Assembly: GCF_019443965.1 (NCBI RefSeq)
Contig: NZ_CP040814.1
Span: 2,356,001-2,420,000 of the forward strand
Origin: Salinibacterium sp. M195
GTDB lineage: Bacteria > Actinomycetota > Actinomycetes > Actinomycetales > Microbacteriaceae
Direction: 5' to 3'
Length of the DNA: 64,000 bases
Made by a program: the position numbers and the translations under genes. The notes beneath the pieces were generated by a model that did not search any database, had not been told where the DNA came from, and saw only the letters and a program-made list of their open reading frames with translations. This document shows positions 1 to 64,000 of the stretch, in pieces. How positions within the stretch are numbered: the first letter of the stretch is position 1; each line of letters opens with the position of its first letter.

Positions 1-209
1 GCAAAGTCATTGCCGTTACCACTCGGAAATTCCACGCTCTGGGGATTAGCCGTAGCCGCTCCTCTAAAAACCTTCGCGTCGAAGGGATTGATGCCGGCGC
101 ACTTCACGCGCACCCGCACCTCGCCCTCACCGGTGTGAGGTTCGGTAACTTCGGAAATCGTGAGCACTTCAGGCCCACCGAGCTGAGAGTAAGTAACACG
201 ACGCGACAT
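1..209 (-). CDS. MDR-family quinone oxidoreductase/alcohol dehydrogenase (partial)
   Basis: Only the first 69 or so codons lie in the window; the gene runs off the left edge. The N-terminus begins MSRRVTYSQLGGPEVL and continues with the VRVKCAGINPFDAKVFRG segment, which is the GroES-like start of medium-chain dehydrogenase/reductases of the quinone oxidoreductase type (NADPH-dependent reduction of quinones or enones). In place of the catalytic Cys-His zinc ligands of true alcohol dehydrogenases the CAGINPFD segment has Asn-Pro-Phe-Asp, which points to the zinc-free branch. The ATG is preceded by TAGGCT at 6 bases and no Shine-Dalgarno, so the mRNA may be leaderless. It diverges from the HdeD-like gene. 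The substrate cannot be told from the fragment. Confidence 0.75.
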   Translation of the reverse strand, partial: MSRRVTYSQLGGPEVLTISEVTEPHTGEGEVRVRVKCAGINPFDAKVFRGAATANPQSVEFPSGNGNDF

Positions 210-221
210 GCTCCGAGCCTA
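210..221 (-). promoter_or_regulatory. -10 element TAGGCT, leaderless start of the reductase gene
   Basis: TAGGCT (216-221) ends exactly 6 bases before the ATG and no Shine-Dalgarno is present, so transcription should begin at or next to the start codon. The inverted repeat CCGGTG (223-228) / CACCGG (242-247) lies just upstream and could be an operator; that part is weak. Confidence 0.5.
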
Positions 222-286
222 ACCGGTGCGTCGCAGTTGCACACCGGGGCAATCGAACTGGGAGAATAGGCAACGTAAGGCACGCA

Positions 287-919
287 TTGACAACTCTGGT
301 TAGGACCGTAATGAGCTCGTCTGACAGCACCACTTCCCGCCCCGTCTCGGCTGAGGATCTTCTCCCCGGGCTATTGCGCGTTCACCGCGGACAACTCATG
401 GCGGTCGCCGTGATCGGGCTTGTGCTCGGAGTCATCGGGCTGCTGTTCCCCGGAGCGACCTTGCTCACCATCGCGGTGCTCTTTGGTATCTACCTCATCG
501 CGTCGGGCATGTACCGCGTGACTGCTGCGTTCGTCGCAAACAACCTTGACTCCCCGATGCGCTGGACCACCGGTCTGCTCGGACTCCTCATCGTGATCGC
601 CGGCATCCTGTGCCTCGCCAACCCGTTCCAGACGCTCATCGCGCTCGCTCTCGTCATCGGAATCGGCTGGATTCTCGAAGGAGTCGTCGACCTCGTCGGT
701 GGAGTGCGCGGCACCATCCACCCGCGCTGGTTCGGCTGGGTCAGCGGCATCGTCTCGATGGCCGCCGGTGTTGCGATGTTCGTGCTCCCCGCAGCTGGTG
801 TCTTCTCGCTCGTCGCCATCGGGGCGATCCTGATGATTGCCGTGAGCCTCACCACCTTGCTCACGCTGCCGCGCAAGCCCAAGATCGATGCAGAAAACGC
901 CACAGCCACAACCGTCTAG
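287..919 (+). CDS. HdeD/DUF308-family membrane protein
   Basis: The 210-residue product has about six hydrophobic segments from residue 38 onwards, arranged as three hairpins of the type seen in HdeD-like DUF308 proteins (acid-resistance membrane protein HdeD of E. coli is the named relative). Short motifs such as GLLFPGATLLTIAVLFG and ILCLANPFQTLIALALVIG recur as the typical internal repeats. The physiological role in actinobacteria is not established. The TTG start at 287 has AAGG 6 bases upstream; an ATG at 311, preceded by AGGA at 5 bases, is an equally good start and would remove eight residues. The gene is convergent with rpsO and ends at a strong bidirectional hairpin. Confidence 0.8.
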   Translation: MTTLVRTVMSSSDSTTSRPVSAEDLLPGLLRVHRGQLMAVAVIGLVLGVIGLLFPGATLLTIAVLFGIYLIASGMYRVTAAFVANNLDSPMRWTTGLLGLLIVIAGILCLANPFQTLIALALVIGIGWILEGVVDLVGGVRGTIHPRWFGWVSGIVSMAAGVAMFVLPAAGVFSLVAIGAILMIAVSLTTLLTLPRKPKIDAENATATTV

Positions 920-930
920 CTGGCAAACAA

Positions 931-965
931 CAAAGGCCGTCATCGCATTGCGATGACGGCCTTTG
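931..965. terminator. Bidirectional terminator between hdeD-like gene and rpsO
   Basis: A perfect 16-base-pair stem (931-946 with 950-965) closes a 3-base loop. The arms start and end in CAAAGG/CCTTTG, giving an A tract on one side and a T tract on the other, so it can terminate both convergent genes. Confidence 0.85.
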
Positions 966-983
966 GCAAGTGTGACGAGTCGA

Positions 984-1253
984 CTAGCGGCGCAGTCCCA
1001 GCTTCTCAATCAGCGTACGGTAACGCGTGATGTCAACGTTCTGAAGGTAACCCAACAGACGACGACGCTGACCAACAAGAAGAAGCAGTCCACGACGTGA
1101 GTGGTGGTCGTGCTTGTGCATCTTGAGGTGTTCCGTGAGGTCGAGGATGCGACGAGTCATCATCGCGATCTGGACCTCGGGGGATCCCGTGTCACCTGGG
1201 TGGGTTGCGTACTCTTCGATGATCGCCTTCTTGATGCTAGCTTCAAGAGCCAT
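984..1253 (-). CDS. rpsO: 30S ribosomal protein S15
   Basis: The 89-residue product matches the full length of bacterial S15. It shows the family's [11 protein letters not shown] segment near residue 20 and the [12 protein letters not shown] stretch near residue 47, which contact 16S rRNA helices 20-22 and the central domain. S15 is a primary binder in 30S assembly. A Shine-Dalgarno-like AAAGGGGAT lies upstream of the ATG. In many actinobacteria rpsO sits between ribF and pnp; here ribF is 30 kb upstream on the same strand and the gene downstream is the convergent HdeD-like gene rather than pnp. Confidence 0.97.
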
Positions 1254-1397
1254 AAGGTGATCCCCTTTCTAGTCGTTGCGCGGTGCCCATAGCTGAATGC
1301 GTGAGCTCTCTTTATCCGCGGCCGTTAGACGGCAACCTTGAAAGTTTAGCAGAGTAATGGCCGCGTCAGAGCTGTTGCCAGAATCAGTCGCGACCTA
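1254..1397 (-). promoter_or_regulatory. rpsO leader and probable promoter
   Basis: The 144-base gap holds a possible -10 TAAACT (1343-1348, minus strand) and, downstream of it in the transcript, a small hairpin GCCGT-CTA-ACGGC (1321-1333). S15 is known to bind its own leader in several bacteria, so the leader could be autoregulatory, but I cannot match it to a described S15 leader type. Confidence 0.3.
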
Positions 1398-2273
1398 TCA
1401 GACGAACCAGCCAACAACGCTGGGACCAACCGCTGCCACGGCAACCGCCGCCGCCGAAATCGCAAAGATCGCCCCGGTCACCACAAAGAGACAGTTTCGT
1501 TGTTTGGCGGCATCCACTTCGGTTCGAAGTCGTTCGAACCGCGCAGTGAGGCGCACACTGTCATTACGAGCAGCCGGACGAATTCGCCACACCTCACTCC
1601 GTTCAGCAACGGCGACAAGCTCAGCGACCTCCGCCGCCGAGTACACGGCAGGCTCGTGAATGAGCCAGTTGACGACGTCACCAAGGTGGAGCACAGGAAC
1701 CGGTGCGCGGAGACGGCCACTCATCATTCCTGCGGCACCAAGAAGCGCTACTAACGGTTGCACCGAGGTGGAGCCTAGCCCCTCGCGTTCGAAAACCTGA
1801 GTCAGACGAATCGCACCGGCCAAGGCATCGCGGACATACGGGACACGGTGACCGTTCACCGCGATCATCCGGCCGACGGTCACAATTCGCGCCTGATGCT
1901 GCCTCCTGCTCAGCACGAGAAATACCCCAGCGGGGCCCAACACAAGATGATCAGCGGTCTCCGGCTGAACGACGCTGAACTGCTGGCCAACGCTGTCTGG
2001 ATCATCGCCACTTGTTGCGCTCGCTACAGTCCACTCCGGGCCGAGGGCAGACAAGGCAATCGCGGTCTCTAGCTCGTTGAGGGCATGGGGATAGAACTCG
2101 TTTGCCGCTCGAGAAAGCGGATTTGCTCCGAAGAATGTCGCGCGCTCGCTCAGCGGATCGCTCGCTGCTTGCGCCCGGAGACACGCCGTCATGGCTGCGC
2201 CGAACTCGACGCGGGATTCATCAATGTCTGCAGAGACACGGTGGATGCTCTCTGCACGTTCGACACTGTTCAT
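1398..2273 (-). CDS. NERD-like membrane-anchored protein, nuclease residues lost (paralogue 1)
   Basis: The 291-residue product has a helical N-terminus, a segment NELETAIALSALG (residues 65-77), then ADHLVLGPAGVFLVLSR (107-123), and a single hydrophobic helix at about 261-283. The DHLVLGPAGVF block is the central strand of the NERD (nuclease-related) domain. In active-looking NERD proteins it runs on into E-x-K; here those positions are Leu121 and Arg123, so the PD-(D/E)XK metal site appears broken. The open frame extends to 2384, but the ATG at 2273 was chosen because GGGGGA precedes it and a longer start would overlap marP. A paralogue lies at 4665-5459. Function unknown. Confidence 0.6.
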   Translation of the reverse strand: MNSVERAESIHRVSADIDESRVEFGAAMTACLRAQAASDPLSERATFFGANPLSRAANEFYPHALNELETAIALSALGPEWTVASATSGDDPDSVGQQFSVVQPETADHLVLGPAGVFLVLSRRQHQARIVTVGRMIAVNGHRVPYVRDALAGAIRLTQVFEREGLGSTSVQPLVALLGAAGMMSGRLRAPVPVLHLGDVVNWLIHEPAVYSAAEVAELVAVAERSEVWRIRPAARNDSVRLTARFERLRTEVDAAKQRNCLFVVTGAIFAISAAAVAVAAVGPSVVGWFV

Positions 2274-2356
2274 CTGGATCCCCCGAACCTTCGTGACAGA
2301 GAATATCTCGATCTGGCAGTTCGCCAAACTCGACGCCCGCTGGCAGACGAGCCGAT

Positions 2357-2368
2357 TAGGGTAGTGAA
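2357..2368 (+). promoter_or_regulatory. -10 element TAGGGT, leaderless start of marP
   Basis: TAGGGT (2357-2362) is followed by 6 bases and then the GTG at 2369, with no Shine-Dalgarno at the right distance. This supports the GTG as the true start. Confidence 0.5.
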
Positions 2369-3550
2369 GTGAACGTTTCCCCACTACTCGATCTGCTGCT
2401 CGTCGTGCTGCTGCTCGGGTACGTGATCTACGGCCTCGCCATAGGGCTTACGCGAAGCGTGTTCGTCATTGCTGGTATCGCAGCCGGAGTAATTGCCGCG
2501 GTGCTGCTTGCCCCGACACTAGCTAGCGCTGTTCCGTCGCCTCAGGTTCGCGTCGTCGTCACCATGCTCGCCGCAATCGCACTAATTGCTATTGGCCACG
2601 CAATCGGAGCCGCGATCGCACGCGCGCTGCGTGACGAACTCGCAACGAGCAAACTGCGAGGAATCGATCGAGCTGCCGGCGGCCTAGCGATTGGCGTTTT
2701 GGCGGCACTAGTCGTATCGACAGTCAGCTTCAGCGCGGCGCAACTAGGGTCTCCGCTGCTCTCACGTTCCATCGCTGGCTCCTCAGTTATCCGCACAATT
2801 CAAGAGGTGACCCCCGACGTAGTCGAAGAAAGAATCGCCCAGCTACGCACCGTATTGGCTGATCAGGCTGTGCCGCTATTCACCTCGGGACTCACGGTTG
2901 CCGACTCGACGGTCCCCGCCATAGATACAGAGAGCCCAGCGCTCGCCGCTGCCGCCGAGTCAGTTGTACGCATTACGGGCAATGCCTACGCATGTGGTCA
3001 ATCCCACACAGGTACGGGATTCATTGTCTCTGAGGAACGAGTCGTTACCAACGCTCACGTCGTAGCAGGTACTGAGCGCCCCGTCATCGAAGCCCTCAAC
3101 GGTCAGGTACTCAGCGGCACCATCGTCTATTTCGATGCCGAGGATGACCTCGCCGTAATCGCAGTGCCTGGACTCTCGCCCGATCCCCTACGACTCGGCA
3201 TTACTGCCCGCCCCGGCACGAATACCGCGATTGAGGGCTACCCGCACGGCGGACCAATCAGCGTCGAGGCCGCACTAGTACAACATGTCAGCACCGCCAA
3301 TAGCCCAAACATCTATGGCTCAGGAAGTTCTCCTCGCGAGGTGTACACCCTTGCCGGACAAGTCAATCCGGGCAATTCCGGTGGCCCATTGCTCACCCTT
3401 GACGGCGACGTCGTCGGTGCTGTCTTCGCCCGCAGCGCTGACCAAGCGAACGTCGGATACGCGATGACTCTTACCGAGCTTCAACCGGTTGCGGATCAAG
3501 CACCGACGCTGACAAGCGCAGTCTCAAGCGGGGCATGCATTCCCGGCTAG
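2369..3550 (+). CDS. marP: MarP-type membrane-anchored serine protease (CvpA-trypsin fusion)
   Basis: The 393-residue product starts with four membrane helices of a CvpA (colicin V production) domain (residues 5-125), a linker, and a chymotrypsin-fold protease domain (about 195-385). The catalytic triad is visible as His230 in TNAHVV, Asp259/Asp260 in AEDDLAV and Ser337 in GNSGGP. Cys209 and Cys391 sit where MarP of Mycobacterium tuberculosis (Rv3671c) has its regulatory disulfide. In that species MarP acts in the periplasm and is needed for acid resistance through cleavage of the peptidoglycan hydrolase RipA; the same role here is inferred. It is divergent from one NERD-like gene and lies near a second. 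Confidence 0.9.
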   Translation: MNVSPLLDLLLVVLLLGYVIYGLAIGLTRSVFVIAGIAAGVIAAVLLAPTLASAVPSPQVRVVVTMLAAIALIAIGHAIGAAIARALRDELATSKLRGIDRAAGGLAIGVLAALVVSTVSFSAAQLGSPLLSRSIAGSSVIRTIQEVTPDVVEERIAQLRTVLADQAVPLFTSGLTVADSTVPAIDTESPALAAAAESVVRITGNAYACGQSHTGTGFIVSEERVVTNAHVVAGTERPVIEALNGQVLSGTIVYFDAEDDLAVIAVPGLSPDPLRLGITARPGTNTAIEGYPHGGPISVEAALVQHVSTANSPNIYGSGSSPREVYTLAGQVNPGNSGGPLLTLDGDVVGAVFARSADQANVGYAMTLTELQPVADQAPTLTSAVSSGACIPG

Positions 3551-3597
3551 TAGCCCTGCCTCGCTGCCGTTCACGTAGCACCCGCGCTAGTGGTCGG

Positions 3598-4311
3598 TCA
3601 GTCGTCGCGATCGGAACTGTCGGATGACTCCGAGTCTCGCTCAAACGTTAAACTTTCCCGCGAACCAGGCGCACCGGGGCACACATCGACAGTTGAGCCG
3701 TCCACCTCGGAAAAGGCAAACCACGACCAGTCGTCACCGAGCTTCTTTCCGATGCTGCGGGTCACTGTAAAGCGAACAGCCGTACCATCGACTTCCGCCT
3801 CGTCGAGGTCCAATTTTTCCCGCTTGTCGCCGTCGAGCTCGATGGAGGTAACGCTGTCAATCTCTCCATCGACGAGCTCGACGGAGAACTCATAGGCGCG
3901 TTCAGCATCCGCCCGTTCCGCAACGATTCCCAGTCGTGACGCGCCAGAAGGTAGCGCGGACGCCACAGTGAACTGCACGCTTAGCTCGCCTTTGTCAGCT
4001 TGAGAGATCAACACCTCATCCAGATCGAGAGACTTAGTCTCCTCGGTGAAATCCACGCAGCGTGCGCCCGTGGATTCCCTCGTCGGAGCGATTGGCGATG
4101 CCTCTAATGGCGATTCACCATCTCCAGCGTTCACCGACGGCGTCGTGCTCGGATCAGGCTGCTGCGAGGTATTACCTGCAGTCGTCGCCGTTGCGAGAGT
4201 AATTACCACGGTCACCACCACGGAGAGTACTAACAACGCGAGAACAGCGACCACTACGGGAACGACAGCAACGTGGCGGTGCACGGGCTCTAGCGGGGGT
4301 TCAGATGTCAC
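3598..4311 (-). CDS. Membrane-anchored extracytoplasmic protein of unknown function
   Basis: The 237-residue product has a short cytoplasmic N-terminus, one transmembrane helix at about residues 13-43 rich in Val/Leu, a Ser/Thr/Pro linker, and an exported domain with an acidic, Ser-Asp-rich tail. Two Cys residues, one at the domain start (GARCVDF) and one near the end (VDVCPG), could form a disulfide. I recognise no family. The GTG start overlaps the last stop of the decayed lysoplasmalogenase gene (GTGA), so the two were probably once translated together. It lies between marP and a NERD-like gene. Confidence 0.65.
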   Translation of the reverse strand: MTSEPPLEPVHRHVAVVPVVVAVLALLVLSVVVTVVITLATATTAGNTSQQPDPSTTPSVNAGDGESPLEASPIAPTRESTGARCVDFTEETKSLDLDEVLISQADKGELSVQFTVASALPSGASRLGIVAERADAERAYEFSVELVDGEIDSVTSIELDGDKREKLDLDEAEVDGTAVRFTVTRSIGKKLGDDWSWFAFSEVDGSTVDVCPGAPGSRESLTFERDSESSDSSDRDD

Positions 4312-4614
4312 CCGGACACGCTAGCAGCCTCCCGCGAATGCTCCTGGCTGCGGAGAAAACCCGCAACAATCAGCCGCCGACCGGCAGAGTACAGAAGCAT
4401 GATCACCGCATCCGAGTTCCACTACTTCCCTGTCGGCGCAAATAACGACCAAGCCAACGACGTGTCTGACGCCAAAACACACCAAGACCAATCAAAAAGC
4501 AGGCATGAGGAGAAATTTAGTGAGGTGAGCTAGGTAGTCGGCTCCGATCGCCAAACTCACCACGTGCACGAAAGACACAGCGAGGTACGGGATGAACCAT
4601 CGCGCAGCAGGCAT
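4308..4614 (-). pseudogene. Decayed lysoplasmalogenase (YhhN family) gene
   Basis: From the ATG at 4614 the frame encodes 40 residues ending THLTKFLLMPAF-type sequence (ADYLAHLTKFLLMPAF), which matches the start of YhhN/TMEM86 lysoplasmalogenases up to the TKPLLMP motif, then hits TGA at 4492-4494. In the neighbouring frame the downstream DNA reads ASDTSLAWSLFAPTGK, a stop, then a MLLYSAGRRLIVAGFLRS segment. These resemble the SD-x-LLA and final-helix regions of the same family. The middle, roughly 100 residues, is missing. So the gene shows an internal deletion, a frameshift and an in-frame stop. A leaderless-type promoter TAAGCT still stands 6 bases before the ATG. The assignment rests on memory of the family's motifs. 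Confidence 0.6.
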
Positions 4615-4626
4615 TGCACCAGCTTA
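4615..4626 (-). promoter_or_regulatory. -10 element TAAGCT before the decayed lysoplasmalogenase gene
   Basis: TAAGCT (4621-4626) is 6 bases before the ATG at 4614, the same spacing seen at many intact genes here. It may now drive the downstream membrane-protein gene at 3598-4311. Confidence 0.45.
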
Positions 4627-4664
4627 GGACGCAGGCGAAACGGTCAGGTATAACCGACCCGGCG

Positions 4665-5459
4665 CTACCGGACGAAGAGAGACGCCAGTATCGAGACGAG
4701 AATCCACACCGAAAGAAAAGTGAGGATCAACGCTGCAACGATCCACAAGAAGCGTCTCAATGCCGCGGCGCGCACCTCATGATGGATACGCACGAACGCG
4801 CGCGTAAGGTTTCGTGCCTTGCGGGCGCTTTGCTGAGGTTGCGGCCACGTACTATTCGCCTCGGCGACACCAGAAATCTTCGCGACATCCTCACCGTGAA
4901 GCGTCTGGGGAGAGGCTAGTAACCACTGCTCAAGTTGCATCGAAGTAAACACATGAACGTCGTCGGGAGAATTCAAGGTCAAAACTCTCGTTGGTTCAAC
5001 GAGCACAAGCACTGGGATGACCACGATCTGTTCGTTCAGGGCGCTACTCAGCGATGCCGCCACGATTCTTGCCGCAACTCGAGCAGCCACTATGCCGTCA
5101 CTCGTATCCCTGGCCACAATCAACTCATCGCCATTCACCGCGACCTCATCGCCTTGGCAATTAACGACGACACAGGCGAAAACACCGGCACGCCCCACGA
5201 CAAAATGATCGAGAGTGGCAGCGCCAAGCGGAACACCGTGAAGGACATCCCAACTGTCACCGAGCCGATCAAGGATCGACCCCACCAGCAGTTCGCCGAC
5301 CGCACCACGGTAGTGCGCTTTACTTTCCCCGCTAAGAGGTGACGCACCAAGAAAGCGCGCCAGCCACGCTCTCGGCGCCCGAAGCGATTGCGCCTCGACT
5401 ACTGCGGCCATGGCTGATTGACCAGCGATCCGGCCGCGAAGATCATTATTCTGCGGCAA
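4665..5459 (-). CDS. NERD-like membrane-anchored protein, nuclease residues lost (paralogue 2)
   Basis: The 264-residue product contains GAVGELLVGSIL (residues 53-63), the helix with the conserved Glu of the NERD domain, and TLDHFVVGRAGVFACVVVN (82-100), its central strands. Asp84 and Glu56 are retained, but the E-x-K pair is replaced by Val97 and Val99 while the following Asn and Gly are kept. A Gln/Arg-rich stretch is followed by one C-terminal hydrophobic helix (about 237-262). Layout and motif loss parallel the protein at 1398-2273. The start is TTG with GGAGG 6 bases upstream; an internal ATG at residue 17 is possible. Function unknown; a membrane-tethered binding or scaffold role is conceivable but unsupported. 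Confidence 0.65.
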   Translation of the reverse strand: MPQNNDLRGRIAGQSAMAAVVEAQSLRAPRAWLARFLGASPLSGESKAHYRGAVGELLVGSILDRLGDSWDVLHGVPLGAATLDHFVVGRAGVFACVVVNCQGDEVAVNGDELIVARDTSDGIVAARVAARIVAASLSSALNEQIVVIPVLVLVEPTRVLTLNSPDDVHVFTSMQLEQWLLASPQTLHGEDVAKISGVAEANSTWPQPQQSARKARNLTRAFVRIHHEVRAAALRRFLWIVAALILTFLSVWILVSILASLFVR

Positions 5460-5477
5460 GCAGACCTCCAGCTCTTA

Positions 5478-5495
5478 CATGCATCAAAATGCATG
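5478..5495. promoter_or_regulatory. Inverted repeat CATGCAT-CAAA-ATGCATG upstream of NERD-like gene
   Basis: Perfect 7-base arms (5478-5484 and 5489-5495) surround a 4-base spacer, 19 bases before the TTG start of the NERD-like gene. Position fits an operator; no regulator is known. Confidence 0.3.
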
Positions 5496-5507
5496 GAGAA
5501 ATACGTT

Positions 5508-5535
5508 GGGCCGGAGGCTCCCCCGCCTCCGGCCC
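5508..5535. terminator. GC-rich hairpin upstream of NERD-like gene
   Basis: An 11-base-pair perfect stem (5508-5518 with 5525-5535) with a 6-base loop and no T tract. It lies between the helD terminator and the NERD-like gene and may act as a second terminator or as an RNA structure. Confidence 0.4.
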
Positions 5536-5627
5536 GACTCGTGGCGATAACTCGCTCCCGAGTGAAGTTTCCTCCCCCCGAGGAATGACTTCTAGATACA
5601 TAATGCCCAACCTGAGAATTTCATGAA

Positions 5628-5659
5628 ACCCCCACTAATGGGCATACCCGAGTGGGGGT
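5628..5659 (-). terminator. Terminator of the HelD helicase gene
   Basis: A 9-base-pair stem (ACCCCCACT/AGTGGGGGT) encloses a small inner GGG/CCC stem and is followed on the minus strand by TTTC. It lies 18 bases past the helicase stop. Confidence 0.55.
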
Positions 5660-5676
5660 AAACAGCCCAGGGCACC

Positions 5677-7926
5677 TTACTGCGGAGCAGGAATACCCGT
5701 TGGAAGGCCCTCAGAAGCGACGATACTGAGGCGTTGGGTTGGTCGCGTCATCGCCACGTACAGTGCTGCAGCGCCGCGGGCAATCTCGTCCACGATACGT
5801 TGTGGTTCCACGACGACGACTGAATCGAACTCCAAACCTTTTGACTCCCTTGGCGTCAATACGGCGATTGGCTTATTGAGGCCGGCAGCCCCCTCGCCAA
5901 CCTCGCCGAGGTACTCGCTGGAGAGCGCAGCAATAATGTCAGCGGTGAGAGATTCGCTCGCAATGACCGCCAAGGTTCCCTCGGCCGAGATCTCTCGATC
6001 TACACGCACCGCGTCGACAACAGCGGTTGCGCGACTCTCCTGAGAAACAGTGGTGACCGCCACAGGCCAGGGGCTCTCGCGAACCGCCCGCGACGGCGTG
6101 ATCGATACCTCGTGCGCCAGTGCTACGGCCTCGGCAACAGCCACGATCTGAGACGGAGTTCGGTAGTTAACCGTGAGCTCTTCGAGTCTCCACGAGCTGC
6201 CGACGTGGGCTGCAAGCGCCGTATCCCACCGCGTTGTCGCCGCGGCGGCGCTCGCCTGCGCCACATCGCCAACGATCGTGAATGATTTGAGTGGGTTGCG
6301 ACGGGCCAAAAGCCTCCATTGCATGGGAGACAATTCCTGCGCCTCATCTACGACAATGTGCCCATAAGCCCACGATCGATCCGCGGCAGCGATGTCGGCA
6401 GTCGAGGCTCGGTCTACGGTTACCTCGAAGCCGTCGGCGAGAGTCTCGGCATCGATCATCCCTTCCACCCCCATGTTCTCGATGGCGGCCGCCGCGTTCT
6501 CGAGGTCGCGCTTGCGCTGTTGAGACTGTTCGTATTCCGCCGCGGTGTGGGCGACGTCTACTTCGCCAAGCCACTCGGCTGCTTCATCCAGTAGCGCAAC
6601 ATCGCTGACAGTGAACGCGACATCTCTCTCACGCAGCAGGAGGTGTCTGTCTTCGGGCGTCCAGCGTGGTGTCAACGTGCTCAGCCATGCGGGGCGAGCG
6701 TAGAGATCGTTGAGTAGTTTCTGGGGCGACAGCGGCATCCACGCCGTATTGAGCGCGACTTTGACATCGTGGGCGGTGCGTACGTCTTCTCGCAACCATT
6801 TCTGATCCGAATCATCAATCGTGTTGCCATGAGAGCGGAGCTGGTCGGCGAGCATGCTACTCAGGGCCGCAATCGCCGCCTTATTGAACGAAACCCGCGC
6901 AAGGTTGTGCGGTTTGTGGGAATCCCACGCTTTCTGCATGGCGCGACGAATCAACTCGGCAGGAACATCAAGAATCTCGCCATTGATCTCCATACGCTGC
7001 GTTTCAGTCGGCACCACTTGACGTGACCGCACCGCGCGCCGAATAAGCGCTGCCATCTCAAGAGAACCTTTAAGACTCGCTACCGCGTCGACGTCTTCAT
7101 GCCGAGCATCAACGCCGGGGAACAGCTGCCCCAAACTCGCGAGCACAACGCCGGTCTCGCCAAGCGATGGCAGCACCGCTTCGATATAGCGCAAGAAGGA
7201 GCGCGAAGGGCCGACGATCAGCACTCCGGATGTCGAGAGCCGTTCACGGTGCGAGTACAGCAGGTAGGCAGCGCGATGCAGCGCGACCGCTGTTTTGCCG
7301 GTTCCTGGCCCACCTTGGACAACGAGTGCGCCGCTCAGCTCGGAGCGGATAATGGCGTCCTGCTCGGCTTGAATCGTGGCGACGATGTCCCCCATACGCC
7401 CGGTGCGCTCAGCAGTGAGGCTTGCCATGAGCGCTGCCTCTCCCTGAAGCGATACCGCATCGCTTTCGAGGATCTCTGTGTCGAATATTTCGTCGTCGAT
7501 TCGCACAATGTCGCGCCCTCTGCTCTGCAGATGGCGCCGCGCACGCGCGCCGAGCGGAGTCGCGGCCGTGGCCTGATAGAACGCTCGCGCTTGCGGAACG
7601 CGCCAATCGAGCAGTAGCGGCAACTGGTTCTCGTCGCGGAGGCCGATCCTGCCGATATACCGCAAAATGCGGCCGTTTTCATCTTCCTCCGGCTCCAACT
7701 CGAGTCGGCCGAACGCTAAACGTTCATCGATCTCACGCAGCTGGCCCACGCGGTCTTCATAAATGCGCGCAAAGGCGTCGCGCTCAGAACGGTTCTGGTG
7801 TGTTCCCCCGGGTGCGCTTCTGCGCACCGCCTCAAGTTGTTGCTGCGCCGCATCTCGAAGCGAATCAAGGCGGCGATAAAGCGTGTGGACGTAGTCCCGC
7901 TCGCGTGCAAGCTCACTCGATGACAT
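5677..7926 (-). CDS. helD: HelD-type superfamily 1 helicase (RNA polymerase recycling factor)
   Basis: The 749-residue product has an N-terminal coiled-coil arm (about residues 1-75), a Walker A motif GGPGTGKT at 205-212, a DEAQELS Walker B box (HIVVDEAQELSPMQW) and the C-terminal SF1 motif VAMTRPTQRL. Length and order match actinobacterial HelD, which inserts into RNA polymerase, releases stalled complexes and in some species gives rifamycin tolerance (HelR). The ATG is preceded by GAGAGGA; a -10 TACAAT lies at 7955-7960 on the minus strand. I did not see the inverted-repeat rifampicin-associated element described for inducible HelR genes. It diverges from a membrane-protein gene with a large inverted repeat between them. 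Confidence 0.85.
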   Translation of the reverse strand: MSSSELARERDYVHTLYRRLDSLRDAAQQQLEAVRRSAPGGTHQNRSERDAFARIYEDRVGQLREIDERLAFGRLELEPEEDENGRILRYIGRIGLRDENQLPLLLDWRVPQARAFYQATAATPLGARARRHLQSRGRDIVRIDDEIFDTEILESDAVSLQGEAALMASLTAERTGRMGDIVATIQAEQDAIIRSELSGALVVQGGPGTGKTAVALHRAAYLLYSHRERLSTSGVLIVGPSRSFLRYIEAVLPSLGETGVVLASLGQLFPGVDARHEDVDAVASLKGSLEMAALIRRAVRSRQVVPTETQRMEINGEILDVPAELIRRAMQKAWDSHKPHNLARVSFNKAAIAALSSMLADQLRSHGNTIDDSDQKWLREDVRTAHDVKVALNTAWMPLSPQKLLNDLYARPAWLSTLTPRWTPEDRHLLLRERDVAFTVSDVALLDEAAEWLGEVDVAHTAAEYEQSQQRKRDLENAAAAIENMGVEGMIDAETLADGFEVTVDRASTADIAAADRSWAYGHIVVDEAQELSPMQWRLLARRNPLKSFTIVGDVAQASAAAATTRWDTALAAHVGSSWRLEELTVNYRTPSQIVAVAEAVALAHEVSITPSRAVRESPWPVAVTTVSQESRATAVVDAVRVDREISAEGTLAVIASESLTADIIAALSSEYLGEVGEGAAGLNKPIAVLTPRESKGLEFDSVVVVEPQRIVDEIARGAAALYVAMTRPTQRLSIVASEGLPTGIPAPQ

Positions 7927-7954
7927 CCGGGTCCTCTCAAAATTGCGACCTTCA

Positions 7955-7960
7955 ATTGTA
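7955..7960 (-). promoter_or_regulatory. Probable -10 TACAAT of helD
   Basis: TACAAT is the only good -10 hexamer in the helD upstream region; the -35 at 17 bases (TGAATC) is weak. The mRNA leader would be about 25 bases and carries the GAGAGGA ribosome-binding site. Confidence 0.4.
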
Positions 7961-8035
7961 CGCCGCTTGTCAGGACCGATTCACCGATTAACACTTGCGA
8001 TTCTCCCGACAGAGTGGCAGGCTGAAGTCAGTAAC

Positions 8036-8086
8036 ACTCATCGCTCACCAGAGTCGCAGGCAATGCCGCACCGGTGGGCGATGAGT
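8036..8086. repeat. 14-base imperfect inverted repeat between divergent genes
   Basis: ACTCATCGCTCACC (8036-8049) pairs with GGTGGGCGATGAGT (8073-8086) at 13 of 14 positions. The 23-base spacer itself contains GGC-AAT-GCC. It lies between helD and the membrane-protein gene, so it may be a shared operator. Confidence 0.45.
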
Positions 8087-8119
8087 CATGATGGGCCCTC
8101 ATAACGCGCTTGTCACCTC

Positions 8120-8131
8120 TACGATGGACGA
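8120..8131 (+). promoter_or_regulatory. -10 element TACGAT, leaderless start
   Basis: TACGAT (8120-8125) stands 6 bases before the ATG at 8132; no convincing Shine-Dalgarno is present. Confidence 0.45.
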
Positions 8132-9211
8132 ATGCTTCGCTCTATCGACTACTCCGGACTGATCGATCCGATGAACCCGCAGGCGGTTTCCGAGTTTAGA
8201 GCTGTACGTCGCGATCACTTTGGCTACTCTCAGTTTGGCGACACCGCCAAACTACTGCTCGTCGCCGGCGTCGGCGTGCTGGTCGTTCTGATCGCCAGTG
8301 TTCCGCTCTCGGCTGGCATCGGCAGCATTCTCGGTGCTGCATTCTTGGGCAGCGATCTGAACGATGCGTTTCCTTTATTGTTTATCGGGCTGGCCCTCCT
8401 CGTGATCGCTGGCAGCGGGATCTACGTCGGTGTTCGTTTCGTTCGTCGCAATGGAAGTCCGTGGCAACGGTTTTACCGAATGAGCAGGTTCGCCGAGGCA
8501 AACAATCTGAGCTTTGCGCCACTCGAAACGAAAATTAGCTACCCAGGGCTCATCTTCGGCGAGGGTGGGGCTCGCGCGATTCGCAACCGTTTTCAGAGCG
8601 CAAGCGGCCGCGGTCTCGACTATGGAAACTACGAGTACACCACTGGCTCTGGAAAGAACAGGCGAACCCATAACTGGGGTTATCTTGCGCTGCAACTCGA
8701 CCGGGCTCTTCCCCACATGGTGTTGGATGCTCGTGCGAATAACCAGCTCTTTGGGATCAGTAACCTGCCTCTAACTTTCAGCAAGAATCAAGTGCTGAAG
8801 CTCGAGGGCGACTTCAATTCTCATTTCACCCTCTACTGCCCCGAGCAGTACGAACGTGATGCCTTGTATGTCTTCACGCCTGACCTCATGGCGCTACTCA
8901 TTGATCATGCAGCACCATTCGATGTCGAAGTCATCGACAAGTGGCTATTGGTGTATTCCCCAAAACCCTTCGATCTGGTCGACCCAGCGCAGCACCGGCG
9001 CCTCTTGGGCATAGCGGACACCGTGGGTTCCAAGACTCTTCGTCAATCCCGCAATTATGCCGATGAACAGATCGGTGATCCTTTAGTGAACCTGATCGCA
9101 CCACGGGGGCAAAGACTCAAAACTAGAACTTCGACGTTGGCAATCGTGGTTTTTTCCGGAGGCATCGTGGCCTGGGTGGCCGTGCAATTCTTCCTGGATT
9201 CGTTCAACTAG
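8132..9211 (+). CDS. Membrane protein of unknown function
   Basis: The 359-residue product has two transmembrane helices at about residues 44-72 and 84-105, a large soluble domain of about 220 residues rich in aromatic residues, and a C-terminal helix at about 335-355. The soluble part looks like proteins that pass from a membrane-proximal FYRMSRFAEANNL motif into a beta-rich domain, a layout reminiscent of DUF3137-type proteins, but I cannot assign the family with certainty. The gene stands alone: helD diverges upstream and a PrsW-type protease gene converges downstream. Function unknown. Confidence 0.7.
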   Translation: MLRSIDYSGLIDPMNPQAVSEFRAVRRDHFGYSQFGDTAKLLLVAGVGVLVVLIASVPLSAGIGSILGAAFLGSDLNDAFPLLFIGLALLVIAGSGIYVGVRFVRRNGSPWQRFYRMSRFAEANNLSFAPLETKISYPGLIFGEGGARAIRNRFQSASGRGLDYGNYEYTTGSGKNRRTHNWGYLALQLDRALPHMVLDARANNQLFGISNLPLTFSKNQVLKLEGDFNSHFTLYCPEQYERDALYVFTPDLMALLIDHAAPFDVEVIDKWLLVYSPKPFDLVDPAQHRRLLGIADTVGSKTLRQSRNYADEQIGDPLVNLIAPRGQRLKTRTSTLAIVVFSGGIVAWVAVQFFLDSFN

Positions 9212-9252
9212 CTTGTGAACCTACTCGCAGACGTTCACGTTTCATTCTGACG

Positions 9253-10500
9253 CTAGCTGCGGGTGGGCTGCTTCGTGCCCATGAGTGCGTGGCGTGCTTC
9301 CACGATCGCCCCGAGCAATACGGCCTCATCAGCGATTGCACCAATCTGATCTCGCCCTGTGATGATTCGCTGGCGCGCGAACGCAAGCCTGGTGGCCTCC
9401 TGAATGTAGACCTTCATCGTTGAACGTTTGTTGTTTTTTGCAGCCCACGCCAGAGCCTGCCGCCGCCCCTGTGCCGTCGCGAGAACCGCCACTTCATCCT
9501 GGTTGAACCAACCGGCATTCGCGTACTCGGCAAGGCGCTCGAATGTCATTCGCGCTTCTTGACGACGCAAGTACACGACAATGATGATCGCAATCACGAA
9601 GAGGGGAAACTGCACAATGGCGTAGTACCCGAAAAAATCATTCACAAAGAAAAGTGCGCCGTTCCACAGAGAGTGAAGGGCGATGGCGATAGCAAGACCG
9701 GTCGCGAAAATACCGACACTGCGTGCGGCGCTCTGGGAACGCACAGCAAAGCCCAACGCTACTCCCGTGCACGCCGTGAACATCACGTGCGCAAACGGTG
9801 ACATAAGACCGCGAACGAGGAAGAGTTGCAGGATGCCTGCCCCGTCACTTTCGAAGCTCGCCAGTTCACTTCCGAAGTACAGGATGTTCTCGGTGAAGGC
9901 AAAGCCTCCGGCCACCCACGCCGCATAAACGAGACCGTCGACCGGTCCGTCAAAGTGACGGCGCGCTACCCAGAAAATCACCAAGATTCCGAGGGCTTTT
10001 CCTGCCTCCTCGACGACAGGAGCTTGAATCGCTGCGGAGAAGAATTCGTAGGCTGGACCAGGGCCTCCTAGCGCGCTGATGACGTTATCAATTTGTCCAC
10101 CAATGATGAGGGTGAGAAGCACTGCGACCCCTGCGCCCCAAAGAAACGCGAATACAACAGCAAGTCGTGGCTCGGGTTCCCAGCGATCAATCCAGCGGAC
10201 AGCGAAAAACACCACGGCGAGCGGAACAATCGCGAGAATTCCACCGATTGCGAATGCGTCGGTGCCGATGCCCGAGATCACATAGACGATTACAAAGAGC
10301 AAAACGAACGCGAGCGCGACTACGCCAAGAATGCCCAGGATCATCAGCCCAGGCCCTCGGGGCTGAGGTGTGTGAAGCGGCATCTGGTGCGACTTGGCAC
10401 CGTGAGCAACTTCGGGAGACGCCGCTGTCGGCGCCGGTGCTGACCGCCCTGACGAGGCCGTGAGATCTGGAGTCGCAGAAGAATATTCGCTCGCGGTCAT
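9253..10500 (-). CDS. PrsW-family intramembrane metalloprotease
   Basis: The 415-residue product has a Ser/Pro/Ala-rich cytoplasmic N-terminus (1-50) and about eight membrane helices to residue 295, then a soluble C-terminus. The family's motifs are present: APVVEEAGK (paired Glu), GLVYAAWVAGGFAFTENI with Glu-Asn, and FAHVMFTACTG with His. In Bacillus subtilis PrsW (GluP-unrelated) cleaves the anti-sigma factor RsiW; many actinobacterial homologues have unknown substrates. No anti-sigma factor gene is adjacent, so the target cannot be inferred. The ATG lies 7 bases after TAGTCT, a leaderless-type start. The C-terminal 115 residues form a soluble extension of unknown role. Confidence 0.82.
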   Translation of the reverse strand: MTASEYSSATPDLTASSGRSAPAPTAASPEVAHGAKSHQMPLHTPQPRGPGLMILGILGVVALAFVLLFVIVYVISGIGTDAFAIGGILAIVPLAVVFFAVRWIDRWEPEPRLAVVFAFLWGAGVAVLLTLIIGGQIDNVISALGGPGPAYEFFSAAIQAPVVEEAGKALGILVIFWVARRHFDGPVDGLVYAAWVAGGFAFTENILYFGSELASFESDGAGILQLFLVRGLMSPFAHVMFTACTGVALGFAVRSQSAARSVGIFATGLAIAIALHSLWNGALFFVNDFFGYYAIVQFPLFVIAIIIVVYLRRQEARMTFERLAEYANAGWFNQDEVAVLATAQGRRQALAWAAKNNKRSTMKVYIQEATRLAFARQRIITGRDQIGAIADEAVLLGAIVEARHALMGTKQPTRS

Positions 10501-10513
10501 GACTACGAGACTA
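10501..10513 (-). promoter_or_regulatory. -10 element TAGTCT, leaderless start of the PrsW-family gene
   Basis: TAGTCT (10508-10513) lies 7 bases before the ATG at 10500 with no Shine-Dalgarno. Confidence 0.45.
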
Positions 10514-10542
10514 GCGTGCAGCTAGCGCGACCCTGAGTACGG

Positions 10543-11370
10543 CTACTCGGCCTCTTGTTGCTCGCGCAAGATACTAAGGGCTCGCGCTACTCGATCCCCC
10601 AGCCCCGCAACCCGCTTCTTGGATGAGCGCTCAGCTTCCACAATCAAGCTCATGAGTTCACCCCGGTACACGTCTTGAGTCGAACGAACGGATACGGCAA
10701 GAGCTAACGATGCCCGTGCCGCTAAGGCTCCAACGCTGACGCTGGCGACGGCCGCCGCAATTGCTAGCGCGAGCACAAAGGGCTCAGAGGTTTCTTGCGC
10801 CATTTCGACTGCTGCCGCGACGACAAACGCGATCGAGATAAGCGGACCGATCAATCGATGCGGCGTGCGCACGCCTAGCCTGACGACGGCCGCGGTCGTC
10901 GTTGAGTCTGCGTTCACGCGACCATGCACGGAACTGTCAATGGCCGCAACTCGAGCGCGAAACTCGTCAACTTGGTCTTGATGGATGCGAAGACCTGTCG
11001 ACTCGATAAGTTCGTCGCGCACGAGGCGGTAGCTATCCGCCGGTGGGCGCACGACCACGACGGCGATGATCGCGACGATCGCGACTGCGATCGCGACTGT
11101 GCCGAGCGCAATGAGAATCGCTGCCGGCGCTTGAGTTGGTTCCGCGAAGAAAAGTCGAGTGCTCCAGTCGGCAGCAATCGTCATGGCGACAATACCCAGA
11201 CCGGCAGTCGGGACCGTCCACGCGATGGGATGAAGCCGAAGTCGCGTGCGCACACCTCTGGCAAGTCGCAGGTGGTCGAAGCGCGCGGTCGCGTAGTCAG
11301 CGATCTGTGCCGAGAACGAGATGAGCCAGAGCGCTGCGAGTACGGTGAGGGCTGTCCAGGAAGATTCCAC
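10543..11370 (-). CDS. Four-helix membrane protein of unknown function
   Basis: The 275-residue product shows hydrophobic helices at about residues 5-25, 50-68, 83-108, then a charged cytoplasmic segment (111-160), two more hydrophobic helices (about 175-215) and an acidic/basic helical tail with REQQEAE at the end. I recognise no family or catalytic motif. Start GTG at 11370 is preceded at 6 bases by TACAGT and has no Shine-Dalgarno. It is 42 bases upstream of the PrsW-family gene on the same strand, but that gene has its own -10, so co-transcription is uncertain. Confidence 0.6.
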   Translation of the reverse strand: MESSWTALTVLAALWLISFSAQIADYATARFDHLRLARGVRTRLRLHPIAWTVPTAGLGIVAMTIAADWSTRLFFAEPTQAPAAILIALGTVAIAVAIVAIIAVVVVRPPADSYRLVRDELIESTGLRIHQDQVDEFRARVAAIDSSVHGRVNADSTTTAAVVRLGVRTPHRLIGPLISIAFVVAAAVEMAQETSEPFVLALAIAAAVASVSVGALAARASLALAVSVRSTQDVYRGELMSLIVEAERSSKKRVAGLGDRVARALSILREQQEAE

Positions 11371-11382
11371 GGTGCGACTGTA
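11371..11382 (-). promoter_or_regulatory. -10 element TACAGT, leaderless GTG start
   Basis: TACAGT (11377-11382) is 6 bases before the GTG at 11370; the region upstream of the start lacks a Shine-Dalgarno. Confidence 0.45.
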
Positions 11383-11495
11383 GTCGCTTCGTCTCGCTCA
11401 GCGTGCTTTCGAGAACGACTGTCGCGCAGATCGGTCGCCGCGGTGATGTCCGAATTCCGCTGGTCAGCACTGGCTGAGAGTGAGAGTCTTAACCC

Positions 11496-12971
11496 ATGCC
11501 CTCCCCCACGCTCAGCTTCGACGAACAGTACCGCGCCCTCTGCTCGCGTGACGCTCGATTCGACGGGCAGTTCATTGCCGGGGTGCACTCCACAGGAATC
11601 TACTGCCGCCCCAGCTGCCCCGCTGTCGCCCCGAAGCCTCGCAACGTGCGCTTCTACCGCACAGCCGCAGCTGCCCACGAAGCAGGGCTCCGCGCCTGTA
11701 AACGCTGTCAGCCAGACGCCGTTCCTGGTTCGCCCGAGTGGAACCTCAACGATGATCTTGCGTCTCGCGCCATGCGTCTCATTGCCGACGGCGTGGTCGA
11801 GCGAGATGGCGTGGAGGGGCTTTCGACACGCCTCGGCTACACGAGTCGCCACCTCACCCGCGTATTGACTGCAGAACTCGGTGCCGGCCCGCTCGCCCTT
11901 GCACGGGCTCACCGGGCCCAGGCTGCACGCACCCTGCTCGGCGCGACCGAACTCAGCATCTCTGATGTTGCCTTTGCCGCCGGTTTTTCCAGCATCCGCC
12001 AGTTCAACGACACGATTCAAGCCGTGTACGAAACGACACCAAGCCAGCTTCGGCTACTCTCGCGCCGTGGGGCGGCGGCCCATCCCCACGAGGCACACGA
12101 ACGGCCGTCGGCCCTGACTCTTCGCCTGCCCACTCGTGCGCCGTTCGACGGTGCTGGCCTCATGTCGTTCTTCGCGAACCATTCCGTCGCGGGGATCGAG
12201 AAGGCCACCGAAACCAGCCTTGAACGCGCCATCCGTCTGCCCGGCGGTGTCGCTCGTGTGCGATTAGAGCTCAGAGATCACGGCATCATGTGCACGGCGC
12301 AATTGGCTCGAATTTCGGATGTCGCGCCGCTAGTGGCACGAGTGCGTCGTCTGTTCGATCTCGACGCTGATTCGCTCGCCATCGACCGAGCGCTGAGTGC
12401 GGACCCCGCCCTCGCTGGATCGGTGGCACGGGTTCCGGGAATGCGTCTTCCGGGGAGCGTCGATACAGAAGAGACCCTGTTCCGCACTCTTATTGGCCAA
12501 CAAATCTCCGTGGCTGCGGCCCGCACGGTTCATGCTCGGCTCACGAGGGAACTCGGTAGCGATGGACTGTTTCCCACAGCAGCTGTGCTCGCGGAATCCG
12601 GAGCCGACGTTCTGCGCGGCCCCCAGACTCGTATCGCTAGCATTGTGGGCGTCGCTAAAGCCATCGCTAGTGGCGAGCTCGATCTTGACGTATCGACCCC
12701 TGTCGACGAATTCACAGCAAAACTTGTCGCGATGCCCGGAATAGGTCCGTGGACCGCCGGTTACATGGCTATGCGGGTACTAGGAAACTCAGACATCATG
12801 CTCAGCAGTGATCTTGTTGTGCGCCAAGGTGCTGAAGAACTAGGGCTCCCCGCGCGCGCGTCAGCGCTCACGCAGTACTCGAGCCAATGGGCGCCGTGGC
12901 GCAGCTATGCGTGCATGCATCTGTGGCGATCACGGCCAACTCGGGTGGAGCACAAGCCGACGTCACCGTAG
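11496..12971 (+). CDS. Ada-AlkA fusion: methyl-phosphotriester sensor with 3-methyladenine DNA glycosylase
   Basis: The 491-residue product joins three parts. Residues 1-80 form the Ada zinc domain, with Cys37, Cys41, Cys68 and Cys71 at the spacing of E. coli Ada (Cys38 accepts methyl from phosphotriesters). Residues about 85-190 form an AraC-type helix-turn-helix. Residues about 200-480 form AlkA: an N-terminal beta domain and an HhH-GPD domain (LIGQQIS, MPGIGPWTAGY) with the catalytic Asp in SSDLVVRQ. It should repair alkylated purines and activate its own or related genes after methylation. The O6-methylguanine methyltransferase domain of classical Ada is absent. The gene overlaps functionally with nothing nearby; the YtxH-like gene follows after 9 bases. 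Confidence 0.9.
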   Translation: MPSPTLSFDEQYRALCSRDARFDGQFIAGVHSTGIYCRPSCPAVAPKPRNVRFYRTAAAAHEAGLRACKRCQPDAVPGSPEWNLNDDLASRAMRLIADGVVERDGVEGLSTRLGYTSRHLTRVLTAELGAGPLALARAHRAQAARTLLGATELSISDVAFAAGFSSIRQFNDTIQAVYETTPSQLRLLSRRGAAAHPHEAHERPSALTLRLPTRAPFDGAGLMSFFANHSVAGIEKATETSLERAIRLPGGVARVRLELRDHGIMCTAQLARISDVAPLVARVRRLFDLDADSLAIDRALSADPALAGSVARVPGMRLPGSVDTEETLFRTLIGQQISVAAARTVHARLTRELGSDGLFPTAAVLAESGADVLRGPQTRIASIVGVAKAIASGELDLDVSTPVDEFTAKLVAMPGIGPWTAGYMAMRVLGNSDIMLSSDLVVRQGAEELGLPARASALTQYSSQWAPWRSYACMHLWRSRPTRVEHKPTSP

Positions 12972-12980
12972 GGTGGACTC

Positions 12981-13589
12981 ATGAACGCAAGACTCTTGAT
13001 TCTCGGTTTCGGTATCGCTGTCGGTTACGTTGTTGGCGCACGCGCAGGGCGTGAACGCTACGACCAGATGAAGGGCAAAGCCACCGAAGTGTGGGAGAGC
13101 CCGCGAGTGTCGAAAGCGCGCACTTCTGTTGAAGATTATGCACGCACTCAAGCTCCGATCCTGCGCGATCGGGCCGAAGCCGTCGTGAAGGCGACTCCGG
13201 GGTTTGTCACCGAGACGGCAAAGGATGTTGCCGAGAATGCTCGTGACCTTGCCGGTTCTGCTCGCGAGACCGCGAAAGAACTCGCGGAGTCGGCAAGCGG
13301 TACCGCTAAGAGAATCGCCGGAAACGCTCGCGAGTCCGCGAAAGAACTTACCGATCGGGCATCAGAGACTGCTCGTGGTGCCGTCGGTCGTGTTACCGAA
13401 ACCGCAGACGATGTTCGCGACAACGCAACGAAGACTGCATCTGAATTGCGCGAACGTGGCGAGACCGCAATTGATCGCGCTTTCCTCAGTGCTGGCAAAG
13501 CACGTGACGAAGCACTCGCCACTCTCGATGACGATGACGATGACGATGACGACGCTACAGAGAACGGTGTAGATACCGCACAGAAGTAG
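12981..13589 (+). CDS. YtxH/LEA-like amphipathic repeat protein with poly-Asp tail
   Basis: The 202-residue product has one N-terminal hydrophobic helix (residues 5-21, ending GARAGRERYDQMKGKA) and then a long alanine-rich helix made of repeated ET-A-ARE-A-ELAE-A units of 11-residue-like periodicity, as in LEA group 3 and YtxH/general stress proteins. The end carries nine consecutive Asp codons (13529-13555) in a GATGAC microsatellite before a short tail. Proteins of this kind are linked to desiccation and general stress, but the function here is an inference. Start ATG lies 9 bases after the AlkA stop with TAGGGTGG upstream, so translation may be coupled. Confidence 0.7.
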   Translation: MNARLLILGFGIAVGYVVGARAGRERYDQMKGKATEVWESPRVSKARTSVEDYARTQAPILRDRAEAVVKATPGFVTETAKDVAENARDLAGSARETAKELAESASGTAKRIAGNARESAKELTDRASETARGAVGRVTETADDVRDNATKTASELRERGETAIDRAFLSAGKARDEALATLDDDDDDDDDATENGVDTAQK

Positions 13590-13621
13590 CACGGTGCGCG
13601 CGAGTACCTACCGTTAACGTA

Positions 13622-13664
13622 AGAAGACGCCGAGTTCCTCACTAGGAGGAGCACGGCGTCTTCT
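13622..13664. terminator. Bidirectional terminator between YtxH-like gene and aspA
   Basis: AGAAGACGCCG (13622-13632) pairs perfectly with CGGCGTCTTCT (13654-13664), and the enclosed 21 bases can form a further TCCTC/GAGGA stem. It serves two convergent genes. Confidence 0.8.
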
Positions 13665-13678
13665 GCGTTAGTGCGTGA

Positions 13679-15139
13679 TTATTCTTCTTCGGCCAGCCAC
13701 GGAAGCGTTATCGCTGCGGTCATGGGCGAAACACCGCTGAGTCGTTCCGGAGTGAGTACACGCGCGACGTCCTCTTCCTTCATGAGGCCGGCAGAGACCA
13801 CGAGTTGCGCGATCGAGGCATTGGTTGTCAATGCTGTGTGCGCCAGTGTTGCCGCAGCGGCGTAGCCGATATATGGGGTGAGTGCCGTAACAACACCAAC
13901 ACTCGACTCGACCTGGGCTGCGAGACGTTCTTCATTGGCGGTGATGCCATCAATGCAGTTTTCGCGCAACGTGCGGCACGCGTTTGTCATCCAAGCGAGC
14001 GATTGGAGAAGTGAGTGCGCGATGACAGGCTCGAAGGCGTTGAGCTGCAATTGGCCGGCTTCAGCCGCAGCCGTGACCGTGGCATCCGCTCCGATGACGC
14101 TGAACGCCACTTGGTTGACAACTTCCGGGATAACTGGGTTTACCTTGCCCGGCATGATTGACGAGCCTGCCTGCTTGGCCGGGAGGTTGATCTCGCCGAA
14201 TCCGGCCTGCGGGCCGCTAGACAGCAAACGGAGATCGTTGCAAATCTTTGACAGCTTGACAGCAGAGCGCTTCAGAATTCCGCTCAGGGACATGAAAATT
14301 CCGACGTCACTGGTCGCTTCGATCAGATCGAACGCCGTTTTCATTTCAATTCCGGTGGCATCTGTCAGGTGCCGACGCACAGCTTCCGCATAGCGAGAGT
14401 CGGCAGTAATACCGGTGCCGATTGCCGTGGCCCCCATGTTGATCTCGCTCATGAATGGCATGACATCGGTGAGCCGAGCGTGGTCTTCTTCGAGAGTGTG
14501 CGAGAAACCAGTGAACTCTTGGCCCAGCGTCATCGGAACCGCGTCTTGCATCTGCGTTCGACCGATTTTGAGGATACTGACGAACTCACGGCCCTTCGCC
14601 GCAAAGGAATTGGACAGCAACTCGTGCTCGGCGAGCAGTCGCTGCACGCCAAACACCATCGCGAGCTTGATCGCTGTCGGGTACACGTCGTTCGTGCTCT
14701 GGCTGCGGTTCACATCGTCAATAGGATGAAGGAACGAGTACTCGCCCTTCTGGTGGCCAAGAATCTCGAGCGCCCGGTTGGCAATGACCTCATTGGCGTT
14801 CATGTTGGTTGAGGTGCCAGCCCCACCCTGGATGACACCGACACAGAACTCTGCGTGCAGCGCGCCATCGAGAATCTCTTGGCAAGCGGCGTCAATCGCC
14901 TGTGCTTTCTTGGACTCAATTACACCCAAATCAGCGTTAGCGCGAGCCGCCGCTTGTTTGATATGCGCCAAGGCGCGCACGAGGTCAGGATAAACGGAAA
15001 TCGCACGTCTCGTTATCGGAAAATTCTTCATCGCTCGAAGAGTGTGAACTCCCCAATAAGCATCTGCCGGAATTTCTAAAGAACCGAGAGAGTCGGATTC
15101 AATTCGGGTAGCGGTACTCTGCGAAACGTCGTTGCTCAA
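13679..15139 (-). CDS. aspA: Aspartate ammonia-lyase
   Basis: The 486-residue product belongs to the fumarase/aspartase superfamily and should convert L-aspartate to fumarate and ammonia. It carries AYWGVHTLRAMKNFPI near residue 29, the GGAGTSTNMNANEV block near 106, HPIDDVNRSQSTNDV near 142, and the signature loop GSSIMPGKVNPV near 325 with the catalytic Ser. The GVHTLRA-NF wording favours aspartase over fumarase C, though activity on other amino acids is possible in this family. The start is a TTG; GGAGATGAG upstream is a distant ribosome-binding site, so the start is the least certain point. Monocistronic, with a strong terminator. Confidence 0.88.
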   Translation of the reverse strand: MSNDVSQSTATRIESDSLGSLEIPADAYWGVHTLRAMKNFPITRRAISVYPDLVRALAHIKQAAARANADLGVIESKKAQAIDAACQEILDGALHAEFCVGVIQGGAGTSTNMNANEVIANRALEILGHQKGEYSFLHPIDDVNRSQSTNDVYPTAIKLAMVFGVQRLLAEHELLSNSFAAKGREFVSILKIGRTQMQDAVPMTLGQEFTGFSHTLEEDHARLTDVMPFMSEINMGATAIGTGITADSRYAEAVRRHLTDATGIEMKTAFDLIEATSDVGIFMSLSGILKRSAVKLSKICNDLRLLSSGPQAGFGEINLPAKQAGSSIMPGKVNPVIPEVVNQVAFSVIGADATVTAAAEAGQLQLNAFEPVIAHSLLQSLAWMTNACRTLRENCIDGITANEERLAAQVESSVGVVTALTPYIGYAAAATLAHTALTTNASIAQLVVSAGLMKEEDVARVLTPERLSGVSPMTAAITLPWLAEEE

Positions 15140-15271
15140 CTGGTAGTTCTCATCTCCGTTGACGGTCGGCGCGACGAAATCTGCGCGCCATTCACACGTC
15201 TCAGTCTACGCGTCACGCGACCTCACCACCGCGAGAAAGAGGAGACCAGAAGGTCAATTCTTAACGCGGCG

Positions 15272-17416
15272 TTATTCGGTTATCGCGTCACGAAGCAGCG
15301 CCGAAAGAGCCTGCAGCTGAATGTTGGATTCGGCAACAACGTCGACATCCGAACCATCGAGTGCCCGTGCTGCAAGACCCGCTTTGCTATCAATGAGTTC
15401 AGCAATTCGCGCGTCGATGGTGTGGGCGGCAATGATTCGCCACGCTGTAACGGGAAGTTCCTGCCCGATGCGGTGCACGCGGTCGATGGCCTGAGTTTGC
15501 TCCGCGTTTGTCCAGCTGAGTTCTGCAAGCACGACGTTGGACGCTGCTTGCAAGTTCAGCCCGACTCCGGCGGCAGTCAGCGACGCGACAACAACGGAGA
15601 TCTCAGGATCGTTGGCAAAGGAGTCAATCGCATTCTGACGTGCCTTGGCGCTTTGGTCGCCCCGAATCGAGACTGATTTGAGGCCGACTTTAGCGAAATG
15701 GGCTTCAGCGGTATCCATCACGTCAATGTGCTTGGCGAAGAACACCACCTTGCCGACGGAACGCGCCAACTGAGCCGTGTAATCGGCGGCCAGCGTCGCT
15801 TTGGCTTGACCGATCCGCCGAACCATCGTGAAGACGTTCTCACCGGTGGTCGCGCTTTTGGACTCTTCGAGCTCAGCATGGGCAACCACCCGAATGAGGT
15901 CTTCGACGGCAACGTCAGGCTTGAGATTGCGCACTCGAGTGAACCGGTCGAGGAGGCGCGCTGTCAGTGCTTGCTCGGCGGCCCGGATCGAGCGACCGAG
16001 GTCGTCATCGAGTTCAACCGGGATGTCAGCGATACGGCGTGCAGGAATGTCGGCAGCGACATCCACTTTCTTGCGGCGCACGATTCCCATCTCGATCACG
16101 GCCCGCCGAGCTTCGGAAAAGAAGCCGGGGTCTGCCGGGGTGAGGTCGGAATCTTCGAGCTTGGCCATGAGCGGGGCGAGCGGCTTCGTGCCGTCGATCC
16201 ACCCCAAGTACTGCCAGATTGCGCGGAAATCTTCAATCGAGTTAATGAGGGGCGTTCCGGTGAGCGCCATCATAAGCGCTTTAGGGTACGTGGCACGGAT
16301 GCTGCGCGACAAGCTCAGCACGTGCTTCGACCGTTCAGATTTGAGGTTCTTAATGAAGTGGGCTTCATCGACAACCATGCCTTTGAACCCGAAACGACCA
16401 AGCCACCCGACGTGGCGGTCGAGCACTTCATAGTTGACGATAACGACGTCGCTAAACGCGTCGACAGTGTCACCGTCTCCGTGCACCACCGTTGCAGTGC
16501 GGCCGGGGGTCCACAACTCAACTTCGCGTTCCCAGTTCGTCTTCACCACGTTGGGCACGACGACGAGGAGCGGATACGAGTTCGAGGCTTCTGCTGCCAT
16601 TAGAGCCTGGGCAGTCTTGCCAAGCCCCGGCTCATCTGCGAGCAGGAAAGTGCGCTGCCCCTGTTTGACAACTTCAACGAAGCGAGCCTGGTGGCGCATC
16701 AGGTCTAGTTTTCCCCTGGTGTGAAGTGATGCTGCCTCTGGCAGATCCATCGAGGCACCACCTCCACCGGAACCGTGCTCGAAGGCACGGAACAGAGGGT
16801 CAATAAGTTCCCAGTTGGCGAGGCGGTTGCCATGCTCAGGCTTCGCCGCTACGGCGCTGAAATCAGGTGCCAAAAATGGGTTAGCCATCTGCATCTGGCG
16901 AACTGACGCAGGAACTACCTGCTTCTCTACTTGCTTGTCGACCGGCTTGGGCTCGGCCGAAATAATCAGCTCTTCTGGACTCAGCTCCACACCAGCGGCG
17001 AGAAGCAGGTCACGACGGAGCGCTTGTGCGGCAGCCGTTATCGGCGCGGCCTCCCCCAACATCGAGAGCAGGCTGGTGTCACGAGCAGCAGTTTTTGCCA
17101 GAATGCCGGCGAGCCCATCGAGTCGCTTTTGTTCATTGGCACGTTCAGATTCCGTCAACGTCGCGTCAACTTTGACGCGAGCGCGTTCTTCGCGCAGCAA
17201 TAGCGCGGCGACTTGAAAGCGGGCACGGTTCGCTGGCTTGAGCGGACCCTTCTGCACGGCAGTTTCGACCTCACGCGCAGCGCGCGCCAGAACAGGGATT
17301 ACCCCCGTGTCGTCACCAGGTCGCGTACGTCTACGTTGCGTGCCGCCCTGTCGCTGCCCCGAATTCTTGGGTCGCTTATTGCGCTGCGAGGGATCGGTCT
17401 TTGACGGATTGGTCAA
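15272..17416 (-). CDS. SNF2-family DEAD/DEAH helicase-like ATPase
   Basis: The 714-residue product has a basic, low-complexity N-terminus (1-40), an Ala/Arg-rich helical region to about 200, and a two-lobe SNF2 motor. Visible motifs are DEPGLGKTAQ (Walker A), VVDEAHFIKN (DEAH box), MALTGTPLINS (motif III) and, in the second lobe, ASNVVLAELSWTNAEQTQAIDRVHRIGQ (motifs V-VI). It resembles short SMARCAL1/HARP-like bacterial SNF2 proteins that move on duplex or forked DNA; no nuclease domain is visible. The TTG start has AGGAG 6 bases upstream. No restriction or phage-defence partner is adjacent, so a repair role is more likely than defence, but this is open. Confidence 0.85.
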   Translation of the reverse strand: MTNPSKTDPSQRNKRPKNSGQRQGGTQRRRTRPGDDTGVIPVLARAAREVETAVQKGPLKPANRARFQVAALLLREERARVKVDATLTESERANEQKRLDGLAGILAKTAARDTSLLSMLGEAAPITAAAQALRRDLLLAAGVELSPEELIISAEPKPVDKQVEKQVVPASVRQMQMANPFLAPDFSAVAAKPEHGNRLANWELIDPLFRAFEHGSGGGGASMDLPEAASLHTRGKLDLMRHQARFVEVVKQGQRTFLLADEPGLGKTAQALMAAEASNSYPLLVVVPNVVKTNWEREVELWTPGRTATVVHGDGDTVDAFSDVVIVNYEVLDRHVGWLGRFGFKGMVVDEAHFIKNLKSERSKHVLSLSRSIRATYPKALMMALTGTPLINSIEDFRAIWQYLGWIDGTKPLAPLMAKLEDSDLTPADPGFFSEARRAVIEMGIVRRKKVDVAADIPARRIADIPVELDDDLGRSIRAAEQALTARLLDRFTRVRNLKPDVAVEDLIRVVAHAELEESKSATTGENVFTMVRRIGQAKATLAADYTAQLARSVGKVVFFAKHIDVMDTAEAHFAKVGLKSVSIRGDQSAKARQNAIDSFANDPEISVVVASLTAAGVGLNLQAASNVVLAELSWTNAEQTQAIDRVHRIGQELPVTAWRIIAAHTIDARIAELIDSKAGLAARALDGSDVDVVAESNIQLQALSALLRDAITE

Positions 17417-17609
17417 TTATTCTCCTGGCGCTAGGCATACGGCTCAGTCACGCGGATCGAAGACTCAAAGACGTTGACACGAATGGGACTTTAGCTGAGT
17501 GGCAACATCTACTCGAGTGAGCCAGACCCAACTGCGGTGCGATTGGTGGTCTCAAGGGATGCGTTACCAGTGTACGCAAAAATCAGCGACAGTGCGCTAC
17601 TTGAGCGAA

Positions 17610-17975
17610 TTAACCTCGACTTGTGGAGTCAACTACCCGCACGAAGACACCGACAACGATGAAAATCAGAGCCGCGCCGTAGTGCAGTCCTGCGAATAAC
17701 TGAGTATCGGCGATCGCAATCGGAAATACTGGATTCCACAGGATCGCTATCGGAACCAGCCCGATAGCCCACCACCACTGGCGCGCTTGCGCAACAAGTA
17801 CAACGCAAATGAGCGCCAAGATGCTCACAACGTAGCGAACGACAGTGAAAATCTCCGTATCGATAATGGCTGCGCCAACGAGCAGCGCCAACACTGCGAC
17901 TATCGCCGCCGGAAGAACTACTCGGCGCGGTCGGTTGGGATACGTTGCACTCACTCGTTCGAATATACCCGCCAC
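17610..17975 (-). CDS. Small four-helix membrane protein (DUF6804-like)
   Basis: The 121-residue product has four hydrophobic helices (about 19-38, 45-62, 66-85 with QWWWAIGLVPIAILWNPVFPI, and 97-113). The WWWA...AILWNPVFP motif recalls the small actinobacterial proteins listed as DUF6804, from memory. No function is known. The start used is a GTG; a Shine-Dalgarno is not obvious, so a start slightly downstream is possible. The gene lies alone between the SNF2 gene and the divergent M20 peptidase. Confidence 0.55.
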   Translation of the reverse strand: MAGIFERVSATYPNRPRRVVLPAAIVAVLALLVGAAIIDTEIFTVVRYVVSILALICVVLVAQARQWWWAIGLVPIAILWNPVFPIAIADTQLFAGLHYGAALIFIVVGVFVRVVDSTSRG

Positions 17976-18079
17976 ATCGAGAGCAAGTGAACGTGAGCGT
18001 GGCGGCTACACCCCGGCCAACAGCAACGCTGTCGCAGAAGTGCACCGGTGACAAGAAACGAGCCCTGCCATCTGCTCGC

Positions 18080-18091
18080 TAGAGTCGACGT
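18080..18091 (+). promoter_or_regulatory. -10 element TAGAGT, leaderless start of the M20 peptidase gene
   Basis: TAGAGT (18080-18085) is 6 bases before the ATG at 18092, with no Shine-Dalgarno between. Confidence 0.5.
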
Positions 18092-19423
18092 ATGAAGAGT
18101 GCACTGGCTATCGAACATTTGCAAGAGCTCGTGCGAATCCCCACGGTTTCTCGCGAAAACGCCGAAACCACAGAATGGCCCGAATTCACTCGCTTCGCTC
18201 AAGCGCTCCGCAAACTTTATCCGCTGTGCCACAGCCGTCTCGAACGTGAAACTGTGCTCGAACATTCGTTAGTGTTTCGCTGGCGCGGTCGATCGTCGAC
18301 CGAACCTTCCGTGTTGTTAGCCCACTATGACGTCGTCGCAGCATCCGCTGAAGGTTGGAAACGTCCGCCGTTCGCGGCAGAGCTGAGCGGCAAGGGAGAA
18401 GATCAGCTCATTTGGGGCCGCGGCACGCTCGATAACAAGGGTTCTCTGGTCGCAATCCTTGAAGCGGTTGAGTCGCAACTCGAAGAAGGCCTTGTTCCTT
18501 CTCAAGATATCTATCTGTGCTTTGGACACGACGAGGAAACTCACGGCACCGGCGCCTCGGCGATTGTGGATTTACTTCAGTCTCGCGGCGTTAAACCTGT
18601 CTTGGTCTTAGACGAAGGAGGAGCCATCGTCGACGATGTCTTCGACCAGGTGGATGCCCCCATGGCCGTAGTCGGAGTTGCGGAGAAAGGCACGGCAACT
18701 CTGCGACTCACAGTTGATCAATCAGGCGGACACGCCTCTACTCCGCCACGGATGCCCGCATCCGTTCGGCTTGCACAAGCGATCGTCCGCCTGAATTCGC
18801 GTCCCTTCGCCGCGCATCTCACCTCAACCGGTGCCGACCTGCTGCGCACTCTCGGTGAGCATGCTGGGGGTGTCACCGGCTACCTACTGCGCAACGTGTC
18901 GTGGACGAGCCCAGTACTGCTGCCAATTTTGGTGCGCAAGAGCGACGAACTCGCCGCAATGCTGCGGACCACGCAGGCGGTGACCATGCTCGACGGCGGT
19001 CACGCCGTGAACGCGATGCCGGAACGCGTAAGCGCCACCATCAACGTTCGGATCGCGGTTAACTCCACTTTGGACGCAACGGTGGCGCACGTGACTCGCG
19101 CTATCAAGGACAAGCGAGTCCGGATTACCGTGGAATCCCCTGGCGAACCTTCCCCCGTGTCACCCACCACGGGCCTCGCGTGGGAACTGCTTCGATCGAC
19201 CATCGAGAAAAGCTTCCCGGGAACCATCGTCACTCCGTACGTGCAAAACGGGGCCACTGACAGCCGCCATTTCACTCGGATCAGCAAGGGCGTCTACCGG
19301 TTCACCCCTTTTGCTATGGCCCGTAACGTTCGCGACACCCTTCACGCGCGAAACGAACGGATGCTCATCAGTAGTTACCTGAATGGAATTGAGTTCTATC
19401 GCGCACTTATCTCGTCGCTGTAG
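18092..19423 (+). CDS. M20-family metallopeptidase (PM20D1/carboxypeptidase-S-like)
   Basis: The 443-residue product is a di-zinc M20 hydrolase. Metal ligands and catalytic residues are visible: His78 and Asp80 in LLAHYDVV, Asp114 in GRGTLDNKG, Glu148/Glu149 in GHDEETHG, Asp174 in VLDEGG, and a His near the end in TDSRHF. The dimerisation lid (about 195-305) begins GVAEKGTATLRLTV. The GWKRPPF and WGRGTLDNKG wording resembles the PM20D1/CPS1 branch that acts on N-acyl amino acids or dipeptides. No signal peptide is present, so it should be cytoplasmic. The exact substrate is unknown. Confidence 0.85.
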   Translation: MKSALAIEHLQELVRIPTVSRENAETTEWPEFTRFAQALRKLYPLCHSRLERETVLEHSLVFRWRGRSSTEPSVLLAHYDVVAASAEGWKRPPFAAELSGKGEDQLIWGRGTLDNKGSLVAILEAVESQLEEGLVPSQDIYLCFGHDEETHGTGASAIVDLLQSRGVKPVLVLDEGGAIVDDVFDQVDAPMAVVGVAEKGTATLRLTVDQSGGHASTPPRMPASVRLAQAIVRLNSRPFAAHLTSTGADLLRTLGEHAGGVTGYLLRNVSWTSPVLLPILVRKSDELAAMLRTTQAVTMLDGGHAVNAMPERVSATINVRIAVNSTLDATVAHVTRAIKDKRVRITVESPGEPSPVSPTTGLAWELLRSTIEKSFPGTIVTPYVQNGATDSRHFTRISKGVYRFTPFAMARNVRDTLHARNERMLISSYLNGIEFYRALISSL

Positions 19424-19457
19424 CTGATCGCGTTCGCACGCAACTGCTCTAGCGTGA

Positions 19458-20393
19458 CTAGCGGACGCCCGTCGCCAAGGGTAAATCGTCGGTCTCAGTG
19501 AATTCGCGTGCGATCCATTGCCCTAACTCGGCCGGCCTATCAGTGACAATCCCATCGACTCCCAGCGATACGGCATCCGACCACGTTTCTGAATCGTTGA
19601 GGGTATAAATGAGGATGCCGAGCCCGGCAGCATGAACGAGTTCAACAAGTTCGGGGTTGCGCGTGATCGCCTTCTTGCTCGTGACTAGCGCCACGGCTCC
19701 TGATGCCACGGCAAGTGCGCTGGGATCACCGACGATGTCCCGCACAATCAGCATCCCGGGAATCTCGGGATTTACGCGCTGCAGAGCTTGGAGCGTCATG
19801 ATGTCGAAACTGCCGATGATGACGTGATCGTTAACTCCGTGACGGGCGATGAGTTCTGAGACCAGCGTGACTTGTTCGTCGGTCCACGAACCTTTCAACT
19901 CGAGGATCGCATTTTTGGTCGACCACCGCAGCAAGTTCAAAAACTCTTCCAGCGACGGCACGGTAGCCCCCGCAAACTCCTCGCCGAACCACGACCCGGC
20001 GTCGAGTTCGGAGAGTTCCTGATAGCTGTATTGCCACACCGGACCGGTACCGTTTGTGGTTCGGTCAACCGTCCAGTCGTGCATCAGCACCGGAACACCA
20101 TCGTTCGTCAGCTGCACATCGGTTTCTACGTAGTCTGCGGCGCTGTTGAGTGCCTGCCCGAGGGCTTCCAGCGTGTTTTCGGGAGCAACTGTCTTGTCTC
20201 CGCGGTGCCCCGCGATGAAAGCTGCCTCTCCCGGAGAACGAAGCGAGGCGAAAGCGCCGGCTGCATGCACGCGAGTGACGTTTGCGTTGAGCACGAGCAC
20301 GAGGGTGAGCGCTGTAACGATTGCTGCCGCTAGAGCAGCCCTGCGTGCGCGCTGGTCACGGTATGCGGGTGCCGGGTTCTGCGATGTCACCAT
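19458..20393 (-). CDS. Secreted glycerophosphodiester phosphodiesterase
   Basis: The 311-residue product begins with a signal sequence/anchor (hydrophobic residues 18-35 after an Arg-rich start, possible cleavage at VHA-AG) and then the GDPD TIM barrel. The family signature is seen as HRGDKTVAPENTLEAL near residue 63, ETDVQLTNDGVPVLMHD near 89 and the ELK motif in AILELKGSW. It should hydrolyse glycerophosphodiesters outside the membrane to glycerol 3-phosphate and an alcohol. The ATG has AAAGGA upstream; a -10 TATAGT lies at 20440-20445 on the minus strand. It is convergent with the M20 peptidase gene. Confidence 0.87.
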   Translation of the reverse strand: MVTSQNPAPAYRDQRARRAALAAAIVTALTLVLVLNANVTRVHAAGAFASLRSPGEAAFIAGHRGDKTVAPENTLEALGQALNSAADYVETDVQLTNDGVPVLMHDWTVDRTTNGTGPVWQYSYQELSELDAGSWFGEEFAGATVPSLEEFLNLLRWSTKNAILELKGSWTDEQVTLVSELIARHGVNDHVIIGSFDIMTLQALQRVNPEIPGMLIVRDIVGDPSALAVASGAVALVTSKKAITRNPELVELVHAAGLGILIYTLNDSETWSDAVSLGVDGIVTDRPAELGQWIAREFTETDDLPLATGVR

Positions 20394-20439
20394 TGACTCG
20401 CCATCCTTTGTCGGGTTGCCGTACGTTCACGGTGCCCCC

Positions 20440-20445
20440 ACTATA
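20440..20445 (-). promoter_or_regulatory. Probable -10 TATAGT of the glycerophosphodiesterase gene
   Basis: TATAGT lies 46 bases before the ATG; the -35 at 17 bases is TAACGG and falls in the 3' end of the ribokinase gene. A leader with AAAGGA follows. Confidence 0.4.
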
Positions 20446-20457
20446 GCGAGTCTGTTA

Positions 20458-21384
20458 TCAATCCGTTACCTGCTGGCGAGATTCTTTTGCGCGTGTCTCG
20501 ATTGCGGCCCTCAACGGAATCGACGGAACCGCACCGTGATTCTCCACAGAGATGGATGCCGCGGCAACCGCGAATCGCAAAGCGTCATCCGCCGACATTC
20601 CCTCGATAACGCCCGCCGCAAAAGCCCCACAGAAAGTATCGCCAGCACCAGTCGCATCAACCGCCGTTACGCGATGAGCCGGCACGAGCACCTCAGCGGA
20701 ACCCACTCGGTGCAATGACGCGCCCTTCGAGCCCAAGGTAACAATCACCGTCGGAACGAGTGCGAGCAGCCGCTGCCCTAGCCCCTCGAGCTCAGGGGCT
20801 ACATCGTTATCGCGAGCCAAGTCGGCCGCCTCATGCTCATTCACAATCAGCACATCGAGAGCATCGAGCAACACCCGCGGCAGCTCCTGGATGGGAGCAG
20901 CGTTGAGAATGACGAGAGTTTCCGCTGCCTGAGCAACACGCGCTGCCTCAACGACAGTCTTGAGCGGAATCTCCAGCTGCATCACTAAAGCCGACGCAGC
21001 ACTGATCGCTGCGGCATCCGCGCTGGTAAGCACAGTGACTTCACTGTTTGCTCCTGGCTCGACAATGATGGTGTTCTCGCCAGTGCCATCGACGGCGATT
21101 AATGCCGTGCCCGTTGGCTTGTGTGAGGTGCGCAACTGGGTAACATCGATGGAATCGGCGGTCAGCCCCGCCCGCACCATCTCGCCAAAATTATCGGCTC
21201 CAACCGCGCCGACGAAGCACGTTTTAGCGCCCGCACGAGCTGCAGCAACGGCTTGATTCTGGCCTTTGCCGCCCAACGCCGTGCTCACCCCGTGTGAAAG
21301 GACGGTTTCACCGGGCGACGGGATGCGATCCACGCTAAAGACTTGATCGATATTTGCGCTACCGACAACGACAATTCCAGACAT
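20458..21384 (-). CDS. rbsK: Ribokinase (PfkB family)
   Basis: The 308-residue product has the PfkB N-terminal motif TALGGKGQNQAVAAARAG near residue 36 and the C-terminal signature DATGAGDTFCGAF near 240, with the catalytic Asp. GSANIDQVF at the start and the NEHEAADL stretch are ribokinase-like. It should phosphorylate D-ribose, or 2-deoxyribose, at O5 with ATP. No ribose transporter is adjacent; the deoxyribose-phosphate aldolase operon 3 kb away could use a deoxyribose 5-phosphate product, but that link is speculative. The ATG stands 6 bases after TACTTT with no Shine-Dalgarno. Confidence 0.87.
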   Translation of the reverse strand: MSGIVVVGSANIDQVFSVDRIPSPGETVLSHGVSTALGGKGQNQAVAAARAGAKTCFVGAVGADNFGEMVRAGLTADSIDVTQLRTSHKPTGTALIAVDGTGENTIIVEPGANSEVTVLTSADAAAISAASALVMQLEIPLKTVVEAARVAQAAETLVILNAAPIQELPRVLLDALDVLIVNEHEAADLARDNDVAPELEGLGQRLLALVPTVIVTLGSKGASLHRVGSAEVLVPAHRVTAVDATGAGDTFCGAFAAGVIEGMSADDALRFAVAAASISVENHGAVPSIPLRAAIETRAKESRQQVTD

Positions 21385-21396
21385 CCGTCAAAAGTA
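21385..21396 (-). promoter_or_regulatory. -10 element TACTTT, leaderless start of rbsK
   Basis: TACTTT (21391-21396) lies 6 bases before the ATG at 21384. Confidence 0.45.
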
Positions 21397-21418
21397 GCGC
21401 ACTACTAACGATCCCGAC

Positions 21419-22897
21419 TTATTCTTGCTCCGCTGAGTCTGTTTCTGCCGCCGCCACAATCCGGTTGACCATCCCACTGAAAATCACTCCGTGAAAGGGC
21501 AGAATCGCCAGCCAATACAGTCGCCCACCTAATCCACTCGGAAAGAACACCGCGCGCTGGCGGTAGAGCGAACCGCCATCACCATCGTCATCCACGGTCA
21601 ACTCAAGCCACGCCCGCCCTGGAAGCTTCATTTCGGCACGCAATCGGAGGCTGTGCCCACGATCGATGCTCTCAACTCTCCAGAAATCCAGAGCATCACC
21701 GGTGTTCAAAGAGCTCGGATGACGACGTCCGCGTCGAAGACCAACCCCGCCAACGAGCTTGTCGAGCCAGCCGCGCATCGCCCACGCCAGCGGAAAGGAA
21801 TACCAGCCATTCTCGCCACCAATGCCCTCGACCACTGCCCAGAGCGCAGCAGGAGCCGCCGACGTGCGCCGCTCGCGAAGATCAGTAAAGACAGTGTGGC
21901 CTGTCCATTCGGGGTCGCTCGGGATCGGATCACTTGGCGCTCCAGCCACGGTGGCATCTTGCCAACTTGTTTCAATCTCGCCATCGCGCATTTTGACGAG
22001 CGCCAAGCGCACCGAGGCCCGATAGCCAGTCAACCCGCCATCGGGCTCGGGAATGTATTCCGAAATCGATCGATCACGAACGACGCAGTCAAACTGCAAC
22101 GACTCGATAATCGGCACCGCGAGAAGTCGCGGAATCGGAGTAACCAGATTGACCCACTGAGACGCAAGCCACGGCGTCAATACGGGCAGAGACGCGATCG
22201 GTCGCTGGTGCAGGCCAGCTTCGAGAGCGTAGCCGTTCATCATCTGGCCATAGCGGAGCACATCAGGGCCGCCAATGTCGAAGCTGCGATTTAGGTCTTC
22301 GTCTAGAGCCAGCGCCGAGACAAGGTAGTAAAGAACATCACGCACCGCGATGGGCTGAATGAAATTGCGCACCCATTGGGGTGCAGGCATATAGGGCAGC
22401 ACTTCGGTGAGGTGGCGGATCATCTCGAACGATGCCGAACCAGAGCCGATGACGACACCGGCATTGAAAGCGATAGTCGGCACCCCAGAATCGAGAAGAA
22501 TGCGCCCCACCTCGGCACGGCTGCGTAGGTGACGACTGAGTTCACTGACGTCTCCTTCAGGGTGGAGACCACCCAAATAGACGATGCGCGAAACACCGGC
22601 CTGCTTTGCCGCCTTCGCGAGGTTCGTGGCTGATGCCCGCTCGGCCTTCTCGAAATCGCCCTTAGCCCCCATCGCGTGCACCAGATAGTAGAGAGCGTCA
22701 ATCCCGACGACCGCATCGCTGAGCGTCGCCGCCTGAGTGAGATCACCGACAACCGTCTCAACATCATCGCGCCAGGGCACGTCCCGAAGCTTGCGCGGGT
22801 TGCGCACAAGAACACGGACGGTATGCCCCGCGTCGATCAGCCGAGGTACCAGTCGGCCACCCAAATATCCTGTTGCTCCAGTGACAAGAACGCGCAT
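21419..22897 (-). CDS. NAD(P)-binding epimerase-like protein with C-terminal DUF2867 domain
   Basis: The 492-residue product fuses an extended short-chain dehydrogenase domain (1-about 290) with a START-like DUF2867 domain (about 320-480). The nucleotide-binding motif VTGATGYLGGRLVP is at residues 4-17. The usual YxxxK pair is not evident: around the expected place the sequence reads LHPEGDVSELSRHLRSRAEVGRIL, typical of atypical SDRs of the NmrA/YbjT type. The DUF2867 part includes GRAWLELTVDDDG and FFPSGLGGRLYWLAILPFHGVIF. The function of this common actinobacterial fusion is unknown. The ATG is 6 bases after TAATCT. Confidence 0.83.
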   Translation of the reverse strand: MRVLVTGATGYLGGRLVPRLIDAGHTVRVLVRNPRKLRDVPWRDDVETVVGDLTQAATLSDAVVGIDALYYLVHAMGAKGDFEKAERASATNLAKAAKQAGVSRIVYLGGLHPEGDVSELSRHLRSRAEVGRILLDSGVPTIAFNAGVVIGSGSASFEMIRHLTEVLPYMPAPQWVRNFIQPIAVRDVLYYLVSALALDEDLNRSFDIGGPDVLRYGQMMNGYALEAGLHQRPIASLPVLTPWLASQWVNLVTPIPRLLAVPIIESLQFDCVVRDRSISEYIPEPDGGLTGYRASVRLALVKMRDGEIETSWQDATVAGAPSDPIPSDPEWTGHTVFTDLRERRTSAAPAALWAVVEGIGGENGWYSFPLAWAMRGWLDKLVGGVGLRRGRRHPSSLNTGDALDFWRVESIDRGHSLRLRAEMKLPGRAWLELTVDDDGDGGSLYRQRAVFFPSGLGGRLYWLAILPFHGVIFSGMVNRIVAAAETDSAEQE

Positions 22898-22909
22898 GAC
22901 ACGAGATTA
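22898..22909 (-). promoter_or_regulatory. -10 element TAATCT, leaderless start of the SDR-DUF2867 gene
   Basis: TAATCT (22904-22909) ends 6 bases before the ATG at 22897; no Shine-Dalgarno. Confidence 0.5.
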
Positions 22910-22979
22910 GACAGCGGAACTGGGAAGCAGCACAAACGTCCGGTGGCGGCAGTGAGGCCGCCGTCGAGTGACCCTCAGC

Positions 22980-23801
22980 TCACCGTCGAGTTCGCCAGCG
23001 CCAGACGGCAAATCCTGCGGCCGCCCCCAGCAGCAGAATGCCGCAGAAGACAGACGTAATCAGCCAGCTCGGAGCCGAAGATTTGCTGTAGGCACTCGCC
23101 AGAATCGCGGAAGGCGACAGCGTAGACGGTGATCCGGTTTCGGCGTTTTCTGAATTTCTGGCAGAGGAGGAAGACGGTGCCAGCGTCGCACCGGGCGCTG
23201 CCTCGGCATGGCCGCTCGCCACCGGGGTCGCCGTTGCCGTGGGCGCCGGCGCCGTGGTTGCTGATGTTTCGGGAGCCGGGGCGGGAGCCTCTTCGGCGGC
23301 GGGGGCTTGTGCTGCTACGGGAGCCGCCGGCCCGGTGTTTCCGGCATAGTTAGCAAACACCTGCACACCCCAGGTCGTTCCGCCACTTTCGTAGAACGCA
23401 ATGCCGACGTCGGTGAATGATCCCAGAATATTCGCCTTGTGACCCGGCGATTCCATCCAGCCAGTGTGCATCGTTTGCGCCGTTGGGTACCCCTGAGCCA
23501 CATTCTCGCCAGCCTTATTCCAGCCCTGCGGGATCTGAGTCGAGTAGTTCGGATTATGGGCCATGGTGCTATTCGCGGCCATCTGTTTTGCCCAATTGAG
23601 CGCGACAGTATCCATCGCCGGATTGCGGATAAGCCCGCGCTGACCAGAATCCCATCTCGCTTGATTCACCAGAGAGTGAATCGTGTCAGCGGGGGCTGCA
23701 CTTGCCGGCGCCGCTGTAGAGACAGGCAGCACAAATGCCGCGATGAGCAGGGCAAAAAGAGCGCTACTCACACGAGAAAGAGTGCGGCGTGAAAAATTCA
23801 T
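22980..23801 (-). CDS. Secreted CAP/SCP-domain protein with C-terminal membrane anchor
   Basis: The 273-residue product has a signal peptide (Arg-rich start, hydrophobic core 12-30, likely cleavage at ASA-AP near residue 35), a CAP domain (about 40-152) and an Ala/Pro/Thr-rich stalk ending in a transmembrane helix (about 243-267) and basic tail WRWRTRR. CAP hallmarks are MAHNPNY, GENVAQGY and MESPGHKANILGSFTDVGIAFY. No LPXTG sorting signal is visible just before the helix, so membrane anchoring is more likely than sortase attachment. Bacterial CAP proteins have no agreed activity. The stalk may span the cell wall. Confidence 0.82.
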   Translation of the reverse strand: MNFSRRTLSRVSSALFALLIAAFVLPVSTAAPASAAPADTIHSLVNQARWDSGQRGLIRNPAMDTVALNWAKQMAANSTMAHNPNYSTQIPQGWNKAGENVAQGYPTAQTMHTGWMESPGHKANILGSFTDVGIAFYESGGTTWGVQVFANYAGNTGPAAPVAAQAPAAEEAPAPAPETSATTAPAPTATATPVASGHAEAAPGATLAPSSSSARNSENAETGSPSTLSPSAILASAYSKSSAPSWLITSVFCGILLLGAAAGFAVWRWRTRR

Positions 23802-23859
23802 TACCCAGCAAGTATCCGCAGATTCTCAGATTGGGCAACAGTCACGCCGCACTTCTCGG

Positions 23860-24717
23860 CTAAATCAGAGACTTCGTGTGCCAAACAGTCTTAGTTTCGG
23901 TCCACTGAACGATGCGTTCAACGGATGGTGCAGGAACTCCGACAACCGGCCCGGAGACGCGCTTAAGCGTGTCGGCAGCCGCGATCTGGAGATCAACCCA
24001 CTCGAGCTGTTCCGCTCCAGCGAGATCGATACCGTTGACGTCCGCGTGACTGGCAAGCCACGGCGCGATCTCGGCCGGTGACCCCGTGAGGATGTTGACG
24101 ACACCGCCGGGAACGTCGCTCGTCGCAAGAACTTCAGAGAGGCTGATCGCGCTGAGCGGTGCGCCCTGGTGAGCGATAACGACAACAGTGTTTCCGCTGA
24201 CGAGCGCCGGAGCAATGACACTCACAAGGCCCAACAACGACGATGAATCCTGAGGCGCAACGATGGCGATAACGCCGCTGGGCTCTGGCGTGGAAAGGTT
24301 GAAGTACGGGCCAGACACGGGGTTTCCGTTTCCCGCCACCTGAACGTACTTGTCAGCCCAGCCGGCATACCAAACCCACGCATCGATGGCGGTGTCGACT
24401 TGGGTGGTCGCTGCCGGCTTTGAGAGCGCCTCTGTTGCCATTAGCTCGTCAATGAACTGCTCGCGACGACCCTCCAAGAGCTCTGCAATGCGGTAGAGCA
24501 CTTGGCCGCGGTTGTAGCCAGTAGCACCCGACCAGCCGCTGACAGCAGCACGGGCGGCGACGACCGCATCCCGAGCGTCCTTACGGCTTGCCAGTGACGC
24601 GTTCGCGAGAAACACGCCCTTCTTGGTTGCTACCTCATAGGTGCGACCGCTCTCGCTGCGCGGGAACTTGCCACCGATGTAGAGCTTGTAGGTCTTAGGA
24701 ACCGTGAGACGGGTCAT
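23860..24717 (-). CDS. Short aldehyde-dehydrogenase-like protein without catalytic residues
   Basis: The 285-residue product matches only the N-terminal, NAD-binding half of aldehyde dehydrogenases (full enzymes have about 490 residues). It ends just past the Rossmann part and contains no Cys at all. The usual PWNFPL motif with the oxyanion Asn reads APQDSSSLLG here. Such short paralogues are known next to a full-length enzyme in actinobacterial deoC operons, from memory. The ATG overlaps the TGA of the full-length gene upstream (ATGA), so the two are translated together, which suggests a subunit or regulatory role. Enzymatic activity on its own is unlikely. Confidence 0.8.
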   Translation of the reverse strand: MTRLTVPKTYKLYIGGKFPRSESGRTYEVATKKGVFLANASLASRKDARDAVVAARAAVSGWSGATGYNRGQVLYRIAELLEGRREQFIDELMATEALSKPAATTQVDTAIDAWVWYAGWADKYVQVAGNGNPVSGPYFNLSTPEPSGVIAIVAPQDSSSLLGLVSVIAPALVSGNTVVVIAHQGAPLSAISLSEVLATSDVPGGVVNILTGSPAEIAPWLASHADVNGIDLAGAEQLEWVDLQIAAADTLKRVSGPVVGVPAPSVERIVQWTETKTVWHTKSLI

Positions 24718-26225
24718 TTCTTGCTACCTTTCGTGACGGCGGGCGCGGCCCATCCAGCGGATTCTAGGTAAGCGGCCAGTCCGTGACGGCCACCCTCGCG
24801 GCCGTAGCCACTCTCCTTGTAGCCGCCAAATGGCGACGCAGGATCGAAACGGTTGAACGTGTTAGCCCAGATGACGCCAGCACGCAGCTTGTCAGCGACC
24901 GCAAGTACGCGGGAGCCCTTCTCGCTCCAGATGCCCGCAGAAAGCCCGTAGGGCGTGTTGTTGGCCTTGGCGATGGCTTCTGCCGGGGTGCGGAACGTCA
25001 GCACGCTCAGTACTGGCCCGAAGACCTCTTCGCGAGCGATGCGACTTGAGGTCGACACGTTCGTGAAGATCGTCGGCGCGAACCAGAATCCGTTCTCGGG
25101 GATCGCACAGCCGGCGGTCCACCGCTCGGCACCTTCGGCTTCGCCGACATTGCTGAGTTCACGGATGCGGTCGAGCTGAGCTTTGGAGTTGATCGCGCCA
25201 ATGTCAGTGTTCTTGTCGAGCGGGTCGCCCATGCGCAAGGTCGAGAGTCGCGCTTTGAGACGGTCAACAACTTCGTCGTGAACGTTCTCTTGAACCAGAA
25301 GACGCGAGCCTGCACAGCAGACGTGCCCCTGGTTGAAGAAAATGCCGTTGACGATGCCCTCAATGGCCTGATCCATGGGAGCGTCGTCGAAGACGATGTT
25401 GGCGTTCTTGCCGCCAAGCTCGAGCGTGACCTTCTTGCCGCTGCCCGCAATGGACTTGGCGATTGCACGACCAACACCGGTTGAGCCGGTGAAGGCAACC
25501 TTGTTAACGTCGGGGTGGTTGACGAGCGCGCTGCCCGTCTCCCCAGCACCCGTCACGATGTTGACAACGCCCTTGGGCAAGTCGGCCTGCTGCAAGATCT
25601 CAGCGAAAATCATTGCGCTCAGTGGAGTCGTCTCCGCTGGCTTGATCACGACGGTGTTGCCTGCGGCGAGCGCCGGAGCAATCTTCCACGCGAGCATGAG
25701 TAGCGGGAAGTTCCATGGGATTACCTGAGCAGCAACGCCAAGCGATTGCGGGTTCGGGCCGAGGCCGGCATAGTCGAGCTTGTCTGCCCAGCCGGCGTAG
25801 TAGAAGAACCACGCAGCGACGAGAGGTACGTCAACGTCGCGGCTCTCCTTGATCGGCTTTCCGTTGTCGAGGCTCTCAGCGACCGCAAGCTCACGAGCCC
25901 GCTCCTGCACGAGGCGCGCGATGCGGAAGAGGTACTTGCCGCGGTCTGCGCCAGAAAGCTTCGACCACGTGCGGTCGTACGCTTTGCGCGCTGCCGCAAC
26001 AGCGACATCCACATCAGCGTTGTTGGCGTTGGAGATCGAGGCAATCTCTTTCTCGGTTGCGGGCGAAATGGTCGTGAACGCGTCTCCACGACCATCCACA
26101 AATTCACCATCGATGAAGAGACCGTAGTGCTTCTTCAGATGAAGAATCGAAGTCGATTCTGGGGCTGGCGCGTAGTCGAGAAAGCTTGGTGCTTTCGTCG
26201 TCAGAGCCTTGTTGTTTTCAGTCAT
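24714..26225 (-). CDS. NAD-dependent aldehyde dehydrogenase
   Basis: The 503-residue product is a complete aldehyde dehydrogenase. Motifs in order are IPWNFPLLMLAWK with the catalytic Asn, FTGSTGVGRAI for cofactor binding, LELGGKNANIVF with the general-base Glu, and FFNQGHVCCAGSRLLV with the nucleophilic Cys. It lies 8 bases downstream of deoC, so the likely job is oxidising the acetaldehyde released from deoxyribose 5-phosphate to acetate. It overlaps the short aldehyde-dehydrogenase-like gene by ATGA. The broad family specificity leaves other aldehydes possible. Confidence 0.9.
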   Translation of the reverse strand: MTENNKALTTKAPSFLDYAPAPESTSILHLKKHYGLFIDGEFVDGRGDAFTTISPATEKEIASISNANNADVDVAVAAARKAYDRTWSKLSGADRGKYLFRIARLVQERARELAVAESLDNGKPIKESRDVDVPLVAAWFFYYAGWADKLDYAGLGPNPQSLGVAAQVIPWNFPLLMLAWKIAPALAAGNTVVIKPAETTPLSAMIFAEILQQADLPKGVVNIVTGAGETGSALVNHPDVNKVAFTGSTGVGRAIAKSIAGSGKKVTLELGGKNANIVFDDAPMDQAIEGIVNGIFFNQGHVCCAGSRLLVQENVHDEVVDRLKARLSTLRMGDPLDKNTDIGAINSKAQLDRIRELSNVGEAEGAERWTAGCAIPENGFWFAPTIFTNVSTSSRIAREEVFGPVLSVLTFRTPAEAIAKANNTPYGLSAGIWSEKGSRVLAVADKLRAGVIWANTFNRFDPASPFGGYKESGYGREGGRHGLAAYLESAGWAAPAVTKGSKK

Positions 26226-26233
26226 GGTGTGCC

Positions 26234-27247
26234 TTAGTCGATCGTGACGTAGTCGGGGCCGGAGTAGTGGCCGGTGGTGAGCTTCTGACGCTGAAGAAGA
26301 ACGTCATTGAGAAGACTGGATGCGCCGAAGCGGAACAAGTGCGGCTGAAGCCATTCTTCTCCGACTGTCTCAGCGACGGTGACGAGATACTTGATCGCGT
26401 CTTTGGACGTGCGGATGCCGCCAGCAGGCTTGACGCCAATCTTTTCTCCCGTGAGGAGGTGCCAGTCGCGCACAACCTCAAGCATGAGGAGAGTGACGGG
26501 TAGCGTGGCGGCCGGCGCGACTTTTCCGGTGGAGGTTTTGATGAAGTCTCCCCCAGCCAAGATCGCCAACCATGATGCTTTGCGCACGTTGTCGTAGGTG
26601 TTGAGCTCGCCGGTTTCGAGGATCACTTTGAGGTGAGCGTAGGTACCATCATCACGGCGGCACGCCTCTTTGACGGCAACGATTTGGTCGAAGACAACCC
26701 CGTACTTGCCAGACAGGAAGGCGCCACGGTCGATGACCATGTCGATTTCGTCTGCACCGTTGGCGACGGCTTCCTTGGTGTCCATGATCTTGATCGGCAA
26801 CGATGAGCGACCACTCGGGAATGCCGTGGCAACAGCGGCAACGTTGATTCCGTTGTCTGAGCCGTTCGACCATGCCGAGCCAAGTGCATCTGCCGCGTAG
26901 GGAACCATGTCGCCATAGACGCAGACAGCAGCAACCCGTGGGGTCGAAGCATCCGAGGGGTCAGGCAGCATTGCTTTCGCTGCCAGGGAGCGCACCTTGC
27001 CTGGGGTGTCAGCGCCTTCAAGTGTCGTGAGGTCAATGAGCTTGATGATGGTATCGAGAGCCCACGCCTTTGACGTGGTCTTGATCGAGCGAGTGCCGAG
27101 ACCGGCAGCACGCTGCTCGAGCCCAACTGCGTCGACGCCTGATAGCCCCTCAAGGTGAAGCTTGAGAGACTTTTCGGTCAGATCTGAACCGATGAGATTG
27201 ACCGCGCGCTCAGCAGGAGCGAGCGCGATGGCCTGTTCGATTGTCAT
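26234..27247 (-). CDS. deoC: Deoxyribose-phosphate aldolase
   Basis: The 337-residue product should split 2-deoxy-D-ribose 5-phosphate into glyceraldehyde 3-phosphate and acetaldehyde. Schiff-base Lys is in GGDFIKTSTGK and the second active-site Lys in GVKPAGGIRTSKDA; the DEIDMVIDRGAFLSGKYG segment gives the paired Asp. It is longer than the class I E. coli enzyme (259 residues) because of about 80 extra N-terminal residues, as in many actinobacteria. The start codon overlaps the stop of the regulator gene upstream (ATGA), which makes it part of a sorC-deoC-aldh operon. Confidence 0.93.
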   Translation of the reverse strand: MTIEQAIALAPAERAVNLIGSDLTEKSLKLHLEGLSGVDAVGLEQRAAGLGTRSIKTTSKAWALDTIIKLIDLTTLEGADTPGKVRSLAAKAMLPDPSDASTPRVAAVCVYGDMVPYAADALGSAWSNGSDNGINVAAVATAFPSGRSSLPIKIMDTKEAVANGADEIDMVIDRGAFLSGKYGVVFDQIVAVKEACRRDDGTYAHLKVILETGELNTYDNVRKASWLAILAGGDFIKTSTGKVAPAATLPVTLLMLEVVRDWHLLTGEKIGVKPAGGIRTSKDAIKYLVTVAETVGEEWLQPHLFRFGASSLLNDVLLQRQKLTTGHYSGPDYVTID

Positions 27248-28188
27248 GTGGTTTCCTCCAGAAGGGCGTGGGCGGTGGCCTCATCGGTGACGATGACGGA
27301 ACACAACCCACTCGTAACGACGGCGCGCGCGACGTCATGTTTAGCGTCGCCTGCGACGACAAAAATTGCGTGCTCTGCAGCACGGAGTTCATCAAGACCG
27401 ATCCCTACCGTGCGCTCATCGAGCGCGGTGTCAACGATCTCGCCTTGGGCATCGATGTAGCGGCCGACAACATCTCCGACGGCACCTTGAGAAACAAGTT
27501 CATCGACATCCGCTTCAGTCAAGTAGCCACTGTCGACGTGCACGGAGCTTGCTCCGGCAACCCCGGCGCTATACAAATAGGCGGATGCCGAAGCACCGAG
27601 CGCTCGAACGCTCGCAACGGCGCGGTCACGTTCGATCGCACGTTTCGTTTCAACCTGTTCCAAGATTGCAGGGATCGGCAGCAGCGTTGCTTGACCGTGC
27701 CCTTTTTGTGCGATTGTGACGGCAGTCTGGGCAGCGGTGCCCTGCTTGCTGTTGAGGCTCACGCCACCGTTGATTTGGACGACCTGCACGCCAACGGTCC
27801 AGCCGGGAGCAAGGAGGCGGGCGACTTCGTCGAGCGTGCGGCCCCAGCTCACCCCGAGAGTTCGAGGAATGGGGCGCACTGCTGCGAGATAGTCTGCAGC
27901 GGCTTGAGCGACGCGAGGACTCACCTCTTCATCATCGGTTGGCAGCGGAACAACGACTGCATCCTTGAGCCCGAAGCGGTCTCGTAGTTGGCGTTCGACA
28001 TCGAGTCGACGGGCACGAGGGTGAATGATCTCGATGCGTACGATTCCCACTTCACGAGCGCGCGTAAGGAGTCGACCGACCTTCCACCGAGTGATACCCA
28101 AGAGGGCACCTACCTCGTCTTGAGTCTTGTTCTCTTCGTAATAGAGCTCGGCAACACGCACAGCCAAGAGTTCGGTTGATTCATCCAC
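27244..28188 (-). CDS. SorC/DeoR-type sugar-responsive transcriptional regulator
   Basis: The 314-residue product has an N-terminal helix-turn-helix (residues 8-55, NKTQDEVGALLGITRWKVGRLLTRAREVGIV) and a large sugar-phosphate-binding domain related to phosphosugar isomerases (SWGRTLDEVARLL, TVGIGLDEL). This is the SorC family, whose B. subtilis member DeoR binds deoxyribose 5-phosphate and controls the deo operon. Being first in the deoC operon, it probably autoregulates. A promoter TTGCAA-N17-TATCGT and two similar palindromic sites lie upstream. Confidence 0.88.
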   Translation of the reverse strand: MDESTELLAVRVAELYYEENKTQDEVGALLGITRWKVGRLLTRAREVGIVRIEIIHPRARRLDVERQLRDRFGLKDAVVVPLPTDDEEVSPRVAQAAADYLAAVRPIPRTLGVSWGRTLDEVARLLAPGWTVGVQVVQINGGVSLNSKQGTAAQTAVTIAQKGHGQATLLPIPAILEQVETKRAIERDRAVASVRALGASASAYLYSAGVAGASSVHVDSGYLTEADVDELVSQGAVGDVVGRYIDAQGEIVDTALDERTVGIGLDELRAAEHAIFVVAGDAKHDVARAVVTSGLCSVIVTDEATAHALLEETT

Positions 28189-28206
28189 TGTTGCCTCCTG
28201 TCGTCA

Positions 28207-28235
28207 ACGATAGAGTCAGACACGCCAACTTGCAA
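28207..28235 (-). promoter_or_regulatory. Promoter of the sorC-deoC operon
   Basis: On the minus strand -35 TTGCAA (28230-28235) and -10 TATCGT (28207-28212) are 17 bases apart, and AGGAGG lies before the ATG at 28188. CATATG-containing sequence overlaps the -35. Confidence 0.6.
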
Positions 28236-28286
28236 CATATGCGGGGACGTGTGCGCAGATGAGCAGCGCGCGCGAAGTGGTGATGC

Positions 28287-28296
28287 GCACATGTGC
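28287..28296. promoter_or_regulatory. Palindrome GCACATGTGC, possible SorC operator
   Basis: A perfect 10-base palindrome between the divergent sorC operon and the ROK kinase gene. A related CAACATATGC lies at 28233-28242 across the sorC -35 element. Confidence 0.35.
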
Positions 28297-28365
28297 AGCA
28301 AACACCGTCAACCTGAATACCACTCGAACGCTCCTCTGGGTGTACTCGCGACCGCCTGCACCCAA

Positions 28366-28378
28366 TAAGGTTGATGCC
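28366..28378 (+). promoter_or_regulatory. -10 element TAAGGT, leaderless GTG start of the ROK kinase
   Basis: TAAGGT (28366-28371) is 7 bases before the GTG at 28379. The embedded AAGG could also serve as a weak ribosome-binding site. Confidence 0.4.
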
Positions 28379-29350
28379 GTGACCACCACCACATCGAATC
28401 GTTATGCCCTCGCCATCGACATCGGCGGCACCAAAGTCGAGGCTGCCCTCGTCGACCCGAACGGCGTCGTTCTCGCGGCAAGCCGCTTCCGTGCCCCCAC
28501 CGGTCGCGCCTCCTCGAGTGATCAACTCGCCGAGAGTGTGCTCACCGTCGTGCGCCAGTCAACCGCCGCTCTGCCGGATGGCGCCGAACTGCTCGGCGTG
28601 GGCATCGGAAGCGCCGGCCCCATCTCGGTTTCTCGCGGCGAGGTATCCCCCCTCAACTTGCCCGCCTGGCGCGACTATGGCGTTCGTACTCTCGTGGAAG
28701 CAGAGCTTCCTGGCATTTCCGTAGCACTCCGCGGCGATGGCAACTGCATCGCCCTGGCCGAACACTGGATCGGTGCAGCCCAGGGTGTGAAGTACTTCAT
28801 GGGGATGGTTGTGTCGACCGGCGTTGGAGGTGGCCTCATCCTCGACAACCAGCTCATCGACGGCCCCACCGGAAACGGTGGCCACTTCGGTCACGTTGAA
28901 GTCGGTGGAGAAACTGTCGTCTGCGGTTGTGGCGGTACCGGCTGCGTCGAGGCGGTCGCCTCTGGCCCGAAGACTGTCGAGTGGGCGCAAGCTCGCGGCT
29001 GGACCGGATCGACCGGTGAAGAACTCTCGGCGGACTACGCAGCGGGCAATGAGATCGCGATTAGTGCGGTGCGCCGCTCAGCTCGTGCCGTCGGCCATGG
29101 CATCGCCTCAGCAACGGCTCTCGTAGACCTCGAACTCGTCGCGATCGGTGGCGGTTTCTCGCACGTCGCCGCCGACTACATTGACCTCGTCGCTGAAGCG
29201 ATCACCGATCGGACACCGTTCCCGTTCATCACCAAAGTGCGCGTCGTCGCCTCTGGGCTCTCGAGCGATGGCCCGCTGATCGGTGCGGCGTCGCTGGTTC
29301 ATCACCCCGAGCGGCTGAGCAACTCAGCGTTAGAGGGCGCAACTAGCTAA
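28379..29350 (+). CDS. ROK-family sugar kinase
   Basis: The 323-residue product starts TTTTSNRYALAIDIGGTKVEAALVD-like with the phosphate-1 motif DIGGTK near residue 13. It has the substrate His in GNGGHFGHVEV and the zinc-type motif CGCGGTGCVEAVASG near residue 183. These place it among glucokinases/N-acetylmannosamine or related kinases; no helix-turn-helix is present, so it is an enzyme and not a ROK repressor. The open frame reaches back to 28259, but the GTG at 28379 follows a TAAGGT element and fits the family's N-terminus. Its stop overlaps that of the convergent transporter gene. Confidence 0.87.
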   Translation: MTTTTSNRYALAIDIGGTKVEAALVDPNGVVLAASRFRAPTGRASSSDQLAESVLTVVRQSTAALPDGAELLGVGIGSAGPISVSRGEVSPLNLPAWRDYGVRTLVEAELPGISVALRGDGNCIALAEHWIGAAQGVKYFMGMVVSTGVGGGLILDNQLIDGPTGNGGHFGHVEVGGETVVCGCGGTGCVEAVASGPKTVEWAQARGWTGSTGEELSADYAAGNEIAISAVRRSARAVGHGIASATALVDLELVAIGGGFSHVAADYIDLVAEAITDRTPFPFITKVRVVASGLSSDGPLIGAASLVHHPERLSNSALEGATS

Positions 29351-30594
29351 CTGTCGAACTCGGCAGTCGGTATGCGCAGTTCGTCCTCAACGAAACTGGG
29401 ACGGCTCAGCATGACGGCGCTGACCAGCGCCATCAGACTTGTCACGAGCAAGAACATGAGCGGCCACACCCAGCCGCCGCTCAGTTCCCGCACGAGCGCG
29501 ACGGCAAATGGCCCGAGCGCGGCAACCGTGTACGCAACACTTTGAACAAATCCGCTGAGCGCGGCAGAGCCTTCGTGACTACGCGTGCGCAGGTTGATGA
29601 GCACAAGGCACAGCGGGAACAGTATTGACCCGATACCGACGAGTGTCACCCACAGCCACGTAACCGTGGTGGGAGCCAAGGCGAGCCCCAGATATCCGGC
29701 CACACCGGCGAGCACTCCCCCGGCAATCACCAGCCCGATGTTAGAAATGCGGCTGGCGAGAATCGGGCTCAGGATGCCCAACGGAATGCCGATCAGACCG
29801 AACAGCGACAGCATCGCCCCTGCCTGCACCGGGGTGAACTGTGCCGACTCGATCAGGATTTCGGGAAGCCACGCAAAGAAGGAATAGAACCCGATCGACG
29901 ACACAGCGAACGCGATCGTGATCGCCCACGCCGTCTTGGAACGGGCAACGGCCCACACCGAAATATGCGGTGTCAACGGGAGAATGCTTGCGTCGCTGAC
30001 CGCACGACGCTTGGCATTGCGGCCACGAAGCGTCAGCACAAACCAAGGAACAAATGCAGTCAGTGCAAGAGCAGCCCAGACAGCAACCGAAACTCGCCAA
30101 CCTGAAACCCCCGCGATGGGTGCGGCAAAGAACGCCGGGATTGCGGCACCAAGCGAGATAAGCATGACGTAGCCGCCCGTGACCGTAGCCAGGCGGTCAG
30201 GAAAGTACTTCTTGACGGCGGGAGGGAGAAGAACATTGCCCACTCCCATTCCGGCAAGAGCGATAAAGCTGCCGAGAGCGAGCACCAGGTAGTCATCGCT
30301 CACGGCCCGAATACTCGACCCCGCAACCATCAACGCCGCCGCAATCAGCAGACTGGCATCAAGACCCCTGGCGCGAGCAAGTGCCGGAGCGGCGATTCCC
30401 GCAATCGCAAAAGCGATCGGCGGCAACATCCCGAGCACACCGAGTCCGAGGCTAGAAATCGGAATATCATTCTCGATCACGCCAATAATGGGAGAAATCG
30501 CCGCGACCGCGGTGCGCACGTTGAGGGCGACAAAGAGTATGCCAGCCAGCGCAAGAAGACGCCCTCTCCAGAGAGTGCGCGAGGGAGTGATCAT
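29347..30594 (-). CDS. CynX/NimT-family MFS transporter
   Basis: From the ATG at 30594 the product has 415 residues and twelve predicted membrane helices. The start LFVALNVRTAVAAISPIIGVI is the signature of the CynX/NimT (cyanate, 2-nitroimidazole) branch, and the R in NVRTAV is conserved there. Substrate is unknown. The open frame extends to 30684, but that stretch is not hydrophobic or family-like; TAGACT stands 7 bases before the chosen ATG. The final stop (TAG) overlaps the ROK kinase stop by three bases. Confidence 0.83.
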   Translation of the reverse strand: MITPSRTLWRGRLLALAGILFVALNVRTAVAAISPIIGVIENDIPISSLGLGVLGMLPPIAFAIAGIAAPALARARGLDASLLIAAALMVAGSSIRAVSDDYLVLALGSFIALAGMGVGNVLLPPAVKKYFPDRLATVTGGYVMLISLGAAIPAFFAAPIAGVSGWRVSVAVWAALALTAFVPWFVLTLRGRNAKRRAVSDASILPLTPHISVWAVARSKTAWAITIAFAVSSIGFYSFFAWLPEILIESAQFTPVQAGAMLSLFGLIGIPLGILSPILASRISNIGLVIAGGVLAGVAGYLGLALAPTTVTWLWVTLVGIGSILFPLCLVLINLRTRSHEGSAALSGFVQSVAYTVAALGPFAVALVRELSGGWVWPLMFLLVTSLMALVSAVMLSRPSFVEDELRIPTAEFDS

Positions 30595-30607
30595 TCGCAC
30601 GAGTCTA
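30595..30607 (-). promoter_or_regulatory. -10 element TAGACT, leaderless start of the CynX-like gene
   Basis: TAGACT (30602-30607) lies 7 bases before the ATG at 30594; no Shine-Dalgarno is present. Confidence 0.45.
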
Positions 30608-30684
30608 CGGCTAGTTTTATCGCGACCCCTACGATGGTGGGTATCGTCGACAACTCGTGTCGGCCGACAACTCAGGAGACACAC

Positions 30685-30954
30685 ATGGGTAACAGCGGAT
30701 TCGATCTCGGTGACATCGGTGACGTCGTTGGAGGTCTAGTAAAAGGCAAGGGACTCGACGTTGAAGCCCTCGAGCCCATCTGGGAGGGTATCCAGCCAAC
30801 CCTGCAGGGCCTCGACACCGACACGATTCTTGACACTGTCGCCAATTGGGCAAAAGACCTCAACTTGCCACTCGTCGGCAATGTGCCAGACGATGTAGTC
30901 GAGAACCTCAAGAATGGTGTGAAGGTTCCCCTCAGCAAGCTCGTCAAGGGCTAA
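30685..30954 (+). CDS. Small acidic protein of unknown function
   Basis: The 89-residue product (MGNSGFDLGDIGDVVGGLVKG...) is predicted soluble and helical, with repeated Leu/Val-Gly-Lys stretches and no Cys. I recognise no family. The ATG at 30685 is chosen over an upstream GTG-type start because AGGAG sits 6 bases before it. It diverges from the CynX-like gene and converges on ribF; a hairpin inside the ribF end (30972-31002) followed by a T-rich stretch may terminate it. Confidence 0.6.
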   Translation: MGNSGFDLGDIGDVVGGLVKGKGLDVEALEPIWEGIQPTLQGLDTDTILDTVANWAKDLNLPLVGNVPDDVVENLKNGVKVPLSKLVKG

Positions 30955-30965
30955 CTGTCACCAAA

Positions 30966-31922
30966 CTACTTCTTGGGCGTCGCTTTCGCGGGGACGCCCA
31001 AGATTTCTCTCACGGCAACTTCATCGAGGCACATCTGCTCGACTAGGGCATCAACAGTGGTGTACTTCACCATTCCCCGAACGTATTCCACGAACTCAAT
31101 CTCTACGCGCTTTCCGTAGATATCAAAGTCTTGATCCAGGGCGTGAGCCTCAACTTGCTTCTCAGGCACCCCGTCAAACGTCGGGTTGTTGCCGATTGAT
31201 ACCGCTGCCGCGAAACGAACACCATCGACGACGAGCCAGGCGGCATACACACCGTCTGCGGGAATGAATCCCTCCGGGTTTCGTTCGAGATTAGCGGTCG
31301 GATACCCGAGTTCGCGCCCACGCTGCTGGCCGAGTACGACCACTCCCCGCACCGAATGCGCTGCCGTGAGTAATTGCGCCGCCTCCGCAACGCGACCCTC
31401 CGCAAGAAGTTCGCGCACGAACGTTGAGGAAACGCGCCGACCCTCCTCGAGCGCAATGTCGTCGACCACAACGACCTCGAAGCCGTGCTTGTCACCGAGT
31501 TCACGGAGCAAGGCAACATCACCAGCTCCGCGCGCACCAAACCGAAAGTCGGCACCGACCAGAATTACCTTGGTATCGAGAGCCCCGGCAAGAACTGTCG
31601 CGACAAAGTCGTCAGCCGGCACCTCGCTGAGCGCGCGGTCAAACGCCAACACGAGAGTCGCGTCGACCTCGGTTGTCGCAAGCCGCTCAAGCTTTTGTTT
31701 TGTACTGAGCAACGCCGTTGGGCACGCCGCCGGGTTCAGCAGACTAATCGGGTTGCGATCGAAAGTGACAACGACGGAGCGCAGATCGTGGGAAGCAGCT
31801 ACGTCGCGCAATCGAGCGAGCACCGCACGATGGCCGCTATGCACGCCATCAAATTTGCCGATCGTTACCGCCACTTGACCATACGACTTCGGCACGGTGC
31901 CCAGTGAATCAAACACGTCCAT
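30966..31922 (-). CDS. ribF: Bifunctional riboflavin kinase/FAD synthetase
   Basis: From the ATG at 31922 the product has 318 residues, the usual RibF length. The N-terminal FAD synthetase nucleotidyltransferase domain shows GKFDGVHSGHRAVL near residue 20 (Lys where most have Asn) and the C-terminal riboflavin kinase domain shows GRELGYPTANLE near 195. It makes FMN and FAD from riboflavin. AGGAGA precedes the ATG. The longer frame to 32105 overlaps the membrane-protein gene upstream and was rejected. The gene lies one base from the stop of that gene, so the two are co-transcribed in the truB-ribF cluster. Confidence 0.93.
   Translation of the reverse strand: MDVFDSLGTVPKSYGQVAVTIGKFDGVHSGHRAVLARLRDVAASHDLRSVVVTFDRNPISLLNPAACPTALLSTKQKLERLATTEVDATLVLAFDRALSEVPADDFVATVLAGALDTKVILVGADFRFGARGAGDVALLRELGDKHGFEVVVVDDIALEEGRRVSSTFVRELLAEGRVAEAAQLLTAAHSVRGVVVLGQQRGRELGYPTANLERNPEGFIPADGVYAAWLVVDGVRFAAAVSIGNNPTFDGVPEKQVEAHALDQDFDIYGKRVEIEFVEYVRGMVKYTTVDALVEQMCLDEVAVREILGVPAKATPKK
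30972..31002 (+). terminator. Hairpin inside the ribF 3' end, possible terminator for the convergent gene
   Basis: CTTGGGCGTC (30972-30981) pairs perfectly with GACGCCCAAG (30993-31002) and is followed on the plus strand by ATTTCTCTC. It lies within the last codons of ribF, 17 bases after the stop of the small plus-strand gene. Confidence 0.5.
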
Positions 31923-31923
31923 G

Positions 31924-32337
31924 TCAGCGACTCTCCTGAGAAATACGCACCCGATAGAGCCACACGAGGCCAAGAATCGGAAGAGCCAAAGGCACAAAGA
32001 GGTAGCCAGCGCCAAACGCTGACCACACTGTATCTGCCGGGAACAACACCGCATCGACGAGGCTGAGCGTTCCGACCGTGAGCACCCCCACGAGTTCGAA
32101 GACAATCGCGATCACGGCGACGCGATACCAGCGCTGTCCAGAGCGGATAAGCGCAACAGTAGCGACGATGTAGACAACGCCAGCTGCCGCCGAAAGGAGA
32201 TAGGCAATCGGTGCGTCATCAAACTTGGTCGCGATTTGAAAAAGCGAGCGCGCTGTAGCGGCCAATGCCATCACCGCATAGACGGCAATGAGCACGCGAC
32301 CAACGCCCGCAGTGGTAGTAGAACTCTTGCTAGTCAT
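31924..32337 (-). CDS. Four-helix membrane protein of unknown function
   Basis: The 137-residue product has hydrophobic helices at about 13-35, 43-63, 70-93 and 103-127. No motif is recognised. It sits between truB and ribF, a place where many actinobacteria carry small uncharacterised membrane genes. The ATG is 7 bases after TAAAGT and lacks a Shine-Dalgarno, so it may start a leaderless transcript that also carries ribF. Confidence 0.6.
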   Translation of the reverse strand: MTSKSSTTTAGVGRVLIAVYAVMALAATARSLFQIATKFDDAPIAYLLSAAAGVVYIVATVALIRSGQRWYRVAVIAIVFELVGVLTVGTLSLVDAVLFPADTVWSAFGAGYLFVPLALPILGLVWLYRVRISQESR

Positions 32338-32350
32338 CGAATCAACTTTA
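32338..32350 (-). promoter_or_regulatory. -10 element TAAAGT, leaderless start
   Basis: TAAAGT (32345-32350) lies 7 bases before the ATG at 32337. It would drive the small membrane gene and ribF. Confidence 0.45.
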
Positions 32351-32361
32351 GGCGCTCTGGC

Positions 32362-32730
32362 CTAGGCCAATTGCACAAACCAGATTTGGCTCATGCGGTA
32401 AACCATCACGGCAATCGAGAGGCACGCAACGCCGAGCACGACGCTGCTCCAACGGTTGCGCTCAATGAGCCCCCACATGACCGCCGCCGGTGGAATGAGG
32501 ATCGCCGAAACCAAATAGATCCAGAACTCCAAGGCACTACCGGTAGCGACGTTCCCGGCCAGCGGGGCAATGATTGCCATCACCAACTGCACCACCAAGA
32601 GCGCCTCGACGAGGAGTGTGGCGCCCAGGGTGTAGTCGTTAGGTTTAACCCCCGCGAATCCGACGACAATGGCCGCAACGCCGGCGAGTACCGCAATCAC
32701 AATCTGCACCCAAACGAACCACTCAACCAT
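32362..32730 (-). CDS. Small four-helix membrane protein of unknown function
   Basis: The 122-residue product has four hydrophobic helices (about 3-26, 34-58, 66-84 and 93-115). No family is recognised. The ATG overlaps the last eight bases of truB, so translation is coupled. With the next gene it makes a pair of small membrane proteins between truB and ribF. Confidence 0.6.
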   Translation of the reverse strand: MVEWFVWVQIVIAVLAGVAAIVVGFAGVKPNDYTLGATLLVEALLVVQLVMAIIAPLAGNVATGSALEFWIYLVSAILIPPAAVMWGLIERNRWSSVVLGVACLSIAVMVYRMSQIWFVQLA

Positions 32731-33712
32731 CGCTCGACGCGCCTTTCACAGAGCCAGCTCCGGGTTTCACCGATTCGGCAGAACTATCCGCCTCGGCCTC
32801 GACCGGGGCTGCCGCCGCATCAACCGGAAAATTGGAGAGAATGCGAGTGCGCCCGTTGACGACTTCCGCCAGGCCAACCAACCGGCCGGCTGAATTCACA
32901 ATGGCAAGAGGGCCAGCGCCAACAGGCCCCAAAGGAATCTGCTGCCCCCGCGAGAGATCAAACGCTTCGTCGTCAGAGATTTCTACTGTGTCAAAGAGCG
33001 TGCCAGCGACCTTTGCTGGCGCAACCAGGCGAGTCTCGAGATCGTCATCGAGCGTGCACGCGGTGTCGACCGTGAACGGCCCGACTCTGGTTCGCCGCAG
33101 CGCGGTGAGGTGACCACCAACTCCCAAAACTTCACCAAGATCACGGGCAAGGGCACGAATGTAGGTGCCAGACGTGCAGTCAACACGAACGTTCACATCC
33201 ACAAACTCACCACGTTTCACCGTGAGAACGTCGAAAGCAGAAATTGTTACGGCCCGCTCGGCCAGCACTACTTCTTCCCCTGAACGCACCAGCGTGTAGG
33301 CGCGACGGCCATCCACCTTGATAGCGCTCACCGAACTCGGCCGTTGCATAATCGCGCCCGTGAACTGAGTTACCGCTTCAGCAATGTCGTCGTTGGTGAT
33401 CGCCGCGATCGCCACGGCGTCCGCTGGCTCCGAAAGTTCGCCGTCAGCATCATCCGTGTTCGAGGATGCTCCCAAACGAATCGTGGCCAAGTACTGCTTG
33501 TCGAGACCGACCAGATAAGTGAGTAAACGCGTGGCATTGTTGGCACCGAGAACAAGAAGACCGGTCGCCATCGGATCGAGAGTGCCCGCGTGGCCAATCT
33601 TGCGAGTGCCGACGGATGCCCGAGCACGGGAAATAACACCGTGACTCGTGATGCCCTGGGGTTTGTCAATGAACAGAATTCCGCTGGCAGGATTGCGTGG
33701 CGGCTTCGCCAT
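32723..33712 (-). CDS. truB: tRNA pseudouridine(55) synthase
   Basis: The 329-residue product modifies U55 in the T loop of tRNAs. The catalytic Asp46 is in GHAGTLDPMATGLL, preceded by the N-terminal DKPQGITSHGV motif. The C-terminus carries a Pro/Ala/Ser/Glu-rich tail of about 35 residues beyond the family core. GGGAGG lies upstream of the ATG. In other genomes truB follows rbfA directly; here panE and mutY sit between them on the other strand. Confidence 0.94.
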   Translation of the reverse strand: MAKPPRNPASGILFIDKPQGITSHGVISRARASVGTRKIGHAGTLDPMATGLLVLGANNATRLLTYLVGLDKQYLATIRLGASSNTDDADGELSEPADAVAIAAITNDDIAEAVTQFTGAIMQRPSSVSAIKVDGRRAYTLVRSGEEVVLAERAVTISAFDVLTVKRGEFVDVNVRVDCTSGTYIRALARDLGEVLGVGGHLTALRRTRVGPFTVDTACTLDDDLETRLVAPAKVAGTLFDTVEISDDEAFDLSRGQQIPLGPVGAGPLAIVNSAGRLVGLAEVVNGRTRILSNFPVDAAAAPVEAEADSSAESVKPGAGSVKGASSDG

Positions 33713-33837
33713 GACTGCACCTCCCGAACCCAGCGGCCCCGGATGGGCAGCGCAACAACTTTAGCCAATTCTCTCGCACCTCACGCACGCATCGACACCG
33801 CGACGCGACTGCCCCCTGATTTGCGTGCTTGTGCACT

Positions 33838-33849
33838 TAGACTTCGACT
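33838..33849 (+). promoter_or_regulatory. -10 element TAGACT, leaderless start of panE
   Basis: TAGACT (33838-33843) is 6 bases before the ATG at 33850; no Shine-Dalgarno. Confidence 0.5.
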
Positions 33850-34851
33850 ATGCGAATTGGCATCATTGGGGCGGGTGCCGTTGGCGGCGCCATTGCGGCG
33901 TTGCTAGCTCGCGCTGGTCACGATGTAGAAGTGACGGCACGCGGGGCCCACCTTGACGCCATCCGCCAATCAGGCCTTGCCCTCACCGGGGCATGGGGCG
34001 AAAGCACCTCGCGAATGCGCGCAGCAGCGACGCTGACGCGCGTCAATGAGCTGGTGATCGTCGCCACTAAAGCGCATGATGCGGAACAGGCTCTTCGCGA
34101 CAATGTGGCACATCTCCGCAATGTTCCTGTCGTCATTTTTCAGAACGGCCTTGACTCGCTCGAGACGGCACAGCGTGCGACGCCACGATCAGACATCATT
34201 GGCGGTCTTGCGACGTTTGCGTCATCATTTCTCTCCCCCGGCGAAATTCATGTGACTGCCGCCGGCCCCAGTTATCTCGGAGTGGCCGGAGAGAACGATG
34301 TTCCTGCTCGCTATGCCGCGCGCATCCTCAACGACGTCATGCCGACTTTTGCGGTCCCCAATTTCCGCGGCGCTCAGTGGACGAAGCTGGTCATCAACCA
34401 GGTCAATGCACTGCCCGCCATCACCGGAACAAGCGTGCAGTCCGTCGTCTCAAACTCCGCGTTGCGTCGCGTCATGACGGCAAGCATGCGAGAGACGGTG
34501 CGCGTTGGTCTTGCCACTGGCATCCGCTTTGAGACGCTGCAGGGGCTCACTCATGGCCGACTGCGTAATTTTGCACGGTCTCCGCTGTGGCTGGGCGAGT
34601 TATTGCCCGGACAGATGTCGAGACGCATGGGGATCACTCCCAACCCGGGATCAACGCTCCAAAGCATTCGCCGCGGTCAACCAAGCGAAGTTGACGCCCT
34701 CAACGGTGCTGTCGTTCGCGCAGCGGCGACGGTAGATCGCGGTGCGGAAGTGAATGCGCTTATGGTCGAACTTGTGCACGCCGTAGAGGCCAAGGGCGCG
34801 TTCTTCTCCGCTGGCGAGGTTTCGGCCCGCTACGCGGCGCTGAAGGCGTAA
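33850..34851 (+). CDS. panE: 2-dehydropantoate 2-reductase
   Basis: The 333-residue product begins with the NADP-binding motif IGIIGAGAVGGAIAALLARAGHDV (short form GAGAVGG at residues 7-13) and has the family's KAHDAEQAL and QNGLDSLE motifs, the catalytic Lys in WTKLVINQVNALPAITG and the Glu/Ser-Glu-Val-Asp in GQPSEVDALNG. It should reduce ketopantoate to pantoate in coenzyme A synthesis. Other ketoreductases share this fold, so the substrate is probable rather than certain. It is followed by mutY after 12 bases. Confidence 0.85.
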   Translation: MRIGIIGAGAVGGAIAALLARAGHDVEVTARGAHLDAIRQSGLALTGAWGESTSRMRAAATLTRVNELVIVATKAHDAEQALRDNVAHLRNVPVVIFQNGLDSLETAQRATPRSDIIGGLATFASSFLSPGEIHVTAAGPSYLGVAGENDVPARYAARILNDVMPTFAVPNFRGAQWTKLVINQVNALPAITGTSVQSVVSNSALRRVMTASMRETVRVGLATGIRFETLQGLTHGRLRNFARSPLWLGELLPGQMSRRMGITPNPGSTLQSIRRGQPSEVDALNGAVVRAAATVDRGAEVNALMVELVHAVEAKGAFFSAGEVSARYAALKA

Positions 34852-34863
34852 GGGCGATCGCGC

Positions 34864-35748
34864 GTGGGCACTGAGTCGACGGCCGACGAACTCACTCTTC
34901 TGATTCGCGAGTGGTTTGCCGCGCAGGGCCGGGATCTCCCGTGGCGCCATGACGGATTCGGAGCATGGGGCATCCTCGTCAGCGAAATTATGCTGCAACA
35001 GACTCCAGTAGTGCGCGTTATCCCCCGACTCGCCCAGTGGCTCGAGCGCTGGCCAACGCCCGCAGATCTCGCCGCTGCCGCTCCGGGGGACGCGGTACGA
35101 GCCTGGGAACGACTCGGCTACCCCCGCCGGGCCCTGAACCTACACGCTGCCGCTTCGGCAATCACCGAGCAGCACGGGGGCATTGTGCCTGAGGACATCC
35201 CCTCGCTCTTGGCTCTGCCCGGCATCGGAGACTACACCGCGCGGGCTGTCGCTGCTTTTGCTTATGGTCACCGCCATCCGGTCGTCGATACGAACGTTCG
35301 GCGAGTCATTGCCCGCGCTGTGCTCGGGCAGGGCGAGGCTGGGCCGCCCTCGACTAAACGGGACCTCGCTGCGATGGAAGAACTACTTCCGGCTGATGCG
35401 AGAGAGGCTCAAGCCACCAACGCTGCGGTAATGGAACTGGGGGCTATCGTCTGCACGGCGCGAAAGCCGCTGTGCGAAGATTGCCCGGTGAAAAACCTGT
35501 GCCAGTGGCGCGCGACGGGCTACCCACCATATGAAGGTAAACGTCAGGCAACTCAGAAACGTTTCGAGGGCTCAGATCGCCAAGTTCGGGGGCTTATCTT
35601 GGCCGAGCTGCGTGCCAGCGACGTGCCCGTTTCGGCAGCCGAAATAGTTCAGGTGTGGGCTGAGAGCGAGCAGCGCGAGCGGGCACTCAACGGCTTACTG
35701 CGAGACGGTCTTGTCGTGCGGGTCGATTCTGACTACGAGCTGCCTTAG
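34864..35748 (+). CDS. mutY: A/G-specific adenine glycosylase
   Basis: The 294-residue product removes adenine mispaired with 8-oxoguanine. It has the catalytic Glu in EIMLQQTPV, the HhH motif LPGIGDYTARAV and the catalytic Asp in VDTNVRRV, and the [4Fe-4S] ligands Cys-X6-Cys-X2-Cys-X5-Cys in the segment CTARKPLCEDCPVKNLC. The C-terminal domain is short, as in other actinobacterial MutY proteins compared with the 350-residue E. coli enzyme. GTG start; co-transcribed with panE. The stop TAG overlaps the stop of convergent rbfA within the four bases TTAG. Confidence 0.93.
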   Translation: MGTESTADELTLLIREWFAAQGRDLPWRHDGFGAWGILVSEIMLQQTPVVRVIPRLAQWLERWPTPADLAAAAPGDAVRAWERLGYPRRALNLHAAASAITEQHGGIVPEDIPSLLALPGIGDYTARAVAAFAYGHRHPVVDTNVRRVIARAVLGQGEAGPPSTKRDLAAMEELLPADAREAQATNAAVMELGAIVCTARKPLCEDCPVKNLCQWRATGYPPYEGKRQATQKRFEGSDRQVRGLILAELRASDVPVSAAEIVQVWAESEQRERALNGLLRDGLVVRVDSDYELP

Positions 35749-36245
35749 TCGTCTTTGCTGACGTAGACCGCGTCATCATCGTCGTCGTCATCGTCGAAGC
35801 CTGCTGCTTCCTCTTCAGCAGCAAGGTCGCGAGGCTTAACGTAGGGATCTTCGTCGCCGGCGTAGGTCGCATTCTGCTTGAGCGAACCAATTGAGGCGTC
35901 GCGCTGGTGCGCTTCAGTGAGAAGCGAGTCAATCAACGCCGCATTCTCCGGAATACCGTCGGGAATGAACTCGATTGACGGAGTCAAGCGCGCGGTGAGG
36001 TTCTTGCCCACCTCGCGGCGGACCAGTCCGGTCGCGGACTTCAGAGCAGCCGCGCTCTCGAGGCGTTCTTCGTCTGAGCCATAGACGGTGAAGAAAACGG
36101 AAGCATGCTGCAAATCACCAGTGACGCGAACGTCAGTAATCGTGACAAACCCCAGTCTCGGATCTCTGATGCCACGCTCTAGTGTCTTCGCAACAATCAC
36201 CTTGATGCGGTCGGCCATTTTCGCCGCACGAGCTGCGTCAACCAT
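35745..36245 (-). CDS. rbfA: Ribosome-binding factor A
   Basis: The 166-residue product has the KH-like fold of RbfA (RIKVIVAKTLERGIRDPRLGFVTITDVRVTGDLQHASVF), which helps mature the 5' end of 16S rRNA in the 30S subunit. The C-terminal tail (about 125-166) is acidic and carries eight consecutive Asp near residue 150. GAAGGAG precedes the ATG. It lies downstream of infB but is separated from it by two hairpins, one of them very long. Confidence 0.94.
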   Translation of the reverse strand: MVDAARAAKMADRIKVIVAKTLERGIRDPRLGFVTITDVRVTGDLQHASVFFTVYGSDEERLESAAALKSATGLVRREVGKNLTARLTPSIEFIPDGIPENAALIDSLLTEAHQRDASIGSLKQNATYAGDEDPYVKPRDLAAEEEAAGFDDDDDDDDAVYVSKDD

Positions 36246-36270
36246 CTCTACTCCTTCTATAACTTGTGCT

Positions 36271-36290
36271 GCCTCGGGGTGTACCGAGGC
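36271..36290 (-). terminator. Short hairpin just upstream of rbfA
   Basis: GCCTCGG (36271-36277) pairs with CCGAGGC (36284-36290) around a 6-base loop, in the rbfA leader, directly after the long hairpin. Confidence 0.4.
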
Positions 36291-36292
36291 GT

Positions 36293-36359
36293 TGACGGCA
36301 ACCTGAGCAGGAAGCTTGCGGAGCCTGCGTAGCTCCGCTTCCTGCTCAGGTTGCCGTCA
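36293..36359 (-). repeat. Long perfect inverted repeat between infB and rbfA
   Basis: A 23-base perfect inverted repeat (36293-36315 with 36337-36359) surrounds a 5-base inner stem GGAGC/GCTCC and a 7-base loop; the only irregularity is a TTGC bulge. It has no T tract on either side. It begins 12 bases after the infB stop on the minus strand. It could be a U-tract-free terminator, an RNase III site, or a small palindromic mobile unit. Confidence 0.75.
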
Positions 36360-36371
36360 TAAGCCAACGAG

Positions 36372-39158
36372 CTAGACCCGCGGCTTTTCCTTCATTTCGA
36401 TTGTCTCGATCTCGTCACCGATTTGGATGTCGTTGAACTTACCAAGTCCGATACCGGCTTCGTAGTCAGTACGAACTTCAGTGACGTCATCCTTGAAGCG
36501 ACGCAGTGAGTCGATCGCGAGGTTGTCGCCAACGACGACACCTTCGCGGATAACTCGTGCCTTGGCGTTTCGCGTGATCGTTCCCGAGCGCACGATGACA
36601 CCAGCGATGTTTCCGACCTTGGAGGAGCGGAAGATCTCGCGGATCTCGGCAACACCAGACTGAACTTCTTCGAACTCAGGCTTGAGCATTCCCTTGAGCG
36701 AGTTCTCGACGTCTTCGAGGGCTGCGTAGATGACCGAGTAGAAACGAACGTCGACGCCTTCGCGAGCGGCACGTTCGCGTGCCTTCGGGTCGGGGCGAAC
36801 GTTGAATCCAATGATGATCGCGTTGTCGACCGTGGCGAGGTTGATGTCGCTCTCGGTAACAGCACCAACACCGCGGTGGATGATGCGCAGCTGAACCGAG
36901 TCATCGACATCAATCTTGAGCAGCGACTCTTCGAGGGCTTCAACAGCACCCGAAACGTCACCCTTGATGATGAGGTTGAGCGATTCGACCTTGCCATCTT
37001 CGAGGGCCTTCGTGAAGTCCTCGAGGCTGATGCGCTTGCGGCTACGAGCCAACATTGCGTTGCGCTCTGCTGCTTCGCGCTTTTCAGCGATCTGGCGAGC
37101 CATGCGGTCATCGTCGGTAACCAAGAACACGTCGCCGGCCTTGGGCACTGAGGTCAGACCAAGCACAGCAACGGGACGCGACGGTTCAGCTTTGAGGACC
37201 GAATCGCCGTTCTCGTCGAACATTGCACGAACGCGACCGTAAGCGGTACCGGCAACGATCGGATCTCCGACCGAAAGCGTTCCCGACTGGATGAGCACGG
37301 TAGCAACAGCACCGCGACCCTTGTCGAGCTTGGCTTCAATCGCAACACCACGAGCATCCTTGTTGGGGTTTGCGCGCAGGTCGAGTCCAGCATCCGCGGT
37401 CAGGAGCACAGCGTCAAGAAGCTCGGTGATACCGATCTTGTTGAGCGCCGAGACGTCCATGAACATGGTGTCTCCACCGTATTCTTCGGCAACGAGGCCG
37501 AATTCGGTGAGCTGCTGGCGTACCTTGGCCGGGTTTGCGCCCTCTTTGTCGATCTTGTTGATTGCGACAACGATCGGAACGTTTGCTGCCTGAGCGTGGT
37601 TGAGTGCTTCAACCGTCTGGGGCATGATTCCGTCGTCAGCAGCAACCACGAGGATGGCAACGTCGGTGACTTGGGCACCACGAGCACGCATAGCGGTGAA
37701 CGCTTCGTGGCCGGGGGTGTCAATGAACGTGATGGGACGTTCGTAGCCATCGTGCTCTTTGACGACCTGGTAGGCACCAATGTGCTGCGTGATGCCGCCG
37801 GCTTCGCCAGCAACAACGTTGGCGTTACGGATGGCGTCGAGGAGCTTGGTCTTACCGTGGTCGACGTGACCCATGACCGTGACGACGGGAGGACGGATAA
37901 CAAGTTCGTCTTCTGATTCGTCTTCGAGTTCTTGATCGAGGTCCATATCGAAGCCGAGCAGGAGCTCGCGGTCTTCCTCTTCAGGAGAAACCATTTCGAT
38001 CTTGAAGCCGAGCTCATCACCCAGGATGCCGAACGTTGCCTCATCGAGAGACTCCGTTGCCGTAGCCATTTGTCCCAAGTGGAACAGCACAGTGACGAGG
38101 TTTCCGGGGCTTGTGTCGATCTTGTCGGCAAAGTCGGTTATTGAAGCGCCACGACGAAGGCGAATAACTTCCTTGCCATTTCCGCGGGGGACGCTAACGC
38201 CACCAAGCGAAGGGGCCTCTCTCAGCTCGAACTCTGCCCGTTTCGCCCGCTTCGACTTACGTGCTTTGCTCTTGCCGCCACCACGGCCGAAGGCACCTGC
38301 GGTACCTCCGCCGGGGCCACGACCGCGTCCGCCAGCTGGCGGACGGTTCGGACCAAAGTTGTTAGGTGCGCCACCTGGGCGTGCACCGGCTCCCGCTGCG
38401 CCTGGACGTGCGCCAGCACCAGCACCGGGGCCGCCTGGACGCTGACCGAAGCCACCGGGACGAGTTCCCTGACCGGGTCCTCCTGGACGAGGAGCACCGG
38501 GACGCGGCGATCCTGGACGAGGAGCACCGGGACGCGGCGATCCTGGACGAGGAAGACCGGGGCGAGGTGCGCCTGGGCGAGGAATCGAACTACCAGCACC
38601 GCCGCTAGCAGCGGGGCGTCCCATTCCCTGATTAGAAGCGAAGGGGTTATTTCCCGGACGGGGCGTGCCCGGACGAGGAACAGAGGAAGGACTCGGAGCG
38701 GCAGCAGCGTTACCTGCGGGCTTCTCCCCTGACTCAGCGGATGCTTTCTCCGCGGCCAAAGCCTTCTCTGCAGCAAGTGCCTGAGCCTGACGCTCAGCGA
38801 CCGTCAACGGTGCGGGCGCCGCACCCTCTTCTGGTTCGTGAGTGGGTTCGGGCTCGGACTCGACAGCAGGAGCTTCTTGAGCAACTGTTGCCGGGGTCGG
38901 CGCACTTGGTACGGGCGTCTTGGGTTTCGGCGCAGCTTTAGGCTCGGCCTTGGGAGCAGCCTTGGGCTTCTCGGGCTCTGCTGGGGCTTTCGCGGCGTCT
39001 GCTTCGAGAGCAGCTTTCAACCGTCGTGCGACGGGCGGTTCAATGCTTGACGAAGGGCCTTTAACGAATTCGCCCATTTCTTTGAGCTTCGCTAGTGCAG
39101 CCTTGCTATCGACGCCTGCTTCGGCGGCAACTTCGTGTACGCGTGGTTTGGCAGCCAC
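36372..39158 (-). CDS. infB: Translation initiation factor IF-2
   Basis: The 928-residue product delivers formyl-Met-tRNA to the 30S subunit. It has the IF2-N domain at the start, a long Pro/Ala/Gly/Arg-rich linker (about 60-300), the GTPase domain with [22 protein letters not shown] and NKIDK near residues 430-550, and the C-terminal barrel and tRNA-binding domains. The linker contains near-identical [13 protein letters not shown] units encoded by a 30-base DNA repeat (38481-38570). GTG start with AGGAG 6 bases upstream. Confidence 0.96.
38481..38570. repeat. 30-base tandem repeat inside infB
   Basis: Two identical 30-base units (38481-38510 and 38511-38540) are followed by a third, diverged unit (38541-38570). 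They encode Pro-Arg-Pro-Gly repeats in the IF-2 linker. The reading frame is kept, so copy-number change would only alter linker length. Confidence 0.8.
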
Positions 39159-39249
39159 TTTTCTCCTGTCTGAGCCTGCTCCCAGACAGGGGGCAGGCCT
39201 CTAATTACGGACGGAACTCATTTCGAGCCGCTCATTAGTTGTCCATAGG

Positions 39250-39540
39250 TCAATCAGCCTGTTCGTTAGGGGACATCGGTTGATGCCCCGCCTCATATTC
39301 AGCTAACACTGAAAGAAGTGCTCCGGTATCTAGTGCTGAATCCACCTTCAACGCACGAGTAAAAGCTCTGCGTTTGACCGCAGAATCAAAACAAGTGGAT
39401 GTGGGGTGAAGCCACGCACCGCGACCCGGAAGTGTGGCCGATTGGTCGGCCACAACCGCACCGTGAGATGCGATAACCCTCAGTAACGAGGATCTGCTGC
39501 CGCTCGCGCGACAGCCAATACACGTTCTTACTGCACCCAT
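39250..39540 (-). CDS. YlxR-family RNA-binding protein (RnpM)
   Basis: From the ATG at 39540 the product has 96 residues, matching YlxR/DUF448 proteins. The family motif is seen as GAVRTCIGCRASGSRSSLLRVI at the start and PGRGAWLHPTSTCFDSAVKRRAF in the middle. YlxR binds RNA, and in some Gram-positives binds RNase P RNA (RnpM). AGGGG lies 6 bases before this ATG, while the longer frame to 39651 lacks a good start. It sits in the usual place between nusA and infB. Confidence 0.88.
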   Translation of the reverse strand: MGAVRTCIGCRASGSRSSLLRVIASHGAVVADQSATLPGRGAWLHPTSTCFDSAVKRRAFTRALKVDSALDTGALLSVLAEYEAGHQPMSPNEQAD

Positions 39541-39662
39541 GATACCCCTACTCTGCAATCGCGCACTCCCCCCCCGCACCCTCATGCCAGAAGATGCTGC
39601 GGCCACGTGCGGCATGTCGGCCCTTCCCCGTCGTGAGACAAGAGCCGACACGCACGATGCAT

Positions 39663-40664
39663 TTATTCTTCGTCGAGAATCGAGTCTGGCTGGATGTCGA
39701 TGCGCGCGCCGGTGAGTTTGGCGGCCAATCGAGCATTCTGGCCTTCTTTGCCAATCGCTAGCGACAATTGGTAGTCGGGCACGAGTGCACGAACTGCCTT
39801 GGTCGCCTCGTCGATCACATACGAGCTCGATACCTTTGCGGGCGAGAGCGCGTTAGCAACAAAGGTGGCAAGGTTTTCCGAGTAGTCGACAATATCGATC
39901 TTCTCGTTGTTGAGCTCTGCAGTGACTGCTCGAACACGCTGACCGAGTTCACCAATGCACGAACCCTTGGCGTTGATGCCTGCCTCTGTGGCGCGAACAG
40001 CCATCTTGGTGCGATGACCTGCCTCGCGAGCAACCGAGGTGATTTCCACCAGTCCACTGGCAATCTCCGGAACCTCAAGGGCGAAGAGCTTGCGAACGAG
40101 CGACGGATGAGTGCGACTGACCGTGATCTGAGGACCCTTGTCACCCTTGTTCACGGCCGTGACGTAGACGCGGAGTCGAGAACCGTGCTTGTATTCCTCG
40201 CTCGGCACCTGCTCTTCTGGAGGCATAATCGCTTCCACCGTGCCCAGGTCGATGTGAATCATGCGCGGGTTGGGACCCTGCTGGATTACACCGGCAACGA
40301 TGTCTCCCTCACGACCCTTGAACTCACCAAGAACTTTGTCGTCACCAATGTCGCGAAGACGCTGGTTGATGACCTGTTTTGCTGCAAACGCCGCAATGCG
40401 CCCGAAATCGCTTGGGCTATCTTCAGCCTCGCCGATAACGGCACCTTCGTCGTCATATTCAGGAACCCACACACTGACGTGGCCAGTCTTGCGGTCAAGA
40501 ACAACCCGTGCCGTCGGCGCAACTTCTGCAACCGTGCCTTCGGGAGCCTCAACATGCTTGAGATAGGCACTCATGATTGCCTGCTCAATGATCTGCACCA
40601 GTTCGTCGAACGGTATCTCTCGTTCGCGCTCCATCATGCGCAGCACGCTCAAGTCGATATCCAT
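39663..40664 (-). CDS. nusA: Transcription termination/antitermination factor NusA
   Basis: The 333-residue product has the N-terminal RNA polymerase-binding domain ([29 protein letters not shown]), an S1 domain near 115-185 ([14 protein letters not shown]) and two KH domains ([46 protein letters not shown]). It lacks the C-terminal acidic repeats found in E. coli, as is usual for actinobacteria. GGAGG stands upstream of the ATG. It is first in the nusA-ylxR-infB-rbfA run, after two hairpins that follow proS. Confidence 0.95.
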
Positions 40665-40699
40665 TGAGGGCCTCCGATATTCATTTAGGGGTGATAAAT

Positions 40700-40718
40700 C
40701 GGATCCTTACTGGATCCG
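40700..40718 (-). terminator. Hairpin between proS and nusA
   Basis: CGGATCC (40700-40706) pairs with GGATCCG (40712-40718) around a 5-base loop and is followed on the minus strand by ATTTAT. A second hairpin GGCTA-GTT-TAGCC (40723-40735) lies just before it and contains TAAACT, a possible -10 for the nusA operon. Confidence 0.45.
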
Positions 40719-40738
40719 AATAGGCTAGTTTAGCCGCC

Positions 40739-42520
40739 TTATTTGAGCAGCGCCGCACCAACCTCGTCGATGCTCGTGCTGGTGCGCTCGTTCGTAATGC
40801 GATCCCAGACCTCGACCATTCCATTGGCGGCGTCGCGGCCGACAATCACGATCTTGGGCACACCGAGTAGCTCGGCGTCGCCGAACTTCACGCCGGGAGA
40901 AACCTTGGGACGATCGTCGAAGAGCACATCAAGGCCTGCGGCTTCGAGTGAGGTGACCAGGTTCTCAGCGGTCTCGAAGACAACAGCGTCCTTGCCCGCA
41001 GCGACGATGTGCACGTCAAACGGGCTGATGTTTTTGGGCCACAAGAGGCCCTTGCCGTCGTTGGTGGTCTCCGCAATCGCTGCCATCAGGCGCGTGACAC
41101 CGATGCCGTACGAACCCATCGTGACGGTGACGAGCTTTCCGTTCTCATCGAGAACCTTGAGCCCGAGAACTTCGGCATACTTGCGGCCGAGCTGAAACAC
41201 GTGTCCGATCTCCATACCGCGAGCAGTCTCAATGGGGCCGCTGCCGTCGGGAGCAGGATCGCCAGGACGAACATCCGACACCTCAACGATGCCGTCGCCG
41301 ACGAAATCACGACCGGCAACAAGACCAAGCACGTGCTTCTCGTCGAGATTTGCGCCCGTAATCCATTGCGTGCCGTCAACGACGCGAGGATCGAGCACGA
41401 AACGAACACCGGTTGCCGACTTTTCACCCAGCACCGCGCCCTCAGGGGACCACGGACCGATGTAACCCTTCACGAAGCCGGGGTTTCCCTCGAGCTTGGC
41501 TAGCGCAGCAAAGTCTTCAGCCGTTGCAGCTTCAACCTCAGCGGGGGCGAAGGCGACTTCGGCACGCTTGAGGTCGACATCACGGTCACCGGGAAGACCA
41601 ACGACAACGAGCTCACGAGATCCGTCGATCGATTTGAGCGCAAGAACAATGTTTTTAAGCGTGTCTGCCGCTGTCCACTGGCGATCCTCGCGCGGCTGCT
41701 GCTCGTTAGCGAGCGCAACAAGCGTCTCGATCGTCGGTGTGTTCGGCGAGTCGAAAATTAGCGCCGCGGGCAAGCCGTCAATCGGCAGCGCTTCAGGCGG
41801 CGTCGTGCGATACGCCTCAACGTTTGCCGCATATCCGCCAGCGGTGCGAACGAACGTGTCTTCACCCACGGGGGTGGGGTGCAAGAACTCTTCACTCTTC
41901 GAACCACCCATCGCTCCAGCATCCGCCGACACAATGACGTACTCGAGACCGAGGCGAGTGAAAATGCGCTCGTAAGCGTCACGGTGCTGCTGATACGACA
42001 GGTCGAGGCCGGCATCCGTGTAATCGAAGGAGTAGCTGTCTTTCATCGTGAACTCGCGACCGCGCAGAAGGCCGGCACGCGGGCGCGCCTCATCACGGTA
42101 CTTGTCCTGAATTTGATACAGCGAAAGTGGCAAATCTTTGTAGCTCGAGTAAAGATCTTTCACGAGCAGCGTGAAGACCTCTTCGTGCGTCGGGGCCAAC
42201 AGATAGTCGGCACCCTTGCGATCCTGGAGACGGAAAATACCGTCGCCATACTCAGTCCAGCGCCCCGTCAGCTCATAAGGCTCCCGCGGCAACAGCGCCG
42301 GAAAGTGCACCTCTTGAGCGCCGAACGATTCGAGTTCGTCGCGGATGATCGCCTCAATCTTGCGGCGGACCTTGAGACCAAGCGGCAACCACGCAAAGAC
42401 ACCAGGAGCCTGACGGCGGATGTAGCCGGCACGCACCAAAAGGCGGTGGCTGGCTACCTCAGCATCGACGGGATCTTCGCGGAGCGTGCGGACAAAGAGT
42501 TGAGAAAGACGTGTAGACAC
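40739..42520 (-). CDS. proS: Prolyl-tRNA synthetase (bacterial type)
   Basis: The 593-residue product is the bacterial form with the editing insertion domain between motifs 2 and 3 (about residues 225-400). Class II motifs are seen: [29 protein letters not shown] near 48, [24 protein letters not shown] near 140 and [15 protein letters not shown] near 445. It charges tRNA-Pro. The start is GTG, 6 bases after TAACAT and without Shine-Dalgarno, so proS seems to have its own leaderless transcript although ispG ends only 18 bases upstream. Confidence 0.96.
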
Positions 42521-42532
42521 GTCTCAATGTTA
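42521..42532 (-). promoter_or_regulatory. -10 element TAACAT, leaderless GTG start of proS
   Basis: TAACAT (42527-42532) is 6 bases before the GTG at 42520, within the ispG-proS gap. Confidence 0.5.
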
Positions 42533-42538
42533 GTGGCG

Positions 42539-43687
42539 CTACGGGGTCAGTACTTGCGGAGTACCGATCTCACCGGCAGGCATCTCGGCTGCGATGCGAT
42601 TGGCCTCTTCGATAAGCGTCGCAACGATCTCAGATTCTGGCACCGTCTTGATGACTTCACCCTTCACAAAGATCTGACCCTTGCCATTACCACTGGCAAC
42701 ACCGAGGTCAGCTTCACGAGCCTCACCTGGCCCATTGACGACACAGCCCATCACGGCAACGCGCAGCGGGACGGTCATGCCTTCGAGACCCTCGGTGACA
42801 TCGTTAGCGAGCTTGTACACGTCGACCTGAGCGCGACCGCAGCTGGGGCACGAGACGATTTCGAGCTTGCGCTCACGAAGGTTTAGCGACTGCAGAATCT
42901 GCAACCCGACCTTCACTTCTTGGGCGGGGGGTGCTGACAGCGAAACACGAATCGTGTCACCGATGCCTTCAGAGAGCAGGATGCCGAAGGCAGTCGCGCT
43001 CTTGATGGTGCCCTGAAACTCCGGGCCAGCCTCGGTGACGCCCAAGTGCAGGGGCCAGTCACCGCGCTCAGCGAGCATGCGATACGCCTTCACCATCACG
43101 ATGGGGTCATTGTGCTTGACCGAGATCTTGAAGTCGTGGAAGTCGTGCTCTTCAAAGAGGCTTGCCTCCCACACCGCGCTCTCGACGAGCGCCTCAGCAG
43201 TAGCCTTGCCATATTTTTGCAGCAGGCTCGGCTCGAGCGAACCGGCGTTGATACCGATTCGCAGGCTCACCCCGGCATCCTTCGCGGCCTTGGCGATGTC
43301 GCCAACCTTGTCGTCAAACTTGCGAATGTTACCGGGGTTGACGCGCACGGCGCCCACTCCAGCATCAATCGCCGAGAAAACGTAGCGCGGCTGAAAGTGA
43401 ATATCGGCAATTACCGGAATCTGGCTCTTCTTCGCGATGATGTGCAGCACATCAGCGTCGTCCTGGTGGGGAACGGCAACGCGAACGATGTCGCAGCCCG
43501 ATGCCGTGAGTTCGGCAATCTGCTGAAGAGTTCCGTCGATGTTCGTCGTTTGCGTCGTGGTCATCGACTGAACGCTGACCTGCGAGTCACTGCCGACGCC
43601 TACCGAACCCACTTTGATTTGGCGGGTCTTGCGACGGGGAGCGAGGACTTCGGGAACTTTCGGCATTCCAAGATTGATTGCTGGCAC
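42539..43687 (-). CDS. ispG: 4-hydroxy-3-methylbut-2-enyl diphosphate synthase (flavodoxin/ferredoxin)
   Basis: The 382-residue product makes HMBPP in the non-mevalonate isoprenoid pathway. It has the TIM-barrel part ([18 protein letters not shown] near 40, VNPGNIR near 118) and the iron-sulfur part with Cys ligands in SCPSCGRA and [10 protein letters not shown] near 280-325. The GTG start is preceded by GGATGGGG. In related genomes it follows rseP; here the 12-kb catabolic island intervenes, ending 40 bases upstream on the same strand, so read-through from the catabolic operon into ispG is possible. Confidence 0.96.
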
Positions 43688-43727
43688 TACCCCATCCTAA
43701 AGCCGACTCCTGAACATCTGCGGAACG

Positions 43728-44786
43728 CTAGCGCGCGGCGAGATGAGCAGTGAGTGCCTCAACGAACTCAGCTGGGCGCTCGAGGTGGGCAGAATGGCCG
43801 CAGTTTTCCCACGCGAGTTCCGTATATTCGCCGCCATTGGCGACATAGCGGTCGAAAACGGCACGGGTCTGCTCGATCATCGGCTGCGGCGGAGCAACCT
43901 CAGCCCCGGGCCAGCCCGGAATCACTCCCAACTGGCCAAGGAAGTTCAGATCGAAACCAGAGGCATCCGACACGATCGCGTCGTTCAGACCGCGTACCCA
44001 CAGCACTCGTGGTTTCGTCGCTAGCTCAGTGATGCCACTGACGTTGAAATGGTCGGGAGTCATAGTGTTGAGTACTCCACGACCGCCAGGGCCAAAGCCG
44101 GGCCACGCCTCAACGGCGACCGAATCGCCAGGGTAGTTGCCTTCGCCGGTCGCGGTCGTGAGCATCGACTCCACCCACAGGTCTTCGAGTTCGGTGTGGG
44201 CTGCAGCATCCGCAACATAAGCCGTGCGGAAAACCAGGCGAGCGGATGCCGGAGAATCGTCGGTCGTGTTGCCCGCGTTCAGCTGGGCCACAAAATCGGG
44301 GTTCGCTCCCCCGCCGCCGGTGCCCGGGCACTCGGGAGCCAGAAGCTCGCCATTCGCGCCCTTCGTACCGCCAAAGCCGAAGGGCGAAACAGGTGACACG
44401 AACGAGACGGTATCGACACGGTCGGCGTGATCGAGCATGAACTGCATCACGACTCCGCCGCCCATGCTCCAGCCGACGAAGCTCGCCCGGTCGATGCCGA
44501 GGGCGTCGAGCACGGAAGCGATGTCGTCGGAGAAGTCACGAACGCCCCGCGTGGCATCCACTGGCAAGGTTTGCGTATCGCCGAAGCCGCGAAGGTCGAT
44601 AGCGAGCGCACGAACGCTGCTCTCCAGAGCAAGCATCGTCGGCTGCCAAAACAGCGACGACGACACATTTCCATGCACGAACACCACCGTGGAGGTTGCG
44701 TTGTCAGCTGGACGCTCGAACACCGAAGCGACAATGCGCGGTGTTGTGACGCTGTGCTGAACGATTCCGTCAAGAAGAGTTGCCAT
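43728..44786 (-). CDS. Alpha/beta hydrolase (island gene 12)
   Basis: The 352-residue product has the alpha/beta hydrolase fold: HGNVSSSLFW oxyanion loop near residue 39, nucleophile Ser in GWSMGGG near 107, an Asp in VRGLNDAIVSD near 265 and the His in ENCGHSAHLERPAEF near 333. A Gly-rich insertion PECPGTGGGGANPDF in the cap region is distinctive. Likely roles are ester or carbon-carbon bond hydrolysis of the compound imported by the island's transporter; the substrate is unknown. It is last in the operon, 66 bases after the CoA-transferase beta gene, a gap that holds an 18-base tandem duplication. Confidence 0.8.
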   Translation of the reverse strand: MATLLDGIVQHSVTTPRIVASVFERPADNATSTVVFVHGNVSSSLFWQPTMLALESSVRALAIDLRGFGDTQTLPVDATRGVRDFSDDIASVLDALGIDRASFVGWSMGGGVVMQFMLDHADRVDTVSFVSPVSPFGFGGTKGANGELLAPECPGTGGGGANPDFVAQLNAGNTTDDSPASARLVFRTAYVADAAAHTELEDLWVESMLTTATGEGNYPGDSVAVEAWPGFGPGGRGVLNTMTPDHFNVSGITELATKPRVLWVRGLNDAIVSDASGFDLNFLGQLGVIPGWPGAEVAPPQPMIEQTRAVFDRYVANGGEYTELAWENCGHSAHLERPAEFVEALTAHLAAR

Positions 44787-44800
44787 GGGGTGTCCTTAGT

Positions 44801-44836
44801 TGGTGAGACTGCGGGTGCTGGTGAGACTGCGGGTGT
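44801..44836. repeat. Two tandem 18-base units between island genes
   Basis: TGGTGAGACTGCGGGTGC (44801-44818) is repeated with one change (44819-44836) in the short gap between the CoA-transferase beta gene and the last hydrolase gene. Confidence 0.75.
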
Positions 44837-44852
44837 TCGGGGTGTTTGTTGG

Positions 44853-45497
44853 TTACGGCGCTGTGAGCTCGACGATGAGCTCGGGTTCGGTGGCGGCGCA
44901 AACAGTTGCTTCGTCAACGCCGGGAGCGAGTTCCCGAAGCACGAGGCCACGATCAGTTACGTCGATTACCGCGAGGTCGGTGATGATGCGGTGAACGACA
45001 CCGCGACCGGTGAGCGGCAAGGAGCATTCGTTCACAATCTTGGGGCTGCCATCTTTAGCGACATGCTCCATCAGCACGATGACGCGAGCTGCGCCGTGCA
45101 CGAGGTCCATGGCGCCGCCTGGGCCCTTGATCATCTTGCCGGGGATCATCCAGTTGGCGAGGTCACCGGCAACCGAAACTTGCATGGCGCCGAGGATGGC
45201 CGCGTCGATCTTGCCACCGCGGATCATGCCGAAACTCATGGCGGAGTCAAAGAAGGCCGTGCCGGGAAGCGTGGTGACGGTCTCTTTTCCGGCATTGATC
45301 AGGTCGGGGTCGACGTTCTCTTCTGTCGGGTACGGACCAACGCCCAGAATACCGTTCTCCGACTGCAACACCACCGTGCGCCCAGCGGGAACATAGTTCG
45401 GCACGAGGGTCGGGAGCCCGATACCGAGATTCACATAGGAACCATCAGCCAGTTCGAGAGCGGCACGCGCCGCCATTTCTTCACGAGTCAAAGCCAT
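44853..45497 (-). CDS. scoB: 3-oxoacid CoA-transferase subunit B
   Basis: The 214-residue product is the beta subunit of succinyl-CoA:3-oxoacid CoA-transferase. The catalytic Glu is in [14 protein letters not shown] near residue 48; [17 protein letters not shown] near 22 and [15 protein letters not shown] near 110 are typical. With the alpha subunit it moves CoA from succinyl-CoA to acetoacetate. Its start overlaps the alpha stop (TAATG). Related transferases act on 3-oxoadipate, but the neighbouring 3-hydroxybutyrate dehydrogenase favours acetoacetate. Confidence 0.9.
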
Positions 45498-46273
45498 TAC
45501 GCAACCACCTTCTGCACTGTGCGACGTTCGATCCGTTTCTCGACATCGGAGCCAACTTCAAGGATTCGCGTGACATACACGCCGGGCAGGTGAACGGCAT
45601 CCGACTCAATCTCGCCCGGCTCCACCAGCTCTTCGACCTGAGCGATGCAGATACGGCCAGCCATTGCAGCGAGCGGTGAGAAGTTGCGGGCTGACTTCGC
45701 AAAGACGAGGTTGCCGTGACGGTCACCTTTGAGAGCGTGAACGAGCGAGAAGTCGGTAGTGATTGATTCTTCAAGCACGAAATCTTTGGCGGTGCCGTTC
45801 ACATCGAACGAACGCACCTCTTTTTGTGGTGAGGCAATCGCCACGCCACCCGAACCGTCATAGCGGCGCGGTAAACCACCTTCGGCAACCTGAGTGCCCA
45901 CCCCCGTCTGAGTGAAGAACGCGGCAATGCCCGAACCGCCAGCACGTAGCTTCTCGGCAAGAGTGCCCTGCGGGGTCAACTCAACTTCAAGCTCGCCCGT
46001 GAGGAACTGGCGCTCAAACTCTTTGTTCTCGCCTACGTACGACGACGTCATCTTGCGGATGCGGCGGGCGGCCAGCAGAACGCCGAGCCCCCAATCATCC
46101 ACTCCACAGTTATTGCTGACGATACTGAGGTCGTCTGGCCCCAGCTCGAGCAGCGCTTGGATGAGCACCATCGGATTACCGCACAGGCCAAAGCCGCCAA
46201 CGGCCAGAGATGCCCCTCGGGGAATATCGGCAATTGCTTCTGCCGCCGACCCCACTGTCTTATCGATACTCAC
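45497..46273 (-). CDS. scoA: 3-oxoacid CoA-transferase subunit A
   Basis: The 258-residue product has the alpha-subunit motifs [20 protein letters not shown] near residue 26, [13 protein letters not shown] near 118 and FALAKSA-like sequence [18 protein letters not shown]. It joins with the B subunit to activate acetoacetate. Start GTG overlaps the stop of the upstream hydrolase gene (GTGA). Confidence 0.9.
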
Positions 46274-47178
46274 GCTCGGACCTCCCGCGGTTGATTCGCC
46301 AATAGTTCAGTCATGACGCCCGCAACACCATCTGCGCCACGCTGCGTCAAAGTAATTGTGTAGTGATTCACGTCGGCAGCCTCAGAGAACGTCACGTGGG
46401 GAAGTTCAGACCGCCATCGGTCACACTCTTGGGGAGAATACAGCGCGGGAACCTGATTGAGAAGACCCCGCGGTGCCCGGATGAAGTGCGCCGGCATCGT
46501 GAGGCCCTGAAGACCTGCGAGATACCCGGTGTCGCCGCTCAACTGCAGGGCATCGAAACTGACCGCCGCCAAGTTACTAGCAGGGTGCAGCTCGGGGGCA
46601 GTGCCCACGAGGTCGTAGTCGACGTAATCGCGAGTGGCTTCCGTGAAATCATCGGCAAATGCCGGGTGCACTCGCCAGAAGTCTTGGTAGCTTTCGCGAT
46701 TTGCAAACGTCATCGAGAGCCGATCAACAGCCGGCCCCAAGATCACCTGCGGCAAATCCTCCATTGAGACTCCTGCGGGCGCCGGAATCGGCAAACCGCC
46801 GTCAATCAAGAGCACGCTTGAGACACGCTCCGGGAACTGCGCCGCCAAGGTCGTCGCGACGAAAGCACCCATCGAATGCCCGACGACGAGCGCGGAATCA
46901 GTGCCGGTTGCGGCCAACAGCGCGTTCATGTCGTTCGCGTGCTGCGGCATCCCGAATGGAGCGGGAAGATCACGACTGGCGCCACGGCCCCGCAGGTCGG
47001 GAGCGATGACGCGATACTCGGGAAAGGCTTTGGCGACGAGAGGCCACGACATGTGCGACGCCGAAATGCCGTGGATCAGCAGGATAGTGCCGCGTGGTTC
47101 CGACTCGGGTTGCCAGACGGCAGCTGTGAGCTCGCCGCCGTCGACCTGGCACGTGATGGTGCTCTGTTGCGTGGTCAT
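46270..47178 (-). CDS. Alpha/beta hydrolase (island gene 9)
   Basis: From the ATG at 47178 the product has 302 residues. It shows HGISASHMSWPL near residue 38, the nucleophile elbow VVGHSMGAFVAT near 100, LLIDGGLP after it, and the catalytic His in DVNHYTI near 275. The cap segment is Phe/Asp/Tyr-rich (YQDFWRVHPAFADDFTEA). It resembles esterases/lipases of short to medium acyl chains. Being between 3-hydroxybutyrate dehydrogenase and CoA-transferase genes, hydrolysis of 3-hydroxybutyrate esters or oligomers is a reasonable but untested guess. The ATG overlaps the stop of the dehydrogenase gene. Confidence 0.82.
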   Translation of the reverse strand: MTTQQSTITCQVDGGELTAAVWQPESEPRGTILLIHGISASHMSWPLVAKAFPEYRVIAPDLRGRGASRDLPAPFGMPQHANDMNALLAATGTDSALVVGHSMGAFVATTLAAQFPERVSSVLLIDGGLPIPAPAGVSMEDLPQVILGPAVDRLSMTFANRESYQDFWRVHPAFADDFTEATRDYVDYDLVGTAPELHPASNLAAVSFDALQLSGDTGYLAGLQGLTMPAHFIRAPRGLLNQVPALYSPQECDRWRSELPHVTFSEAADVNHYTITLTQRGADGVAGVMTELLANQPREVRA

Positions 47179-47921
47179 CGTGCGCTCCAGCCGCCATCCA
47201 TTGAGTGTGAGGCACCGGTGACCATGCCCGCGGTGTCGCCGGCGAGCCACAGCACGAGATCCGCAACCTCACTCGGCTCGAGGAGACGTTTGATCGCGCT
47301 CTCGGTCAACATGACCTTCTCCACGACCTCAGACTCTGGGATGCCGTGCACCTTCGCCTGATCAGCGATCTGCTTTTCGACCAGCGGCGTGCGCACGTAG
47401 CCAGGGTTCACGCAATTGCTCGTGACACCATGGGCGCCGCCCTCCAGCGCCGTCACCTTAGAGAAGCCCTCGAGCCCGTGCTTCGCGGTGACATACGCCG
47501 ACTTATACGGAGAGGCGCGCAGGCCGTGCACCGAACTGATGTTGATGATGCGCCCGAACTCGCGCTCGTACATCTTCGGAAGAGCGGCCCGCACGAGCAA
47601 GAACGGCGCCTCGACCATGAGGGCAAGGATGCGACTGAACATCACCGGATCGAAGCTCTCGATGGGGCTCACGTGTTGGATGCCGGCGTTGTTCACGAGG
47701 ATGTCGATATCAAGTGAGAGATCGGCGAGCGCCGCAGTGTCGGTGAGATCAATCTGCCACGCTTCACCGCCAATGCGGTCGGCTTGAGCTTTCGCCGCAT
47801 CACCGTTGAGGTCAGCCACAATGACGTGGGCGCCGGCGGAGGCCAGAGCCTCGGTGCATGCGGCACCAATCCCGCTCGCTCCCCCGGTGACAAGAGCTCT
47901 GCGGCCCGTGAGATCGGTCAT
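47175..47921 (-). CDS. bdhA: D-3-hydroxybutyrate dehydrogenase
   Basis: From the ATG at 47921 the product has 248 residues, the normal SDR length. It has TGGASGIGAA near residue 11, NNAGIQHVSPIESF near 78, the catalytic Ser and Tyr-x3-Lys in INISSVHGLRASPYKSAYVTAKHGLEG, and NPGYVRTPLVEKQIADQA with the substrate Gln. The IQHV, SVHGL and VKRLxEP-like (AIKRLLEP) wording is specific for 3-hydroxybutyrate dehydrogenase. It oxidises D-3-hydroxybutyrate to acetoacetate with NAD. The longer frame to 48116 overlaps the regulator gene and was rejected; the ATG overlaps its TGA. Confidence 0.93.
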   Translation of the reverse strand: MTDLTGRRALVTGGASGIGAACTEALASAGAHVIVADLNGDAAKAQADRIGGEAWQIDLTDTAALADLSLDIDILVNNAGIQHVSPIESFDPVMFSRILALMVEAPFLLVRAALPKMYEREFGRIINISSVHGLRASPYKSAYVTAKHGLEGFSKVTALEGGAHGVTSNCVNPGYVRTPLVEKQIADQAKVHGIPESEVVEKVMLTESAIKRLLEPSEVADLVLWLAGDTAGMVTGASHSMDGGWSAR

Positions 47922-48574
47922 TTCTCGACTCCTTCGTTGCGCGGCTCTGGCACAGCCAGAGCACGGCGGATAAACGTAATCATCTGATCGAGAACTTCGT
48001 CGGGAACCCGGGAGGTGCCGCTCGCGGTCGGATCGGCATCGTGGCCAGCGTCGGCCGAATCGCCCCACAGAACCCAGCGCATCCCGATCATTTCGCCAAT
48101 ACCCATGAGAGCCCACGCTGCGACGGTCGGGTCAATGTCACCGATTTCGCCGAGCAACTGGGCTTCTTTGAGCCCTTCGATGTAGCCATCGACGATGCGC
48201 GAATAGTGCAGACGTAATGATTTGGGCGAGACGAATTCGGCCTCCCGCACAACGCGGTAGAGAGCCGGATGCTCGGCGGTGAATTCAAAGAACGCGCGAA
48301 AGCCGGCACGCTCTGACTCGATGCGAGTGGATGCTGCGCCAGAGGCTTCGCTCATGGCACGACGCACCCGCCGGTTCAGATCCTCCACGAGTTCTTCGAA
48401 GATCTCGAGCTTGCTGGAGAAGTAGAGATAGAACGTGCCCTGGCCTACGCCGGCTTCTTCTGTGATGCGCACAACGGAGGCGTCGGTGTAGCCGTAGCGG
48501 GCAAAGACTGTTTCGGCTGCCTCAATCAACTTCGTCTTGGTGCGGGTGCCGCGAGCGGTAAGTGGTGTGCTCAT
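47918..48574 (-). CDS. TetR-family regulator of the catabolic island
   Basis: From the ATG at 48574 the product has 218 residues. The N-terminal helix-turn-helix is RTKTKLIEAAETVFARYGYTDASVVRITEEAGVGQGTFYLYFSSKLEIFEEL in outline (residues 11-62), and the rest is a ligand-binding helical domain (TetR_C, about 80-200). It is embedded in the operon it probably represses, so autoregulation is likely, with release by a pathway intermediate such as an acyl-CoA. A matching inverted repeat lies at the operon promoter. Start and stop overlap both neighbours by ATGA. Confidence 0.88.
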   Translation of the reverse strand: MSTPLTARGTRTKTKLIEAAETVFARYGYTDASVVRITEEAGVGQGTFYLYFSSKLEIFEELVEDLNRRVRRAMSEASGAASTRIESERAGFRAFFEFTAEHPALYRVVREAEFVSPKSLRLHYSRIVDGYIEGLKEAQLLGEIGDIDPTVAAWALMGIGEMIGMRWVLWGDSADAGHDADPTASGTSRVPDEVLDQMITFIRRALAVPEPRNEGVEK

Positions 48575-50133
48575 GAACTGATCCGTCCTGGTTGTGCTGA
48601 CTGTTCTGTCCACTGCTCCAACAGCACCCGGCGACGTACTTTGTCGCTGGATGATCGTGGGATGTGTTCGACAAAAATGACACGCTTCGGCACTTTGAAC
48701 TTGGCGAGGCTGGTGCGCGCAAAGTTGAGTACGTCGGTTTCGTCGGTGGCAGCGCCCGAGCGCACCACCACCCACGCGATAGCCACTTCGCCCCACGTGG
48801 CATCCGGAACGCCGACGACAGCGACATCGGCGACAGCCGGATGCCCGAACAACACGCCCTCAATTTCGGCGGGAGCTACCGACTCTCCCCCAGTGATAAA
48901 GATGTCTTTGATGCGGTCGAGCACGCGGTAGTAGCCTTCGGCGTCACGGCTCACAAGGTCGCCGGTCGCGAGCCAGCCGTCTCGAAGTGCGAGTGCTGTT
49001 GCTTCCGGGGCGCGAAAATAGCCGCTAAAGACTCCGGGGCCGTGCACGAGCAACTCACCTTGGCCTGCTCCGTCGATGCGCTCACCGGTCACGGGGTCGG
49101 CAATGTCGACGTCCACGTGCGGGTAGGGCTTACCTGCCGAGCCAATACGCACGCGCGCTTCCTCATCGGGAAGACAGAGCACATTTGGCGCAGCTTCGGT
49201 GAGTCCGTAGCCCTGAGTGAGGGCAACTCCGCGGCTGTGCCACACCCGCAGCAGCGGTTCAGGCATGGGCGCTCCTCCCACAATCGCGTGGGCAAGGCTC
49301 GAGAGATCGCTGGACGCGAATCGCGGATGCTGCGACAGAATCAAGTAGTTGGCTGGCACGCCCATCATCGTGGTGATGCGACGATCGGCGATGAGCTGCA
49401 GCACTCGAGCCGGGTCGAAGGTGCGCTCGAGCACGACCGTGGCGCCCATCCACCACGCCAGCAGTGGCTGAATATTCCAACCACCGACGTGATACTGCGG
49501 CATGACGGCGAGCACCGTGTCGGCGCTCGTGATCTCGGCGGTACGGGAGAGGGACAGGTTGGTCCAGAAGCAATTCGCGTGGCTCAGGATGGCACCCTTG
49601 GCCTGATCGAGGGTGCCCGAGGTGAAGATGATCAGCAGTGCGTCATCATCACGCACTTCACGGTGCAGCGGCAATTCTGCCGCACTCCGCAGCGGAGCCA
49701 CCATGTCGCGTTCGATGCCATGGGTGCCCAATATTCCTCGAGCGATGGGAGCGACCAGCCGGTCAGTAGACAGCGTCGCGAGGGTCGAAAATTCGTCCTC
49801 GACAATCAGTACAGCGGGATCGGCTTGCTCGAGCTGCTGCGCGATCTCCCGGGGAGACAACCGCCACGACAGCGGAACGAGCACAAGTCCCGCCTTGGCA
49901 CAGGCAAAGAACACCACAACATGATCGGAGCTGTTTCCCGTAATCGTGGCAATGCGATCGCCAACACCGTAGCCGCCAGCAAGAAACGCGTGGGCAAGTG
50001 CAGTAGCTCGATCATCCAGCTGACGGTAGGTCAGCACGACACCACGGTCATCGACGGCCACACGATCTGGAGTGGCAATCGCGCGGTCAGCTGTCCAGCG
50101 CCCTAGCGTGTGCAGTCCATCAGACTGGATCAT
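48571..50133 (-). CDS. AMP-dependent acyl-CoA ligase-like protein
   Basis: The 520-residue product belongs to the ANL superfamily of fatty-acid-type CoA ligases. The phosphate loop reads FTSGTLDQAKGAILSH near residue 170, where most members have TSGTTGxPKG, so three loop residues differ. Other motifs are normal: QGYGLTEAAPNV near 305, WLATGDLVSRDAEGYYRVLDRIKD near 395, and the C-terminal Lys in IPRSSSDKVRRR. It may activate the free acid imported or released by the hydrolases. The altered loop could lower adenylation speed. It overlaps livM-type and TetR genes by ATGA on each side. Confidence 0.85.
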   Translation of the reverse strand: MIQSDGLHTLGRWTADRAIATPDRVAVDDRGVVLTYRQLDDRATALAHAFLAGGYGVGDRIATITGNSSDHVVVFFACAKAGLVLVPLSWRLSPREIAQQLEQADPAVLIVEDEFSTLATLSTDRLVAPIARGILGTHGIERDMVAPLRSAAELPLHREVRDDDALLIIFTSGTLDQAKGAILSHANCFWTNLSLSRTAEITSADTVLAVMPQYHVGGWNIQPLLAWWMGATVVLERTFDPARVLQLIADRRITTMMGVPANYLILSQHPRFASSDLSSLAHAIVGGAPMPEPLLRVWHSRGVALTQGYGLTEAAPNVLCLPDEEARVRIGSAGKPYPHVDVDIADPVTGERIDGAGQGELLVHGPGVFSGYFRAPEATALALRDGWLATGDLVSRDAEGYYRVLDRIKDIFITGGESVAPAEIEGVLFGHPAVADVAVVGVPDATWGEVAIAWVVVRSGAATDETDVLNFARTSLAKFKVPKRVIFVEHIPRSSSDKVRRRVLLEQWTEQSAQPGRISS

Positions 50134-51209
50134 TCCGCCTCCTCAAGCTGCTTGCGCGCGAGTGGTGTGGCGTTGGTGCCTGTTCCTAGGCGCCGCGCTG
50201 CACCAGCGATTCCTCCGGGAAGGAACAACACCACAAGGATAAACAGCGTGCCCAAGATAAAGAGCGGTTCTGAGAGAGGAATCCGCAAAATTGCGGGAAG
50301 ATCGGCAATCGCATCGGATCCCGCGAGCGCCGTCAGCCGCTGATCCAGCAACGTGTAGATGATCCCGCCGATGATCGCCCCCCAGCGAGATCCGACACCA
50401 CCGAGCACCACGATCACCAAAATCGTGAGGGTGAAGTCTGCGGATGTAGCACGCGGCGTTGTTCCGCTCTGCAACAGCAAATGCACCATTCCCACCAGCG
50501 ATGCCAGCACTGAGGCAATTACGAACGCCATCAGCTTCACGCCAAAGGGACGCAGCCCAAGCACGCGCACGCGCAACTCGTTCTCTCGAGTAGCCGTAAC
50601 CGCATGACCCGCACGCGAGTTCTCGAACCAGGCTACGACCACGAACACAACAACCAACAGTCCGAGCGCGAGCCAATAAAGATTGCGCGTATTGATCACG
50701 CCAATAAAGAAGTCGGGAATGTGCTCAGTATCGAGACGCAGCCCCTCCTCACCGCCGGTCAGAGCCGGATTGCGACGCACCAGCACGTTGCCAGCCTGAG
50801 CGAACGCCAGCGTCACCATCGCGAACGAGATTCCCGTGACCCTCAGACTCAAGGAACCGAGCAAATAAGCTGCGGCGATGACCACTGCGAGAGTGAGCCC
50901 CAATGCCGGGATCAGCGTGAGCTCGGTCTGCTGCAACACAATGCCCAGTCCGTAAGCACCGAGCGCGAAGTACAACGCGTGACCGAACGACAGCATCCCG
51001 GCGGTACCAAACAGCAGGTGATAGCTCAACGCCAACGACGCGAAGAGCAAGGCGAGTGCCAGCAACTGCAAAGTGCCTGGAGTGTACGTAGCGCCGGGCA
51101 ATACGCCAGGGATCGAGATATTCAGCAGCGGGAGAACGGCAGCAAACGCCACCAAGACGCCGCCAACAATCCACCACGTGCGCTGGCTGAGGTTCGTGAG
51201 CGACTTCAT
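50130..51209 (-). CDS. Branched-chain-type ABC transporter permease (LivM-like)
   Basis: The 359-residue product has about ten membrane helices and the LivM-type loop VTRENELRVRVLGLRPFGVKLMAFVIASVLASLVG (ATRENELRVRVLG near residue 230) that contacts the ATPases. It is the second permease of a hydrophobic amino acid uptake (HAAT) type importer. Its partners in order are the binding protein, two ATPases and the LivH-like permease, all in the same operon. Confidence 0.88.
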   Translation of the reverse strand: MKSLTNLSQRTWWIVGGVLVAFAAVLPLLNISIPGVLPGATYTPGTLQLLALALLFASLALSYHLLFGTAGMLSFGHALYFALGAYGLGIVLQQTELTLIPALGLTLAVVIAAAYLLGSLSLRVTGISFAMVTLAFAQAGNVLVRRNPALTGGEEGLRLDTEHIPDFFIGVINTRNLYWLALGLLVVVFVVVAWFENSRAGHAVTATRENELRVRVLGLRPFGVKLMAFVIASVLASLVGMVHLLLQSGTTPRATSADFTLTILVIVVLGGVGSRWGAIIGGIIYTLLDQRLTALAGSDAIADLPAILRIPLSEPLFILGTLFILVVLFLPGGIAGAARRLGTGTNATPLARKQLEEAE

Positions 51210-52081
51210 GCTTTCTTCCCCATAATTCCGGTCGGACGAACCAAGAGCACCACGGCGAGCAACAGCACGACCATGAGGTCACCCGTTCCGCCCCAGAAGT
51301 AGTTCGCGAACTGCTGAAGGATCGCAACGGCTACCGATGCGATCGCCGCACCGGCGAGAGAGCCCAGGCCACCGATCACCGTAACGATGAACGCGAAGAT
51401 CAGCAGGGAGCCCCCGAGTTGTGGCGAGACGTAACCGAAGTAGTGAGACGCAAGCACGCCACCCAGCCCAGCGGCAGCGCCACCAATGGCGAACACGACG
51501 GTAAAGGCTTTGCGCACATCGATACCGAGGGCGGTAACCATCGAACGGTTCTCCACCCCCGCCCGAATGACGAGCCCGAAGCGCGTGTACCGCAAGAAGG
51601 CGACGATGCCGATGAGCACAAGCGCTGCGGCACCAATTAGCAGGAAGCGGTCATTAGGAACGCGAGCTCCCAAAATTTCGGTGGTCTGAGACAACCACGG
51701 CGGTGCGGTGACATAGATTGCGTCGGTGCCCCAGATGCCATCGAACAGAGCCACCGTTGCGAGCGCCAAACCGACAGTCACCAGCACTTGCTCGATATGC
51801 CGGTTATAGAGGCGCCGGATGAGGAAAAACTCCGTGGCAGCGGCTGCAAGCGCACCGACGACCATACCGAGAAGTAAAGACGCAATCAGAGTGCCCCAGC
51901 TTTCGCCGCCCATCCGCCTCGCCAACTCCCAACCGGCAAAAGCGCCGAGAGTCAGAAAGGAACCATGGGCAAAGTTCAGCACGCCCATGAGGCCATAAAT
52001 CAGCGACAGACCGGATGCGACCAAGAAGTAGAGAGCACCAAGCCCCAGCCCCGTGATCAGCAACAAAACTATGGTGCTCAT
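51206..52081 (-). CDS. Branched-chain-type ABC transporter permease (LivH-like)
   Basis: The 291-residue product has eight membrane helices and LivH signatures: GLGALYFLVASGLSLIYGLMGVLNFAHGSFLTLGAF near the start, IRAGVENRSMVTALGIDVRKAFTVVFAIGGAAAGLGGVLA near 180 as the coupling loop. It overlaps its neighbours by ATGA on both sides. Confidence 0.9.
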   Translation of the reverse strand: MSTIVLLLITGLGLGALYFLVASGLSLIYGLMGVLNFAHGSFLTLGAFAGWELARRMGGESWGTLIASLLLGMVVGALAAAATEFFLIRRLYNRHIEQVLVTVGLALATVALFDGIWGTDAIYVTAPPWLSQTTEILGARVPNDRFLLIGAAALVLIGIVAFLRYTRFGLVIRAGVENRSMVTALGIDVRKAFTVVFAIGGAAAGLGGVLASHYFGYVSPQLGGSLLIFAFIVTVIGGLGSLAGAAIASVAVAILQQFANYFWGGTGDLMVVLLLAVVLLVRPTGIMGKKA

Positions 52082-52803
52082 GCGACCCCCAGCAATTCTT
52101 TCGTCAGAGCTTCATTGCCCAAGAGTTCTTCGGCACCACCGTCATAAACAACGCGACCACCCTCGAGCACAATCACCTTCTGGGCGAGCATCCGCACAAC
52201 CTGCAAGTTCTGTTCCACCAACAGCACCGGCACAGTTGCGGCGGCGCGCTCGAGTGCTCGCGCGACATCCATCACGATGAGCGGCGCGAGGCCCTTGGTC
52301 GGCTCGTCAACGAGCAACACCCGGTTCTCGTTGACGAGAGCGCGAGCCAGCGACACCATCTGCTGCTGGCCTCCCGAGAGAGTGCCAGCCAACTGGCCGG
52401 AACGCTCAGTGAGATCAGGAAAAAGTTCTTCGATAAGCTGACGGTTCGGTGAAGAGTTGCGCTCCGCCAGGCGCAGATTTTCTGCGACCGTCAGCGAGGC
52501 GAACACCTCACGGTCTTCAGGGACATAACCGACACCGCGCTGCACAATGCGGTGCGTAGGTTCGCGGTCAACGCGCTCCCCCGCAATCGTCACCTCACCC
52601 GAGCGTTCGATGAGCCCCAGGATCGCCCGCAGCGTGCTCGTCTTTCCGACGCCATTGCGGCCCAAGAGAGCCGTCACCCCTACGGGAAGCATCTCGAAGC
52701 TCACCGATTCAACAACCTGCTGGCCGTCAATGCTGGCGTTGAGATCAGAAACCGTCAGGATCGAATCCGTCACCGTCGGCGTAACACCGGTCGACTCAGT
52801 CAT
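52078..52803 (-). CDS. Branched-chain-type ABC transporter ATPase (LivF-like)
   Basis: The 241-residue product has Walker A GRNGVGKTS near residue 48, the Q-loop region GYVPEDREVFASLTVAENL, the signature LSGGQQQMVSLARALV near 143 and Walker B VLLVDEPTKGL. The GxVPEDRxVFxxLTVxENL wording is LivF-specific. It powers the island's importer together with the LivG-like ATPase. Confidence 0.92.
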   Translation of the reverse strand: MTESTGVTPTVTDSILTVSDLNASIDGQQVVESVSFEMLPVGVTALLGRNGVGKTSTLRAILGLIERSGEVTIAGERVDREPTHRIVQRGVGYVPEDREVFASLTVAENLRLAERNSSPNRQLIEELFPDLTERSGQLAGTLSGGQQQMVSLARALVNENRVLLVDEPTKGLAPLIVMDVARALERAAATVPVLLVEQNLQVVRMLAQKVIVLEGGRVVYDGGAEELLGNEALTKELLGVA

Positions 52804-53555
52804 AGTGGAGCTCCCAAATAAGCCTTCTGCACCGCTTCGTCTGCCATAACAGCGTCAGGGGTGTCGCAGGCGAGTAACTGGCCATGGTGCATAACCGCAA
52901 CGCGGTCTACCAGGCCGAGGACGACATCCATATGATGTTCGACCATGAGAACCGTGCGCCCCGACTGATGAACCTGGCGAATCACTTCGGTGAGCCCGGC
53001 AACATCGCCAGAGGCGACGCCGGCCATCGGCTCGTCGAGAAGGATGACGCTGGGGTCAGTGGCCAGAAGCATCGCGATTTCTAGTTTGCGTTTGTCACCG
53101 TGGGAAAGAACCCCGGCCACCGTCTCGCTGTGATGGCTGAGACCCACCTCGTCGAGTCGGGCTCGAGCGATTGTTGTTGCTTTGTCGTTCGACCGCGGAA
53201 AGCGCAGTACTGATGTTGCGCCGCCCAATTTCACTTGCGCAGCGAGCCGAACATTCTCTCGCGCGCTCAGGGCCGGGAAGAGACTGGAAGTTTGAAAAGT
53301 TCTGCCGAGCCCAGCCCGGGCCCGCGCATCAATGGTCTGATTCGTGACATCACGCCCCTCCAAAGTGACGGCTCCGGTGGTAGGAGTCATCACCCCAGAG
53401 ATGAGATTGAAAAGCGTGGTTTTTCCGGCCCCATTCGGGCCGATCACGCCGAGCATCTCACCCTGGCCGATCGAGAGTGACACGTCATCGATGATGACGG
53501 CACCCCCGATCGTGAGTGCAAGGTGCTCGACCGTGAGCACGGGCTGGTTCGACAT
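52800..53555 (-). CDS. Branched-chain-type ABC transporter ATPase (LivG-like)
   Basis: The 251-residue product has Walker A GPNGAGKTTLFNLISG near residue 38, the LivG-type GLGRTFQTSSLFPALSARENV, signature LSHGDKRKLEIAMLLATDP near 150 and Walker B VILLDEPMAGV. Start ATG at 53555; it ends in an ATGA overlap with the LivF-like gene. Confidence 0.92.
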   Translation of the reverse strand: MSNQPVLTVEHLALTIGGAVIIDDVSLSIGQGEMLGVIGPNGAGKTTLFNLISGVMTPTTGAVTLEGRDVTNQTIDARARAGLGRTFQTSSLFPALSARENVRLAAQVKLGGATSVLRFPRSNDKATTIARARLDEVGLSHHSETVAGVLSHGDKRKLEIAMLLATDPSVILLDEPMAGVASGDVAGLTEVIRQVHQSGRTVLMVEHHMDVVLGLVDRVAVMHHGQLLACDTPDAVMADEAVQKAYLGAPL

Positions 53556-53569
53556 CGTTAGTGAGTTGC

Positions 53570-54760
53570 TTACTCTGCGATGGGCGGAGTGACGGCGTCA
53601 GCATCGACGGCCTCGATCAGCTCAGGAATCCACGAGTCGCCATCAGCGACAAGCGAGACCTGGAACATCGGCTGGATCATGGCGTGGTCTTCGGCGCGAA
53701 CCGTGATCTCGCCCTTGACCGAATCGAAGGTCCAGCCTTCGAGCGCCGCAATCATGGCATCAACATCGTCGCCACCTTCACGTACTGCCTGAACAACCAT
53801 CTGAGCCGCAACGAAACCGTCAGGAGAGAACAGGTCAGCCTGCTTGCCTTCTGCTTCGAGGTAGCTCACCATCGCCGTGTTGGCGTCGTTGTCTGTCGCA
53901 CCACCGAAGTAGTGGTTGAGGAAGCTGATCTTGTCACTCGCGGGGCCATAAGCACCGTAGGTCGAGACGTCGCCAAGACCGGTAGCTACGGGAACGCTGT
54001 CGAATACGCCCTGTTGGCTGAGTGCCTGCCACATTGCGCCGGAGGTTGCTCCAGCCCACGCAACGAACACGAGGTCTGGTTGCGTGTCAACGATCTGCTG
54101 AGCGAATGGGGTGAACTCTGTTGCATCTTCCGGAACGAGCAAGCTCGTTACTTCTGCGCCCTGCCCACCAAGAACGGCGGTTGCAGCGGCAACGTTGCCC
54201 TGGCCGAATGCCGTGTCCTGACCGAAGACGAGAACAGACTTACCGGCAGGATCGCCAATGAAAGTTCCGGCAGTCGCGACGTCTTGGTAGCTCTGGCGAC
54301 CAGAACGGAAGGTGTAGTCGTTCACTCCGGTGATGCCGTCTGCCGCTGCGGGGCCGGAGATGTACAGAATCTTGTTCTGTTCGGCCTGTTCGGCAATCGC
54401 TAGGGCGATTCCGGAGGAGACGGTACCGATGATGATCTTCTGACCTTGACCGATCACGTCTTTCGCTGCGGTAACCGCCTTATCGGCGTCTCCCGCATCA
54501 TCCGTGATCTCAATGTTGAGCTCGCGGCCATCGACGGCGCCTGTGCCGTCCGTGGCGTAGTCGAGACCGGCGTCGAAGCCCGCGAGGTAGGCCTCACCGT
54601 ACGCCGCGAGCGGGCCGGTCTGAGAAGTAATGATTGAGATATCAACGGGGGCGAGTTCATCTCCCCCGGATCCGCTATCAACGCTGGGGGCACAGCCTGC
54701 CAGTGTGAGTGCAACCGTCGCAATTAACGCCGGAGCGAGGTACTTTTTATTGACCCGCAT
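53570..54760 (-). CDS. Lipoprotein substrate-binding component of the island importer
   Basis: The 396-residue product has a lipoprotein signal peptide with the lipobox LAGC and Cys23 as lipidated residue, then a type I periplasmic-binding-protein fold (Peripla_BP_6/LivJ-like): ISIITSQTGPLAAYGEAYLAGFDAGLDY, NIEITDDAGDADKAV, IIGTVSSGIALAIAEQAEQNKI and FVAWAGATSGAMWQAL. Such proteins bind amino acids, but also aromatic or short acids, amides and urea; the ligand is unknown here. It is the first gene of the operon, with AGGAAAGG before its ATG and a strong promoter upstream. Confidence 0.9.
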   Translation of the reverse strand: MRVNKKYLAPALIATVALTLAGCAPSVDSGSGGDELAPVDISIITSQTGPLAAYGEAYLAGFDAGLDYATDGTGAVDGRELNIEITDDAGDADKAVTAAKDVIGQGQKIIIGTVSSGIALAIAEQAEQNKILYISGPAAADGITGVNDYTFRSGRQSYQDVATAGTFIGDPAGKSVLVFGQDTAFGQGNVAAATAVLGGQGAEVTSLLVPEDATEFTPFAQQIVDTQPDLVFVAWAGATSGAMWQALSQQGVFDSVPVATGLGDVSTYGAYGPASDKISFLNHYFGGATDNDANTAMVSYLEAEGKQADLFSPDGFVAAQMVVQAVREGGDDVDAMIAALEGWTFDSVKGEITVRAEDHAMIQPMFQVSLVADGDSWIPELIEAVDADAVTPPIAE

Positions 54761-54798
54761 GATGGGACCTTTCCTGCTGCCTTAGGAGGATTGTGATC

Positions 54799-54823
54799 TG
54801 AACCTGAGACCCGGTTCAGGTTT
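54799..54823. promoter_or_regulatory. Probable TetR operator between divergent island units
   Basis: AACCTGA (54801-54807) and TCAGGTT (54816-54822) form a perfect inverted repeat with an 8-base spacer; TGAACC (54799-54804) and GGTTCA (54813-54818) form a second, overlapping one. It lies just downstream of the operon's -10 element, at the expected start of transcription, and upstream of the thiolase gene. Confidence 0.6.
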
Positions 54824-54828
54824 CATGT

Positions 54829-54857
54829 AGCCTATGGTTGCTCAACCTCGCTGTCAA
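54829..54857 (-). promoter_or_regulatory. Promoter of the 12-gene catabolic operon
   Basis: On the minus strand a perfect -35 TTGACA (54852-54857) and -10 TAGGCT (54829-54834) are 17 bases apart. Transcription should start near 54822, inside the inverted repeat, leaving a leader of about 60 bases. Confidence 0.75.
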
Positions 54858-54886
54858 CACGGCGCACCAACAAAGGAGTTTGCACA

Positions 54887-56083
54887 GTGGCCAACACCCC
54901 TGCACCCAACGATGTAGTAATCCTTTCCGCAACACGCACCCCACAAGGGAAACTGCGCGGACAACTCGGTTCCCTCACGGCCGTTGAGCTCGGCGCAGTC
55001 GCACTCCGCGCCGCCGTCGAGCGTTCAGGTGTGAACGTCGACGACATCGACCAGGTCATCTTCGGTCAAGTAATTCAGGCGGGCGCCGGTCAGAACCCTG
55101 CCAGGCAAACGTCCATCGCTGCCGGCCTCGCGTGGAAAACTCCCACCGTCACCGTGAACAAAGTCTGCCTGTCAGGACTTGCCGCAATTGTGGATGCTGC
55201 GCGCCTCATCCGACTCGGCGAAGCCAATGTTGTTGCTGCCGGTGGTCAAGAATCCATGACCAACGCACCGCACGTGCTGCCAGGGTCACGCATGGGATGG
55301 GCTTACGGCACTGTCTCTGCGCTCGACTCTGCCGCTCACGATGCGCTCACTGACGCGTTTGACGCCGAATCAATGGGCGCAAGCACCGAACGTCACAATG
55401 GTCGCCTGAACATCGGTCGCACCGAGCAAGACGAAATCGCCGCTGCGTCGCACCAGCGTGCAGCTGCCGCCATTGAGGCCGGCGTTTTCGTCGACGAAAT
55501 CGCTCCCGTCACCATCCCCCAGCGCAAGGGGGATGATTTGGTGCTCGATACGGATGAGGGCGTGCGCGCCAACACCACCGTCGAGACCCTCGCTGGCCTT
55601 CGTCCCGCATTCGATCCTGCCGGAACCATCACTGCCGGAAACTCGTCGCCGCTGAGCGACGGCGCCTCGGCCGTTATCCTGGCCAGCCGCGCTTGGGCAG
55701 AAGAACACGGTCTCACCTGGCTCGCCGTTCTCGACCGCTCCGGCCACGTCGCCGGCCCTGATAACTCGTTGCACTCGCAACCCGCTCGCGCTATTGCGGC
55801 AGCACTGGAGAACGCTGGGTGGAGCGCAAGCGACCTCGACTTTGCCGAGATCAACGAAGCCTTCGCGGCCGTAAGCCTCCGCTCAACGGCGGAACTTGGG
55901 CTCAGCCACGACATCGTGAACATTCACGGTGGAGCGATCGCAATCGGGCACCCCGTTGGGGCATCCGGAGCGCGACTAGTCGTGCACGCCGCCCACGAGC
56001 TCGCACGCCGCGGCTCAGGCCGCGCTGCCGTAGCCCTGTGCGGTGGCGGCGGGCAGGGCGACGCGCTTCTCCTGACGCGCTAG
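54887..56083 (+). CDS. Acetyl-CoA C-acetyltransferase (thiolase)
   Basis: The 398-residue product is a full-length degradative thiolase. The nucleophilic Cys is in TVNKVCLSGLAAI near residue 90, the second set of motifs is NEAFAAVSL near 324, GGAIAIGHPVGASGAR with the catalytic His near 354, and the C-terminal CGGGGQGDAL Cys near 384. It should cleave acetoacetyl-CoA to two acetyl-CoA and so finish the pathway encoded by the divergent operon. GTG start, with AAGGAG upstream. It is convergent with rseP after a 14-base gap. Confidence 0.92.
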   Translation: MANTPAPNDVVILSATRTPQGKLRGQLGSLTAVELGAVALRAAVERSGVNVDDIDQVIFGQVIQAGAGQNPARQTSIAAGLAWKTPTVTVNKVCLSGLAAIVDAARLIRLGEANVVAAGGQESMTNAPHVLPGSRMGWAYGTVSALDSAAHDALTDAFDAESMGASTERHNGRLNIGRTEQDEIAAASHQRAAAAIEAGVFVDEIAPVTIPQRKGDDLVLDTDEGVRANTTVETLAGLRPAFDPAGTITAGNSSPLSDGASAVILASRAWAEEHGLTWLAVLDRSGHVAGPDNSLHSQPARAIAAALENAGWSASDLDFAEINEAFAAVSLRSTAELGLSHDIVNIHGGAIAIGHPVGASGARLVVHAAHELARRGSGRAAVALCGGGGQGDALLLTR

Positions 56084-56097
56084 CGAATCGGCTGTGG

Positions 56098-57426
56098 TTA
56101 GAAGAACGAGATCGGTTTGACGATGTCGGCGTAGACCAAAAGCAACGTCATCGCGCCGAGAAGAACCACGACAACAAGCGTCAACGGGATTACCTTGGCG
56201 GTATCCACCGGGCCTGGATCGGGCTTACCGAATAGCTTCGCAAAGAAACGCCGAACGCCTTCATACAGCGCGCCGAGAACATGACCTCCGTCGAGAGGCA
56301 TGAGCGGCACGAGGTTAAAGACGAAAAGCGCAACGTTGAGCGACCCGATAAGCCCGATCAAGGTAGCGACTCGATCAGCAACCGGTGCAGAATCTAAGCT
56401 CGCAATCTCGCCAGCAATACGGCCAACGCCAACCACGCCGATGGGGCCGTTGGGATCACGCTCACCAGGACCGAACGCCGCAGTGGCAACATCGACCATG
56501 CGCTGGGGAAGATGCAGAATCACATTGCCAACCGCAACAACGTTGTCACCAACAGCAGGCAGAACCGCAGTCACCGGCTGTCGAACATTCTCCACTGCCG
56601 AGCCAATTCCCAAGAAACCGTACTCTTCAGTCAGAGGTTCGCCAGCAGCATCCTCGGCAATTTGGCCGCGATCGTCGAAAACATAGCGTTCGGTGAGCAA
56701 GGGCTCGGTCAGCAGCGTAACTTCGGCACCATCTCGCTCTACGACGACGGTTAATTCTGCGCCCGCAGCCGCGCGAATGTACTCGGTCGCTTCAGCCCAG
56801 GTCTCTACAGGCTCGCCATCCATCGACACCAATCGATCGCCAGGAAGCATCCCCGCGGCAAAGCCTGGCGCTTCAGGATCAGTGCTCTCGCAGGTTTGAC
56901 GATCGGCCGTTGCTGGCAGGACACACTCCGAGACACTACTAATCGTCGTCGTGGTCTGAGCAGACCCGAAACCCATCAGGAGAACCGCGAACATCACGAT
57001 GGCAATAAGAAGGTTCATCACCGGACCACCGAGCATGATGATGACGCGCTTGAAGACCGGCAAATTATAGAAAGCCCGCGACTCGTCGACATCAACCAAC
57101 GTGTCTGCACTTGCGGTGCGGGCATCCTGAACCAAAGTCTGGAATATGCCTGTCGTGGAGCTGCGGCTTCCCGCATTCACTTTGCTCGGAGGGTACATTC
57201 CCGCCATCGCAATGTAGCCGCCCAAGGGGATCGCCTTGAACCCATACTCCGTCTCGCCGCGCTTACGCGAGAAAATCGTCGGTCCAAATCCGATCATGTA
57301 CTGGCTTACGCGCACACCAAAGAGCTTCGCCGGCAATAGATGGCCTATCTCGTGCAGGCCTATTGAGACAGCAAGCCCGACGACAACAACCAGGATGCCG
57401 AGAATATACAAGAGCACGTTTTCCAC
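56098..57426 (-). CDS. rseP: Site-2 intramembrane metalloprotease RseP/Rip1
   Basis: The 442-residue product has four membrane helices, the zinc motif HEIGHL (His25, Glu26, His29), one PDZ domain (about 190-260, with PGFAAGMLPGDRLVSMDGEPV) and the C-terminal FNLVPLMPLDGGH active-site motif. In mycobacteria the homologue Rip1 cuts anti-sigma factors. It lies downstream of dxr as in most actinobacteria. The GTG start is 6 bases after TATTCT, without Shine-Dalgarno. Confidence 0.93.
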   Translation of the reverse strand: MENVLLYILGILVVVVGLAVSIGLHEIGHLLPAKLFGVRVSQYMIGFGPTIFSRKRGETEYGFKAIPLGGYIAMAGMYPPSKVNAGSRSSTTGIFQTLVQDARTASADTLVDVDESRAFYNLPVFKRVIIMLGGPVMNLLIAIVMFAVLLMGFGSAQTTTTISSVSECVLPATADRQTCESTDPEAPGFAAGMLPGDRLVSMDGEPVETWAEATEYIRAAAGAELTVVVERDGAEVTLLTEPLLTERYVFDDRGQIAEDAAGEPLTEEYGFLGIGSAVENVRQPVTAVLPAVGDNVVAVGNVILHLPQRMVDVATAAFGPGERDPNGPIGVVGVGRIAGEIASLDSAPVADRVATLIGLIGSLNVALFVFNLVPLMPLDGGHVLGALYEGVRRFFAKLFGKPDPGPVDTAKVIPLTLVVVVLLGAMTLLLVYADIVKPISFF

Positions 57427-57438
57427 TCGCTAAGAATA
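57427..57438 (-). promoter_or_regulatory. -10 element TATTCT, leaderless GTG start of rseP
   Basis: TATTCT (57433-57438) ends 6 bases before the GTG at 57426. Confidence 0.5.
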
Positions 57439-57515
57439 GCCACGCGCACCGACGCCGACCTGTGCCAGCGCTGTGGAAGGCGAATAACCACCCCAGATTG
57501 GGGTAGTTCTGACGC

Positions 57516-58598
57516 TCAACGACGCGCTACTACGACCAAATCTGCTTCACGGCGAGCCCAAGCTTCGGCCTCGATCAGCGCCTCAAGGGTCAATTCAGTC
57601 GCTTCGTGGCTCTGCACCACCTGGTCGACGACATCCAAAATATCAAGGTAGCCAATCGCACCAGCGTGGAACGCATGCACCGCTTGCTCGTTTGCCGCAT
57701 TGAATACGGCCGGGAACGTCACACCAGCGGCACCCACGGCTTTGGCCATGTCGACGGCAGGAAAAACCTCACTATCGAGCGGCTCGAAATTCCAGGTGCT
57801 GACGGTGGTCCAATCCAGCGGAGCGCCGACGCCAGCCACTCGGTGTGGCCAGTCAAGACCGAGCGAGATAGGAAGACGCATATCGGGCGGACTTGCCTGC
57901 GCGATCGTCGACCCATCGACAAATTCGACCATTGAATGGACGATAGATTGCGGATGCACCGTGACAGCAATCTGGTCATAGGGAATATCGAACAGCAAAT
58001 GCGCCTCAATCACCTCAAGGCCCTTATTGACCAAGGTTGACGAGTTGGTAGTGACCACCAGCCCCATATCCCAGGTCGGATGCGCCAAAGCCTCTTGGGG
58101 AGTCACATTACGAAGCGAGTCCCGAGTGCGACCGCGAAACGGGCCGCCGGATGCCGTCAACACGAGTCGACGCACTTCGGAATGTTCGCCAGAGCGCAAC
58201 GCTTGCGCGATCGCCGAGTGCTCAGAATCAACCGGCACGATCTGCCCTGGCCTAGCTCGCGACATCACTAAATCGCCGCCAACGATCAGGCTTTCCTTGT
58301 TGGCTAAAGCCAACACTGCTCCTGAATCAAGGGCTGCGAGCGTAGGACCGAGCCCTACCGACCCTGTGATGCCGTTGACAACAACGTCGGCAGAAACATC
58401 CCGCACCAACTGCGCTGCTTGCTCAGCACCGAAGGCGATGTGCTTCACACCGAAGCGCTCCGCCTGTTCTTCAACGAGCTGTCTATTTGACCCAGCCGCG
58501 AGCCCCACTACCTCGAAACGGTCACGATTTGCCTCAACAACATCGAGGGTTTGCGTACCGATCGAGCCAGTGGAACCCAGTAAAATTATCTTGCGCAT
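57516..58598 (-). CDS. dxr: 1-deoxy-D-xylulose 5-phosphate reductoisomerase
   Basis: The 360-residue product makes 2-C-methyl-D-erythritol 4-phosphate, the second step of the non-mevalonate pathway. NADPH-binding [13 protein letters not shown] is at residues 8-20; the metal and substrate residues are in [12 protein letters not shown] near 120, ASGGPFRG near 150 and [10 protein letters not shown] near 168. With ispG it forms the isoprenoid part of this region. ATG start 6 bases after TAAGGT. Confidence 0.96.
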
Positions 58599-58610
58599 TC
58601 CGCTACCTTA
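58599..58610 (-). promoter_or_regulatory. -10 element TAAGGT, leaderless start of dxr
   Basis: TAAGGT (58605-58610) lies 6 bases before the ATG at 58598; no other ribosome-binding site is visible. Confidence 0.5.
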
Positions 58611-58649
58611 GCGAGACTGCACCAACCGACGGCGTCGACGACGCCTGAG

Positions 58650-59630
58650 CTAGCCGACACCCAGAATGTCAACAACGAACACGATGGTGTCAGTGCCGCT
58701 GATGTTCGCACCCTCGCTACCGGCCTCGCCGTAGCCTTCACTTGGCGGCAGAACCGCGAGGATCTGCGAGCCAACCTGTTGGCCTTCGAGTGCTGCCTTA
58801 AAACCTGTGACAACGCCGCCAGTGTTGAACTGTCTCGGAGCTCCAGTGCTCCAGCTCTCGTCGAAGACTTCACCTGTCGTCCAGTTCATTCCCACGTAGT
58901 GAACAACAACTTCGGAATTTTCTTCAATTGTTGCGCCATCACCCTGCTTGAGCACAGCGATCTCGAGCGTGGAGGGTGGATCTGTCGACGGAATCGTGAT
59001 AGTCGGAGTGCCGTCTTCCGCTAGTTCCACAGTGGGAAGACCATCAACTGCGGGCTGGTCTTCGCCATCAGCGCGGGGAAGCGCTGGGTCAGCAGGAGGA
59101 TCGACAGACACGACGTCGATAACAAAGACAACGTCTTCATCGGCGGTCAAACCGAACTGTGTACGTGCTTCCTCGGTGAACGACTCGGCGAGGGGCAAAA
59201 CGCCGACAACACGAGTGCCCGCTGTTGCGCACTGAATCAGCTTGACAATGCCAGGAATGGTTTGAGCCTCATCCACAACGATCGGAGCAATGTTTTCGGG
59301 GTCATAGACGCTCGGGGTGACTTCCTCTCCCGTTGCTCCGCTGTACATGGCGAAATTCACATTGGCGACAGCACCCGCTTCCGCAACAACGTCGCCGTCA
59401 CCCTCAATCACGAGCGAGCGTTCTGTCGTAGTGACCTCAGTAGGGAAATCGATTGTTACCTCTGGCTTCGCGCCAAAGTCGCCGCTCACGTCGATCGCTT
59501 CCGACGCTGCACCAGATGCTGTGACCGAGCAATCACCTGAATTGTCAGCCATCGTCGAGTCGGCGGGGGTGCATGCCGCCAGAGAGGCAACCACACCGAG
59601 GGACAGGAAGAACGGAATCGCTTTACGCAC
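58650..59630 (-). CDS. FKBP-type peptidyl-prolyl isomerase lipoprotein
   Basis: The 326-residue product has a lipoprotein signal with Cys20 in SLAAC, a diverged FKBP-like domain (about 75-185) and a canonical C-terminal FKBP domain (about 215-326) with VVVHYVGMNWTTGEVFDESW, GFKAALEGQQVGSQ and ILAVLPPSEGYGE. It should catalyse prolyl isomerisation on the outer face of the membrane. Only the second domain keeps the aromatic active-site residues. GTG start with AAAGG upstream; it lies 51 bases before dxr on the same strand. Confidence 0.9.
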   Translation of the reverse strand: MRKAIPFFLSLGVVASLAACTPADSTMADNSGDCSVTASGAASEAIDVSGDFGAKPEVTIDFPTEVTTTERSLVIEGDGDVVAEAGAVANVNFAMYSGATGEEVTPSVYDPENIAPIVVDEAQTIPGIVKLIQCATAGTRVVGVLPLAESFTEEARTQFGLTADEDVVFVIDVVSVDPPADPALPRADGEDQPAVDGLPTVELAEDGTPTITIPSTDPPSTLEIAVLKQGDGATIEENSEVVVHYVGMNWTTGEVFDESWSTGAPRQFNTGGVVTGFKAALEGQQVGSQILAVLPPSEGYGEAGSEGANISGTDTIVFVVDILGVG

Positions 59631-59778
59631 AAGAACCTTTCACAGCAACAACAAGAAGCACCAATACTCCCGCACTCTTGCTGTGCGTAGCGTGTGGAAT
59701 CGCCGAGCGGTTCACGATCAGAGCATGCGGCCCGATCGCCCGTCATTAACCCGTCGCTCGCCTCTCATTAGCCCGTTG

Positions 59779-60249
59779 CTAGCCCTCGACGATGATGCGG
59801 GGTTGGTGCAGCACCGGAAAGTTCACTGATGACGCAATGAAACACTTTTTGTTTGCCTCAGTGTGCGCATCCATCGCGTCGTCTACGCTCCCTGCAGAGA
59901 TCGTCACAACGGGCCGCAAAGTCACCGAGGTGAAATGCCCACCACCGTTATCGGTCTGCTTCATCGTGCCCGAAACTTCATCGTGGTATGCCGTGACCAC
60001 TATTCCGCGCTTGACGGCGACGTGTAGGTAGCTCAACATGTGGCACTGACTGAGCGCCGCGATGAGCAACTCTTCCGGATTCCAGCGGTCGGCAGAGCCG
60101 TGAAAAACCCGTGCACTTGACCCATCAATACTGTGCTTGCCGACAGCGGTGATCTCGTTATGCCGCGAATAGCCCCGATACTCCCGGGTGCCCTCGCCAA
60201 GATTTCCCGACCATTGCAGCCGCACTTCAAAATTGTGATCGATGTTCAT
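59779..60249 (-). CDS. OsmC/Ohr-family peroxiredoxin-like protein
   Basis: From the ATG at 60249 the product has 156 residues. It contains the OsmC fold with paired Cys, one in LLIAALSQCHMLSYLHVA near residue 59 and one in EANKKCFIASSVNFPV near 134, at the spacing of the YhfA/OsmC-like branch that reduces organic peroxides. GAGGGAG lies upstream of this ATG; the frame extends 12 residues further without need. Monocistronic. Confidence 0.87.
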   Translation of the reverse strand: MNIDHNFEVRLQWSGNLGEGTREYRGYSRHNEITAVGKHSIDGSSARVFHGSADRWNPEELLIAALSQCHMLSYLHVAVKRGIVVTAYHDEVSGTMKQTDNGGGHFTSVTLRPVVTISAGSVDDAMDAHTEANKKCFIASSVNFPVLHQPRIIVEG

Positions 60250-60419
60250 AGCAATCTCCCTCACCAACATCTGGGCCGACGCCAACCGTTACGGCACCTA
60301 GCCGCAGCACGTCTTGCGATTCCACCGTAGCCTTTCGGCTTGTGACTGGCCGAGTCTGTGCAGCAAATTCGCATGCGCAAACGCCTCCCGGACGCACGCG
60401 AAACGCTCGCGGATGCCGC

Positions 60420-60431
60420 TAACGTAGGGAT
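60420..60431 (+). promoter_or_regulatory. -10 element TAACGT, leaderless GTG start of the asparaginase gene
   Basis: TAACGT (60420-60425) ends 6 bases before the GTG at 60432. AGGGA is too close to the start to work as a Shine-Dalgarno. Confidence 0.5.
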
Positions 60432-61415
60432 GTGAATTCAGCTTCTCCGCACCTCCCCAACACCCTTGACGTCGACGACACTGTTCAGTTGGTGGTATTG
60501 GAACGATCAGGGATGGTCGAATCCCGCCATCTGGGTGCGGCAGTGGTCATTGCCCCCGACGGCACGCAGTTGCGGCGACTCGGCGATCCCGACGCGCTTA
60601 TCTACCCGCGTTCGACACTCAAACCAATGCAAGCGATCACGGTGCTGCGTTCGGGAGTGACCCTCTCGGAGGAGCAACTGGTGCTGGCCAGCGCCAGCCA
60701 TACGGGCAGCCAGCGCCACCAAGATGTCGTTGCGTCGACTCTCGCCGCGTATGGCCTGAGCGAATCGAACTTGTTATGCCCGACGGACTGGCCAGCGGAT
60801 TCACAAGCTCAACGCGCAGCAGACGCTCCCTCGCGACTCGCCATGAACTGCTCCGGAAAACACGCGAGCTTCTTAGCTGCCTGCGTCGTCAATAACTGGC
60901 CGCTGGAGAGTTACCTTGAGCATGACCATCCGCTGCAGGCTCGAATTCGCGAGACCGTTATCGAATTCACTGGCACAGAATTGGCCCATGAGGGAATTGA
61001 CGGCTGCGGTGCCCCCGTCTTCGCGATGAGCCTCGTGGCTTTGGCCACAGCAATCCAGCGCATCGCAACCGCGAGCGTCACGAGTGATCCGCACGCTCAC
61101 GCCCTTATTGCCGCGATCAGGGCGCACTCCTGGGGACTCGACATGCCCCAGGTCACCGAAGCGATGAATACGTTGGGCATAGTTGCCAAACGAGGCGCCG
61201 AAGGCGTGTTGATCGCGGCAGCTCCTGACGGAACCACCGTCACGCTAAAGATTCTGGATGGTTCCATCCGTCCGCTCTTGCCGGTCGGACTCTCGTTACT
61301 CGTTGACGCAGGCGCTATGGACCCCGCTGCAGCCGCCACAGTGCTTTCGTCGACGACCGAAGAGGTTCTCGGCCGTGGCCTCCCCGTTGGCGAGTTGCGC
61401 TTTCAACTCGCCTAG
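60432..61415 (+). CDS. Asparaginase (L-asparaginase II/thermolabile family)
   Basis: The 327-residue product matches the PF06089-type asparaginases related to Rhizobium etli AnsA, which differ from the E. coli type. Motifs seen are IYPRSTLKPMQA near residue 58 with the catalytic Ser-x-x-Lys, SASHTGSQRHQDV near 92, MNCSGKHASFLAAC near 139 with conserved Cys and Lys, and EGIDGCGAPVFAMSL near 187. It should hydrolyse asparagine to aspartate; aspA 45 kb away could take the product further, but there is no direct link. No signal peptide. Confidence 0.87.
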   Translation: MNSASPHLPNTLDVDDTVQLVVLERSGMVESRHLGAAVVIAPDGTQLRRLGDPDALIYPRSTLKPMQAITVLRSGVTLSEEQLVLASASHTGSQRHQDVVASTLAAYGLSESNLLCPTDWPADSQAQRAADAPSRLAMNCSGKHASFLAACVVNNWPLESYLEHDHPLQARIRETVIEFTGTELAHEGIDGCGAPVFAMSLVALATAIQRIATASVTSDPHAHALIAAIRAHSWGLDMPQVTEAMNTLGIVAKRGAEGVLIAAAPDGTTVTLKILDGSIRPLLPVGLSLLVDAGAMDPAAAATVLSSTTEEVLGRGLPVGELRFQLA

Positions 61416-61432
61416 ACCGTATGGCTGGCGGG

Positions 61433-62638
61433 CTACCCTTTGCCCGTTATCCGGCGGAACTCCGCATTGAATGCTTGGTCGTCGGCGGTGTTGAGCGTTC
61501 TGAAATTGCTCGTGCGCGACATGACTTCCGCGTCTGGGAAGGTGTGCGGGTTAGCGGCCAGTTCTGGGTTGTGTTCCGTTGCATATTCGAACGTTCCATC
61601 GACCGGGCTCACACAACGAATCCAGTCCACAACGTTCGAGGCAATTTCGGGGTCGTAGTAGAAATTCATCAGCTTTTCCACATTGGCTTTGTGCTGAGCG
61701 CCCGCAGGAACGACCAAGGAATCAGTGAAGAATGTTCCTCGAGATCCCGGAAGCAAGAACTTGAATTTTTCGCGACCCGCTTGCGCATTGAGCACCGCGA
61801 TGTCTCCGGAGCGCGCGAATCCGGCCAGCGCGTCACCCGACTTGAACTTCTCGATGTAGTCGCTGCCCATGACGCCCATGATGTGCTTCGATTTGAGGCG
61901 CTCTTCAAGCAGTGCACTTGCCTGCATGAACTCGGCGGTCCCCCAAGTTTCCTGAGAGATGTCTACGCCCTGAGCCAACAAAAGCATGCCCATGGTGTGC
62001 CGCATCTCTGCCAGGACAACGACTTTGCCTTTGAGGTCATCGTTCCACAATTGCTCTACCGAGACGATTCCTTCGCTGTACTCCTCGGCATTCCACGCGA
62101 GGCCGATGAACCCACTTTGCCAGGGCAATGAGTAGTCGCGCTCCGGGTCGAATTCTGGATGAGCGAGTGTCTTCGTGAGGTTCTTCTTGTTGGGGATGTT
62201 CGCTGAGTCTAGCTTTTGGGCGTAGCCAAACTTAATGAGCCGGGCAGCCATCCAGTCGCTGACGCAAATAACATCGGCCCCTGTGGGCTTCCCCAGTGCA
62301 AGCTGGTCTTTCATCGAAAGGTAGAAACCAACATTGTCTTCGACGATCGCACGATACTCGACGTCAATGTCTGATTGCTTCTTGAACGCCTTCAAGGTCG
62401 CCGAATGTCCACTGAGGTCTTCGTCGATGTAGGAGGGCCAGCTTGCCCACACGAGCGAGTTGTCGCTATCGGAAAGGTCCTCGGCAGCTGATCCGTCTGG
62501 GCTCGCACACGCTGCGAGCGCCAGCGCCGTTGCGCCAAGTCCAGCCCCCTGAATTAGCCCCCTGCGGCTGATATGAGATTGCTTCGCCTGCAGCACTAGC
62601 TGCTGGATCGCTGGATCCTGCGGAAGTGGTCTCGTCAC
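61433..62638 (-). CDS. Tat-exported PotD-like polyamine-binding lipoprotein
   Basis: From the GTG at 62638 (AAGGAG 5 bases upstream) the product has 401 residues. The start includes a twin-arginine motif SRRGLIQ and a lipobox LAAC with Cys44, so it looks like a Tat-exported lipoprotein. The rest is a PotD/PotF-type binding domain: LVWASWPSYID near 64, WQSGFIGLAWN, MRHTMGMLL, and FTDSLVVPAGAQHK. It probably binds a polyamine or a similar cation. No permease or ATPase genes follow: the asparaginase gene converges 17 bases away. The frame to 62881 was rejected. Confidence 0.85.
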   Translation of the reverse strand: MTRPLPQDPAIQQLVLQAKQSHISRRGLIQGAGLGATALALAACASPDGSAAEDLSDSDNSLVWASWPSYIDEDLSGHSATLKAFKKQSDIDVEYRAIVEDNVGFYLSMKDQLALGKPTGADVICVSDWMAARLIKFGYAQKLDSANIPNKKNLTKTLAHPEFDPERDYSLPWQSGFIGLAWNAEEYSEGIVSVEQLWNDDLKGKVVVLAEMRHTMGMLLLAQGVDISQETWGTAEFMQASALLEERLKSKHIMGVMGSDYIEKFKSGDALAGFARSGDIAVLNAQAGREKFKFLLPGSRGTFFTDSLVVPAGAQHKANVEKLMNFYYDPEIASNVVDWIRCVSPVDGTFEYATEHNPELAANPHTFPDAEVMSRTSNFRTLNTADDQAFNAEFRRITGKG

Positions 62639-62786
62639 TGTTTCTCCTTCGCACCCACCAATTACCCCGATGGTAGTGAGCGCAGTTTGGCTAGTTCTAG
62701 CCCCAGTTGGGAGGGGCTTTGTGGGCGCGAGGCAATAATTCCACGTTTTGGGCAGAAATTCGCCCAATAAATGTGCCCAATTCGGG
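62639..62786. promoter_or_regulatory. Intergenic region with GCCCAA repeats
   Basis: The region between the PotD-like gene and the short plus-strand frame holds TTGGGC (62748-62753) / GCCCAA (62762-62767), an inverted repeat with an 8-base spacer, and a third copy GCCCAA at 62775-62780. A second stem GCCCC (62700-62704) / GGGGC (62713-62717) lies nearer the PotD-like gene. These look like operator or leader elements, type unknown. Confidence 0.4.
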
Positions 62787-62798
62787 TACCGTGCTGGC
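62787..62798 (+). promoter_or_regulatory. -10 element TACCGT before a short frame
   Basis: TACCGT (62787-62792) ends 6 bases before a GTG at 62799, the same leaderless layout as at longer genes here; the GCCCAA repeats lie just upstream. Confidence 0.35.
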
Positions 62799-62888
62799 GT
62801 GCCCGAGATCATGAGTACTGCTATTCCTGACGAAGACGCAATCTTTAGTACTGCGTCGTCATCGCCCAAGCATGACTCCACGAGCTAG
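62799..62888 (+). CDS. Possible 29-residue leaderless peptide
   Basis: A short frame MPEIMSTAIPDEDAIF... of 29 residues, acidic then Ser-rich, with no hydrophobic segment and no recognised family. The reason to list it is the -10 element 6 bases before its GTG and the operator-like repeats upstream. It lies between the divergent PotD-like gene and the convergent FtsK-like gene. It may be a real small protein, the remnant of a lost gene, or the start of an untranslated RNA. Confidence 0.3.
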   Translation: MPEIMSTAIPDEDAIFSTASSSPKHDSTS

Positions 62889-62937
62889 GAACACCCGGAA
62901 TCGACGTTCTCCTTCAGGCTAGCGCTGCCAGGCGCTG

Positions 62938-64000
62938 TCAGATCGACAAGCGCACTCTGTCTGCGCCGTCTTCGGTGATTCGCCAATAGTGTCCAGAACC
63001 GGAGGCGAGTGGCGGAGGCAATTCTCGTGTGCGGGCAAGCTGTCGGAAATCACTGAGGTTGCAACCGTCGAGTACAACGGTGTTGTGGGTTCGCAGCAGC
63101 GCAAGCGAACCCCACCGCGACTGCCACTCGTCAATTGACCCGATAAGCGCGATTGGTTTCTCTGTGTCCGCGATGAGGAGTTCTCGCTCTGAACCTGGCG
63201 CACCATCGAGCTCACGTACTTGCCACCCGGCAGCCGCTATCGCTGCCGCAGTTATCCGTGGTCGGCTGCTCGCGATCACGAGGTTTTCGGTGGAGCGTAG
63301 AGTCACGACACGAGCAGGCATGGGAACTGGTGGGAACGCCTCGCCGAGCGCAATTTGCACGCGAGCCCCTTTCCACAGTGCACCACCGGGTGGCAAATCG
63401 GGGTTGTAGTCGGCAGACATTCCTCCGGAGAGCACGAAGTCTTGCCTGCTATTCAGCCGAAGTCTCATAACATTTGGCATGAGTTGCACGAGCGACTGAA
63501 GTGCGGGAGTGATTCGCTGTGCGCTTGCGACGACAGCAATTCCGCGCGCTGGGCCTTCCCGCAGCACCCGTGCTAATCGGTCGAGCACGGCAATCCGGTA
63601 GTCGTCGTCGAATCGTGCAATGACCGCATCCAGATCATCGATAGTGAGCAGGATGCTCGCCCGTCGTTGTCCTGGTGCTTCGTCACGGTCTAGCTGTCCA
63701 TGAAGCTCCGCAAGAACATCCCAGAACCCGGCGGGTTCGCGTCCTCCGGCGAGAACACGAACCGCCGCTTCGTCTTCACCTCGCCCATCAGCGGCTCCTA
63801 TGGCCAATTCCTGATCTGACCTGTCTGTTGAACTTGCTGACATGCTCGCTTCAGCGATAGTTGCGATCGCCACACTCTTTCCACTCCCTGGTGCACCAAT
63901 GATGAATATGTTGCCATCGCGAACGGCAGACCACTCCGCAACAGTCTGCCTCTGCTCTTCGGGTAGGTCTGTGAGCCCGAAAGACACGGCACCGCCATGC
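62938..64000 (-). CDS. FtsK/SpoIIIE-family ATPase, C-terminal part (partial)
   Basis: About 354 codons are visible; the frame stays open through the right edge of the window as HGGAVSFGLTDLPEEQRQ, which is internal FtsK/SpoIIIE-type sequence, so the GTG at 63985-63987 is not the true start. Walker A is in IIGAPGSGKSVAIAT and Walker B in SILLTIDDLDAVIARFDD. The GGALWKGARVQIA segment and the final WRITEDGADRVRLSI extension follow. The setting resembles the last ATPase domain of multi-domain EccC/FtsK-like proteins of type VII secretion or DNA-transfer systems. The rest of the gene is needed to tell which. Confidence 0.75.
   Translation of the reverse strand, partial: HGGAVSFGLTDLPEEQRQTVAEWSAVRDGNIFIIGAPGSGKSVAIATIAEASMSASSTDRSDQELAIGAADGRGEDEAAVRVLAGGREPAGFWDVLAELHGQLDRDEAPGQRRASILLTIDDLDAVIARFDDDYRIAVLDRLARVLREGPARGIAVVASAQRITPALQSLVQLMPNVMRLRLNSRQDFVLSGGMSADYNPDLPPGGALWKGARVQIALGEAFPPVPMPARVVTLRSTENLVIASSRPRITAAAIAAAGWQVRELDGAPGSERELLIADTEKPIALIGSIDEWQSRWGSLALLRTHNTVVLDGCNLSDFRQLARTRELPPPLASGSGHYWRITEDGADRVRLSI

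Follow-up and report, generated by a model that had tools for sequence, protein, structure and literature searches.

A conserved HAAT-type importer operon in Microbacteriaceae and other actinobacteria shares an operator with 3-hydroxybutyrate catabolic genes and, in some relatives, secreted depolymerase genes, and probably serves growth on external poly(3-hydroxybutyrate)

Catabolism of 3-hydroxybutyrate (3HB) and ketone bodies involves 3-hydroxybutyrate dehydrogenase (HBDH), succinyl-CoA:3-ketoacid CoA-transferase (SCOT) and thiolase. HAAT transporters for ligands other than amino acids are represented by Rhodopseudomonas palustris, whose substrate-binding proteins (SBPs) bind aromatic, fatty and dicarboxylic acids (PMC3223731); the main text of that paper does not contain the string 'hydroxybut', gives no 3HB or PHA-oligomer ligand for its R. 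palustris SBPs and does not name RPA4397. Poly(3-hydroxybutyrate) (PHB), a storage polymer akin to bioplastics, is attacked outside the cell by dPHB depolymerases; one example is PhaZSa from Streptomyces ascomycinicus (PMC3741128). Bacterial uptake of the resulting digestion products is rarely addressed, and neither 'uptake' nor 'transporter' appears in the main text of a review on PHA biodegradation from 2025 (PMC11893044). A literature search, largely among papers available without subscription, yielded no published report of the operon described here or of a PHB-oligomer importer.

The window, i.e., the whole stretch of 64,000 nucleotides from Salinibacterium sp. M195 that was analysed, contains 13 open reading frames (ORFs) at 43728-56083, between ispG and rseP, and these comprise twelve genes on the minus strand and a divergent thiolase gene. 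In profile searches all 13 match the families after which they are named. Between the eleven genes that run from sbp to ctfB there are one overlap of 1 base, eight overlaps of 4 bases and one gap of 14 bases, and hyd1 follows as the twelfth gene 66 bases after ctfB. This ORF analysis agrees with the preliminary description, which had reported thirteen genes in two divergent units, eleven of them connected by overlaps of 1 to 4 bases or a 14-base gap.

Table 1 Features of the module and its flanks in the window. Gene coordinates refer to refined starts.
Feature	Position	Strand	Description
ispG	42539-43687		flank of block
hyd1	43728..44786	-	alpha/beta hydrolase, GWSMGG nucleophile box; Pfam Abhydrolase
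ctfB	44853..45497	-	3-oxoacid CoA-transferase subunit B; TIGR02428 322 bits, cut-off 244
ctfA	45497..46273	-	3-oxoacid CoA-transferase subunit A; TIGR02429 226 bits, cut-off 129
hyd2	46270..47178	-	second alpha/beta hydrolase, GHSMGA box; Pfam Abhydrolase_1
hbdh	47175..47921	-	3-hydroxybutyrate dehydrogenase (SDR); TIGR01963 312 bits, cut-off 307, when the start is placed 14 codons upstream of the one given here
tetR	47918..48574	-	presumed regulator of module; PF00440
lig	48571..50133	-	AMP-forming acyl-CoA ligase; PF00501/PF13193
livM-type permease	50130..51209	-	NCBIfam UrtC/LivM models, below cut-offs
livH-type permease	51206..52081	-	NCBIfam UrtB/LivH models, below cut-offs
livF-type ATPase	52078..52803	-	NCBIfam UrtE/LivF models, below cut-offs
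livG-type ATPase	52800..53555	-	NCBIfam UrtD/LivG models, below cut-offs
sbp	53570..54760	-	HAAT-type binding protein; lipobox LAGC, by eye
operator ACCTGAGACCCGGTTCAGGT	54802..54821		divergent sbp-thl promoter region
thl	54887..56083	+	acetyl-CoA C-acyltransferase (thiolase), divergent; TIGR01930 423 bits, cut-off 241
rseP	56098-57426		flank of block
dxr	57516-58598		flank of block, with rseP

All three activities of 3HB catabolism are represented, with scores above the model cut-offs (for the 3-oxoacid CoA-transferase in both subunits) and the best PDB matches agree with this, namely HBDHs such as 3v2h, 4trr and 1wmb for hbdh, SCOT subunit B (3cdk) for ctfB and acetyl-CoA acetyltransferase (4o99) for thl. 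In contrast to plain ketone-body catabolism, these genes are tied by operon structure or operator to an ABC importer, two hydrolases and a ligase and, in some relatives, also to a secreted depolymerase. Catabolism of a 3HB-yielding compound, as originally proposed for this locus, is thus supported by the HBDH model match, the SCOT-like transferase, the acetyl-CoA acetyltransferase-like thiolase and the operator-depolymerase link documented below. Hyd1 resembles intracellular nPHAscl depolymerases in its GWSMGG box and in its best PDB sequence match, the PHB depolymerase 8ynv, which we take to be a Bacillus thuringiensis-type enzyme; its best NCBIfam model is i_nPHAscl (intracellular scl-PHA depolymerase, NF050089), where it stays below the equivalog cut-off (101 versus 300 bits). 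S107, D269 and H331 of Hyd1 are invariant in 15 aligned sequences. The protein is a candidate cytoplasmic hydrolase for 3HB oligomers or PHB-type esters.

The occurrence of the module was analysed in a family sample of 299 genomes from 85 genera and by inspection of 80 named loci across actinobacterial genera. The sbp gene is present in 33 of the 299 family genomes, in 18 of the 85 sampled genera and in five of six sampled genomes of the same genus. The gene order sbp-livGFHM-lig-tetR-hbdh-hyd2 is kept and recurs across many actinobacterial genera, from soil as well as from the sea, often at a variable rseP-ispG site. Among the 80 named loci, several of which are partial, hyd2 was detected in 74, lig in 73, tetR in 72, hbdh in 63, hyd1 in 52, ctfA in 45 and thl in 41; hyd2 is thus found in the module more often than hyd1. 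In Cryobacterium, hbdh and ctfAB are missing beside the operon in nine of ten loci. In 32 sbp-bearing relatives, neighbouring module genes lie beside sbp in all but one, where sbp is located at a contig end. The fetched stretches of these relatives contain ispG and rseP on both flanks in 15 cases, one of them in seven and neither in nine, and in a further one both genes are nearby, yet not on either side of the module. No common extra gene was recognised in the relatives' modules; ORF groups occurring in at least three loci sit towards the two ends of the stretches retrieved. Many ORFs listed in these stretches are likely spurious.

Distances between rseP and ispG were derived by hand for 103 of the 299 genomes, namely those with both genes among the matches listed and on one contig. 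In the 87 without sbp they amount to at most 350 bases in 56, 0.9-5 kb in 24 and more than 8 kb in seven, while 15 of the 16 genomes with sbp show at least 9.9 kb; in the remaining one the distance is 48 bases and the module resides elsewhere. The only sampled genome of the same genus without sbp has a gap of about 20 bases. The preliminary description had viewed the block as an island splitting the ispG-rseP-dxr locus. Its position between these flanks stands and the interval is variable in general, but the block is not special to this genome, because sbp-bearing relatives share its gene order. A unique recent island was rejected in view of sbp in five of six same-genus genomes, a modest shift in G+C (61.1% in the block, 59.5% to its left and 57.9% to its right; the highest 12.4-kb stretch of the window by a small margin), the lack of a tRNA in the window (ARAGORN) and of mobility genes among the 13. 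A search against Rfam gave nothing that reached gathering score anywhere in the window, and 43600-57600 had no match even at E <= 0.1.

The intergenic region upstream of sbp carries a palindrome with the consensus ACCTGA-N8-TCAGGT, and the copy in the window is the sole perfect site in the genome. At 0, 1 and 2 mismatches the operator is found upstream of sbp in 51, 72 and 76 of the 80 loci, compared with 0, 0.04 and 0.66 per 80 in mononucleotide shuffles. It tracks tetR: the site is present in all 72 loci with a detected tetR and in none of the four tetR-less loci covering the position, and in the four loci without operator no tetR was found. Both lig and tetR are missing in four loci (L096, L102, L120 and L141). 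Strict coupling of lig and tetR was rejected, since L065 has tetR and a perfect site without the ligase. Two distant loci (L080 and L082), whose tetR relative shows 55-56% identity, have no site at up to two mismatches. Elsewhere, the operator precedes a separate thiolase gene, a second HAAT operon and a transporter-less lig-tetR-hbdh-hyd2-hyd1 set. Palindromic and common to the operon and further genes of the pathway, the operator is as expected for a TetR regulon. When 149 genomes of another class were searched with an extended consensus, three sites emerged, all upstream of an sbp homologue and one of them in the seed genome. The genome-wide operator search covered 60 chosen genomes (33 with sbp and 27 more, in most cases a single one from each genus). 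It also returned further sites in five genomes (G037, G074, G137, G028 and G033), and an extra site in G001 at the ends of two genes looks like chance. At up to three mismatches the window's genome contains 71 sites versus 50 in the control, which is little excess.

A secreted depolymerase-type esterase adjoins the operon in six of the 80 loci (two Nocardioides, three Promicromonospora and one Cellulosimicrobium). The two Nocardioides enzymes score 181 and 177 bits with the scl-PHA depolymerase model NF050058 (cut-off 150). Four enzymes encoded apart from the module, each under an operator, also pass this model and possess a C-terminal extension as in the Nocardioides pair. In all four sampled family genomes with this longer enzyme the operator lies about 85-150 bases upstream of the depolymerase gene, in one case with one mismatch. 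The extended enzyme occurs in four of 33 sbp-bearing and none of 266 other family genomes (p = 1.3e-4), a comparison that holds for this sample only, because homologues with 52-61% identity occur in Microbacteriaceae outside it (e.g., Cryobacterium suzukii, Agrococcus and Microbacterium), and whose cases are not independent, because the four genomes represent two genera. The association is clear only once the enzymes with C-terminal extension are set apart: by NF050058 score alone it is weak (five of 33 versus one of 47, p = 0.077) in the 80 genomes chosen for the NF050058 and PhaC_N searches (33 with sbp and 47 others, mostly one per genus). The motif marking the extension was one of known PHB depolymerases. 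A stricter pattern matched five of ten operator-linked or adjacent enzymes (L148 and L214-L217), and the extension was read by eye in the other five (L147, L149, L153, L157 and L162); no Pfam model matched it in the two enzymes scanned. The extension is missing from five depolymerase-like genes that have no operator, two of which still pass the model. The relatives' linked enzymes are similar to PhaZSa-type depolymerases (PMC3741128) in the G-L-S-S-G box and the C-terminal extension, and by eye their N-terminal stretch resembles a signal peptide; they differ in standing under an operator common with an import operon. No such depolymerase was found in the window's genome, neither in the type 1 search nor in a search with the Salinibacterium enzyme; in a type-2 search the controls gave no match anywhere.

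From the computed gene content, its conservation, the operator and the links of the latter to tetR and depolymerase genes, we consider it likely that the module belongs to a TetR-controlled regulon for living on the PHB of other organisms, with the HAAT importer taking up 3HB, probably as oligomers. It is the operator common to the module and the secreted PHB depolymerase that suggests PHB as the source compound; the presence of the depolymerase in only four of 33 sbp-bearing family genomes, from two genera, is a counterweight, as are the Hyd1 score below the cut-off, the aromatic ligands and feruloyl-CoA synthetase match discussed below, the absence of a site at L080 and L082 and the lack of hbdh and ctfAB in most Cryobacterium loci. 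Outside the cell, PHB would be broken down into 3HB and its short oligomers by enzymes that some relatives secrete themselves and that neighbours would supply for the window's strain. Sbp-LivGFHM would import the products, probably short oligomers, and cytoplasmic Hyd2 and Hyd1 would cleave the esters to 3HB. HBDH would then form acetoacetate, CtfAB would convert it to acetoacetyl-CoA at the expense of succinyl-CoA, and thiolase would yield two acetyl-CoA. The ligase may serve another PHA-derived hydroxyacid, act on acetoacetate or make the inducer. TetR, predicted from its co-occurrence with the site to bind ACCTGA-N8-TCAGGT, would sit between sbp and thl and probably repress the two genes; its release would be brought about by a metabolite of the pathway, perhaps a CoA thioester.

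In principle, the likeness of Hyd1 to intracellular PHB depolymerases could also indicate that the module mobilises the cell's own stored PHB. For this, however, an importer would be superfluous, and PhaC_N (PF07167) of PHB synthases was detected in none of the 80 family genomes searched, the window's among them, while a Caulobacter control was positive. PhaC_N may miss other synthase classes, so that this result does not prove the absence of PHB storage. Given the 0/80 count, the hydrolases are nevertheless probably not for stored PHB, and we consider such a role highly improbable. An importer for only 3HB monomer and perhaps acetoacetate, with hydrolases that act elsewhere or are esterases carried along, agrees with the statement in the 2025 review that most characterised scl-PHA depolymerases release monomer (PMC11893044). 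In some relatives, short-chain-acid or MHS-like carriers reside beside or near the module, and acid monomers may matter. These extra carriers would, however, be redundant beside the HAAT set for a single monomer, and the two ester hydrolases in the operon, with hyd2 so widely kept, together with the PhaC_N result point to imported esters. Uptake of monomer alone is rather unlikely.

Aromatic, hydroxycinnamate-type acids would call for a different assignment, with the secreted enzyme as feruloyl esterase, the ligase as feruloyl-CoA synthetase and the hydrolases acting on ring-cleavage products. Indeed, the best PDB matches of lig are 8weu/8wev, the latter named feruloyl-CoA synthetase, the nearest ligand-bound structural neighbours of the SBP take 4-hydroxybenzoate, vanillate and p-coumarate, and PDB relatives of the secreted enzyme include feruloyl and acetylxylan esterases. 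Yet the dehydrogenase is an HBDH, the window's module lacks a dioxygenase, a hydratase/aldolase and an aldehyde dehydrogenase, recurrent extra ORF groups of relatives are confined to the stretches' outer edges, and the four operator-bearing and two Nocardioides enzymes pass the scl-PHA depolymerase model and have the extension, which makes an aromatic substrate very improbable. An ordinary importer of branched-chain amino acids, adjoining ketone-body genes by chance, would conform to fold and family, as a Peripla_BP_6-type SBP, LivH/LivM-type permeases and LivG/LivF-type ATPases are encoded in one operon. The SBP, however, reaches only 63 bits with the branched-chain amino acid binding-protein model PRK15404 (cut-off 477). 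A profile alignment to 4n0q tentatively places its T260, invariant in 24 aligned sequences, at the position of E226 of LIVBP, the acidic contact for the substrate's amino group in proteins that bind Leu, Ile or Val. As transporter and 3HB genes also share operon and operator in many genera, this explanation is hardly credible.

The PHB regulon proposed here supplies named, testable genes for the step of PHB-product uptake and ties a HAAT importer to a source of aliphatic hydroxyacids instead of amino acids, and its single DNA motif offers a route to PHB users and scavengers in genomes. We tentatively suggest that this could be the first ABC importer known to us that is dedicated to 3HB oligomers, the uptake step of bacterial PHB use, in a one-TetR regulon extending over more than one actinobacterial class, that a CoA thioester sensed by TetR may be the product of the ligase and that strains with the importer and the cytoplasmic hydrolases in which no secreted depolymerase is found could be specialised scavengers of PHB fragments that others release. 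The Salinibacterium strain itself may live on the PHB leftovers of others.

Between ispG and rseP, the window's genome, a single 3.04-Mb contig of the Salinibacterium/Rhodoglobus group, carries 12 minus-strand genes and a divergent thiolase gene, thl. From rseP towards ispG the order is sbp, livG, livF, livH, livM, lig, tetR, hbdh, hyd2, ctfA, ctfB and hyd1. From sbp, encoding the binding protein of an HAAT-type importer, to ctfB the junctions are overlaps of 1 or 4 bases with a single 14-base gap, while hyd1 is set off from ctfB by 66 bases. The preliminary description of thirteen genes in two divergent units is borne out. The binding protein shares 92-97% identity with proteins named Salinibacterium or Rhodoglobus and 99% with that of Salinibacterium sp. 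PAMC 21357.

The best reading of the module is a TetR regulon that imports 3-hydroxybutyrate (3HB) derived from poly(3-hydroxybutyrate) (PHB), probably as short oligomers, and converts it to acetyl-CoA. The hbdh product scored 312 bits with TIGR01963, above the cut-off of 307, and its closest solved sequences are 3-hydroxybutyrate dehydrogenases (HBDHs). Both CoA-transferase subunits, CtfA and CtfB, exceeded their own model cut-offs, with SCOT as the nearest solved sequence, and the thiolase came out above the acetyl-CoA acyltransferase subfamily model, its nearest solved sequence being an acetyl-CoA acetyltransferase. The top model for Hyd1 is an intracellular PHB depolymerase, yet the score was 101 bits against a cut-off of 300; its best PDB sequence is 8ynv, a poly(3-hydroxybutyrate) depolymerase, and Ser107, Asp269 and His331 do not vary across 15 aligned sequences. 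Hyd2 is a general alpha/beta hydrolase, and inspection by eye revealed no obvious signal peptide in either hydrolase. Two distant versions of the module (L079 and L082) encode a ketoacyl-synthase-III-like protein, which may replace the thiolase step; that of L079 reached 413 bits with PRK06840 (cut-off 315), and its counterpart in L082 was called by eye.

A scan of the genome collection gave at least 540 stretches encoding a relative. The 80 named loci retained span Salinibacterium, Agromyces, Cryobacterium, Microbacterium, Arthrobacter, Nocardioides, Promicromonospora, Georgenia, Demequina and others. Detected among them were hyd2 (74), lig (73), tetR (72), hbdh (63), hyd1 (52), ctfA (45), thl (41) and rseP (40), all of these counts being lower bounds because no stretch runs past about 21 kb and some contigs end earlier. 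The operator was found 5' of sbp in 51, 72 and 76 of the 80 loci at zero, up to one and up to two mismatches, respectively, compared with 0, 0.04 and 0.66 per 80 in a mononucleotide shuffle control. It is present in all 72 loci with tetR, and tetR was not detected in any of the four operator-less loci (L096, L102, L120 and L141), although these losses are not all independent, since L096 and L120 both stem from Agromyces. In four further loci, all of them short contigs, tetR likewise went undetected, but these do have the operator. Two distant loci with a tetR relative (L080 and L082) show no operator at up to two mismatches, which counts against the link between tetR and operator. At two loci the HBDH gene adjoins one for a large protein, by eye a GAF-domain, PucR-like regulator, which may offer another way of controlling 3HB use; at one of them, L123, a hyd1 relative lies there as well.

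Positions of the operator and of features at related loci
Feature	Stretch	Positions	Context	Type
operator ACCTGA-N8-TCAGGT	window	54802-54821	between sbp and thl	palindrome
ketoacyl-synthase-III-like protein	L079	12503-13606	near tetR, ligase and hydrolases	
ketoacyl-synthase-III-like protein	L082	11773-12972	near tetR, ligase and hydrolases	
HBDH and GAF-domain, PucR-like regulator (by eye)	L123	1177-5100	with a hyd1 relative	
HBDH and GAF-domain, PucR-like regulator (by eye)	L077	11081-13842	adjacent genes	
short-chain fatty acid transporter (PF02667)	L159 (Georgenia)	18880-20271	between hyd2 and ctfA	
second HAAT operon	L218 (G006)	7441-12188		

Copies of the operator also occur beyond the operon. 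In 60 genomes of our choice, 33 with sbp and 27 others, a perfect operator site occurred in 25 and 7, respectively, and the reversed pattern gave a single site. The window's genome has its sole perfect site in front of sbp. Six perfect sites in sbp-bearing genomes lie outside the operon. Three are located 5' of a gene for a secreted depolymerase (G197, G242 and G283), and the depolymerase gene of G082 has the operator with one mismatch. Another lies 33-66 bases 5' of a thiolase gene in G223, where thl does not adjoin sbp, and one about 80 bases 5' of a different, second HAAT operon in G006, whose binding protein is about 30% identical; the site in G001 looks like chance. In G026, which lacks sbp, the operator precedes lig-tetR-hbdh-hyd2-hyd1, and in G084 (L065) it lies between tetR and thl. 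Depolymerase-like genes without a C-terminal extension (G036, G037, G052, G029 and G142) showed no operator in the 3.3-4.0 kb around each. An extended-consensus search of 149 genomes of another class yielded three sites, each 5' of an sbp homologue (46-53% identity), one of them in the seed genome G409. By model score alone, a depolymerase was weakly associated with sbp (5 of 33 versus 1 of 47 genomes, p = 0.077). With the Salinibacterium depolymerase as query, four of the 299 sampled Microbacteriaceae genomes matched (E <= 1e-60), all among the 33 sbp-bearing ones; the p value of 1.3e-4 has to be read with the fact that these four represent two genera, and the association holds for the sample, homologues also existing outside it. 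The depolymerase contig of G283 (L214, C142) is equal in length, at 40,986 bases, to one with a protein labelled Burkholderiaceae (P0126); either that label or the binning could be in error.

Six of the 80 loci have a gene for a secreted-looking esterase adjoining the operon itself: in the two from Nocardioides it follows hyd2, and in those from three Promicromonospora and one Cellulosimicrobium it diverges from sbp. The Nocardioides enzymes scored 181 and 177 bits with the extracellular type-1 scl-PHA depolymerase model (cut-off 150); over the aligned parts the remaining four share 62-69% identity with these two, and relatives are annotated as depolymerases of this type. All six contain a GLSSGG box and a C-terminal extension similar to the binding domain that known PHB depolymerases have; the extension was recognised by pattern match in one and by eye in five. 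PhaZSa is described as having signal, catalytic and C-terminal binding domains (PMC3741128). An MHS-like metabolite/H+ symporter, possibly a monomer carrier, is encoded beside or near the module in L147, L157, L162, L046, L120 and L141; that of L147 reached 377 bits with TIGR00883, below the cut-off of 443, and the other five were assigned by similarity. In a Georgenia locus (L159) a gene for a short-chain fatty acid transporter (PF02667) separates hyd2 from ctfA.

Among 299 sampled Microbacteriaceae genomes, 33 have sbp (E <= 1e-60); they represent 18 of the 85 genera and include five of six from the same genus. An island special to this genome is thus not supported. In the sixth congener, G282, about 20 bases separate rseP from ispG. 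Of 32 fetched relatives, 15 have the module flanked by ispG and rseP inside the fetched stretch. The others show a single flank (7), both flanks nearby (1) or neither (9). Partial versions also occur, with ctfAB and thl alone at the site (L066 and L067), without transporter and ligase (L065), without tetR and ligase (L040), or without hbdh and ctfAB (L053 and L054). The interval, worked out in 103 of the 299 genomes, is generally variable. In five genomes of one genus (G002, G086, G149, G200 and G245) it holds 9-14 kb of other content and no sbp (E <= 1e-60), which suggests a hot spot for insertions in general.

An imported aromatic acid as the substrate has some support from the neighbours of the binding protein and from the ligase, an AMP-forming acyl-CoA ligase with 8weu and 8wev as top PDB matches, the latter named feruloyl-CoA synthetase; the enzymes that such a substrate requires, however, are absent from the window's module. 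The PHB-derived ligand proposed for the importer is inferred from regulon and context. PhaC_N was detected in none of 80 family genomes of our choice, the window's included, with a positive Caulobacter control, and other synthase classes may escape this model. Should PHB storage truly be absent, the operon's hydrolases would have imported esters as substrates, a point in favour of oligomers rather than the monomer. Monomer is the product of most characterised scl-PHA depolymerases, and dimers and trimers are additionally released by some (PMC11893044). Each of the enzymes is known, as is the type of transporter; no report of their combination into a PHB-fragment regulon with an HAAT importer came up in the literature searched. 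The window's genome contains no type-1 depolymerase (E <= 1e-25) and no match to the Salinibacterium depolymerase (E <= 1e-60), and the strain would thus depend on neighbours that digest PHB, using the fragments they release.
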